DNA of 40,599 nt. Source: Erysipelotrichaceae bacterium (lineage in GTDB: Bacteria > Bacillota_I > Bacilli_A > Erysipelotrichales > Erysipelotrichaceae). This document shows, one piece after another, positions 1 through 40,599 of this stretch. The stretch is from positions 1 to 40,599 of the forward strand of contig JAISTR010000032.1 of assembly GCA_031272515.1 (NCBI GenBank), written 5' to 3'. The notes beneath the pieces were generated by a model. It saw nothing but the letters and a program-made list of their open reading frames with translations, was not told the origin of the DNA and ran no database searches. A program made the position numbers and the translations under genes. Within the stretch, counting starts at the first letter, position 1. The number at the start of each line of letters is the position of its first letter.

Positions 1-217
1 TTTCTACGTCCATAACATATTTATAACACAGGTACCCCGAAAAATTTTTATCAACGAGCATAAAGTGAACATATTTTGTTGGTTAATAGAAGCTGGATGC
101 AATTACATGCCTTTCAAATCCAGCAAAGAAGAATGGCAGTAGTTTTTTTCCCGGGTTTGCTTTATATCCCCATGCCTAAAGGCAGGGGTTTTACGGCGAT
201 GTTTGATAAGGTGAAAG
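1..217. other. Left-edge intergenic DNA, no supported gene
   Basis: No reading frame here has a convincing ribosome binding site or recognisable product. A 65-codon frame from 76 runs through both hairpins at 168-246 and is not believed. A 7-bp inverted repeat (GCTGGAT at 92-98, ATCCAGC at 118-124) has a 19-nt loop. The two hairpins further right suggest that transcription from beyond the left edge stops here. Confidence 0.5.
168..188 (+). other. GC-rich hairpin with bulged A, terminator or IS200/IS605-type end
   Basis: CCCC-a-TGCC, loop TAAA, then GGCA-GGGG followed by TTTTA. The stem is 8 bp with one bulged base. It may be a weak intrinsic terminator. Imperfect palindromes of this kind also lie at the subterminal ends of IS200/IS605 elements, but no tnpA or tnpB is visible next to it, so at most a relic would remain. 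Confidence 0.4.
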
Positions 218-246
218 CATCCCGCCATGAAGCGGGGTGTTTTTTT
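218..246 (+). terminator. Rho-independent terminator
   Basis: The stem CATCCCGC / GCGGGGTG is 8 bp with one T-G pair and a CATGAA loop (226-231). It runs directly into a T7 tract. It should end transcripts entering from the left and insulate the cassette that follows. Confidence 0.75.
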
Positions 247-273
247 AGCCAGAGCTGGGGAATCCCTTTTTGA

Positions 274-303
274 TTTACAAAAGTATCCCTGTAGGGATAT
301 AAT
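274..303 (+). promoter_or_regulatory. Promoter with palindromic operator for the toxin-antitoxin-like cassette
   Basis: The -35 is TTTACA (274-279) and the -10 is TATAAT (298-303), with an 18-nt spacer. The spacer and the first two bases of the -10 carry a perfect 16-bp palindrome, TATCCCTGTAGGGATA (284-299), with 7-bp arms around GT. A dimeric regulator bound there would block RNA polymerase. The natural candidate is the XRE-type protein encoded by the second gene of the cassette, which would give autorepression. Operator function is inferred from position and symmetry. Confidence 0.75.
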
Positions 304-333
304 AGATATGTCTAGTATGACAGGGAGAACTGC

Positions 334-1033
334 TATGTCTGAAAAAACGTTGTTTCATGGTTCGCCTAACCTGATTGAGAAACCCATTTACGGATATGGA
401 AACCCGCACAATGATTATGGCCTTGGTTTCTATACTACAAAAGAAATCGAACTTGCCAAAGAATGGGCTTGTCCGCAGGCAGACCAGGATGGTTTTGCGA
501 ATGAGTACCTTTTTTCTGATGAAGGCCTGGTTACAGTAAATCTTCAAGACAAAAAGTATCACATTTTGAATTGGCTGGCATTGCTGCTCAAACATCGAAC
601 CTTCCGGCTATCCAATGATCTGGCTGCGGCAGCCAAAGAATATCTGCTTTCGCACTTTTTCCCGGATGTACAAAGCGCGGATGTCATCATCGGCTACCGC
701 GCGGATGATTCCTATTTTTCTTTTGCCAATGCTTTTTTAAACAGCGCTTTATCGCTGGCGCAGCTGCAATCGGCGATGTACCTTGGCAATCTGGGTGAGC
801 AGACCGTACTAATGTCGAAAACCGCCTTCCAGCAACTTTCGTTTCAAACTGCCCATCCAGCTTTAGCCAGTCAGTATTATGTCAAACGGATGTCCAGAGA
901 CCTGCAGGCAAGAGAGATATACCAAGCTCAGCGACAGCTTCAGCAGATAAAGGATGCTGTTTATATATTGGATATCATCAGAGAGGAGTGGCAGAATGAC
1001 GATGCGCGCTTATTCAGAAACTTATCTCAGTGA
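334..1033 (+). CDS. DUF3990-type ADP-ribosyltransferase-like protein, putative toxin
   Basis: This is a 232-residue protein starting MSEKTLFHGS. The ATG at 334 was chosen because AGGGAG lies at 322-327; in-frame codons further upstream fall in the promoter and terminator. The N-terminal third shows the layout expected of DUF3990 proteins, which are related to ADP-ribosyltransferases: LFHGS near residue 6, then NDYGLGFYTT near residues 27-36 and AKEWA shortly after. The His and Tyr would correspond to the first two parts of the H-Y-E NAD+ site. I cannot place the Glu with certainty. The gene overlaps the next one by 38 nt, so the two are probably translationally coupled, and both lie behind a promoter with a palindromic operator. 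Toxin activity is inferred from family and operon context. Confidence 0.7.
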
Positions 1034-1661
1034 CGCCATGAATCTTTTGGGAGAAGCTTTTGACTATGCTGTTTATGACTGTCATTATGAATTGGCGGAA
1101 TTCTTTGATTTGTTTTTAATCAGCAAAATAGCTTCCGGCTTTGAAAGGGGTGTACCGAAATATGTTGCCGGGATGTCCGGACCGGAACTGGTCAGTGAGG
1201 TCAATTATCAGACCAAGGGTGAATACTTGAACATTCCCCCTTCAAATAACCTCAGCCGGAGTCCGGAATACTGGGCCGGCTGGATTATGGCTTATTATCA
1301 ATGGTATTCCGGTTTGGATTTTTTTACACTTGTGAAATTGGGAGTCACGATCGAGCACCTGCTGAATCTCTATCCGACTTTGCACGAAGCGGATACAAGT
1401 AAGTTTGTCATACTGACTGACCAACTGATTGCCCGGCAGTTACAAGCACAGCCAAGCCGGCTGCAGCAGATGCGCAGGACTGCCGGATTAACACAAGCTG
1501 CGCTTGCGAAAGCAGCAGGCGTAACGTTACGGATGGTGCAGCTATATGAGCAAAGGCAAAAGGATATCAACAAAGCCCAGGTCTTGACATTGCTAAGACT
1601 ATCCAGGGCCTTGGGCTGTCGTATGGAAGACTTGCTGGAGCCGGAATTGCCGCAATCATAG
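996..1661 (+). CDS. XRE-family regulator with a separate N-terminal domain, putative antitoxin
   Basis: This is a 221-residue protein. The ATG at 996 follows GAGAGGAG (981-988) and lies inside the end of the preceding gene. Roughly residues 1-145 are an alpha-helical domain with the motif SPEYWAGWIMAYYQW and then LYPTLHEADTSKF. The C-terminal part (about 155-215) is a Cro/C1-type helix-turn-helix: RLQQMRRTAGLTQAALAKAA, then VTLRMVQLYEQ. The HTH sits at the C-terminus, so the N-terminal domain is free to bind the partner protein. It is the likely ligand of the palindrome at 284-299. The antitoxin role is inferred; a plain transcriptional regulator of a non-toxic ART is the alternative. Confidence 0.7.
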   Translation: MTMRAYSETYLSDAMNLLGEAFDYAVYDCHYELAEFFDLFLISKIASGFERGVPKYVAGMSGPELVSEVNYQTKGEYLNIPPSNNLSRSPEYWAGWIMAYYQWYSGLDFFTLVKLGVTIEHLLNLYPTLHEADTSKFVILTDQLIARQLQAQPSRLQQMRRTAGLTQAALAKAAGVTLRMVQLYEQRQKDINKAQVLTLLRLSRALGCRMEDLLEPELPQS

Positions 1662-1687
1662 AATCACAGCTTGATCTGACATATAAT
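1659..1687 (+). promoter_or_regulatory. Possible promoter of the oxidoreductase gene
   Basis: There is a perfect -10 TATAAT at 1682-1687. Seventeen bases upstream is TAGAAT (1659-1664), a poor -35. Transcription would start near 1694, about 30 nt before the ATG at 1723. Confidence 0.4.
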
Positions 1688-1722
1688 GAAAGTACCAACA
1701 TAACAGGGGAAAGGAAATCACG

Positions 1723-2706
1723 ATGGAACAACTTCGAATCGGCATCATTGCCACCGGTGGAATTGCGCATAAGTTTGCCAACACAGTCATCCAAATGAAA
1801 GAGGCAGTGTTAACAGCAGTGTCTTCCCGTACCATTGATAAAGCGGAAGCTTTTGCCAGGGAATTTGCGATTCCCCATGCCTATGGGGATTACCTTGATT
1901 TAAGCAAAGACCCGAATGTAGATCTGGTCTATATCGGCTCCCCGCACCAGGCCCATTACCAGCAGGCCTATGGTGCCCTGAGTCATGGCAAGCATGTCCT
2001 TTGCGAGAAGGCCTTGTGCACGGACGCGAAGCAGGCACAGGATTTGATGAATCTCGCAAAAGCGAAGGGGCTGCTGCTTTGCGAAGCCCTCTGGACCCGC
2101 TTTCAGCCTTTAACAAAAGAGATATTTCAACTGGCAAATAGCGGCATCATCGGCACCCCGTCCTTAATCAGTGTCGGACATGGACAGATTTTGACCCATG
2201 TCCCGCGTTTGGTAGATCCCAAACAGGCGGGTGGTGCACTCTTGGATTTGACTGTCTATCCAATCCATTTGGCTTTCCTTTTGTTTGGACCTGACTACTC
2301 AGATTTTGTCACCAAAGCCCAGATGTATCAAACCGGGGTGGATGCAGTAGACCAGATTACCCTGACCTATGCAAATGATCGCATGGCGCTGTTGAGCGGT
2401 TCCCTGCTGCACCAAATGAGCAACCTGTGGCATATTTATGGGGACCAGGGTACCATTGAGGTGAACGGTCACTATCACCCGCTCTCTTACACCGTTTATG
2501 ACAAAGACCGTCAGGTCATCCAAAGCAAAGCCAAACCGGCAGACGAAATCACCGGCTATGAGTATGAGGTATTAGCCTGCAAGAGTGCTATTGAAGCGGG
2601 CTTGTGCGAATGTCCGCAAATGCCATGGAGGGATTCTTTGAAAGCTCTAGAGCTTTGTGATGCCTTAAGAGCAGTATGGGGTTTGCGCTTTCCCTTTGAA
2701 TCTTGA
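1723..2706 (+). CDS. Gfo/Idh/MocA family NAD(P)-dependent oxidoreductase
   Basis: This is a 327-residue cytoplasmic dehydrogenase, the usual family length. The N-terminal Rossmann fold has the nucleotide-binding motif GIIATGGIAHKFA near residues 7-19. A second landmark, GKHVLCEKALCTDAKQA near residues 89-105, contains the family's EK(P/A) signature, whose Lys takes part in catalysis. The C-terminal half is the alpha/beta substrate domain. The start is supported by GGGGAAAGG upstream. Members oxidise or epimerise sugars and cyclitols, or act on trans-dihydrodiols; the substrate cannot be read from sequence. Its stop is followed by the lipoprotein gene in the same direction, but that gene has its own promoter. 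Confidence 0.85.
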   Translation: MEQLRIGIIATGGIAHKFANTVIQMKEAVLTAVSSRTIDKAEAFAREFAIPHAYGDYLDLSKDPNVDLVYIGSPHQAHYQQAYGALSHGKHVLCEKALCTDAKQAQDLMNLAKAKGLLLCEALWTRFQPLTKEIFQLANSGIIGTPSLISVGHGQILTHVPRLVDPKQAGGALLDLTVYPIHLAFLLFGPDYSDFVTKAQMYQTGVDAVDQITLTYANDRMALLSGSLLHQMSNLWHIYGDQGTIEVNGHYHPLSYTVYDKDRQVIQSKAKPADEITGYEYEVLACKSAIEAGLCECPQMPWRDSLKALELCDALRAVWGLRFPFES

Positions 2707-2714
2707 TAAACGGA

Positions 2715-2743
2715 TTGAATCAAGCGGTCTTGTGCTTTATACT
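2715..2743 (+). promoter_or_regulatory. Promoter of the alpha/beta-hydrolase lipoprotein gene
   Basis: TTGAAT (2715-2720), a 17-nt spacer and TATACT (2738-2743) lie just after the oxidoreductase stop. The ribosome binding site AAGGAGGG follows at 2751-2758, so the 5' UTR is very short. Confidence 0.6.
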
Positions 2744-2765
2744 TAAGCTTAAGGAGGGTTTTTTC

Positions 2766-3692
2766 ATGAAAAAAACCAAGCTTATTTTATTGAGTTTATT
2801 GGCACTGATTTTGGTTTCATGCGGCAGTAAAACAGGCTCCGGGTCAGGTACAACAGATCCGGTCGTAAAGGAAATTGAAATTCGGGATGTGGAAATTACC
2901 ACCGACCGCGGTTCCACCACCAAAGCGACGCTGGTGATTCCGGCAACGGATGAACCGGCAGGGGGTTATCCTTTGGTGATTCTGCTGCACGGCTTTAATG
3001 GCAGCCGTGATGAAGCAGGGCTGTTTACGGATGTAGCCAACGGCTTGGCAGAAGTCGGCATAGCCAGCATCCGCTTTGATATGCCGGGCTGCAATGAAAG
3101 TTCGGAAGGCTTTGAAAACTACAATATGGATACGATGCTGGCGGATACCGATACGGTATTGGCTTATGCAAAGAGTGTCATCAATGTCGATGACAGCAAG
3201 ATCGGCTTATTGGGCTATTCCATGGGCGGCCGGGTTGCGGCGATGTTTGTGACGCATACAAGTATTGATTCGATGGTATTATGGGCACCGGCAGCCTCCG
3301 CAGGCTTGTCTGCCATCACCCTGTTTGGGTCGGTGGAAGACATGAGTGCAATGCTGCAGGACAATGCACCGGGTACGCTGTTTCCCTATGAGTTCTATGG
3401 CTCGGTCATTGATGTTCCCTATGCTTTCTTTGAGACGGTACGCGACTCCAATCCGGAAGCGGATCTGTTGAGCTTCACCGGTGATGTGCTGGTTATTACC
3501 GGCGGTGTGGACAGCACAGTTCCCAAACCGATTACCGATGCGGTTATTGCGGCGATGGTCAATGCCCATACCGTGGGCAATCTGGTTGTCCCGGCCAGTG
3601 ACCACAGCTTTGGTGGCTATGGCAGCAATGCGGATATCTATGCCCAGGTCATCGGCAGTACTGTGGATTACTTCGCCAGAACCTTGAAGTAA
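2766..3692 (+). CDS. Alpha/beta-hydrolase lipoprotein
   Basis: This is a 308-residue secreted protein. It starts with a type II signal peptide: MKKTK, a hydrophobic stretch, then the lipobox LVSC with the lipidated Cys at position 19. The ATG at 2766 has AAGGAGGG 7 nt upstream. A Ser/Thr/Gly-rich linker precedes the catalytic domain. Visible hydrolase motifs are LHGFNGSRDEAG (oxyanion region), GYSMGGRV (nucleophile Ser), VITGGVDSTVP (likely acid Asp) and ASDHSFGGYG (catalytic His). It should be a membrane-anchored esterase, acyl hydrolase or peptidase-like enzyme on the outer face of the cell; the natural substrate is unknown. It is followed by a clear terminator, so the transcript is probably monocistronic. 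Confidence 0.85.
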   Translation: MKKTKLILLSLLALILVSCGSKTGSGSGTTDPVVKEIEIRDVEITTDRGSTTKATLVIPATDEPAGGYPLVILLHGFNGSRDEAGLFTDVANGLAEVGIASIRFDMPGCNESSEGFENYNMDTMLADTDTVLAYAKSVINVDDSKIGLLGYSMGGRVAAMFVTHTSIDSMVLWAPAASAGLSAITLFGSVEDMSAMLQDNAPGTLFPYEFYGSVIDVPYAFFETVRDSNPEADLLSFTGDVLVITGGVDSTVPKPITDAVIAAMVNAHTVGNLVVPASDHSFGGYGSNADIYAQVIGSTVDYFARTLK

Positions 3693-3711
3693 CAAAATAA
3701 AGACAAAAGCC

Positions 3712-3737
3712 GGCAGGTGGAAACACCTGCCTTTTTT
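3712..3737 (+). terminator. Rho-independent terminator
   Basis: Perfect 8-bp stem GGCAGGTG / CACCTGCC with a GAAA tetraloop, followed by T6. It closes the lipoprotein transcript. Confidence 0.9.
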
Positions 3738-3764
3738 GTCTTTACAAAATTCTTTTTGATGCAC

Positions 3765-3793
3765 ATACAATCCACAAAAGTCTGCTCTATACT
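3765..3793 (+). promoter_or_regulatory. Possible promoter of the copper-type operon
   Basis: A good -10 TATACT (3788-3793) lies 17 nt after ATACAA (3765-3770), a weak -35. A weak -35 suits an activated promoter, possibly one driven by the response regulator encoded later in the same operon. I see no CopY (TACAnnTGTA) or CsoR box. Confidence 0.45.
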
Positions 3794-3815
3794 CAAGAAG
3801 TAAGGAGGCAGGACG

Positions 3816-3974
3816 ATGAAGCTGACACAAAAACTCAAACAGGCAATCAACAATTGGCTTGAGAACCTGGCAAGCGAAAACAAAAAGCACTATGGAGAGG
3901 AAAGGCTGGACTGCTGTACCATCAATCAAAAGCCACAAACAGAAGAGGTAAAGGATCATGGCGAGTCAGCTTAG
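3816..3974 (+). CDS. Small CC-containing protein, first gene of the copper-type operon
   Basis: This is a 52-residue protein. The ATG at 3816 follows TAAGGAGG (3801-3808). The sequence is hydrophilic: a basic amphipathic N-terminal half (MKLTQKLKQAINNWLENLAS), then LDCCTINQKP and an acidic tail. It has no signal or membrane segment. The adjacent cysteines could bind a thiophilic metal. It overlaps the following gene by 17 nt, which suggests translational coupling. I do not recognise a family. A metal-binding accessory peptide is inferred from position only. Confidence 0.6.
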   Translation: MKLTQKLKQAINNWLENLASENKKHYGEERLDCCTINQKPQTEEVKDHGESA

Positions 3975-5259
3975 AAACGAGCGCTTTCATATCGGTGGGA
4001 TGACCTGCACCAACTGTGAGCATCGCATTGAATCTACCCTGAAGCAATTGCCCGGCGTAATCCGGGTAAAGGCCAGCTATCCCAAAGGGCAGGCTGAGGT
4101 CATCTATGACCAAAATAGGGTCTCCGCAAAAAAAATCCGTCACAGTATCCGTAATCTGGACTACCAGGTCCTTGCGAAAAACCAGCTGAAGAATAAAACC
4201 GATTACCGCAAGAGCATCGGCATCCTCATCATTATCGCTGCCCTCTATATCCTGCTTTCCCGTCTGCCGATATTTGATTATCTGCCGCTGGTGCGAAATT
4301 CCATGGACTTTGGCATGGTCTTTGTGGTAGGCTTGCTGACCAGTGTGCATTGTGTCGCTATGTGCGGGGGAATCAACCTTTCGCAAAGCCTGAACCAAGA
4401 AGACCCGCCAAAAACAGCGGTTCTCTATAATGGCGGCCGCTTAATCAGCTACACCTTGACCGGTGTGATTGTCGGCGCTTTGGGTCAGGTCGTTACCCTG
4501 GATGGCACCTTCAAGGGCGTTTTTCAGATTCTGGCCGGGGTGTTTATGATTATCATGGGTCTCAATCTGCTCAACCTTTTTGATGGTCTGAAGTTTTTAA
4601 GCCTGCGTTTGCCCAGGTTTTTGACAAACCGGACAGCGGGCCAAAACCGGACACCGCTTTATGTAGGCCTGCTCAATGGCTTGATGCCCTGCGGACCTCT
4701 GCAGGCGATGCAGCTCTACGCCCTGTCCACCGCCTCACCTTTTGCGGGCGGATTGAGCATGCTGCTTTTCGGACTGGGTACGCTGCCTTTGATGTTTTCT
4801 TTGTCCGCCCTGTCCGGATTCCTCACGAAAAAATTCGCCCAAAAGGTGATGACTGTCGGAGCGGTGATTGTAACGGTTTTGGGCTTAACGATGTTTTCGC
4901 AGGGATTGTCCTTATCCGGCTTCTCACTGCCATTCTTTCAAGATACAGGAAGTCAAAGCAGTACCTTGAGCGGCGAGGTCATCGATGGCGTGCAAATCGT
5001 GCACTCTACCTACAGCGGCGGCAGCTATCCCAAGATTACAGTCTCACAGTCGATTCCGGTCAAATGGACCATCACGGTCACCAAGGGAGCCCTTACCGGC
5101 TGCAATCAAAGCATCATCATTCCCGAATATGGAATCGAGTATACCTTTTTTGAAGGGGAGAACATCATCACCTTCACGCCCACCCAAAGCGGAAAGTTCA
5201 AATACAGCTGCTGGATGGGAATGATACGCGGGACCATCACGGTCCTGGCTGAAAAGTAA
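3958..5259 (+). CDS. HMA - TauE/SafE-like membrane - cupredoxin fusion, copper handling
   Basis: This is a 433-residue three-part protein. Residues 1-70 are a heavy-metal-associated (HMA) domain with GGMTCTNCEH (Cys17, Cys20). Roughly residues 80-325 are a polytopic membrane region of the sulfite-exporter/TauE-SafE, UreH/CcdA-like type, with SVHCVAMCGGI and NGLMPCGPLQAMQ as landmarks; such CxxxC/PCG motifs may bind metal or cycle thiols. Residues about 335-433 form a cupredoxin-like domain on the far side of the membrane, with Cys in TGCNQS and Cys/Met in SCWMGMIRG as likely Cu ligands. It probably moves Cu(I) between the cytosolic HMA and the external cupredoxin. No copper ATPase gene lies nearby, so direction is open. 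Confidence 0.8.
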   Translation: MASQLRNERFHIGGMTCTNCEHRIESTLKQLPGVIRVKASYPKGQAEVIYDQNRVSAKKIRHSIRNLDYQVLAKNQLKNKTDYRKSIGILIIIAALYILLSRLPIFDYLPLVRNSMDFGMVFVVGLLTSVHCVAMCGGINLSQSLNQEDPPKTAVLYNGGRLISYTLTGVIVGALGQVVTLDGTFKGVFQILAGVFMIIMGLNLLNLFDGLKFLSLRLPRFLTNRTAGQNRTPLYVGLLNGLMPCGPLQAMQLYALSTASPFAGGLSMLLFGLGTLPLMFSLSALSGFLTKKFAQKVMTVGAVIVTVLGLTMFSQGLSLSGFSLPFFQDTGSQSSTLSGEVIDGVQIVHSTYSGGSYPKITVSQSIPVKWTITVTKGALTGCNQSIIIPEYGIEYTFFEGENIITFTPTQSGKFKYSCWMGMIRGTITVLAEK

Positions 5260-5274
5260 AAAAAGGAGGCGACT

Positions 5275-5382
5275 ATGCAATTTCTGGTGGATCACTGGCA
5301 TTGTATCCTGCCGATAGCGGTCATCATCATCGCTTTGGCATGGATGTCGTATAAGCCAAGGTCAAAAAGCAGCAATGAGTAA
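5275..5382 (+). CDS. 35-residue single-pass membrane peptide
   Basis: The ATG at 5275 has AAAGGAGG at 5262-5269, among the best ribosome binding sites in the operon. The peptide begins MQFLVDHWHC, then has one hydrophobic helix (ILPIAVIIIALAWM) and a basic tail (YKPRSKSS). His-Trp-His-Cys just before the helix could bind copper. It lies 15 nt after the fusion gene and 42 nt before copZ. I do not recognise a family. A small subunit of the upstream membrane protein is a reasonable guess. Confidence 0.6.
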   Translation: MQFLVDHWHCILPIAVIIIALAWMSYKPRSKSSNE

Positions 5383-5424
5383 ACAAAGATGGCTTACAAT
5401 AGAATCAGCAAAGGAGAAACAAAC

Positions 5425-5631
5425 ATGAGTAAGAACACAATTCACATTGAAGGCATGGGCTGCGAGCACTGTGTCAAGGCAGTCAGTACCGCTTTGCTTG
5501 GGTGTGCCGGGGTAGAGAATGCGGTGGTGAGCTTAGAAAAGAATGCTGCCGATGTCGAGTATGACGAAAACAAAGTTTCCCTGAATGAACTCAAACAGGC
5601 AATCCGCGATGCCGGGTATGACACGGACTGA
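5425..5631 (+). CDS. copZ: CopZ-like copper chaperone (HMA domain)
   Basis: This is a 68-residue single HMA domain with GMGCEHC (Cys13, Cys16) and the ferredoxin-like fold pattern ending in IRDAGY. The ATG at 5425 has AAGGAG at 5411-5416; a longer frame from 5389 lacks a ribosome binding site. CopZ proteins carry Cu(I) in the cytosol to pumps and metal-responsive regulators. Here it may exchange copper with the HMA domain of the fusion protein. It overlaps the response regulator start by 14 nt. Confidence 0.85.
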   Translation: MSKNTIHIEGMGCEHCVKAVSTALLGCAGVENAVVSLEKNAADVEYDENKVSLNELKQAIRDAGYDTD

Positions 5632-6238
5632 AACGATTCTGGTTGTCGATGATGAACCGGGCATTCTACAACCGGTTCAGGCCTACCTGAAACAGCAGGG
5701 TTATAGCGTCCTGACCGCTTCCTGTGCTAAGGACGCTTTCGGTATTTTAAAAAACGAGACGGTTGATTTGATGGTGCTGGATTTGATGCTGCCGGATCTC
5801 TCTGGTGAAGAGATTTGTGCCAGGATCAAAGAGACCAGCAATCTGCCCATCATTATGTTAACAGCGAAAATCTCGGAAGACAGTCAGCTGCATGGCTTGA
5901 ACATAGGTGCGGATGACTATATCACCAAGCCTTTCAGCTTAAAAGTGCTGGTTGCCAGAATCAAAGCCGTTTTGCGGCGCTTGCCGCAAAGCGAACTGCC
6001 GACAGCCTTTCAACAGGTCAAACTTACCGCCACCGAAACCAAACTTGTGCAGATTCTCTCACGCCAGCCGGCCCGTATCTTTACCCGCGAGGAATTAATC
6101 AATGCAATCTTTGATGAGCGCTTTGACAGCTATGACCGGGTGATCGATACCCACGTCAAAAACCTGCGCAAGAAAATCGGCACAGACGCCATCCAAACGG
6201 TCTTTGGTCTTGGGTATAAGTGGGGTGCAAACGGATGA
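5618..6238 (+). CDS. OmpR-family response regulator
   Basis: This is a 206-residue protein from ATG 5618; an in-frame ATG at 5609 is also possible. The receiver domain spans about 1-115: acidic pocket VDDEPG, phospho-acceptor Asp in VLDLMLPD, the conserved Thr in IIMLTA and Lys in ITKPF. A short linker leads to a winged-helix DNA-binding domain (TATETKLVQILS to the end, with RVIDTHVKNLRKKIG as recognition region). It overlaps copZ upstream and the kinase gene downstream (ATGA), so the pair belongs to the copper-type operon and probably regulates it. Confidence 0.9.
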   Translation: MTRTETILVVDDEPGILQPVQAYLKQQGYSVLTASCAKDAFGILKNETVDLMVLDLMLPDLSGEEICARIKETSNLPIIMLTAKISEDSQLHGLNIGADDYITKPFSLKVLVARIKAVLRRLPQSELPTAFQQVKLTATETKLVQILSRQPARIFTREELINAIFDERFDSYDRVIDTHVKNLRKKIGTDAIQTVFGLGYKWGANG

Positions 6239-7029
6239 AATACTTTCTGATTGGTGCTACTTTAATTCTGGCAATGCTGGGACTGGTGTTTTACGGTTCC
6301 CGGATGCACACCGCCTGTATCATCTCGCTGTTATTGGCATTGGGGACTGGGGCACTGTTTACGACCTATCTCAACCGGCAGTACATCAAAAACATTCAAA
6401 TCCAGGACCGGATACGCCAGCGCTTAAGCGCCGATGTCGCCCATGAACTGCGTACGCCCATCAGCGCCTTAAGCGCCAATTTGGAAGCGATTTTGGAAGG
6501 GGCCATGCAAGCGAGCCCGGAGCGGATAGAAGCCTGCTATCAGCAGGTGCAGCGCTTGGGGTCGCTGGTTGCGGATATGGAGCGTTTGGCAACGGCTGAA
6601 AGCGATGTCCAAAGGCTGAAGAAAGAACCTGTGGATTTACTGGCTTTTGTACAAGAGACCTTCCCAGAGGCAAGCGGGCCTTCCTTAGTGGTACCAATCG
6701 ATAAACAGCGTATGCAGCAGGTGTTGATTAATTTAAAAAACAATGGGGAGAAACACGGCAATGGCGTGACTTCGGTTACACTCAGCGATTCTGGCAAGGT
6801 TGCCGAGATCCGGGTGAGCGACCAGGGTCCGGGCATTGCGGACAAAGATCTGCCTTACATCTTTGAGCGCTTCTATCGTGCGGACCAGTCGCGAAACCGC
6901 GCCAGCGGTACAGCCGGACTGGGCCTGACGATTGTCAAGACCATTGTCGAAGCACATGGCGGTAAGGTCAAGGCTGAAAGCGAAACCGGCAAGGGGAGCT
7001 GCTTTATCATTACCCTGCCGAAGAACTAA
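6235..7029 (+). CDS. Short sensor histidine kinase
   Basis: This is a 264-residue protein. The ATG overlaps the regulator's TGA in an ATGA junction. Two N-terminal transmembrane helices (about 4-22 and 27-45) are separated by only a few residues, so there is almost no extracytoplasmic sensor. This is the plan of intramembrane-sensing kinases. Then come the H-box VAHELRTPISAL, an N-box (NLKNNGEKHG), a G1 box (DQGPGIAD), the F-box (YIFERFYRAD) and a G2 box (GLGLTIVK). It should autophosphorylate and pass phosphate to the adjacent regulator. With no external domain, the signal may come from the membrane or from a partner such as the 35-residue peptide; this is inference. Confidence 0.9.
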   Translation: MKYFLIGATLILAMLGLVFYGSRMHTACIISLLLALGTGALFTTYLNRQYIKNIQIQDRIRQRLSADVAHELRTPISALSANLEAILEGAMQASPERIEACYQQVQRLGSLVADMERLATAESDVQRLKKEPVDLLAFVQETFPEASGPSLVVPIDKQRMQQVLINLKNNGEKHGNGVTSVTLSDSGKVAEIRVSDQGPGIADKDLPYIFERFYRADQSRNRASGTAGLGLTIVKTIVEAHGGKVKAESETGKGSCFIITLPKN

Positions 7030-7125
7030 CTGTGTGAATCTGGTGTAATTTTCAGAATATGGGTGCGCTATTCCTTCTGATATTTGGTAAAATAGACATA
7101 ACCGGTATGAGAGGAGTGTTTTTGG

Positions 7126-7368
7126 ATGAAGGGTATCTCTGTAGCAAAAGCGCGCACCTTCCTGTTTGGAATCATGATGTCGGTGATGATTTTGACCATG
7201 GGCATCGGTATTCTGATTTTTGGAAGACAGATATTCATAGGGCAAACCTACGAAGTCTTTTTAACCGCCGTTCTGGTATTTGCGCCTGTAATCTTTGTGA
7301 TGGCGGATGCCTTTGCGATTGAACTGAAGTGGATATTATTGCGCTGGCATCATAACAGGCAGAAATGA
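7126..7368 (+). CDS. Small two-helix membrane protein
   Basis: This is an 80-residue protein with two hydrophobic helices (about 12-33 and 42-63) and a basic end (RWHHNRQK). The ATG at 7126 has GAGAGGAG upstream. The gene lies 96 nt after the kinase gene and ahead of two terminators, so it may be the last gene of the copper-type transcript or have its own start. No family is recognised and no function is assigned. Confidence 0.6.
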   Translation: MKGISVAKARTFLFGIMMSVMILTMGIGILIFGRQIFIGQTYEVFLTAVLVFAPVIFVMADAFAIELKWILLRWHHNRQK

Positions 7369-7374
7369 GAAGAG

Positions 7375-7394
7375 GAACCAAAGGTTCTTTTTTT
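7375..7394 (+). terminator. Terminator after the small membrane protein
   Basis: A short stem GAACC / GGTTC around AAA is followed by T7. The stem is weak but the T tract is strong, and a larger hairpin follows immediately. Confidence 0.55.
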
Positions 7395-7428
7395 CAAACA
7401 AAAAAGGTCGAATGACCTTTTTTGTTTG
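7395..7428. terminator. Bidirectional terminator between convergent genes
   Basis: A perfect 15-bp inverted repeat (7395-7409 and 7414-7428) surrounds the loop GAAT. Each arm holds GGTC next to an A/T run, so either strand gives a GC stem followed by T6. It serves the copper-side transcript and the peptidase gene arriving from the right. Confidence 0.85.
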
Positions 7429-7431
7429 GAA

Positions 7432-9348
7432 TTATCCCAGATACTTGTCAAACCAGGCCAGCGCTTCGCGCATGCGAATTGCGGTCTGCTTGGGGGTCAT
7501 GCGGCCGTGGGAAGCCTTGTGGAATAACAGCATCTTGGCGTCAACCCCCCGAATCAGCATCGAGGTCAACATCTGCTCTGCCTGCTCGACCGGGCAGCGG
7601 TAGTCCTCATTGTTTTGACAAAACAGGGTCGGGGTCTTGACTTTGTCAATGTATTTGAGCGGGGAGTGCTCCCACATGTTCTCCGGATGGTCCCAGGGGT
7701 TGCCTTTTTGTCCATCCTGGACAAAGAAGGCAACATCGGTGGTGCCAAACATCGAAATCCAGTTGGAGATGGACACCATCGAGACCGCAGCGCCAAAACG
7801 CTCGGTATGTCCGATTACCCAGTTGGTCATATAGCCGCCATAGCTGCCGCCGGTGACGCCCAGCCGCTTGGGGTCAATCATCGGATATTTGGCCAGTACC
7901 GCATCGGTGAAGGCCATGATGTCATCAAAGTCGATGGTTCCGTATTTGTCATCGATATCCATAAACTCCCTGCCATAGTTGGAGGAGCCATGGGGATTGC
8001 AGAAGAAGACATAGTAGCCATGCGCCGCAAAGTGCTGCATATAGGGATCCAGCGAATCGCTGTAGGCGGATTGCGGACCGCCGTGGATGCATAAGATTGC
8101 CGGGTAGCTTTGATCCGGTTTACTCTCATGCGGCTTTATTACCCAGCCCTGTACTTCCCCATGGGGACTCTTGGCAATCATGGCCTTGGGTTTTTGGAAA
8201 CTGTAGCTCTTGAGGTAATCGCGGCCGACATCGGTAAGGGCAACCGCTTTGTTATCGACGATTTCACTCAGCTGTCTGACCCCGATGGCTTCACGCCCGA
8301 CGTAAAACAGACGCCCGCCTGCCTTGAATAATCTGGACTCTACCTTGATGTGCGGTTCGGCAATCGTGGTAAACTGTTTGTCTTGATAAGCGCAGATGGG
8401 TGTCTTCTCCCGATCGCCGCTTGCGGTAAGGATCCTGTCGCCATCCACCAGGGCATAATGCAAGGAGGGCTGCGGCTGCACTTCAATGCGGTAGCTGCCG
8501 CCGGCTTTGTCGACGCTGATCAAGTCGGTGCTGCAAAACTCCAGGGTTGCGGAAGTGCCCACAAACCAGACCCGGTTCTTGAATTCAAACCCGTCGATTA
8601 AGAGATAGCGGTCGTTGTCAAAGAGCTTGCGGACCTTTTTTGTTTCTACATCATAGACCCACACCGGCTGGGTGCGGTTCATGTGCGACGTGAATTCTTC
8701 ACCGACAAAGTAGAGGCGTTTTCTGTCTTTGGACAAAAACGGCTGATAGCCAAAACGCAGCCGCTGCTGGGCATGGAAGAGCTCGCTGGTGATGGGCTCC
8801 AGCTTATCCTTGCTTAAGGTGTACAGCCAGATGCGGTTGCGGCGCTTGTTGGTCATCCCGAAAGCATCGTCATTGCAGTGGTAGGGATACTCATCATAGA
8901 TGGTAACCAGCTCCCGTTCCTCTTTGTGCTCCCCGGCATCATAGAGGCCAAAGATCAAAAAGCGGTCAGAATCAATTACCAGGGCACTTGCACCTGCTAC
9001 CGGTACCCGAAACAGCTCCCTTGCCTCGCCGCCATCAATCGGCAAAGCATAGAAGACCGTAAAGGGATCCTTGGCTTCCACCGCTTCCTTGATGGCCTTT
9101 CCTCTTAAGCCCGTAAAGAATACAGTGCCATCATCCAGCCAGTCACCGCTGCCACTTTCGCCATCAAAGGTCAGCTGGCGGGAGGTGTTTTTGGCAAGGT
9201 CAAAGAGCCAAAGCCAGCCCAAGCCCTTGTCGTTTTCATAATCGAAACCACTTACACCATAGAGAATTTTGCTCTCATCCGGCGACGCTTTCGCAAAGCT
9301 GACACTTTTGGCTTGTGCGAAGGCGGCTTCATCAAAGATTTTTTTCAT
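7432..9348 (-). CDS. S9-family prolyl oligopeptidase / acylaminoacyl-peptidase-like enzyme
   Basis: This is a 638-residue cytoplasmic serine peptidase with no signal peptide. The start MKKIFDEAAFAQ at 9348 was chosen because GGGGG lies just upstream and the 32 extra codons before it run through the promoter. The N-terminal two thirds are beta-propeller-like repeats (for example LGWLWLFDLAKNTSRQL). The C-terminal catalytic alpha/beta-hydrolase domain starts near CIHGGPQSAYSD. The nucleophile Ser is in GGSYGGYMTNW (about residue 500), the Asp in NNEDYRCPVEQ and the His in KASHGRM. S9C-type enzymes trim short or N-acylated peptides. The gene stands alone between a bidirectional terminator and its own promoter. 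Confidence 0.9.
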   Translation of the reverse strand: MKKIFDEAAFAQAKSVSFAKASPDESKILYGVSGFDYENDKGLGWLWLFDLAKNTSRQLTFDGESGSGDWLDDGTVFFTGLRGKAIKEAVEAKDPFTVFYALPIDGGEARELFRVPVAGASALVIDSDRFLIFGLYDAGEHKEERELVTIYDEYPYHCNDDAFGMTNKRRNRIWLYTLSKDKLEPITSELFHAQQRLRFGYQPFLSKDRKRLYFVGEEFTSHMNRTQPVWVYDVETKKVRKLFDNDRYLLIDGFEFKNRVWFVGTSATLEFCSTDLISVDKAGGSYRIEVQPQPSLHYALVDGDRILTASGDREKTPICAYQDKQFTTIAEPHIKVESRLFKAGGRLFYVGREAIGVRQLSEIVDNKAVALTDVGRDYLKSYSFQKPKAMIAKSPHGEVQGWVIKPHESKPDQSYPAILCIHGGPQSAYSDSLDPYMQHFAAHGYYVFFCNPHGSSNYGREFMDIDDKYGTIDFDDIMAFTDAVLAKYPMIDPKRLGVTGGSYGGYMTNWVIGHTERFGAAVSMVSISNWISMFGTTDVAFFVQDGQKGNPWDHPENMWEHSPLKYIDKVKTPTLFCQNNEDYRCPVEQAEQMLTSMLIRGVDAKMLLFHKASHGRMTPKQTAIRMREALAWFDKYLG

Positions 9349-9374
9349 TTCAAACCCCCGTTCTTTATTCTTTA

Positions 9375-9404
9375 AGTATACTTGAAAAACCTTTTTTAGG
9401 TCAG
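9375..9404 (-). promoter_or_regulatory. Possible promoter of the S9 peptidase gene
   Basis: On the minus strand, CTGACC (9399-9404) is followed after 18 nt by TATACT (9375-9380). The -10 is good and the -35 fair. The -10 lies about 27 nt before the ATG. Confidence 0.45.
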
Positions 9405-9679
9405 AATAAAGACCGTCGGTATCCCGCTTTTTTCTTTTTTTCAAAGCAATCGAAAAGATTGTTTAAATAAACATAAAGAGTCAAAAAACAAACCGTTTTT
9501 TACCATAATGCAAGACTGCCTTGTTTTTGCTCATAAATTGCCTAAATTCAGACCCAAAAGTGAATTTTCATTTCCCATAATTTACTGAAAGTCCAGGCCT
9601 ATTCTGAAATATTCCATGAAAACATCGTGGTATTTTTCATATGATCCAAATAAATTGTGAAAAAATCTTCACATTTCAA
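9405..9679. other. AT-rich intergenic DNA upstream of the giant surface-protein gene
   Basis: About 275 bases lie between the divergent peptidase and surface-protein promoters. I see no supported gene, RNA or repeat. The AT-richness contrasts with the surrounding coding DNA and suits an upstream promoter region. Confidence 0.5.
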
Positions 9680-9708
9680 TTGACAAAGCCTAAGCAAGAA
9701 ATTATGAT
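9680..9708 (+). promoter_or_regulatory. Strong promoter of the giant surface protein
   Basis: A consensus -35 TTGACA (9680-9685), a 17-nt spacer and -10 TATGAT (9703-9708) form the best sigma-A-type promoter in the window. The predicted start near 9715 leaves a leader of about 210 nt. Confidence 0.8.
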
Positions 9709-9714
9709 GTAGAT

Positions 9715-9923
9715 GGGTCTTTTGTTGGGGAATTTGGATTTGGGAGATTGCACTGTGGAGAAGGGGATTTTTTCATCTCTAGGGAAACTTTTTTAAGGGG
9801 GATGAATCAATTGGTCTGGGTGTTTCAAAGCAACAGACTGGGTGTGGGGAGAGTATACCTGCACGTACGTTAAAACTCCGATCCTGGTGAGATCTCATTC
9901 TTTCAGGAGAGGAGATTTTTTAT
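9715..9923 (+). promoter_or_regulatory. Long G-rich 5' leader with an SD-sequestering stem
   Basis: The leader is rich in G runs and poor in C as far as about 9855, with a direct repeat of CTGGGTGT. Near its 3' end, CTCC (9876-9879) and CCTG (9883-9886) can pair with GGAG (9911-9914) and CAGG (9904-9907). This gives two 4-bp helices around a 3x3 internal loop that hide the AGGAGAGGAG ribosome binding site. The apical loop holds the palindrome TGAGATCTCA (9888-9897). The layout suggests translational control. I recognise no known riboswitch class. Confidence 0.5.
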
Positions 9924-12900
9924 ATGAAGGGGAAAAAACTTAAAACGACGACATTACGTCGCACCGGCCTTTTTGCAAGGCTCTTTCTTGTTTTACTGAG
10001 CTTTATGCTCACCACCAACGGCTTTCTGGTGCCGGTAAGGGCGGAGAACAACTCCATTGCCGTCACTGTCAGCAGTGCCAATCCAACCGGGATGTTAAGC
10101 GGAGATCGGGCTGAGCTCTTTCTCAACATCCGCGGCTACTCAGACTGGGTGGCAGCAATTCCGGTCCCGGATCCGGACCTTGGTGGAACCTTCGATAAAA
10201 ACGCGCTCTTGGCGGCTTTATCCACCACCGATTATTACATTGATGATTCCTATATCAGCACTGGTTTGCCAGCAGGCTTCGGCGATTTGAGCGGACAGAA
10301 GAATTACCTTCTGATTTATGGCAAACCGGCTTCAACGCATATTGTTTTCCTGTATTATACCTACCCCAATGGTACCACTCCTGATGATACTTCCCTGACT
10401 GTTAAGCCCTATATTTTCAACGCAACCTTCAACGGTTCCGCCAGCAGTGTTATCCCCGTCACCAGCGGCGGCAGCGTCTATGAAGGCAACAGTGTCACCC
10501 TGCAATGGAACACCAACGAAGACCTGTCTTTGGTGAAATCCCTCTCCCCGACGACACCGGCTTTTACGGACCTGGTGGGACGTCCCTATAATGACGTCAT
10601 CCTGCAGGACAATGAAGACAACTATGTCGTCACCTATACCGTTTCCTTATCCACCAACGGCTCTGGCAACAAGGGCCGGATTTTCATGGATGTAGTGAAG
10701 ATTTCCGATACCTTAAGCGGCTACAGCAAAAAGCCGACCTTGATTGAAATCAAGAATGGCGATACCCTGGTAGCCAGCAGTGCCAGCGACTTTACGATTG
10801 GTAATACCAGTACGACCTTCGAGTTTTCGGTTCCCCTGACCAACAATATGGTCACCAACCAGAACTTCACCGTCAATGTCACCTTTGACAAGGATGACTA
10901 TACCAAGATGCTTACCGATACCTCCAGCTATCCTTTGGCTGAGATTAACAACGAAGCAAAGCTCTACTATAAACCGGTTACAGCAAGCTCCGGCAGCTGG
11001 TTAAACGGCAACTCCGTTTCCACCAAGTTTGGCTGGAAACAGCTGGAACCCACTTTGCCCAGCTTGACCATCACGAAAAATATCAGCGTCAGCGGACAGC
11101 CTGACCAGGCGTACAATACAACCCTGGCTTCGGCTTATGAAAAAGCCTATGATGCGACACCATATGCGACAGGGGATGCTTCCAATGTGAAGTTCACCCT
11201 GACGAAAATCAAAGATGCCAGCGGCAATACGGTAAATGTTCCGCTGGAAAAATCCCTGATCCTCAATAGTTCCGGATCCAGCCTCACCTTCGGTGATGCC
11301 GGAGATTTCGGCAAGGCTACAGCCGGCCTGGAACCGGGTACCTATACCCTGGTTGAAAGCCAGAAGATCAGCGGTTACTTCCAAACTGTTGCTACCCACG
11401 AAATCAAAGTGACACAGCCGGAAAACGGTGTGTCCAAGATGTACATCGATAATGTGGAAGGCTACACTCTGCCAATTACCAACATTGCCGACACCACCGG
11501 GCGCATTCAGGTGCATGTCTCCCAACAAAAAGAATTTGAAGTTGCCCAAAACGGCGACCCCCTCTATGAAAACACGTCTGGTGCCAAATTCAAACTGATG
11601 GACGGCTCCACCGTCATCGGCTATGGCACCTCGGATGTAAACGGCAATATTATTTTTGAAAACGTGCCGCTGGGGAAAACCTATACCCTACAGCAGGATT
11701 ATGATTTGGGGTACTACGACACGGATAATACCATGCCGAAACTGATTCTGGACACAGCCAAATCAGACCTCACCGGGATTGCTTCCAGCAATTCCACCGT
11801 AAACAAATTTGAAGTCTACTACAAGCGCAATGAAGGCTCCATCTATACCGGCAAGCAGTTTGCCAGTTCCATGTATACCGGCGGCTTGGTTCCCAATGCC
11901 ATCATCGGCAACTTCAAGGCTACCTTCCACCTGGAATCTGCGGACGGAGTTGTGGTTCCGGGATCGACTTTCGTAATCAACGGGCAGGCCAATGCCGTCG
12001 CCCTGATTACCGATGCCAACAATCAGAAAGTCGGCATCTATCCGGGGACCTATCATATCGTGGAAGAAGAGCTGGTCATCGGTGGACAAACCTATACACC
12101 GTCCTCCACCAACGCTCCCTATACCTTTATTAAATATTCCGACAATGTCACAGTAGTGATTGAAGCAGGCAAGTGGAACTCCAAACCAATCGGAGCGTCC
12201 AATTTTGTCTCCTCAGAAGGCTTATTGATCGATACCACGACCTGGGGCGAGCTGGCAATCGACAGCAAGCTCATGGGCCCCTTAGATGATATTCAAACCA
12301 ACGCTTACGGCTTTACCATTGAGGCAAAAACCGGAGCACTGATGGGACAAACCATCGCGGTTTTACCCAACAACGGCTGGTCCGATGGAATCTACAAGAT
12401 TTTATTACCGGCAGGCACTTATGAAGTGGCTCCCACCAATCAGCCGGCCAATATGACGACGGTTGCCAGCATGGGTACTGACGCAAGTCAAGGCACGGGC
12501 AATGTCACGGTGGTTGTCACCGGTAGTGTGCCTTCGGATGTCAAAGACAATGTGACGGTGAATAATTCGACACCGCCCTATAATACCAGCATCGCCTACA
12601 ACGGCTCCAAGCAGACGGCTGTCTTTGTGCAGGCCTATCTGCCCAGCGTCTCCTTTATCAAGGAACGCTCGGATACCTCTGGTATGTTGGCGGGCGCAAA
12701 ATTCGCTCTGTACAAAGTCGAGGGTTCAAACTATGTGCTGGTGAAAGACAGCAGCAACAATCCGGTTATTGCGACCTCTACCGGAAGTTCCACAAACGTA
12801 ACCTTCACCAACGTTAAGATCGGCGAATATATCGCGGTGGAATATGATGTACCCAGTGGTTATATCGCCCAAACCAACCCGGCTTCGGTGTTTGCCCCCG

Positions 12901-15900
12901 CCGGGACGCTTTTGGACAGCGTCGCGATTTCTTCGGTATCGCAAGCCATCAAGGACAATCTGCCTTCCTTCACAATTACGCAGAAGGACTACTATCATGA
13001 AGCAGCTTATCCCGCAACCAAAACCGATGGTATCAATGGTGCCGTAACCCACTCGACTTTGAAAAACGCCCCGATTTATATCGCGAAAGTCAAAGCGGTG
13101 GATGCCGCAACCGGTGCTGATATCACCAGCGCCGCATTTAATCTGTACGAAGACGGTGCGTTGATTGGAACCGCAACCATCAATGCCGGCGGCTACTTTG
13201 TCTTTAAGGACAATAGCAATGCGGACATTCAGCTGCAGTTCAACAAAACCTACAAAGTGGTGCAGACCGCAACCAACAGCGGTGCTGATTATGTGCTGCC
13301 AGGCGAAGAAATCACCTTCACGATTACCGGTGACGGCGTACCTTCAAGCAGTGCGGACTGGAGCCTTGGCAGTGATACAAAAGATGATGCCACAGCCGGC
13401 ATCATTAAGAACTCCCAATACATTATTGACAGCACCAATCGCGTCATCAACATTAAAATGGGAAACCTGAAGAAACCGACCATCACCTTCAAAAAGCAAG
13501 GCCAGACCAATTTCTACAATAACGATGTTCGGCGCATTGATGATATTTCCGGTGGGACCTTCAGCATTTATTACCTGAATGGAGCCACAAAAATCTACAT
13601 TTATACCGGAACCGCACAAACCAACCCGCTCGGGGTGCTCGATATCAATCAGACCTTTGATCCCAGCAAGACCTACTACTTGGAAGAGACCACCGCCCCG
13701 GTTTATCAGCCGGAAGGGGAGCTCACGCCGCTGGCCTATCTGAAGGTGGATGATATTCCCTTTACCTTTGTATTAAACGCAGACAAGAGCGCCTATATCG
13801 CAAAAATCGAAGACTCGGTGGCTGATGTCTCGAAATATGGTGAGGGACAATACAACATCCTCAACCGCATCGAGCCCTACTACATTCACATCGTCAAACT
13901 GCCGGTGCGTCCGGTAGGGGATGATGGCGGAACCGGCCTGGACAGCGGAAAACCAAACGCAACCCCCTGCGCCTCCACTACGGATCCCACCTGCAAAATC
14001 GACATGACCGTAGACTTTAAAAACCAGGCGGAAAAGGATGCCGGGTGGGAAGAGCTGGGTGTCTATGATACCGAGTTTGAAATCTATCAGGCGATACAGT
14101 ATTCGGATAATAGCGAGTGGGGGCCCAAGACCAGTGACGGAACCAGTACCGGAACCGTGCTGGCACCTGTGCAAACCATTTCCACCGGTACCTATGGCAT
14201 GGATCCCAAGAATGATGCCAAATCTTCACAATTGCCATTTGGCGATTACTGGATTGTGGAATCCAAACCCGGCTTGAACTATGGCGAATTGGGAAGCTGG
14301 AGTGGCTTGAAGTGTGAAACCAATACCGCAAACTGCCCGAATGAATACAATGAACAGTCCACGGTCTATGTACATGATAATCCCTATGCCAATTACAACG
14401 GCAGCGGGAAAAGAGAAATCGATTCCGTATTGGATGATACCTGGACTGCCGTAACCCCGACCAATGAACAATACGGATACCTGCTGCATTTGACACAGGT
14501 GACAACAGATGTAAATAATGATGGAAAAATCGATGATGATGATAGGACCGCGGACATTATCTTTGGAGACTCCAACCGTCTGGATACCGGACGCGGGGAA
14601 GGCTCGGAAACCTACATCAAATTATGGGCTTACAAGATTGGTGCCTCCCGCTTGCCGAATGGCTTGCTGGAACTCTACCATCATGCGGATGATGCCACCA
14701 ATCAATATGACGGCAAACTGGAGGATGTGACATTCTACATCTATCCGGCAATTTATGATGGCATGGGTGACTTGGATGACCCGGCCAGCTACATAGAACT
14801 GCCCACCATCGGTGGCACAGCTATTGCGACTGTGACCTCGAAAAAGGACAGCCCGATGATTACCAGTTTCATCAATGCCAGTGCGGTCTTTAATTCCGGC
14901 TCTTTCAGCGGATCCACCTTCACCCCCAACGCAACCGGTGTAGACTGGGCGGCGGTGATTGCGGATCCTTCCTATGGAATCAATGAGTTGAAAGCAAAAG
15001 AACTGATGCTGAGCGCCAACCATGCCACCACCGGCAGCACCCCTGGCTATGCCTTTATCTGGAAGGAAGATATGAGTACGGTGCCGGAGGCTTTCGGCAA
15101 GACCGCGACCCAAACTTTGGTGACGGTTCACGGCTCCTATGTCAACAGTGGCATCGGCGGCTTCTTCAATGAGTGGGACGACCAGGGAAACAAGACCTAT
15201 TATGGTACGATGACTTATGAAGGAAGAAGCATTTCCATCACCCCGGAAATTGATAACACCCGCGGCTATGGAACATTACAAATCAAGAAAACCGACTTTG
15301 CCAATAGCGCAACCGTCATCCCCGGCGCAACCTTTGAAATCTATCAGGTTGATCCAGCCTGGGTAGAGACACAATATAGCGCAACCGATTCCAAGACCTG
15401 GAATGGACTGGCAGCAGTCAAAGCCGATGCGCTGGACCACCTGCTTGCCACCCCGGTCAGTATCGATGGCGTCAGCCAGTTCACGACCAATGCGAGCGGC
15501 ATCATTACTGTTACGCTGGAGCCTGGCTACTATGTGCTTAAAGAAGTCGCAGGTGCCACCGGCTATAACATCTTTGGGACCTATACCATTGATTATCCGG
15601 ACGGCCATTATAACGGCGACAACAGCAGGCCGCATCTGCCCGCTGATGAAAGCACGGCAGTCAGCTATGCCAGCGGGGCCAAGTTCGCTCTGATTGAAAT
15701 CAGCGATTATCAAAACGGCAATTTCGTCATCAATGTGACCAACAAGCAGCAACCGGACATCAAGGTCAAAAACTGGTGGAACGGGGTCGAGATGTATGAA
15801 GACACCTTCGCGACCAACTATGACCTGGTTGCACTTAGCAAAGCCTACAATGACTATGCGGTAATCAATGCCGTTGCGAAGCAGTTCGATAACCTGCCGG

Positions 15901-18900
15901 ATGGCGAGTATACCTTGAGCATGGATGCTTTGAGTAACGCGACAACCGCGCTTTTGGCAGACAACTATGTCGGCAACCCCAATGTCCTTGGCGGCAAGGT
16001 GGTTGTTACGGTAGCGGATGCCACCATCACCAGCATTAAGGTGGATGGGGTGGAAATCCTGCCAAACCCGGTGAATTCCACCGCCAAGAATGCGGACATC
16101 TGGCTGACTGTGGATCCGGACACCGGCATCATCACCATCAATGTCAACCACGCCTCCCAGGGAGCCCTGATTATCCGCAAAGGCGGAATCAACTCCATGG
16201 GTACAAAAGTCAACTATACCAGCTCCGGAGCAACCCAGGTTCCCAGCACGCTGACCAGCGCGACGTTTACCTTGTACAAATCCTTTGATGGCGGTCAAAC
16301 CTGGAGTCTTGCGACCTCTGAGGGCGTCAACGGTGTGATTACCTGGAACAGCGCAACCGATGCCAATATCGGGGTAAGGGAAAACCTGCCGCCCGGCTTA
16401 TACAAAGTGGTGGAAACATCCGTATCCAGCAATAGTGACTGGAGTATTGATGCCACCCCGGTTTATTTCGAAATCACAAATGATGGCGGTGCTGTCTATC
16501 TGACCAACCATGACTTTATCGGCGGAACAGATGAAAACGATGCTGACCATCCGTTAGTCTCCTCCAAGGATGTGGATGTTCAATACTTCTACAACACCTC
16601 CAAAGAGGGTACCTATGGCATCTGGAAACTGGCGAGCAAGGATGGCGGGACCTCCGACATCCTGGACGGAGCGGTCTTCTTGATCTACCCGGTCGCCAGT
16701 GCATCAGTGACCTCCATCACCACCGAAAAACCGTTTGCGATCGTCGAGGCGGACCGTACCATTTACTACTATGGCAGCGAAGACATCGTGACCTATTGCG
16801 CCACCTATGATGAGCATGGTCCCGTAACGCCGCCAAGCGACTGTATCATTGAAAACAATACGGGAGTGAAGTATCGTTTCCACGCCACAGGCGGAACCTA
16901 TATCTATAAGGAAATCACGGCGCCCAGCGGCTATGCGCTGCGCAGTGATGAAGTGAATGTAACAGTTGTTGCCGGCGTCGGGCCGCACTATGAAGGCTTT
17001 GAAGATCCTGACAATGTCAACGCCTCCGGCTTCCTCAACCCGCCAGTGGTCACCCTCAATGTCAAGAAGTGGGCTGAATATCCGGCGATTGAAGGAATCC
17101 CGGGCTCGGTCGCCAAAGATGTCATGATCGTCGGCATGCCCTTTGTCCTGTTTGTCAAGGATACCAGTAAAGCAAACTGCGACATTGACTCTGACCATCT
17201 CTTAAGTGACTACAGCGCTGCCTGTTATGACCAGGTCGGTGTTGCCCAGGTCACCTGGCTGGGGGCAAGCGATGCGACCCATACAACCGGTGTTGCCAAG
17301 TTTGTCATCGACCAGGAAGGGGAATACCGGATTCTGGAATACATCGGGGCCGGCCTGGAATATTTGGGCTTGAATGAAAACTTCTGTGCCCTGGATGCTG
17401 ACACCTGCTCCAGTGCTTCCATTAAGGATGATGACTATTTGGGCAAAAACAGTTATGCAACCATTACCGCTGTCTATGACCCTGATACCAATACCATGGT
17501 TCTCAGCGGAACAAACAGCAGCCTGTCCACCTGGACGGCTGACAGCAACCTGCTGGAGGTCAAGAACCCCTTCAACGGCTATCAGATTGCGGTAGAGAAG
17601 AAAGACTTCTATACCGGAGAGCTGGTGAAAGGTGCGACCTTTGCCCTCTATCAACAAAAAGTCGATGGAGCCGGTCAACCGGTTTACAAGGATGCAGCCA
17701 ATACCATTCCGGATTGCGAAACGACTCCGGCGCTCATCCAAGTGCCTTCAATTGACAACAACGGCAATGTCAACACCACCGCCAAGACTCAGCTGATTAC
17801 CGATGGTGCAACCACCGCGGTAAGCGGTGCCAGTGCGGATGGCACGGCGGACGGGTATGTTTATTTCGATCCCTTCTACCTCAATGTTTCTGAGTCCCGC
17901 ACCTATTGTGTCGCGGAGACGCAGGCGCCGTATGGCTATGTGATTGATGACTGGTTCTCCACCAATGTCCAATACATCACCATTAGCGGCAGCGATGAGG
18001 AAAAATCGGCAGTTTTGACCTTTGTGGATGGCCAGCCGGGCGATCCCAAGCTGACACCGGACAAGAGTGTTGCGGATGTTTCCGGCACGGTGCTGCGCGA
18101 GAGCGATATCAGCGCCACCTATACGATTGACCCGCAAACCGTCAATGGCGATGGTTCTGCCAACCCGGTCATCACCAACGGTCTGCCCATCTTCAACTAC
18201 ACCATCAGCGATCCGGGCTTCAGCTTCAGCGGTATGGTTGGCAATACGGAAACCTTGATACCGAGCAGTGCCGCCAATCATCCGACCTATGCAATCAACT
18301 ATATTACCATTGGCAAGTCCGAAGCTTATGCCAGTGCCCAAGCCCAAAAGGACGGTAGCTACAGTGCTGTCTGGGCCAGGGTGATTGTGACCAATGGAGC
18401 CGAAACGCAGGAGCTTGCCTGGAAGAAACTGGATGGCAGCCAAACCTGGAATCTCAGCAATTTGACTGACACCTCCAGCCAACCCTTCAAGGTAACCGGC
18501 TTTACCATTGAGTATTCCAGCATGGATCCGGCCAATGCGACCGCAACAGACGCGTATGGCAATGTCTTTGATGAAGACAGCCTCTGGGTCGGCAGCCAGT
18601 TTAAACCCGGCAGTGTCACCTATGGTGTGACCTTCAACAAGTTCTCACCGACCGCCAGTCAGCCGGAAGTCACCATCATTAAAAACACCGCGACCATCAC
18701 GGGTGTCCATAATGAAAAAGACCTCAAGGGCGAAGATACGGTGAAACTGGAACTCAATGCTCCCAAGCGCCCGTTAATGGGGGTTTCCAAAACCCTGGAT
18801 GCGATTTATTATTCCAGCAGCAGTCCGTTGACACTGGACAGCGAAACCCCGAAAGATCCGGGTCTGCTTCCGGAACCCAATGATTATATTGCCTATACGT

Positions 18901-21900
18901 CGACCCTGACCAATGTGGCGACGGCAGATAATCTCGATTTGGCCTATCCGATTATGATTGACGTAATGGAAGAAGACGCGATGAGTCTGAAGTTCTATAT
19001 CCTGACTTTGCCGGACGGCAGCGTCTTTGACAGCCGTTCCAACCCCTGGGTAAACTTCGAAAACAACAACGATACCTACCTGGTCTGGCGCTTCCCGAAT
19101 CTCACCTTGAAACCGGGTGAAACCATTACGGTTCAAACCTACTATCAATTGAATACAATCGTCCCGCGTTCCAGCATCACCAATGAAATCTATGGAACCA
19201 GCGGAACGCCGCTGTCCTTCTCGGCGACCTATCCGACCGGAGCCAGCTTCGAAGCCGCCATTGAGGACTACACCGGCACTTATGTCAAGAACATGATTGA
19301 TCCCAATGCGGTCTATGTCGGTGCCGATGCCAATACCTGGTATGGCAAGACCGGGACAACCCCGGCCCAATCGCAGGCTTACTATGACAAACTGGCAGCC
19401 TTCGGAGAGGACTTCCCGTTAGAAGCCGGCTATGACCTCTTTGTAAGGGCGGCAGTGGAAAACGAGCCGATTATGGCTTCGTCCTCCATGGCCATCCAAA
19501 AATCACAACAGGTCTATCACGAAGATACGGGTGAATTGACCACCTGGCGTCTGGACAACGATCCGACCCCGCAGGAAATCTACTTCGGGGATACCGTGAC
19601 CTATCGTCTGCGCATGCAAACACCGAAGTTTGATACCAAAGGCGTGGTAATCTATGACCTGTTACCGGCTTCGGGCGATGTGCGCGGCACCAGCTGGAAC
19701 GCAAGCCTGCTTGACTATTACAAATTGAGTGGGGAATACACGATTACCGTGAATGATCCGGCGCAGGGCATCAGTACCCTGGTCTATGACGGGACCTCGG
19801 TGGTATCCTTCACCAACAACATTTCCGGCTTCCAAATCGAGGATGTCGTGGTCTCTTCCGCGACCGCTGGCGTGTCGGTTTACAACGACATGTTGACGGC
19901 AGCCTATACTACCGGACTGGATCCGGATGCCCAGGCAGTCAAGTTCGACTTTGGCACAACCCTGTTCAAGGAAAACACCCTGATCTCGATTGAGTACAAG
20001 GTAAAACTGAATGCCCCGGCCACAGCGGATGCACCTGCCCTGTTGGCAGCCAATGCCCGCAAGGAAGCGATCAACAACATCTCTGTAAGCTACACCATGA
20101 ATATTCCGGTGGCGGAACTCGATCCGGATACCAATGATTACTATCATGAAGTGAGTGTGGATATGTATGCCTCACCCAAGAATGTTCACCTGATTCTGAT
20201 TCCGGGCGATGATGTGATTTCCGGTTTGGTCTGGGAAGACATGGATGCGGATGGCTTTAGCACCACTGCTGATAACGGCACTGATCCCTGGGATAAGCCC
20301 ATGGAAAATGTGACCGTGAAACTGCACAAATACATTGATGCCGTGGAAGTGTTCCCGGATAAAGCCGACCCGAGTGATCCGGATCCGGATGCCTGGGACA
20401 GCACCTTCACCGATGCCAACGGCCTGTACTACTTCTATGGACAGCAGTCCTCCTATGGTACGCCTTATGGTACCTCCGGGCAACCCGGCTACATCGGCGA
20501 GGTCACCTATCGGATTGAGGTAGTCAAACCGACCGATGCAAATTATGGCTTCACCTATACAAATGCCACCCCGGCTGATCCGGAGCATGACTCCGATATC
20601 TATCAAACGCCGGTTGGCGGCAAGTACTACAGCGAACTGTTCGCTTTGAAATCCGGGCACGTCGTCGATGCCGGTCTGGTACAGACCGTATCCATCAGCG
20701 GCAGCATCTTCCGTGACTTCAATGATGACGGCTATAAAGGCGATGCCTTCCCGAGCTACCCGAGTGATACCAGCTTATTGTGGGGCGCTTGCCTGGCCAA
20801 TTACACACCGGGTCTGAGTCTCTTGGATACCGCCTGCGGCACCACGGTCACCGTCTCATTATGGCGCTATGACGCCAGTGTTGGTGACTATGTCAAGGTC
20901 GTTGCGGACCCGGCACCCTCGCCCTTTGGCATCAGCCTGTTTGCGACACCGGTACCGGTGGAGAAGAAAGTTCCCTTCCTGGAAATCAATACCGGCATCG
21001 CCGCCCTGGGCTTCGGGATTAGCAGCATTACCCAGCAGCCCGGATCCTATACCTTCGACAATCTGCTGCCTGGCATCTACCAGGTACGCTTCGACCGTAC
21101 GGATTTAAGTTCGCCGTATGAGGAATATGTCTGGGCCATCACGGATACGCTTTCCGGGACAGCGACAGGCTATGACTCCAAAGCGGATCCGGATGCAAGT
21201 GATGTCGAAAGCCTCAAAGCCGCCACCCTGGATATCACCCTGAAGTACAGCGCCGGGGATACCGGCATGGTACTCAAGGGCGTGTCGGATGTCGATGCCG
21301 GCTTGGTGCCGGAACTCTATCATCTCTCCGGCATGGTCTGGAACGACCTGAATAAAAACGGCATCAAGGATGACGGCAGCTATCCGGTCGGCTATGACTA
21401 TGACAACCGGATTGCGGCAGTCGAAAACCCGATTTCCGGAGTTCTGGTAAGCTTGTACATGTCGAGCGATGGCGGTGCTACCTACACCAAGATTGCGGAT
21501 GCCACGACCCGGATTGATGGAAGCTACAGCTTCTATGGCGACTGGGACAGCGATGATCCGGGAAGCCCGAGTGTCGGACTTCCGGAACCCAATGCCTCCC
21601 TGATGTATAAAGTGGAGTTCGCCAAACCGAATGCGAAGTTTGAATTCTCACCGCAGGATGTCAATAAGGCAAGCCTGGGTGATCCGACTTACAACTCGCC
21701 CTTGGCAACGCTCAACGCCGACCTGATTGACTCCGACGTCGACAGCAGCGGTGTCCGCATCGTCGGCTATGCCAGCGATGGCATCCTGCTTAGGGCCAGC
21801 GTGGTACCGGGGTTTGAACATGCCGATGCCGGTATGTACCGGCGTCCGGATGATCCGGCTTCCATCAACACCGCCTATGGTGCTGAGTATGCGACCTGGA

Positions 21901-21965
21901 TCTTCATGATGGCAGCCGCAGCACTGTTTGGTGTCATGCGCGTAAAACGTAAAAAGGAAGAATAA
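9924..21965 (+). CDS. Giant SpaA/Cna-B and SdrD-B repeat surface protein
   Basis: This is a 4013-residue uninterrupted protein. The signal peptide is MKGKKLKTTTLRRTG plus a hydrophobic core, with likely cleavage after VRA near residue 40. An N-terminal adhesin-like region (about 40-370) precedes some fourteen SpaA/Cna-B-type modules starting near residues 378, 525, 662, 774, 906, 1049, 1184, 1317, 1561, 1782, 2079, 2229, 2373 and 2551. They carry the typical GATFEIYQ/GAKFALYK and late Glu motifs such as KEITAPSGYAL and AETQAPYGYV, expected to form Lys-Asn isopeptide bonds. Residues about 2710-3420 resemble DUF11/fimbrial-type domains. Three SdrD-B-like Ca-binding modules follow (about 3431, 3590 and 3800, for example WNDLNKNGIKDD). 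The C-terminus is hydrophobic (WIFMMAAAALFGVM) plus KRKKEE, with no LPXTG. Fourteen cysteines occur in pairs. It is probably an adhesin or stalk; no sortase is nearby. Confidence 0.9.
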   Translation: MKGKKLKTTTLRRTGLFARLFLVLLSFMLTTNGFLVPVRAENNSIAVTVSSANPTGMLSGDRAELFLNIRGYSDWVAAIPVPDPDLGGTFDKNALLAALSTTDYYIDDSYISTGLPAGFGDLSGQKNYLLIYGKPASTHIVFLYYTYPNGTTPDDTSLTVKPYIFNATFNGSASSVIPVTSGGSVYEGNSVTLQWNTNEDLSLVKSLSPTTPAFTDLVGRPYNDVILQDNEDNYVVTYTVSLSTNGSGNKGRIFMDVVKISDTLSGYSKKPTLIEIKNGDTLVASSASDFTIGNTSTTFEFSVPLTNNMVTNQNFTVNVTFDKDDYTKMLTDTSSYPLAEINNEAKLYYKPVTASSGSWLNGNSVSTKFGWKQLEPTLPSLTITKNISVSGQPDQAYNTTLASAYEKAYDATPYATGDASNVKFTLTKIKDASGNTVNVPLEKSLILNSSGSSLTFGDAGDFGKATAGLEPGTYTLVESQKISGYFQTVATHEIKVTQPENGVSKMYIDNVEGYTLPITNIADTTGRIQVHVSQQKEFEVAQNGDPLYENTSGAKFKLMDGSTVIGYGTSDVNGNIIFENVPLGKTYTLQQDYDLGYYDTDNTMPKLILDTAKSDLTGIASSNSTVNKFEVYYKRNEGSIYTGKQFASSMYTGGLVPNAIIGNFKATFHLESADGVVVPGSTFVINGQANAVALITDANNQKVGIYPGTYHIVEEELVIGGQTYTPSSTNAPYTFIKYSDNVTVVIEAGKWNSKPIGASNFVSSEGLLIDTTTWGELAIDSKLMGPLDDIQTNAYGFTIEAKTGALMGQTIAVLPNNGWSDGIYKILLPAGTYEVAPTNQPANMTTVASMGTDASQGTGNVTVVVTGSVPSDVKDNVTVNNSTPPYNTSIAYNGSKQTAVFVQAYLPSVSFIKERSDTSGMLAGAKFALYKVEGSNYVLVKDSSNNPVIATSTGSSTNVTFTNVKIGEYIAVEYDVPSGYIAQTNPASVFAPAGTLLDSVAISSVSQAIKDNLPSFTITQKDYYHEAAYPATKTDGINGAVTHSTLKNAPIYIAKVKAVDAATGADITSAAFNLYEDGALIGTATINAGGYFVFKDNSNADIQLQFNKTYKVVQTATNSGADYVLPGEEITFTITGDGVPSSSADWSLGSDTKDDATAGIIKNSQYIIDSTNRVINIKMGNLKKPTITFKKQGQTNFYNNDVRRIDDISGGTFSIYYLNGATKIYIYTGTAQTNPLGVLDINQTFDPSKTYYLEETTAPVYQPEGELTPLAYLKVDDIPFTFVLNADKSAYIAKIEDSVADVSKYGEGQYNILNRIEPYYIHIVKLPVRPVGDDGGTGLDSGKPNATPCASTTDPTCKIDMTVDFKNQAEKDAGWEELGVYDTEFEIYQAIQYSDNSEWGPKTSDGTSTGTVLAPVQTISTGTYGMDPKNDAKSSQLPFGDYWIVESKPGLNYGELGSWSGLKCETNTANCPNEYNEQSTVYVHDNPYANYNGSGKREIDSVLDDTWTAVTPTNEQYGYLLHLTQVTTDVNNDGKIDDDDRTADIIFGDSNRLDTGRGEGSETYIKLWAYKIGASRLPNGLLELYHHADDATNQYDGKLEDVTFYIYPAIYDGMGDLDDPASYIELPTIGGTAIATVTSKKDSPMITSFINASAVFNSGSFSGSTFTPNATGVDWAAVIADPSYGINELKAKELMLSANHATTGSTPGYAFIWKEDMSTVPEAFGKTATQTLVTVHGSYVNSGIGGFFNEWDDQGNKTYYGTMTYEGRSISITPEIDNTRGYGTLQIKKTDFANSATVIPGATFEIYQVDPAWVETQYSATDSKTWNGLAAVKADALDHLLATPVSIDGVSQFTTNASGIITVTLEPGYYVLKEVAGATGYNIFGTYTIDYPDGHYNGDNSRPHLPADESTAVSYASGAKFALIEISDYQNGNFVINVTNKQQPDIKVKNWWNGVEMYEDTFATNYDLVALSKAYNDYAVINAVAKQFDNLPDGEYTLSMDALSNATTALLADNYVGNPNVLGGKVVVTVADATITSIKVDGVEILPNPVNSTAKNADIWLTVDPDTGIITINVNHASQGALIIRKGGINSMGTKVNYTSSGATQVPSTLTSATFTLYKSFDGGQTWSLATSEGVNGVITWNSATDANIGVRENLPPGLYKVVETSVSSNSDWSIDATPVYFEITNDGGAVYLTNHDFIGGTDENDADHPLVSSKDVDVQYFYNTSKEGTYGIWKLASKDGGTSDILDGAVFLIYPVASASVTSITTEKPFAIVEADRTIYYYGSEDIVTYCATYDEHGPVTPPSDCIIENNTGVKYRFHATGGTYIYKEITAPSGYALRSDEVNVTVVAGVGPHYEGFEDPDNVNASGFLNPPVVTLNVKKWAEYPAIEGIPGSVAKDVMIVGMPFVLFVKDTSKANCDIDSDHLLSDYSAACYDQVGVAQVTWLGASDATHTTGVAKFVIDQEGEYRILEYIGAGLEYLGLNENFCALDADTCSSASIKDDDYLGKNSYATITAVYDPDTNTMVLSGTNSSLSTWTADSNLLEVKNPFNGYQIAVEKKDFYTGELVKGATFALYQQKVDGAGQPVYKDAANTIPDCETTPALIQVPSIDNNGNVNTTAKTQLITDGATTAVSGASADGTADGYVYFDPFYLNVSESRTYCVAETQAPYGYVIDDWFSTNVQYITISGSDEEKSAVLTFVDGQPGDPKLTPDKSVADVSGTVLRESDISATYTIDPQTVNGDGSANPVITNGLPIFNYTISDPGFSFSGMVGNTETLIPSSAANHPTYAINYITIGKSEAYASAQAQKDGSYSAVWARVIVTNGAETQELAWKKLDGSQTWNLSNLTDTSSQPFKVTGFTIEYSSMDPANATATDAYGNVFDEDSLWVGSQFKPGSVTYGVTFNKFSPTASQPEVTIIKNTATITGVHNEKDLKGEDTVKLELNAPKRPLMGVSKTLDAIYYSSSSPLTLDSETPKDPGLLPEPNDYIAYTSTLTNVATADNLDLAYPIMIDVMEEDAMSLKFYILTLPDGSVFDSRSNPWVNFENNNDTYLVWRFPNLTLKPGETITVQTYYQLNTIVPRSSITNEIYGTSGTPLSFSATYPTGASFEAAIEDYTGTYVKNMIDPNAVYVGADANTWYGKTGTTPAQSQAYYDKLAAFGEDFPLEAGYDLFVRAAVENEPIMASSSMAIQKSQQVYHEDTGELTTWRLDNDPTPQEIYFGDTVTYRLRMQTPKFDTKGVVIYDLLPASGDVRGTSWNASLLDYYKLSGEYTITVNDPAQGISTLVYDGTSVVSFTNNISGFQIEDVVVSSATAGVSVYNDMLTAAYTTGLDPDAQAVKFDFGTTLFKENTLISIEYKVKLNAPATADAPALLAANARKEAINNISVSYTMNIPVAELDPDTNDYYHEVSVDMYASPKNVHLILIPGDDVISGLVWEDMDADGFSTTADNGTDPWDKPMENVTVKLHKYIDAVEVFPDKADPSDPDPDAWDSTFTDANGLYYFYGQQSSYGTPYGTSGQPGYIGEVTYRIEVVKPTDANYGFTYTNATPADPEHDSDIYQTPVGGKYYSELFALKSGHVVDAGLVQTVSISGSIFRDFNDDGYKGDAFPSYPSDTSLLWGACLANYTPGLSLLDTACGTTVTVSLWRYDASVGDYVKVVADPAPSPFGISLFATPVPVEKKVPFLEINTGIAALGFGISSITQQPGSYTFDNLLPGIYQVRFDRTDLSSPYEEYVWAITDTLSGTATGYDSKADPDASDVESLKAATLDITLKYSAGDTGMVLKGVSDVDAGLVPELYHLSGMVWNDLNKNGIKDDGSYPVGYDYDNRIAAVENPISGVLVSLYMSSDGGATYTKIADATTRIDGSYSFYGDWDSDDPGSPSVGLPEPNASLMYKVEFAKPNAKFEFSPQDVNKASLGDPTYNSPLATLNADLIDSDVDSSGVRIVGYASDGILLRASVVPGFEHADAGMYRRPDDPASINTAYGAEYATWIFMMAAAALFGVMRVKRKKEE

Positions 21966-21973
21966 CAGATTCT

Positions 21974-22002
21974 ATGGGGACGGCAGAAAATGCCGTCCCC
22001 AT
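21974..22002 (+). terminator. Strong hairpin after the giant surface-protein gene
   Basis: A perfect 12-bp stem ATGGGGACGGCA / TGCCGTCCCCAT with loop GAAAA lies 9 nt after the stop. There is no T tract right behind it, so it may stabilise the 3' end as much as terminate. A second stem (ACGG/CCGT followed by T5, about 22022-22045) comes next and could complete termination. Confidence 0.65.
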
Positions 22003-22025
22003 GCCAAGATTTTGGTCAAAAACGG

Positions 22026-22054
22026 TTGTCAGCCATCCGTTTTTAAGGTAAGAT
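22026..22054 (+). promoter_or_regulatory. Promoter of tRNA-Thr
   Basis: TTGTCA (22026-22031), 17 nt, TAAGAT (22049-22054). The predicted start near 22061 lies 4 nt before the mature tRNA. It overlaps the second hairpin behind the surface-protein gene. Confidence 0.55.
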
Positions 22055-22064
22055 ATTGTTACGC

Positions 22065-22139
22065 GCCGTCGTAGCTAAGTGGTATAGCACTTCCATGGTA
22101 AGGAAGGGGCCGGGTGTTCGACTCACCTCGACGGCACCA
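22065..22139 (+). tRNA. trnT: tRNA-Thr (anticodon GGT)
   Basis: The cloverleaf can be read directly: acceptor GCCGTCG / CGACGGC, D arm GCTA-AGTGGTA-TAGC, anticodon stem CTTCC / GGAAG with loop ATGGTAA (anticodon GGT), variable GGGCC, and T arm GGGTG-TTCGACT-CACCT. The discriminator is A and the CCA end is encoded (22137-22139). It decodes ACC and ACU. No attachment-site duplication or integrase was seen next to it. Confidence 0.97.
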
Positions 22140-22149
22140 GAATGAAAAT

Positions 22150-22173
22150 AAGCCCTGAATCAAGGGCTTTTTT
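22150..22173 (+). terminator. Terminator of the tRNA-Thr transcript
   Basis: AAGCCCT / AGGGCTT around the loop GAATCA, followed by T6. Confidence 0.85.
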
Positions 22174-22264
22174 GATGTTCTCGGCTACTGATCGGCTATT
22201 GGTTTTCAGGCATTTGCTAGAGCAGGACCAGATAATTAAACGGGTTCACTGTTATTCACAAAAG

Positions 22265-22306
22265 AAAAATCCCTTCACCCTGGACTACCACAGCGTGGCG
22301 ATTTTT
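22265..22306 (-). terminator. Possible terminator of the yjbQ transcript
   Basis: AAAAATC (22265-22271) pairs with GATTTTT (22300-22306), with a small inner CCAC/GTGG stem. On the minus strand a T-rich run follows. It lies about 57 nt after the yjbQ stop. The long loop makes this uncertain. Nothing else was seen in 22174-22362. Confidence 0.4.
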
Positions 22307-22362
22307 ACTCTTGTTATCGTGGTTTTTTGGGTTTTTTCAACAGGCAAAGTCCGTCCCGGGAT

Positions 22363-22779
22363 TCACTCCCCGATAATCTTCACCAGCACCCGCTTGTCGC
22401 GCTTGCCGTCAAACTCGCCATAGAAGATCTGCTCCCAGGTCCCGAAGTCCAGCTCTCCCTTTGTTATTGCCACCACCACTTCCCGGCCCATGATGGTGCG
22501 CTTGAGATGTGCGTCGCCATTGTCTTCATAGCCGTTATGGTGGTATTGGCTGTACGGTTTCTCCGGCGCCAGTTTTTCCAGCCATGCTTCAAAGTCCTGA
22601 TGAAGACCAGCCTCGTCATCATTGATAAACACACTGGCAGTGATATTTTTGGCATTCACCAGACACAGGCCTTCCTGAATGCCGCTTTCCTTTAAAGCGG
22701 CCTCGACTTTGTCAGTGATGTTGAGAAAGGCTCTGCGGGTAGGGGTATGAAAATGCAGCTCTTTGCGATAACTCTTCAT
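22363..22779 (-). CDS. yjbQ: YjbQ family protein (UPF0047)
   Basis: This is a 138-residue cytoplasmic protein of the usual family length. Family marks are [20 protein letters not shown] (about residues 78-97), with the conserved His and Asp/Asn cluster, and then [19 protein letters not shown] near the C-terminus. Members are annotated as secondary thiamine-phosphate synthases because some can replace ThiE; the true role is unsettled. Its ATG overlaps the stop of the upstream MATE pseudogene by 4 nt (ATGA), so it was probably the second gene of that operon. With the MATE gene broken, its translation may now depend on whatever still reads through. Confidence 0.85.
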
Positions 22780-23395
22780 GTTGCTTCTCCTTCTGTAATT
22801 GTCAGGTTCTTAACCCATTTCTCCTTTTTCACAATGATCCAGCCAACCACGGCTTTCAATACATCCGGCAGCTGGCTCAAAAAGAACAGCCAGTAAAAAT
22901 CCACATCACTCCAGTAGGCGATAGCGGCTACAAAGGGGATGTAAACCAGCCACTGGAAGCCAGAGTCAAAGAACATCAATAACTTCGTGTCACCGCCCGC
23001 TCTTAGCGTCATATAGCATTGGCTGACGAAGGTCATCACACAGAAGAAACAGCCCATGACAATTAAGACGTAGGAAGCATAGTTGCGGGTTTCTGCTGCG
23101 GTATTTTGGTAGAGGCTGAAAAAGAAGAAGGACGCCAGGATAAAGAGCACACCCTCCGCCAAAGCCACCAGTGTGACAAACTTCAATAAGCGGTAGGCGT
23201 TGCTCTTCGCTTCCTCCAGCTTGTTTTCTCCCAAGACCCGGGAGATGAAGTAGGTACAAGCGGCACCCATGCCGGCAAACAGGGTATAGAAGATATCGGA
23301 AACCGTATAGGCGATGGAATAGCCGGAAGGGCAATCGTACAAACGGAAAGATAGAACTTCCAATTCACTTTTTTATTGCTGTTGAAAGTGCTCAT
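22776..23395 (-). pseudogene. MATE-family efflux pump, internal deletion and frameshift
   Basis: Full MATE transporters have about 450 residues and twelve helices. Here a start at 23395 gives MSTFNSNKKVNWKFYLSVC, a typical MATE N-terminus, in one frame. The second half (GYSIAYTVSDIFYTLFAGMG through SQLPDVLKAVVGWIIVKKEK) continues in another frame down to 22776. The middle, roughly 200 codons including most of the first six helices, is missing at the join around 23310-23345. The open frame covering the second half alone begins MEVLSFRLYDCPSG, without a proper signal or ribosome binding site. This fits an internal deletion that also shifted the frame. Confidence 0.7.
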
Positions 23396-23409
23396 ACCGG
23401 CATTATATC

Positions 23410-23441
23410 ATAGGACCACCGCAGTTGAGCGGTGGTCCTAT
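23410..23441. repeat. Perfect 13-bp inverted repeat
   Basis: ATAGGACCACCGC / GCGGTGGTCCTAT around AGTTGA. It lies between the CPBP protease stop and the MATE pseudogene start, both on the minus strand. There is no T tract in either direction. Its position after the protease gene fits a terminator-like mRNA end. On the minus strand a TATAAT (23402-23407) follows at once, ahead of the pseudogene. Confidence 0.6.
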
Positions 23442-23468
23442 GCGGGAAAAGGTCAGAAAGGAAAGTGT

Positions 23469-24209
23469 TCATTGGGAATCACTGGCTTTTGAAAAGGTGA
23501 TGCGCCAGAAGATGACGATGCTGATAAAAAGCAGTGCAGCCTGCAGCAGCATGATCTGTACATCAAAATCCGTGGGATTGGAAATCAGCCCCAGAAAATC
23601 ATGGGCCGCATGGAAGAGGATGGGGATAAGCAGGCTCTTGCTGTGGTAGGCGATAAAGGCATAGACAATCCCGGCAAAGACCGCGACAAATACCTGGGTC
23701 AAAACCGGGGTGATATTGGTTGAGAAATCCAGATTGGCCAGGTGCAAAACCCCGAACACCACCGAGGAAAACACGATGGCTTTCTTCACCCCGACCTCTT
23801 TGAGTACAGTTAAGGCAAAGCCGCGCAGCCAAACCTCTTCATTGATACCGATACAGATGGAAAGCCCCAGCATCTCCAAAACGATGATTGGCATTGCACT
23901 CAGATAAGGGGTGACCCCAGCCAGCACCAGGCTCACGATCTCCATAAGTATCACCGGGATCAAAGCCAGCCAGACCTTAAAGGACATGGCAACCGGTAAA
24001 CGCACCCCGAAATCCGCTTTATATTTCCAGACCAGAACCAAAAAGACAATCCCGGAAAGCAAAAAGGCAATGTTCGTGGGCAGATAGGTAGTCAGCTGTT
24101 CACCCGCTAACACCAACAGCGCATTACCCAATAAAGCAAAAGCAACACAGGCTAAAGCGGCCAGAACTGCCAGAAGGTAAGGCATCTTCTTTGCGTATTT
24201 CACAATCAT
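23469..24209 (-). CDS. CPBP-family intramembrane metalloprotease
   Basis: This is a 246-residue polytopic membrane protein (CAAX protease / bacteriocin-processing family). The start MIVKYAKKMP at 24209 was chosen because AAGGGGGG lies just upstream. Several hydrophobic helices are visible. The conserved motifs are INEEVWLRGFAL (EExxxR), FGVLHLANLD (FxxxH) and, later, FHAAHDFLGL (HxxxD-like), which together form the metal-glutamate site. Members process prenylated or membrane peptides or give bacteriocin self-immunity. The single gene has its own promoter and no bacteriocin gene nearby, so the substrate is unknown. Confidence 0.85.
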   Translation of the reverse strand: MIVKYAKKMPYLLAVLAALACVAFALLGNALLVLAGEQLTTYLPTNIAFLLSGIVFLVLVWKYKADFGVRLPVAMSFKVWLALIPVILMEIVSLVLAGVTPYLSAMPIIVLEMLGLSICIGINEEVWLRGFALTVLKEVGVKKAIVFSSVVFGVLHLANLDFSTNITPVLTQVFVAVFAGIVYAFIAYHSKSLLIPILFHAAHDFLGLISNPTDFDVQIMLLQAALLFISIVIFWRITFSKASDSQ

Positions 24210-24297
24210 GGTAAATCCCCCCTTAAACAACAAAACCAACATCCATGCCCGGCTTCTCCCGCACACCCGGTCACTATGTCAGCTCATATTTGAACTA

Positions 24298-24327
24298 ATA
24301 ATATGTGGATATTATGCATTTTGTCAA
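24298..24327 (-). promoter_or_regulatory. Promoter of the CPBP protease gene
   Basis: On the minus strand, TTGACA (24322-24327), an 18-nt spacer, then TATTAT (24298-24303). The predicted start near 24291 gives a UTR of about 80 nt. It sits in the AT-rich gap after hutH (24328-24410), where I see no clear terminator for the hut operon. Confidence 0.6.
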
Positions 24328-24410
24328 GAAAAATACAATAAAAAATAATGAAAATGATTAAAATTAACGTTTACAATTAATTTATTTGCGTTTTGATATA
24401 TTTTTCTAAA

Positions 24411-25940
24411 TTATATTGCTTCCAAACTGCATCCCGCATCTTCGGCAACGGAAATGAGTTCCTGATTGACAATTGCCTGATAGATTTTCGCAATATCCGG
24501 TGCCGGCATGCGGTCCTTGTCCAGATGCAAAACCTGTTTGCGGATGCAGGCATGCACGGCCGCAGTGCCTTTGCCTGGTGTCAATGGCGCCAGAAAGTCA
24601 ATGCCCTGGCAAGCCATCATCATCTCAATCGCCAACACCTGGCGGACATTCTCCAAAATCATCCGTGCCTGCCTGGCTGCAATCGTCCCCATGGAAACAT
24701 GGTCTTCCTGATTGGCGGAGGTGGGGATGGAATCCACCGAAGCCGGATGGGCCAGGACCTTGTTTTCCGATACCAGCGAAGCGGCGGTGTATTGGGGAAT
24801 CATATAGCCGGAGTTGACGCCGGGATAAGCGGTCAAGAATTCCGGCAAATCCGAGAGCCTGCTGTCCACCAAGCGGAAGCAACGTCGCTCGGAGATATTG
24901 CCGATTTCCGCCAGGGCGATTTTCAGGTAATCCATTACCAGGGCAATGGGCTGTCCATGGAAGTTGCCGCCGGAGAGAATCTCACCGGTATCCGCCATCA
25001 CCAAAGGATTGTCGGTGACGGAATTGATCTCCACCAGAATCGTCTCGATGGCTCTTCTCAAGGCATCCTTGGAGGCGCCGTGTACCTGCGGCACACAGCG
25101 CAGGGAATACGCATCCTGCACCTTGTCGCAGTCGATATGACTCTCGATGATCTTTGAGTTTTCGGTTAAAGACAGCACATTTTTGGCGGTTTGAATTTGG
25201 CCCTGATGCGGCCGAATGAGGGAGATGCGCATATCCAAAGCCGTACGGGTTCCCCGCAGGGCTTCCAGTGACAAAGCGGAGGCGATATCCGCAACCTTCA
25301 TCAAATCCAAAGCGTCATAGGCGCATAGGGTTGCGATGGCACTCATAATCTGGGTGCCGTTAATCAGCGCCAGTCCTTCCTTGCCCGCCAGCTTGATGGG
25401 GGTAAAGCCAGCTTTCTTTAAGACCGGCTTGGCGGGCACGCTCTTATCGTTTAAAAGCACAAAGCCTTCCCCCAACAGCACAGCGGCAATGTGCGCCAAA
25501 GGTGCCAAATCCCCGGAGGCCCCAACGGAGCCCTGCGAGGGCACGGCTGGGGTGATGTCTTTGTTTAAGAGCTCCACCAGCTTTTGCAAAGTGCTTACCC
25601 GGATACCGGAATAGCCGATGCTTAAGGAATTGATGCGCAAAACCATCGCAGCCCGCACGGTTTCCTTGGATAACAGCTCTCCCACGCCGGTACAATGCGA
25701 GATAATCAGGTTGTGCTGCAGGGCTTCACGGTCGTCGGCATCGATGGGTATTTTCGCAAGTTCCCCAAAACCGGTGGTAATGCCATACACCGCTTTTTCT
25801 TCCTTTAAAATCGCTTCCACATAGGTACGGCTTTTGGCGACCTGCGAAATGACTTTGTCTGAAAGCCTTACTTCTTCATGAAAGCGGGCAATCCGCACTA
25901 CATCGGATAAACTTAAGCCTTCACCTTTGATTTCAATCAT
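24411..25940 (-). CDS. hutH: Histidine ammonia-lyase
   Basis: This is a 509-residue cytoplasmic enzyme that deaminates L-histidine to urocanate. The start MIEIKGEG at 25940 forms an ATGA junction with the hutI stop and has GGAGGAG 6 nt upstream; a start 15 nt earlier would put that site inside the gene. The MIO cofactor triad Ala-Ser-Gly is seen at residues 141-143 in GSVGASGDLAPLAH. Other family marks are YGITTGFGELA, LRINSLSIGYSG and GNFHGQP. It is the third gene of a tight hutU-hutI-hutH operon. Confidence 0.95.
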   Translation of the reverse strand: MIEIKGEGLSLSDVVRIARFHEEVRLSDKVISQVAKSRTYVEAILKEEKAVYGITTGFGELAKIPIDADDREALQHNLIISHCTGVGELLSKETVRAAMVLRINSLSIGYSGIRVSTLQKLVELLNKDITPAVPSQGSVGASGDLAPLAHIAAVLLGEGFVLLNDKSVPAKPVLKKAGFTPIKLAGKEGLALINGTQIMSAIATLCAYDALDLMKVADIASALSLEALRGTRTALDMRISLIRPHQGQIQTAKNVLSLTENSKIIESHIDCDKVQDAYSLRCVPQVHGASKDALRRAIETILVEINSVTDNPLVMADTGEILSGGNFHGQPIALVMDYLKIALAEIGNISERRCFRLVDSRLSDLPEFLTAYPGVNSGYMIPQYTAASLVSENKVLAHPASVDSIPTSANQEDHVSMGTIAARQARMILENVRQVLAIEMMMACQGIDFLAPLTPGKGTAAVHACIRKQVLHLDKDRMPAPDIAKIYQAIVNQELISVAEDAGCSLEAI

Positions 25941-27178
25941 TTTCTTCTCCTCCATCGAAACAGCTTTCCCTTTTTTATCACCGCACCGGTCTGATTGAAC
26001 CCGTAGCGGTAGAAGATCATCGGAAATTGCAGGGTATCCCAAATTACCAGGTCGGCTTGCTTGCCTGGCTCGATGGTGCCGATACAATCGGCCCTATCAA
26101 TACTTGCGGCTGCGTTTAAGGTCACCGCACAAAGAACCTCATTGGGTGTCATTCTATACTTCAAACAGCCCAGATTCATTGCCAGCTGCAGATTGGGGCT
26201 GGGGGTTGAGCCTGGATTGAAGTCGCTGGCAATCGCAACCGCAACCCCGGCGTCAATCATCTCCCTGGCCCTGGCATAGCCTTTATCCAGGTACAGGGAG
26301 GTGCAGGGCAAAAGCACGGCGATGGTGCCGCTTTTCGCCAACGCTTCAATGCCCGCATCATCGGCGGCAATCAAGTGCTCCGCAGAGACACAAGCCATTT
26401 TGGCAGCCAGCTGTGCCCCCTGACCGCCTTCCAGCTCATCGACGTGCGCTTTCAAAGACAGGCCAGCCGCTTTGGCGGCCTTTAAAATGCGTTCGCTTTC
26501 TTCATTGGAAAACACCCCGTGTTCACAGAAGACATCGCAGAATTCCGCCAGGCCTTCCGCTTTGATTTTGGGGATAATGGTTTCGCATAAAAGATCAATA
26601 TAGGCTTTCCGGTCTTCAAGGTATTCTTGTGGGACGGCATGCGCCCCCAGAAAGGTATTGACGATATCTACCGGATGTCCGTTTAGCTTGCGGGTGATCA
26701 AGAGCTGTTTCTTCTCATTTTCATAGTCCAGACCATAGCCGCTCTTGGCCTCCAGGGTCGTAACTCCCAAGTCAAACATGAGCTTGAGGAAATAGCGGGT
26801 CTTTTTTTCCAGTTCCAAAAAGCTGGCTTTGCGGGTCGCCCTGACCGTAGATAAGATACCGCCGCCCGAGCGCAGGATATCCAGATAGGACTCTCCCTTC
26901 AGCTTGCGGTCAAACTCATCACTGCGCCAGCCCCCGAAGACCAGATGGGTATGGGAATCCACCAAGCCTGGTGTCACGACACTGCCCTTGCAGTCAATTT
27001 CGGTGTCACCATGATAATCCTGATTGGCACTGCCCACATAGGCAATCTGTTGCTTATTGATGCCGATCATCGCTTCCGGCATCATGAAAACCTCGCCCTG
27101 TTTATCACCTGCTTTCGCTTTACTCCCCAAGGGGGTGACCAGAAAAGCGTTTTTGACTAACAGGTCAAAGGTGGTCAT
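25937..27178 (-). CDS. hutI: Imidazolonepropionase
   Basis: This is a 413-residue amidohydrolase-superfamily enzyme that opens the ring of 4-imidazolone-5-propionate to formiminoglutamate. Metal-site motifs are visible: VDSHTHLVFGG (HxH), KAHVDELEGG (His plus the catalytic Glu of this family), SAEHLIAADD and ASDFNPGSTPSPNLQ (metal Asp). The N- and C-termini form the usual composite beta domain (VIWDTLQFPMIFYRYG near the end). It overlaps hutU upstream and hutH downstream by 4 nt each, so the three are translationally coupled. Confidence 0.95.
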   Translation of the reverse strand: MTTFDLLVKNAFLVTPLGSKAKAGDKQGEVFMMPEAMIGINKQQIAYVGSANQDYHGDTEIDCKGSVVTPGLVDSHTHLVFGGWRSDEFDRKLKGESYLDILRSGGGILSTVRATRKASFLELEKKTRYFLKLMFDLGVTTLEAKSGYGLDYENEKKQLLITRKLNGHPVDIVNTFLGAHAVPQEYLEDRKAYIDLLCETIIPKIKAEGLAEFCDVFCEHGVFSNEESERILKAAKAAGLSLKAHVDELEGGQGAQLAAKMACVSAEHLIAADDAGIEALAKSGTIAVLLPCTSLYLDKGYARAREMIDAGVAVAIASDFNPGSTPSPNLQLAMNLGCLKYRMTPNEVLCAVTLNAAASIDRADCIGTIEPGKQADLVIWDTLQFPMIFYRYGFNQTGAVIKKGKLFRWRRRK

Positions 27179-29205
27179 GGCTTGGCCTTTTTCGCGAAGG
27201 CTTTGGCTACCGCTTCGCTGACCAGTGCATCATCCGCTATAAAGGGCAGGGTGATATGTCCTTGTCCCTGATACTTTTCGTTGTATTCTTTCGCGACTGT
27301 TATGGAATTGGGGTTTCGTGCCCAGCTGCGCCGGGCAACACCGCCCATGACATCCCACATCAGCGCACTCTCGATAATTTTACTGGCCCGATCTGAGCCG
27401 TCCAGAACCATGCCAAAGCCGCCATTGATGGCTTTGCCAATGCCGACACCGCCGCCATTGTGCAGGGCTACCAGGCTCATGCCTCTGGCGGCATTGCCGG
27501 CGAAGCACTGCACCGCCATATCGGCCATGACATTGGAGCCGTCTTTGATATTGGAGGTCTCCCGGAAGGGGCTGTCCGTCCCGGAAACATCATGATGGTC
27601 CCGCCCCAGCATGATCGGTCCTTTCAGTTCCCCGTTTTTCACCATTTCATTAAAGCGCAAAGCGATGCGGGTTCTGCCTTCGGCATCCTGATACAGGATG
27701 CGGCACTGGGTGCCGACGACCAGCTGGTTCTTTTCGGCATCGCGGATCCAGATCCAGTTGTCACGGTCCTGACCGCGGCGGTTGGGGTCTATGCAGTCCA
27801 TGGCTGCCTGGTCGGTCTTGATCAAATCGCTGTGATCCCCGCTCAAACAGCACCAGCGGAAGGGTCCATAGCCATAGTCAAAGAGCTCGGGTCCCAAAAT
27901 ATCCTCCACATAGCTGGGAAAGATAAAACCATCTTTTTCGTCAATCCCATTCTTGGAGATTTCCTTGACCCCGGCGTCGTAGACCGCCTTCAAGAAAGAA
28001 TTTCCATAGTCAAAGAAATAGGAACCCCGCTCATGCAGAATCTTGATGAGCTCAAAGTGCTTGCGCAGGGTCTTGTCGACTTCGGTCTTAAAACCCTGTG
28101 GATCCCTGCTCAGCATTTCCGTTCTTTGCGCATAGCTCATGCCCATCGGGCAGTAACCGCCATTGTAGGCATTGTGACAGGAGGTCTGGTCAGAGAGCAG
28201 GGGAATATGGATATTGTGGTCCACCGCATACTGCAACAGATCCACGATGTTGCCATGATAGCCGATGGATAAAGCCTCTTTGTTTTTAAGCGCTTTATCG
28301 GCCAGCGCAAAGACCTCATCCAGATTATCGCTGCAGACCTTCAACCAGCCCTGATCCAGTCTGGTTTGAATGCGCGAGCGGTCCACCTCAGCAATGATGC
28401 CCACACCCCCGGCGATTTCAATCGCCTTGGGCTGCGCACCACTCATCCCGCCCAAGCCAGAGGTCACAAACAGGATGCCCGCCAGATCTTTATCCTGGGG
28501 AACTCCCAGTTTCATTCTGGCGGCATTGAGGATGGTATTGAAGGTGCCGTGGACAATCCCCTGGGGCCCGATATACATCCAGCCGCCAGCGGTCATCTGG
28601 CCATAGTTGGCAACCCCCATCTCTTCCGCAATTGACCAGTCGTCCATGTTGTCAAACATGCCGACCATCAAGGCATTGGTCAGAATTACCCGGGGTGCCT
28701 CCGGCTTGCTGGGAAAGAGTCCAACCGGGTGGCCGGACTCCAATACCAGGGTCTGCTGGTCCGTTAAGACTTCCAGGTATTTTTTGGTCAGGCGGTATTG
28801 CAGCCAATCGTGGAAGACACTGCCGGTTTCCCCATAGGTGACCAGTTCATAGGGATATAAGCCGACTTCAAAGTCGAGGTTGTTGTCAATCATGACCTGG
28901 AAGGCTTTGCCTTCGATGCAGTTGCCTTTGTATTCTTGGATTGGTTTACCATAGATGCGTCCCTGGGGACGGAAGCGGTAGGCATAGATTCTTCCATAAG
29001 TGGTGAGTTCTTCTAAGAATTCATCCGCAACCAGGGGATGCAGGCTTTCAGGCAGATAGCGCAAGGCATTCTTTAAGGCCAGTTCGGTTTGGTCCTTGGT
29101 CAGATGGAAGCCGCGGGATGGAGCCCGGCGGATGCCGTCAATAAACTGCGGGTATTCCGGAAGCGAATCATCGAGTTGCATGCGCAGGATTTTTGTTTGG
29201 TTCAT
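27175..29205 (-). CDS. hutU: Urocanate hydratase, long form
   Basis: This is a 676-residue enzyme that converts urocanate to imidazolonepropionate with tightly bound NAD+. The start MNQTKILRMQ at 29205 follows GGAGGGG. The NAD+-binding motif is clear in FVTSGLGGMSGAQPKAIEIA, and the active-site region in TDQAAMDCIDPNRRGQDRDN and SDQTSCHNAYNGGY. Classic proteobacterial and Bacillus urocanases have about 550 residues. This protein is of the longer type known from several anaerobes and animals. First gene of the hut operon, divergent from ftcD. Confidence 0.95.
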   Translation of the reverse strand: MNQTKILRMQLDDSLPEYPQFIDGIRRAPSRGFHLTKDQTELALKNALRYLPESLHPLVADEFLEELTTYGRIYAYRFRPQGRIYGKPIQEYKGNCIEGKAFQVMIDNNLDFEVGLYPYELVTYGETGSVFHDWLQYRLTKKYLEVLTDQQTLVLESGHPVGLFPSKPEAPRVILTNALMVGMFDNMDDWSIAEEMGVANYGQMTAGGWMYIGPQGIVHGTFNTILNAARMKLGVPQDKDLAGILFVTSGLGGMSGAQPKAIEIAGGVGIIAEVDRSRIQTRLDQGWLKVCSDNLDEVFALADKALKNKEALSIGYHGNIVDLLQYAVDHNIHIPLLSDQTSCHNAYNGGYCPMGMSYAQRTEMLSRDPQGFKTEVDKTLRKHFELIKILHERGSYFFDYGNSFLKAVYDAGVKEISKNGIDEKDGFIFPSYVEDILGPELFDYGYGPFRWCCLSGDHSDLIKTDQAAMDCIDPNRRGQDRDNWIWIRDAEKNQLVVGTQCRILYQDAEGRTRIALRFNEMVKNGELKGPIMLGRDHHDVSGTDSPFRETSNIKDGSNVMADMAVQCFAGNAARGMSLVALHNGGGVGIGKAINGGFGMVLDGSDRASKIIESALMWDVMGGVARRSWARNPNSITVAKEYNEKYQGQGHITLPFIADDALVSEAVAKAFAKKAKP

Positions 29206-29246
29206 AGTTGGCCCCTCCAGAAAATCAGGTCTTATCAATTACTACA

Positions 29247-29275
29247 ATTTTAAGTTTTTTAAGCGGTAGCGTCAA
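29247..29275 (-). promoter_or_regulatory. Promoter of hutU-hutI-hutH
   Basis: On the minus strand, TTGACG (29270-29275), a 17-nt spacer, TAAAAT (29247-29252). The predicted start near 29240 leaves a 35-nt UTR. It lies back to back with the ftcD promoter about 20 bp away, so one regulator could control both. Confidence 0.65.
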
Positions 29276-29294
29276 TGAAATCGATGGTTTTTCC

Positions 29295-29323
29295 TTGTGA
29301 CAAAAGCGGGAAACTGCTACCAT
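29295..29323 (+). promoter_or_regulatory. Possible promoter of ftcD-fchA
   Basis: TTGTGA (29295-29300), a 17-nt spacer, TACCAT (29318-29323), with the ATG at 29349. I could not identify a HutP or HutC/HutR site. Confidence 0.5.
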
Positions 29324-29348
29324 TAAGGAAAGTGATGGAGGCGGGAAT

Positions 29349-30257
29349 ATGAATCAGTTAATCGAATGCATACCGAATTTCTCTGAAGGCAAAGACCAGT
29401 CAATCCTGGATGCCTTAAGCGATATTGTCACCAGTCATAAGGGTGTGGCATTATTGGATGTCAAACCGGACGTGAGCCACAACCGTACGGTTTTTACCTT
29501 TGTGGGTGAGCCGCAGGCGGTTGCGGATACCGCGTTTCTGCTATGTGAAAAAGCGACAGAGCTCATTGATTTGCGCCGTCATCGCGGGGAGCATCCGCGC
29601 ATGGGGGCGACGGATGTGATTCCCTTTGTACCGGTGAAGAATGTAAGTATAGAGGAATGCGTGGCTTTGTCCAAGGTGGTCGCCAAGCGGATTTGGGAGG
29701 AGCTTGCGATTCCGGTATTTCTCTATGAAGCCTCGGCATCGTCTTCAAACCGGGTCAACCTGGCAGCCATTCGCAAGGGACAGTTTGAGGGTATGCCCGA
29801 GAAATTGAAGCAAGAGGAATGGCAGCCGGACTTTGGCAAGCCACAAATCCATCCCAGTGCCGGGGTGGTGGCAGTAGGGGCAAGGGCACCGTTAGTGGCG
29901 TTTAACATTAATCTCAATACCGATGACCTTGCGATTGCAAATGCAATCGCGAAGAAAATCCGGGGGTCCTCGGGAGGCTATACCTATATCAAAGCGATTG
30001 GCGTCAAACTGGAAGAGCGGGGGATTGTGCAGGTCTCAATGAATATGGTGAATACCGACAAGAATCCCTTGTATCAGGCCATGGAAGCTGTGCGCTTTGA
30101 GGCAAGGCGCTATGGGGTTTCTGTTGTCGGCAGTGAGATTATCGGCCTGACCCCCGCCAAAGCACTTTATGAAAGTGCTGCCTATTATCTGCAGCTGGAG
30201 GACTTTGATCCGGAATTGCAGGTATTGGAAAACCGGGTAGGTGAGCTGGGTGAGTGA
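29349..30257 (+). CDS. ftcD: Glutamate formimidoyltransferase
   Basis: This is a 302-residue stand-alone transferase that moves the formimino group from formiminoglutamate to tetrahydrofolate and releases glutamate. It matches the transferase half of the bifunctional animal enzyme. Family marks are IECIPNFSEGKD at the start, LLDVKPDVSHNRTVFTF, RGEHPRMGATDVIPFVPV with conserved His/Arg, and NINLNTDDLAIANAIAKKIR. The ribosome binding site is GGAGGCGGG. It is coupled to fchA and divergent from hutUIH, which supplies its substrate. Confidence 0.95.
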   Translation: MNQLIECIPNFSEGKDQSILDALSDIVTSHKGVALLDVKPDVSHNRTVFTFVGEPQAVADTAFLLCEKATELIDLRRHRGEHPRMGATDVIPFVPVKNVSIEECVALSKVVAKRIWEELAIPVFLYEASASSSNRVNLAAIRKGQFEGMPEKLKQEEWQPDFGKPQIHPSAGVVAVGARAPLVAFNINLNTDDLAIANAIAKKIRGSSGGYTYIKAIGVKLEERGIVQVSMNMVNTDKNPLYQAMEAVRFEARRYGVSVVGSEIIGLTPAKALYESAAYYLQLEDFDPELQVLENRVGELGE

Positions 30258-30882
30258 GAAATTATTGGAGTTGAAAACCGGGGACTTTCTCAAAGAGCTG
30301 GCGGCAGATACCGCCGCACCAGGCGGAGGCAGTGTCGCTGCCTTACAGGGAGCCTTGGGCTGCGCTTTACTTGAGATGGTTCTGGGCTTGACTTTGAAGA
30401 GTGCCAAGTATGCCCAAAATCACAAAAAAGCTGCCAAGCTGTTATTGGCAGTACGAGAATTGGACGCTTTCTTTCAAAGTGCTGTCGATGCGGACAGCAG
30501 CGCGTTTGAAAGCGTCATGAAAGCTTATGGCTTGCCAAAGGATACCGAGGAAAAAAAGAGCCGGCGCACGCTGGAAATCCAAGAAGCGCTGAAAGGGGCA
30601 ACTGCCGTTCCGTACTCCGTATTATTGAAAATTCAAGAGGCAACCATTCTGGCTTTGGAAATCAGCCAGTTTTTCAATACCAGCACGGCCAGTGACCTGG
30701 GCAGTGCCATAGCAGCCCTTCAAGCAGGGGCAGAATCTGCGCTCTTGAATGTAAAGGTGAATCTGGGCTCAATCAAAGATGAGGCATTTGTAGAGAAACA
30801 TCATACAGAAGGGGAAAGATTACTGAAAGAAATTCAAGAGAATATAGAGACGTTATTGGTTAGAGTGAAAAGGAGTATATAA
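30250..30882 (+). CDS. fchA: Formiminotetrahydrofolate cyclodeaminase
   Basis: This is a 210-residue protein with a GTG start. GTG 30250 has AGGTGA at 30239-30244 and overlaps the ftcD stop by 8 nt; an in-frame GTG at 30241 is the alternative. The folate-binding signature AAPGGGSVAAL occurs as TAAPGGGSVAALQGALG near residues 20-36. The rest is helical, as in the FTCD C-terminal domain. It turns 5-formimino-THF into 5,10-methenyl-THF plus ammonia, and so carries histidine's carbon into the one-carbon pool. Transferase and cyclodeaminase are separate genes here rather than fused. Confidence 0.95.
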   Translation: MSEKLLELKTGDFLKELAADTAAPGGGSVAALQGALGCALLEMVLGLTLKSAKYAQNHKKAAKLLLAVRELDAFFQSAVDADSSAFESVMKAYGLPKDTEEKKSRRTLEIQEALKGATAVPYSVLLKIQEATILALEISQFFNTSTASDLGSAIAALQAGAESALLNVKVNLGSIKDEAFVEKHHTEGERLLKEIQENIETLLVRVKRSI

Positions 30883-30912
30883 AACCCCTGGATTGCTTCA
30901 TCCAGGGGTTTT
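30881..30912. terminator. Bidirectional terminator between fchA and the meta-cleavage operon
   Basis: Perfect 13-bp stem AAAACCCCTGGAT / ATCCAGGGGTTTT with loop TGCTTC. The arms end in A4/T4 on both sides, so it can stop fchA transcripts and the operon arriving from the right. The fchA stop codon overlaps the base of the stem. Confidence 0.9.
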
Positions 30913-30931
30913 GTTTTCTTTTGTCTTTTCC

Positions 30932-31933
30932 TTATTTTTTAGAGAGCTGATAGGCAACATCGATGATCATATCTTCCTGACCGCCAATCATGCCCCGGCG
31001 TCCGAGTTCCACCAAGATATCCCGCGGGTCCTGTTTGAACTTCTCCGCTGCTCTTTTCACATGCAGTAGAAAGCTCGAGTACACTCCGGCATATCCCAGC
31101 ATGAGTGAAGTTGAATCGATGACCTGCGGATGGTTTTTGAGCGGTTCCACTTCCTGCTCATCCAGATCCAAAAGCTTGTAGAGGTTGAGATTGGTTTCGT
31201 AGCCCCTTAAGCTCAGCACGGCCGCCAATACTTCGGTTTGGGTATTGCCGGCGCCGGCGCCTAAGCCGCCGATGGTGCCATCCACCCAGGTCGCCCCGGC
31301 GTCGATTGCCGCCAGGGTATTGCCAGTAGCCAAGCCCAGGTTGTTATGGGCATGAAAGCCAACGGGAATGGCTACGGCAGCTTTCACGGCTTTGATGACC
31401 GCTGCGACCTGCTCTGGCAGCATATGGCCGGCTGAGTCCGCAATGTTGATATAATCCGCTCCGTAGGATTCCATCAGCTTCGCCTGTTCGCTGATCGCTT
31501 CCGGGGTTGACATGTGCGCCAGCATCAGAAACCCGGTCACAAACATGTTGATGGATTTCGCAAATTTGATGTGCTGGGCACTGATGTCCGCTTCGGTGAT
31601 GTGGGTGGCAACCCGCACCGCGTTCACGCCGCAGGCAGCTGCTTTCTTGAGATCTTCGATAGTGCCGATACCCGGCAATAACAGAATGCCCAGCTTCGCG
31701 TTTTTGACGACGCTGGCAGCGGCGGAGTACAGCTCGTACTCATCGGTCTTCTGGAACCCGTAGTTGTAGGAAGAACCGGCAATGCCATCGCCATGTGAAA
31801 TCTCAATCAGGTCCACGCCGGCTTCATCCAAAGCCTGTCCAATCCGCTTGACCTGCTCGATAGAGTAGGTATGGGCGATGGAGTGGCTGCCATCCCGCAG
31901 GGTGGTATCAGCTACATAGATGCGCTTTCCCAT
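30932..31933 (-). CDS. mhpE: 4-hydroxy-2-oxovalerate aldolase
   Basis: This is a 333-residue class II, DmpG/MhpE/XylK-type aldolase that splits 4-hydroxy-2-oxovalerate into pyruvate and acetaldehyde. The start MGKRIYVADTTLRDGSHS at 31933 carries the DTTLRDG motif (metal Asp, catalytic Arg). Other marks are ISHGDGIAGSSYNYG, HAHNNLGLATGN (metal His pair) and DGTIGGLGAGAGNTQTE. The gene begins 1 nt after the acetaldehyde dehydrogenase stop. The two proteins form a complex that channels acetaldehyde. It is the last gene of the operon. Confidence 0.95.
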   Translation of the reverse strand: MGKRIYVADTTLRDGSHSIAHTYSIEQVKRIGQALDEAGVDLIEISHGDGIAGSSYNYGFQKTDEYELYSAAASVVKNAKLGILLLPGIGTIEDLKKAAACGVNAVRVATHITEADISAQHIKFAKSINMFVTGFLMLAHMSTPEAISEQAKLMESYGADYINIADSAGHMLPEQVAAVIKAVKAAVAIPVGFHAHNNLGLATGNTLAAIDAGATWVDGTIGGLGAGAGNTQTEVLAAVLSLRGYETNLNLYKLLDLDEQEVEPLKNHPQVIDSTSLMLGYAGVYSSFLLHVKRAAEKFKQDPRDILVELGRRGMIGGQEDMIIDVAYQLSKK

Positions 31934-31934
31934 G

Positions 31935-32816
31935 TTATTCTCCCTTCCCCAGCATTCTGGCGGCAATGCGGTCGCCCGCCTGCACAGCTGCTGCGTTGAT
32001 GATATCCAGATTGCCTGAGTACTTCGGCAAAAAGTCACCCTGGCCCTCGACCTCGACACTGACGGTGACCTTGTCCCCGTCCAGAATCGGCGGTACTTTC
32101 AGCTTATAGCCCGGTACATACTTCTGTACCTGCGATACGATATCCAATACCGAATCCTCGATTTTTTTGAATTCGCAGTTCTTGTCCTTGATTTTCACAT
32201 ACACGGTATTGGTCATCATCAAGGGCGGCTCAGCCGGATTTAAGATAATGATGGCTTTGCCCCGGTCGGCACCGCCGACCACCTCAATCGCTTTCGCCGT
32301 GGTTTCAGTGAATTCATCGATGTTGGCACGGGTGCCAACGCCAGCGCTCTTGGAGGAAATGCAGGAAACGATTTCCCCGTATTCCCCACCCGCAACCCGG
32401 GTCACTGCATAAACCAACGGGATGGTAGCCTGGCCGCCGCAGGTGACCAGGTTGATGTTATCGGTATCCATCTGCAGCAGTTTGTCCAGGTTGACGACCG
32501 GAACCATATAGGGCCCCACCGCAGCCGGGGTTAAATCGATCGCAAACATGCCGGCTTCATGCAACAAGGGCGCATTGGCGGCATGGGCTGCCGCACTGGT
32601 AGCCTCGAAGACAATCTTGATGTCCTTATGTCCCAACAGGTCCTGGATGCCGTTGATGGTAACCGGAATGCCCAGTCCTTCAGCCCGCTTGGTACCTTCG
32701 CTTTCCTTGATGCCCACCATCAGCGCCATTTCCATATACTTTGAGCGCATGATCTTGTACATCAAATCGCTGCCGATATTGCCCGGACCGATAATCGCTA
32801 CTTTAATTTTGTCCAT
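31935..32816 (-). CDS. mhpF: Acetaldehyde dehydrogenase (acylating)
   Basis: This is a 293-residue DmpF/MhpF/XylQ-type enzyme that converts acetaldehyde, CoA and NAD+ to acetyl-CoA. The start [15 protein letters not shown] at 32816 (GGAGA upstream) puts the Rossmann GPGNIG motif near residue 10. The catalytic Cys is Cys126 in [12 protein letters not shown]. The family's [11 protein letters not shown] and [16 protein letters not shown] stretches are present. It lies 10 nt after the hydratase gene and 1 nt before its aldolase partner. Confidence 0.95.
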
Positions 32817-32826
32817 AGTTTCTCCT

Positions 32827-33606
32827 TTACTCAAACCGGCATTCCACGTCTTCCAGGCCTATAAATTTGGCGACAAAGACATCGCCGTGCGCCGCCACCG
32901 GGGCGGCCGCAAAGGCACCGGACAGGACGATTTCACCAGCCTTGAGGGCAATTCCAAACTCACCCATCTTGTTGGCCAGCCAGGCAACACAGTACGCAGG
33001 ATCGCCCAGTACATCGCTGCCCTTGCCCTGGTTATACACATCCCCATTTTTCAGCATCGTCATTTCAATGGCTTTCAGGTCCGTGACCTTCGGGTCAATC
33101 TTTACTTTGCCCAAGACATAGCCGCCAAAGGAGGCGTTATCCGCGATCGTATCCGGCAGCTTGATCTTCCAGTCGGCGATTCTTGAATCGACGATTTCAA
33201 AGGCCGGAACCACATAAGCGGTCTTGTCCAGCACCATTTGTGATGTGACCCCGCTTAAAGGCAAATCCTCCTTCAGGACAAAGGCGAGTTCGCCTTCGAC
33301 CTTGGGCTGCAGAAACTGGGAGATGGGCGCAATTCCGTCCGGATAATACACATCCGCAAACAGGTGTCCGTAGTCCGGTTCATTGACCCCAAACATGTCC
33401 TGCATGCCTTTGGAGGTCAGACCGATCTTCTTGCCGCTGATGACTCTGCCTTCTTTGACATAGCGCTCGATATTCAATAACTGAATGCGATAGCCGTCTG
33501 CCGGCGTCAGATTATGGCTGTCGGTCAGGGCGGGTATCGCCTGATGGCTGGCCTGGGCATTGTAGAGTGCCTCGCTCAGCTGTTGGTATAGCAGGTCCTT
33601 GCTCAT
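32827..33606 (-). CDS. mhpD: 2-keto-4-pentenoate hydratase
   Basis: This is a 259-residue hydratase of the MhpD/XylJ group that adds water to 2-hydroxypenta-2,4-dienoate to give 4-hydroxy-2-oxovalerate. The start [10 protein letters not shown] at 33606 directly follows the hydrolase stop (33608). Fumarylacetoacetase-superfamily marks are [29 protein letters not shown] (metal-binding Glu pair) and [11 protein letters not shown]. The C-terminus ([20 protein letters not shown]) is typical. 4-Oxalocrotonate decarboxylase is related, but the neighbours favour hydratase. Confidence 0.92.
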
Positions 33607-33607
33607 G

Positions 33608-34444
33608 TTATGCTTCGTCCACGAAGTCTCTGACCAGCTTGATGAAGCGGTCGGTTTGTTCGATTTGGGTCCAGTGGCCGCACTCCGAGAAGATGTGCAG
33701 TTGCGCATGCTTCATTAAGCGGAAGATGCGGATGGAGTTCTCCACCGGAATGACCAGGTCTTCGCGGCCATGGACAATCAGGGTCGGATGGTCCAGGTCG
33801 GAGATCTGAGCTTCGTATTTCGCCTGGGCCTTCACCCAGCGCTGACGCGGTGCCGGGAACATTGCCGAGAACGATTCCTGGAAGCCCGGTTCAATCGAGG
33901 CTTCATAGCGCATTTGCGTCAGGGCATCGGTGACGATCTTGCGGTTGTAGGCGAAGATGTTGATGATGGCCCGCATGTTTTCAAAAGACGGAGTATAACC
34001 CCAGACGCTGTCCAGACCGTAGGTGAGGGAGAAGTCCACCCCCATGGCTCCCATCAGTACAATCTTGCGTACGCGGTGGGGGAAGCGGACAGCCAGTCCC
34101 AAAGCGATTGAGCCGCCAAAGGAATTTCCGACCAGGTCGAACTTCTCGATGCCTTTGGCATCGGCGAAGGCGACCACCTGGTCAATCCAGCCATCCAAAG
34201 TATATTCAATGCCTTCGGGACGGTCACTGTAGCCAAAGCCGACCATGTCCAGAGCCAGAACGTGATGGTCCTGACCCAAAACCGGCAGGATCTTGCTCCA
34301 GTTCGCCCAGGAGGTTACTCCCGGACCGGAACCGTGCACGAAGATAATCGGTGTCGTTTTGGTATCTTTGCCGTATTCATGGTAATTGGAAGAGTAGGCC
34401 CCCGTTTTAATGTTAAAAGCAATTTCTGGTTTCGTGTTGCTCAT
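33608..34444 (-). CDS. Meta-cleavage product hydrolase (alpha/beta fold)
   Basis: This is a 278-residue C-C bond hydrolase like XylF/TodF/MhpC. It cleaves the 2-hydroxymuconic semialdehyde-type product to 2-hydroxypenta-2,4-dienoate plus a carboxylic acid (formate from catechol itself). The start MSNTKPEIAF at 34444 follows AGGAGGG. The oxyanion motif is VHGSGPGVTSWANW, the nucleophile Ser108 lies in GNSFGG, the Asp is in VHGREDLVIP and the His in ECGHWTQIE. It is the first gene after the hairpin at 34472-34504. Confidence 0.92.
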   Translation of the reverse strand: MSNTKPEIAFNIKTGAYSSNYHEYGKDTKTTPIIFVHGSGPGVTSWANWSKILPVLGQDHHVLALDMVGFGYSDRPEGIEYTLDGWIDQVVAFADAKGIEKFDLVGNSFGGSIALGLAVRFPHRVRKIVLMGAMGVDFSLTYGLDSVWGYTPSFENMRAIINIFAYNRKIVTDALTQMRYEASIEPGFQESFSAMFPAPRQRWVKAQAKYEAQISDLDHPTLIVHGREDLVIPVENSIRIFRLMKHAQLHIFSECGHWTQIEQTDRFIKLVRDFVDEA

Positions 34445-34471
34445 AATTCCCTCCTTCAGGAATACACTTTC

Positions 34472-34504
34472 GCAAAACAGTGACACGGTGTGTCACTGTT
34501 TTGC
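34472..34504. promoter_or_regulatory. Perfect 15-bp hairpin inside the meta-cleavage operon
   Basis: GCAAAACAGTGACAC (34472-34486) and its exact complement (34490-34504) surround a 3-nt loop. It lies 26 nt after the dioxygenase stop and 27 nt before the hydrolase ATG. No T tract follows in the operon direction, so it is not a classic terminator. A processing or mRNA-stabilising stem that sets a higher level of the dioxygenase, or a protein-binding palindrome, would fit. Confidence 0.75.
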
Positions 34505-34530
34505 TTGTAATCTTGCCAACAGATTTTAAA

Positions 34531-35463
34531 TCAGGTAACGACCGTGAGGTAGTTGTCTTGCAGTCTTCTGCTGTAGTAGAAGATTCCTTTTCCGACTTGG
34601 TCGAAGTCCCAAACGCGGGTCGGCATATCCGGATAATAGGCATAGCCGCCGGCGAAGGTTTCAACACGGTTGCCGCTGGGATCGAAGAAGTAAATCGTGT
34701 AACCTCTGGTGATACCATGGCGCATCGGGCCGGCATCGATCACGACGTCATTCATCGTGAGGAAGTCAGCGCAGCGTCCGATGTGGTTCCAGTCTTCGAG
34801 CTTGAAGGCAAAGTGGTGAACCTTACCCGGTTGTTCGAATTCCAGTACCGCAACATCATGCGGACGGTTGGAGCCTGTCAGCCAGGAGCAAATGTCGCCA
34901 TTTCCATCCGGGGCTTTCAAGACTTCTACCAGACCCATTTCCAGAACTTCGCGGAAATATTTGACGGTTTGTGCGGAGTTCGGGCCGAATAACAGGGCGT
35001 GGTCGAAAGCGATGCAGCCGCAGCCTACCGGCAGTTTGCCGTTGGGCAGGACTTCCGGATTGTGCAGACCCGGGGTTTGTTTCGCTTGTTCCACGTCCAC
35101 GAACAGGTCAATCCGGTGGCCGTTGGGCAGGGAAACTGCCAGACGTTTGCCATAGCCGGGTTGGTCGCTGTTGGGAGCGATCGTTTCAATCGGTAAACCG
35201 AAAGCTTTGGTCTTCGCTTCAAACGCATCGAGGTAACCGTTGTCGGAAACCTTGAAGGCCAAGAAATCCAGGCCCGGCTTGTCAGCCTTGCGGATCGCAA
35301 AGGTGTGGTGGTCAAATTCATCATAGCCTTTGAAGAAAACTTTGTCGCCGGCTCTGCCTACTTCCACCAGTCCGAGGACGTCGCGGTAGAAATGAACAGA
35401 GTCATCAATGTTGAGCACTCTGACTTGCGCCATGGAGGCTCTCAGTAATCCTTTTAATGCCAT
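34531..35463 (-). CDS. xylE: Catechol 2,3-dioxygenase (extradiol, type I)
   Basis: This is a 310-residue two-domain vicinal-oxygen-chelate enzyme that aligns by eye along its whole length with Pseudomonas XylE (307 residues). Fe(II) ligands are His155 in FDHALLF, the VHHFAF histidine (216/217) and Glu268 in NRVETF. The extradiol signature GPMRHGITRGYTIYFFDPSG (residues 245-264) is complete. The C-terminus (YYSRRLQDNYLTVVT) matches the XylE ending. The start has AAGGAGG. It cleaves catechol beside the hydroxyls with O2 to 2-hydroxymuconic semialdehyde. It lies 30 nt after the ferredoxin gene. Its need for O2 is notable if the host is an anaerobe. Confidence 0.95.
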   Translation of the reverse strand: MALKGLLRASMAQVRVLNIDDSVHFYRDVLGLVEVGRAGDKVFFKGYDEFDHHTFAIRKADKPGLDFLAFKVSDNGYLDAFEAKTKAFGLPIETIAPNSDQPGYGKRLAVSLPNGHRIDLFVDVEQAKQTPGLHNPEVLPNGKLPVGCGCIAFDHALLFGPNSAQTVKYFREVLEMGLVEVLKAPDGNGDICSWLTGSNRPHDVAVLEFEQPGKVHHFAFKLEDWNHIGRCADFLTMNDVVIDAGPMRHGITRGYTIYFFDPSGNRVETFAGGYAYYPDMPTRVWDFDQVGKGIFYYSRRLQDNYLTVVT

Positions 35464-35493
35464 TTTGTTCCTCCTTAAACATGGGCTTACATA

Positions 35494-35778
35494 CTACAAT
35501 ACAAAACGAATGCGCAGATCGCTTGTGGGAGTGATGCAGCATGCCAGCACCAGACCATTTTTCAGGTTGTCAGCACTGATGTGTTCTGCACTCATGGGCT
35601 TGAATTGATTCCAGGTACCGTCAATTACCTGAATCTTGCAGCGGCCGCACCCGCCGCCGAAACAACCGTATACGATCCCTTTGATGTTGTTCCGGTATAA
35701 TGCCCGCAGGACGCTTTCATCATCCTTGCAGCTGATCCGCTCCCCTGAGGATGACACCTCAATTTGATAGGAAACCAT
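35494..35778 (-). CDS. [2Fe-2S] ferredoxin, XylT-like
   Basis: This is a 94-residue plant-type ferredoxin. The cluster cysteines are in YGCFGGGCGRCKIQV (C-x4-C-x2-C) with a fourth in VLACCI. Ferredoxins of this sort next to catechol 2,3-dioxygenase genes (XylT, NahT) reduce the inactive Fe(III) form of the dioxygenase, so this one probably keeps the neighbouring enzyme active. It begins 7 nt after the iclR stop. Feeding an oxygenase elsewhere is the alternative. Confidence 0.9.
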   Translation of the reverse strand: MVSYQIEVSSSGERISCKDDESVLRALYRNNIKGIVYGCFGGGCGRCKIQVIDGTWNQFKPMSAEHISADNLKNGLVLACCITPTSDLRIRFVL

Positions 35779-35785
35779 ACCTCTT

Positions 35786-36577
35786 TTACAAACCTTTCTG
35801 TGAACGATAGCCTAGTTTTTCGGATATTTCCATGCCGATGTTTTTGATTTTCATGCGGTAGTTCTCCAAAGCATCGTTGGACATCCGAAACAGGGGGCCG
35901 GAGATCGACAGGGCGAACAGAATTCGTCCGTTGACATCGAAGATGGGCGCCGCTACGCAGCGCAGCCCGTCCAGGAATTCCTGGTCATCCATCCCGACAC
36001 CGTTTTGCCGGATCTCGGCCAGCTCTCTTTCCAAAAGCCGGCGGTTGGTAATCGTCTTGGCGGTGTAGGCTTTCATGCCCTTGCTGTCGAGGATGTGTTC
36101 AAACTCTTTCTTGGGCTGATAGGCCAATAAGACCTTGCCCAAGCCGGTACAGTGTGCCGGCAGCTTGACTCCGGGAGCCGTCTCAATCCGGATGGATTGG
36201 GTTGACTCCATTTTGTCGACATAGAGCACTTCACCATTGCTTAACATCGCCAGATGAACCGTTTCATTGACTTCTTCGGCCAGTCTTCGCATCCAGCTCT
36301 TGGCGAGATTCTTCTCATTCCAGGTACTGGAGATCTGACTGCCCAACTCGAACAGTTCCACCCCAAGCTTGTAGTAGCCGCTGTCACTTTCCTGATCAAT
36401 GTAGCCGATGTTGACCAGGGTGGACAGTAAACCATGAAGCGTACTTTTGGCGATTTTCACTTTGTCAGATAACTCTGAAAGTGACATGGATCGCCTTTCA
36501 AAAGCAATGGCATCAATGATCTTCGCAGCTTTTACAATCGACTTGATGTTGTTCCTGTTATCGACGCTCGGTTTCAT
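35786..36577 (-). CDS. IclR-family regulator of the meta-cleavage operon
   Basis: This is a 263-residue protein. The N-terminal winged helix (about 10-75) contains MSLSELSDKVKIAKSTLHGL as helix-turn-helix, followed by the family's LVNIGYIDQESDSGYYKLG wing. The C-terminal effector domain has the usual PAHCTGLGKVLLAYQP and GMDDQEFLDGLRCVAAPIFD motifs that bind small aromatic or keto acids. It is the first gene of the operon it probably controls, so it would set its own level. IclR proteins of aromatic pathways (PcaR, PobR, CatR types) are often activators. The effector is unknown. Confidence 0.9.
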   Translation of the reverse strand: MKPSVDNRNNIKSIVKAAKIIDAIAFERRSMSLSELSDKVKIAKSTLHGLLSTLVNIGYIDQESDSGYYKLGVELFELGSQISSTWNEKNLAKSWMRRLAEEVNETVHLAMLSNGEVLYVDKMESTQSIRIETAPGVKLPAHCTGLGKVLLAYQPKKEFEHILDSKGMKAYTAKTITNRRLLERELAEIRQNGVGMDDQEFLDGLRCVAAPIFDVNGRILFALSISGPLFRMSNDALENYRMKIKNIGMEISEKLGYRSQKGL

Positions 36578-36630
36578 CTTGCCCCTTTTTTTTAAGACAA
36601 CCTGAAGGAATGGCCAATTCCTTTGTTGTC

Positions 36631-36660
36631 ATTATAAATGTTAACGGTTACAATTGTACA
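36631..36660 (-). promoter_or_regulatory. Promoter of iclR and the meta-cleavage operon
   Basis: On the minus strand, TGTACA (36655-36660), an 18-nt spacer, TATAAT (36631-36636). The perfect -10 with an imperfect -35 and two adjacent upstream repeats (36667-36702) fits an activator-dependent promoter. The predicted start near 36624 gives a UTR of about 47 nt. Confidence 0.6.
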
Positions 36661-36666
36661 GAGTTT

Positions 36667-36702
36667 TTCGACAATTTCGAACAGAATTCGACAATGCCGA
36701 AC
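36667..36702. promoter_or_regulatory. Two tandem putative IclR operators
   Basis: TTCGACAATTTCGAAC (36667-36682) and TTCGACAATGCCGAAC (36687-36702), spaced exactly 20 bp, two helical turns. Each has the inverted core TTCG-N7-CGAA. The first extends to TTCGA-N5-TCGAA. They lie at about -50 and -70 from the iclR start, the usual place for an activator. Binding by the IclR protein is inferred. Confidence 0.65.
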
Positions 36703-36940
36703 GACAATTTATGAAAGAATTTTCAGGAAGCGTTACCAATAGGGAAGTTATGCTGATGTTCCCAAGTTAAAAATCCCCTAAATCCTCTTCTATCGTCGCT
36801 CTCTTCCACCTGTCTTTTTCACAGGTCGGACAACGTCCTGTTAACACCATCAGTATAACATGAAAAGCGTACGACAATGATGAATTTGCTATGAAAAATC
36901 TGGAAGACTTTTTGATTTTTAGGTCTGTTATCTTTTGGGG

Positions 36941-36956
36941 TTCGATAATGACGAAC
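36941..36956. promoter_or_regulatory. Third copy of the putative IclR operator
   Basis: TTCGATAATGACGAAC matches the upstream pair except for one T and the two centre bases. It lies about 100 bp before the M20 gene start, 254 bp from the second site, so the M20 gene may belong to the same regulon. Confidence 0.55.
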
Positions 36957-37057
36957 AATAGGATGGCTTTTCTGTTTTCCGGTTTGAAGCATTCTCGGTG
37001 TGTCTTTCTCAATTCATTCACAAAAAAAGCGTAGAATAAGTGCGATAGGAGGGTTCT

Positions 37058-38536
37058 ATGGAAAAACAATCTTTGTTTGATTATATCGAACAGCATCAGA
37101 AGATTTTCACTCACGTTTCCGATCGCATCTGGGAACTGGCGGAATTGTCGCTGCAGGAATTTGAATCAGCGGCCCTGTATGAGAAGGTATTGAAAGAGGA
37201 AGGCTTTACGGTAGAGAGCGGCTTATGCAATGTCAAGACCGCCTTCAGCGGTTCCTATGGCTCAGGGCGGCCCATCATCGGCATCCTGGCGGAGTTTGAC
37301 GCACTCTCCGGCCTGTCGCAAAAGGGCGGGGCCGAAAGCCGGGAAGTACTGAAGGAAGGCGCGAGCGGACATGGCTGCGGGCACAATCTATTGGGGGCGG
37401 GCTCTTTGGCTGCCGCCTTTGCGATCAAGCATTACCTGCAAGAAACCAAAACCCCGGGAACGGTCATCTTCTATGGCTGTCCGGGGGAAGAGGGGGGTTC
37501 CGGCAAGACCTTTATGGCCAGGGAAGGCCTATGGAAGAATCTGGATGCAGCATTGACATGGCATCCGGGCTCTGCCAATGCGATTGTCTCGGGTACCTGC
37601 AACTCCTCGATTGAAGTGGAGTTCCGCTATCATGGCATCGCCTCCCACGCTGCGGGGGACCCGCAGGCGGGGCGCAGTGCCCTGGATGGGGTGGAACTGC
37701 TCAATGTCGGCGTGCAGTTTCTAAGGGAGCACATGAAGGACAGCGACCGCATTCACTATTCGATTACCGATGCCGGCGGCATCAGCCCCAATGTGGTGCA
37801 GTCGGATGCCAGGGTGCTCTACATGGTGCGCTCCACCCAGGTGCGCCAGTGCATCGAGCTGCTCAAACGGGTGATCCAAATTGCTAAAGGCGCGGCGATG
37901 ATGACCGAGACGACGGTGGACTACCGCTATATCGACGGCACCGCCAACACCGTCGCCAATCATACATTGGAGGAAATCTTATACAAGAACTTTGAACTCT
38001 TGGGCGTGGACAGCTACAGTGAAGAGGAATGGGCCTTTGCCTCCGCTTTGAAGCAAACCTTCCCGAATCAACCGGAAGAGATCCTGGCAGGCATCAAGGA
38101 GATGGTGGATGCCAAGGACTACAAGCAGGTCAGTGAACTGAGTGACCATGGTAAAAAAGCCCTGTTTGATTTCTTGGTTCCCTATAAAGCCAGTGACAAG
38201 CAGTCGATGGGCTCCACCGATGTCGGTGATGTCTCCTGGCTCACCCCGACAGCCCAGTTTGAAACGGTTTGCTTTGCGGGCGGCTCACCCGGACACTCCT
38301 GGCAGAATGTCTCCTGCGGCAAGACCTCAATCGCCCACAAGGGTTTATTAACGGCTGGCAAGGTATTGGCGGCTGCTGCCGTGGACCTGTTTGAGAACCC
38401 GGATTTGTTAGTGAAGGCCAAGGAAGAGTTCAAGGAGAATGCCAAGGACGGCTATCTCTGCCCGATTCCTGACGGGGTACCGCCGACCACGGTCGATGAT
38501 CCCTTTGTGCCGGCACCGGAATCATTGAATCAATAA
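37058..38536 (+). CDS. M20-family amidohydrolase, AbgB-like
   Basis: This is a 492-residue cytoplasmic metallopeptidase, close in length to E. coli AbgB (481). The start has ATAGGAGGG upstream. Metal-site and catalytic motifs are ILAEFDALSG, GHGCGHNLLGAGS, GCPGEEGGSGK and TWHPGSAN, with a late SPGHSW. A dimerisation (lid) domain with GIASHAAGDPQAGRSALDG is inserted. AbgB is the B subunit of p-aminobenzoyl-glutamate hydrolase; relatives cleave other N-acyl or N-aryl amino acids. No abgA or abgT partner is seen. Its divergence from iclR and the shared repeat suggest it might release an aromatic acid or amine feeding the meta pathway; this is inference. Confidence 0.88.
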   Translation: MEKQSLFDYIEQHQKIFTHVSDRIWELAELSLQEFESAALYEKVLKEEGFTVESGLCNVKTAFSGSYGSGRPIIGILAEFDALSGLSQKGGAESREVLKEGASGHGCGHNLLGAGSLAAAFAIKHYLQETKTPGTVIFYGCPGEEGGSGKTFMAREGLWKNLDAALTWHPGSANAIVSGTCNSSIEVEFRYHGIASHAAGDPQAGRSALDGVELLNVGVQFLREHMKDSDRIHYSITDAGGISPNVVQSDARVLYMVRSTQVRQCIELLKRVIQIAKGAAMMTETTVDYRYIDGTANTVANHTLEEILYKNFELLGVDSYSEEEWAFASALKQTFPNQPEEILAGIKEMVDAKDYKQVSELSDHGKKALFDFLVPYKASDKQSMGSTDVGDVSWLTPTAQFETVCFAGGSPGHSWQNVSCGKTSIAHKGLLTAGKVLAAAAVDLFENPDLLVKAKEEFKENAKDGYLCPIPDGVPPTTVDDPFVPAPESLNQ

Positions 38537-38550
38537 TCGACTCATAGTCA

Positions 38551-38580
38551 AAAGAAAACCGCTCAGTCGCGGTTTTCTTT
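38551..38580. terminator. Bidirectional terminator between convergent genes
   Basis: A perfect 12-bp stem AAAGAAAACCGC / GCGGTTTTCTTT with loop TCAGTC, T-rich on both strands. The loop contains the TGA stop (38563-38565, minus strand) of the surface-protein gene, so the last codons of that gene form one arm. Confidence 0.9.
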
Positions 38581-40599
38581 TTTCTTGGCTAATCTTTGTA
38601 CTTTCTTATTCGCAAAGGCGAAGATCAGGGCACCTGCCCCAAACAGGGCGGTCCAGCCGGTCAGCTCCATGTTGTAGCTGGTCGGGACCACCGGCGGATT
38701 GTAGGGTGCTGCCGGGGTTGCGGGTGTGGGCGATGCAGTTGTAGCGGGAGCAGTCCAGATGGCATAGAGGGTGATATTGCCGTTTACGGCAGGGATCGTA
38801 TCTGTCAAGCCATAAATGGCACCCAGAATGACATGTTCACTCGCACTCTTGATGACACCGGAACCGGAATTGAAGGCAGTTGCCTTGAAGGTGACTGCGC
38901 CGGTCGGACTGGTACCCCAGCCCGCAAAGGTATAGGACCCGTTGCTGTTATAGGGAGCACCTGCCGGAACCATCGTGGATTGCAGGGCGAAGGGTGCGCC
39001 AATCGCGACCGTCTGCGCTGCCGGTACCGAGGTCACGCCATCGGTGGCGCCGGAGGGAATATTCTTGTCGAAGGTGATGGTAGCTGTGGTAGCTGGTGCA
39101 CTTTCACTCCAAATCGCATATAAGGTAATATTGGCAGTGACGTTTTGAATGGCGGCACTGGGACCGTAAACAACCGGTCCGGAGGCGGAAGTTGCCCAGC
39201 CATCAAAGACATAGGTCTTGCCAGTCTCCTGCGGTGCACCGCTGGGTTGTCCCAAGGCAGAGCTGTCGTTTCCTTCCTTGACGATTTGCGATACCGGGAC
39301 GGCCACGTTGTCGATGGTGCCTGAAGGCAGGTTCTTGTCAAAGGAAATCGTATACTTGTTAGCTGGAGCTTTCCAGGTCGCATAGAGAACCACATCAGAC
39401 GTGATTGGATTGATGGTACCGGCGGAACCGTATACGGGTGAACCGGAAGCTGAGGTCGCCCAGCCGGTGAACTCATATTCCTCACCATCACTGTTGACCG
39501 GACGGCCAATCGGCGCCCCCAGCGGATCGCTTTGATCCCCGGAGTGCAGGGTTTGGGTTGCGGGCATGGCGGTGTTGTTGATGGCACCGCTGGGAATATT
39601 CGCATTATACGTGATCGTAACCACCGGGCCCAATGGCGCAGGCGCCTGCCAGATGGCATAGAGGGTCATGTCAGCGGTTACTGCCGCAACCGTTCCCGAA
39701 CTGGAATAGGTCGCGGTGGTATCACTGGAATTTTCGGACCAGCCCAAGAAGATATAGCTGCCATCCGAATTGGTGAAGGTACCCGTCGGACCGCCCAAAA
39801 CGCTACTTGCGGTGCCGGAGGTGATGCCGGTTTGATTGCTTGGCAGGGTCACAGAGCCGGAGGCACCGGAGGGCTTGTTGTCATTGTAGATAATACTATA
39901 GGTATTGGGTACCGGAGCAGACCATATCGCATAGAGATCAATGTCGGAGGTCACATTGTTGATGGTATCGGTACTGCTGTAGGTCGCGGTGGTCGCCAAA
40001 GCATTTTGCGACCAGCCCAAAAAGGTATAGCTGCCGACCGCATTGCTGGGGGCGCCGGTTGGCGAACCCAGGGCAGCACTGGCCGCGCCGGAGTTGACCG
40101 TTTGGTCAGTCGGCAGGGCAGAGATATTATCAGTCGATGAACTGGGCAGGTTTTTATGGTAGGTAATCGTATAGGTAACTACCGTCGGTGCCTGCCAGAT
40201 GGCATAGAGGTCCATGTTGGCAGATACATTGCTGATGGTATCGGTGCTGCTGTAAGTTGCCGAAGTATCAGAAGCGGTTTCGGACCAGCCTAAGAAGGTG
40301 TAGCTGCCAATCGCATTGCTGGGGGCGCCGGTTGGCGAACCCAGGGCGGCACTGGCTGCGCCTGAGTTGACCGTTTGGTCAGTGGGCAGGGCCGTGATGT
40401 TATCGGTTGCGGAAGCCGGCAGGTTTTTATGGTAGGTAATTGAATAGGTTACTACCGTTGGTGCCAGCCAGATCGCATAGAGGGTTTTGTTGGCATCGAT
40501 GTCCTCAATCTTGTCCCCTACATCAAATTCCGGGGTAGTGGACGAGGATGTCTCTGACCAGCCTTCAAAGCTGTAACTGCCATTGGCATTGACAGGGGT
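38563..40599 (-). CDS. InlB/Listeria-Bacteroides repeat surface protein, 5' end beyond window
   Basis: The last 678 codons are present; the frame is open to the right edge, so the true start is outside. The protein is made of tandem modules of about 91 residues with the Flg_new/InlB-B-repeat pattern: (Y)TITYHKNLPS..., GSYTFLGWSE..., TLYAIWQAP. Six modules and part of a seventh are visible. After the last comes a Pro/Thr/Ala linker (TASPTPATPAAPYNPP), then VPTSYNMELTGW, a hydrophobic segment (TALFGAGALIFAFA) and a basic tail (NKKVQRLAKKKENRD). This is the layout of a wall-anchored protein, but LPXTG is absent. The function is probably adhesive or structural. Confidence 0.88.
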   Translation of the reverse strand, partial: TPVNANGSYSFEGWSETSSSTTPEFDVGDKIEDIDANKTLYAIWLAPTVVTYSITYHKNLPASATDNITALPTDQTVNSGAASAALGSPTGAPSNAIGSYTFLGWSETASDTSATYSSTDTISNVSANMDLYAIWQAPTVVTYTITYHKNLPSSSTDNISALPTDQTVNSGAASAALGSPTGAPSNAVGSYTFLGWSQNALATTATYSSTDTINNVTSDIDLYAIWSAPVPNTYSIIYNDNKPSGASGSVTLPSNQTGITSGTASSVLGGPTGTFTNSDGSYIFLGWSENSSDTTATYSSSGTVAAVTADMTLYAIWQAPAPLGPVVTITYNANIPSGAINNTAMPATQTLHSGDQSDPLGAPIGRPVNSDGEEYEFTGWATSASGSPVYGSAGTINPITSDVVLYATWKAPANKYTISFDKNLPSGTIDNVAVPVSQIVKEGNDSSALGQPSGAPQETGKTYVFDGWATSASGPVVYGPSAAIQNVTANITLYAIWSESAPATTATITFDKNIPSGATDGVTSVPAAQTVAIGAPFALQSTMVPAGAPYNSNGSYTFAGWGTSPTGAVTFKATAFNSGSGVIKSASEHVILGAIYGLTDTIPAVNGNITLYAIWTAPATTASPTPATPAAPYNPPVVPTSYNMELTGWTALFGAGALIFAFANKKVQRLAKKKENRD
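38755..40599 (-). repeat. Tandem 273-bp coding repeats
   Basis: The LYAIW landmark recurs at about 38755, 39109, 39373, 39649, 39922, 40195 and 40468, that is at spacings of 354, 264, 276, 273, 273 and 273 bp. The last units are very alike at the DNA level: the stretches starting at 40041 and 40314 are almost identical for about 70 bp and stay similar beyond. The 354-bp unit carries an insertion. This marks recent unit duplication and a site for length change by recombination. Confidence 0.85.

Follow-up and report, generated by a model that had tools for sequence, protein, structure and literature searches.

The 40,599-nucleotide stretch of Erysipelotrichaceae DNA analysed here (the window, contig C36 of its genome) encodes two surface proteins with unrelated bodies, one carrying SpaA and SdrD_B domains and the other List_Bact and SHIRT repeats (Pfam), whose C-terminal tails align without gaps. 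A first-pass annotation described the tails correctly, and went on to propose that the pentapeptide common to them, [IV][NP]T[AS]Y, may be the recognition site of an unusual sortase or another anchoring enzyme. The question raised by this locus is whether T-[AS]-Y constitutes a new anchoring motif or a variant of the signals carried by other surface proteins of the same genome. As discussed further below, we consider it probable, at roughly three chances in four, that both tails are off-consensus sorting signals of the genome's own kind and most likely substrates of its one class B sortase; the new anchoring motif was a tempting false lead, corrected here. The features on which the comparison rests are the following.

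9924..21965, + strand: giant surface protein, 4013 aa (translation; Pfam)
21861..21878, + strand: giant-protein motif S-I-N-T-A-Y (sequence; Thr-anchored comparison with 19 other signals; alignment with a paralogue on contig C2)
21879..21962, + strand: giant-protein spacer with Trp as its last residue, then a hydrophobic helix and a basic tail, GAEYATW-IFMMAAAALFGVM-RVKRKKEE (sequence; C-terminal scan)
38563..40599, - strand: List_Bact_rpt/SHIRT repeat surface protein with a predicted C-terminal sorting signal, at least 678 aa (translation; Pfam)
38674..38691, - strand: repeat-protein motif V-V-P-T-S-Y (sequence; Thr-anchored comparison; VPTSMSETPYPW of the related genome G004, with equal Thr-to-Trp spacing)
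38566..38673, - strand: repeat-protein spacer with Trp as its last residue, then a hydrophobic helix and a basic tail (sequence; C-terminal scan)

Two tails and the case for a shared motif

The giant protein is composed of an N-terminal signal-peptide-like stretch (MKGKKLKTTTLRRTGLFARLFLVLLSFMLTTNGFLVPVRA, which fits a signal peptide by eye), SpaA (prealbumin-like) domains, SdrD_B and a predicted C-terminal sorting signal (PF17802 in 8 stretches, 1.6e-53; PF17210, 7.1e-13). Its translated C-terminus reads ...PASINTAYGAEYATW-IFMMAAAALFGVM-RVKRKKEE, or, over a different span, SINTAYGAEYATW-IFMMAAAALFGVM-RVKRKKEE, and the segment INTAYGAEYATW (21864-21899, + strand) precedes the hydrophobic run and basic tail. 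The frame of the repeat protein (PF09479, 1.9e-28; PF18655, 3.7e-9) is cut by the end of the contig at 40599, so that its N-terminus lies beyond the contig; its C-terminus reads ...PVVPTSYNMELTGW-TALFGAGALIFAFA-NKKVQRLAKKKENRD, or, over a different span, VVPTSYNMELTGW-TALFGAGALIFAFA-NKKVQRLAKKKENRD, with the segment VPTSYNMELTGW (38653-38688, - strand) again leading into a hydrophobic run and a basic tail. The translations place both tails where the first-pass annotation had reported them, and its comparison with cell-wall sorting signals is borne out by the helix, the basic tail and the placement of Thr: both tails display the Gram-positive architecture of a Thr at the position of the LPXTG Thr, a short spacer, a helix and a K/R tail. 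Elsewhere in the window, a tRNA-Thr gene (ggt) lies at 22065-22139, 100 bases 3' of the giant gene, and positions 24411-30257 hold a histidine degradation cluster (a HutH-like member of the aromatic amino acid lyase family, an amidohydrolase, urocanase and formiminotransferase).

The further claim that the pair shares something special did not hold. When anchored on Thr, the two tails agree at 4 of 12 positions, which ranks them 60th among the 210 pairs formed by 21 signals of the genome, and their similarity reaches P = 0.038 in a within-segment shuffle with W fixed and a single register, for a match that had been chosen post hoc. A pairwise likeness this weak would, taken by itself, suit two C-terminal membrane anchors that resemble each other by coincidence and never were sorting signals. 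That explanation is very improbable, however, given that the position and architecture of both tails agree with those of 19 further signals in this genome, and it is already disfavoured by the alignment of the giant protein with a SpaA paralogue whose clear TGV motif falls in the aligned place (see below).

Searches for further carriers of the motif point in the same direction. The pattern T-[AS]-Y-x6-W, written with GCN/TCN codons only, has 18 matches genome-wide against 26 in a reversed control, and hence no excess; the repeat protein, whose Ser is encoded by AGC, falls outside these 18, among which only the giant's own tail is a C-terminal match with sorting-signal architecture. BLAST of the giant tail against its own genome returns only itself, and a profile that includes both window tails retrieves TGV proteins and no new T[AS]Y proteins. 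T-[AS]-Y is confined to the two window proteins and occurs in 0 of 30 signals collected from nine related genomes. This lack of enrichment among the other secreted proteins of the genome is the outcome that the first-pass annotation had itself named as speaking against its proposal.

The sorting signals of the genome and the register of the motif

Surface proteins of the genome were gathered without regard to any motif, from List_Bact repeats, SpaA domains, the stretches surrounding them, and open reading frames ending in a hydrophobic run plus basic tail; shadow frames and multi-span membrane proteins were removed from the tail list by eye. The census, which draws on searches for domains, on scans with profiles and on targeted stretches, is a non-exhaustive sample of the secreted proteins and comprises 19 surface proteins, including a 441-aa protein on contig C6 that entered through the tail filter without a domain match. 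Fourteen of the 19 carry Gly at P1' after Thr (or Ser), in the form x-T/S-G-[V/T/M] and at the same distance from the helix: IPTGV, VLTGV (twice), ANTGT, PLSGV, LDTGV, PLTGV (twice), MATGV, APTGV, PLTGM, VPTGV, PVTGT and TVTGV. The five without a Gly motif are PLSAT, PIVSTS, PLTYT and the two window tails. Profile scans added three neighbouring genes on contig C4 ending in PLTGV, PPTGV and PLTGV, and, on C14, a frame of 3602 aa that carries VNAGV.

Across the 21 Thr-anchored signals, position -2 is mostly P, V or I and position -1 mostly L, P or V, Thr is present in 18 and Gly in 16, the next position holds V in 13 and T in 4, and an aromatic residue (W/Y/F) stands at +9 in 14. The consensus of the genome is about [P/V/I]-[L/P/V]-T-G-[V/T]; after it come some 7 spacer residues, the last of them often W/Y/F, then a hydrophobic helix and a K/R tail. 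Both window tails agree with this pattern at -2, at Thr, in the spacer and in the Trp at +9, and depart from it in the two residues that follow Thr (A-Y and S-Y). They share the Thr and the architecture of the x-T-G-V class and lack its Gly at P1' and Val or Thr at P2'; no further signal in the genome has Tyr at P2'. The LPXTG model PF00746 found no protein above its cut-off in the whole genome, and the giant tail scored 11.6 bits against a cut-off of 20.

The register of the giant motif is indicated by its SpaA paralogue on contig C2, a protein longer than 4300 aa which ends in TVTGV. The last 330 residues of the two proteins align locally through the tail (...GMYRR--PDDPASINTAYGAEYATWIFMM against ...GLYRRTTPSNPGTTVTGVNNSLTIWVVLL), so that the Thr residues coincide and the Trp residues do too; GTTVTGVNNSLTIW is aligned to ASINTAYGAEYATW, W on W. 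By this alignment TAY occupies the place of TGV, and the LPXTG-equivalent pentapeptide reads S-I-N-T-A rather than I-N-T-A-Y. For the repeat protein, a relative on contig C6 that ends in MATGV aligns well up to the linker and the global alignment does not put TSY on TGV; the proposed equivalence of TSY with TGV comes from using Thr as anchor and from the spacing to the helix. Comparison with the other signals of the genome gives S-I-N-T-A and V-V-P-T-S as the LPXTG-equivalent pentapeptides, with S-I-N-T-A-Y corresponding to x-P-L-T-G-V and V-V-P-T-S-Y to V-V-L-T-G-V. The register of [IV][NP]T[AS]Y that had been proposed is one residue out, other secreted proteins carry x-T-G-V at the place where a special enzyme was to read it, and a new pentapeptide or separate signal is not supported by these comparisons.

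A single class B sortase and its predicted substrates

Only one sortase was found in the genome (PF04203 at E <= 1; 2.13 Mb, 97% complete), on contig C54. The enzyme matches TIGR03064 with 146 bits (8e-43), just below the curated cut-off of 153.75 (NCBIfam), and all 15 of its significant matches in the PDB belong to the sortase B group, some of them as unnamed chains, the best being Clostridioides difficile SrtB (9e-25). His149, Cys248 and Arg256 lie in the expected contexts and complete the His-Cys-Arg triad. Judged by its sequence, the C54 enzyme is a class B and not a class A sortase, distant from its named relatives (24-37% identity). At locus L001 (G000:C54:72862-76338) it is encoded directly 3' of an ftsZ-like gene, whose product reads as FtsZ from its sequence; the arrangement recurs in one other genus of the family (G031, L187), with FtsZ 57% identical. 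The frame directly 3' of the sortase encodes a 1675-aa List_Bact repeat protein ending in IPTGV.

The suggestion of an unusual sortase is accordingly retained in part: the genome is a non-LPXTG genome with one detected sortase, of class B rather than A, and PF00746 and PF04203 found nothing of the alternative that the annotation had also allowed for, namely ordinary LPXTG proteins with a sortase A; the part that fell away is a dedicated T[AS]Y site. That T-[AS]-Y is read by an additional, specialised sortase or by some other anchoring enzyme, as originally proposed, is highly improbable. Such an enzyme would account for the combination of Tyr at P2' with Ala or Ser at P1' in two proteins only, both on this contig, but it is at odds with the single sortase detected, with the want of any further T[AS]Y-x6-W C-terminus under the GCN/TCN pattern, with the TGV proteins returned by the profile that includes both tails, and with the TGV that the SpaA paralogue carries in the same place.

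According to the reading that we prefer, the C54 class B sortase would cleave after Thr and join the proteins to peptidoglycan, acting as the only (housekeeping) sortase and anchoring all of these surface proteins. The window proteins have Ala or Ser in place of Gly at P1' and Tyr in place of Val or Thr at P2'; we infer cleavage of the giant protein at T|A and of the repeat protein at T|S, with linkage to the wall, perhaps less efficiently owing to the P2' Tyr. The deviation of both proteins at two adjacent positions, P1' and P2', counts against this reading. Bacillus anthracis SrtB depends on its P2' residue (PMC11987632), so the window tails, to which Tyr at P2' is unique, might be poor substrates. 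A variant in which T-[AS]-Y forms a second substrate class of the same sortase, with slow cleavage, membrane retention or polymerisation of the giant protein, and with two populations distinguished by P1' and P2', appears quite improbable.

Signals of relatives and known class B systems

The relatives searched all belong to other genera. The last 499 aa of the giant protein yielded no orthologue in 145 genomes of the family, the C2 paralogue being the only match. From the tails of List_Bact and SpaA proteins in nine related genomes, 30 non-LPXTG signals were selected and anchored by eye; among them P1' is Gly in 20, Ser in 6 and Ala in 4. With 10 of 30 carrying Ala or Ser, these residues at P1' fall within the family's usual range, and both window tails belong to the T-[GAS] class that recurs among the relatives. 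Ala and Ser are found mainly in G016 (VTSD, NTSV, NTAS), G018 (DTSD, DTAD twice), G001 (NTSV, NTST) and G004. In the last of these, which represents another genus, VPTSMSETPYPW equals VPTSYNMELTGW in four residues (VPTS) and in the distance from Thr to Trp; the G004 assembly (87% complete) has one match to the C54 sortase. None of the 30 signals from the nine genomes has Tyr at P2'. Three tails of the relative G002 (L246, L251, L253) carry T-N-Y or A-N-Y directly at the helix with no spacer; these are possibly a cousin of T-[AS]-Y or an NPQTN-like variant, too few and too differently spaced for a closer comparison.

The range of P1' residues in relatives also bears on the view that the window tails are degenerate signals that have lost cleavage, the proteins being held in the membrane by the C-terminal helix and basic tail. 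This view draws on the departure of both tails from the consensus at P1' and P2' and on the likewise off-consensus PLSAT, PIVSTS and PLTYT, a pattern in keeping with drift in a surface repertoire that is rich in repeats and evolves fast. However, the P1 Thr, the spacer length, the Trp, the helix and the basic tail are intact in both proteins, and Ala and Ser at P1' are common among relatives, and we regard loss of cleavage as unlikely, though the least unlikely of the alternatives.

Known class B systems offer several parallels to the preferred reading, that of off-consensus substrates of the C54 sortase. The only sortase of C. difficile, the class B enzyme SrtB, cuts (S/P)PXTG at the bond from Thr to Gly, and a housekeeping role has been suggested for it (PMC4155245). 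The present system resembles that of C. difficile in the single class B enzyme for diverse surface proteins and in the small residue or Pro before x-T-G, and differs in the Val or Thr after Gly, in the Ala or Ser at P1' of some signals, and in the residue before Thr, which is mostly Leu, Pro or Val here and Lys, Gln or Ser in C. difficile. N or S at P1' is known from other class B substrates (NPQTN and NPKSS, alongside NPKTG; PMC11987632), and as in these Staphylococcus aureus, B. anthracis and Listeria systems, in which P1' is not strictly Gly and residues after the pentapeptide can matter (PMC11987632), Gly is not invariant here. In contrast, IsdC is the only known substrate of SrtB in each of S. 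aureus and B. anthracis, whereas about 20 substrates are predicted here and Asn at P4 is absent. The streptococcal SrtB of AbpA (LPKTxAVK; NF040525) likewise pairs a class B-related sortase with a non-LPXTG signal, but the C54 enzyme scores only 59.8 bits against that model (cut-off 200), and motif and host differ. A class A sortase also accepts LPXTA and LPXTS in vitro (PMC9520033).

The window tails would then be of an ordinary kind and belong, off consensus, to a repertoire of class B sorting signals, and the genome is likely a further example of a class B enzyme acting as general housekeeping sortase. In this lineage, surface proteins should be sought by [P/V/I]-x-T-[G/A/S]-[V/T] before a C-terminal helix and not by LPXTG; standard LPXTG models miss a large surface-protein repertoire. 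That repertoire is larger than seen, because contigs C36 (at 40599), C54 and C30 end within repeat-protein frames, with List_Bact matches reaching the last bases of C54 and C30. Several short frames found by profile (C54:52085, C6:45311, C8:6608, and others on C43 and C3) were judged to be chance, shadow or uncertain. Two very short frames have signal-like ends: one of 69 aa (L312, G000:C52:6800-6892) with a tail like VPTGVTANIQLL...RSKRN, and one of 50 aa (L302, G000:C54:52085-52180) with a tail like VVTGATNETTTWL...KKRA; they could represent very small substrates of the sortase, remnants of genes, or chance.
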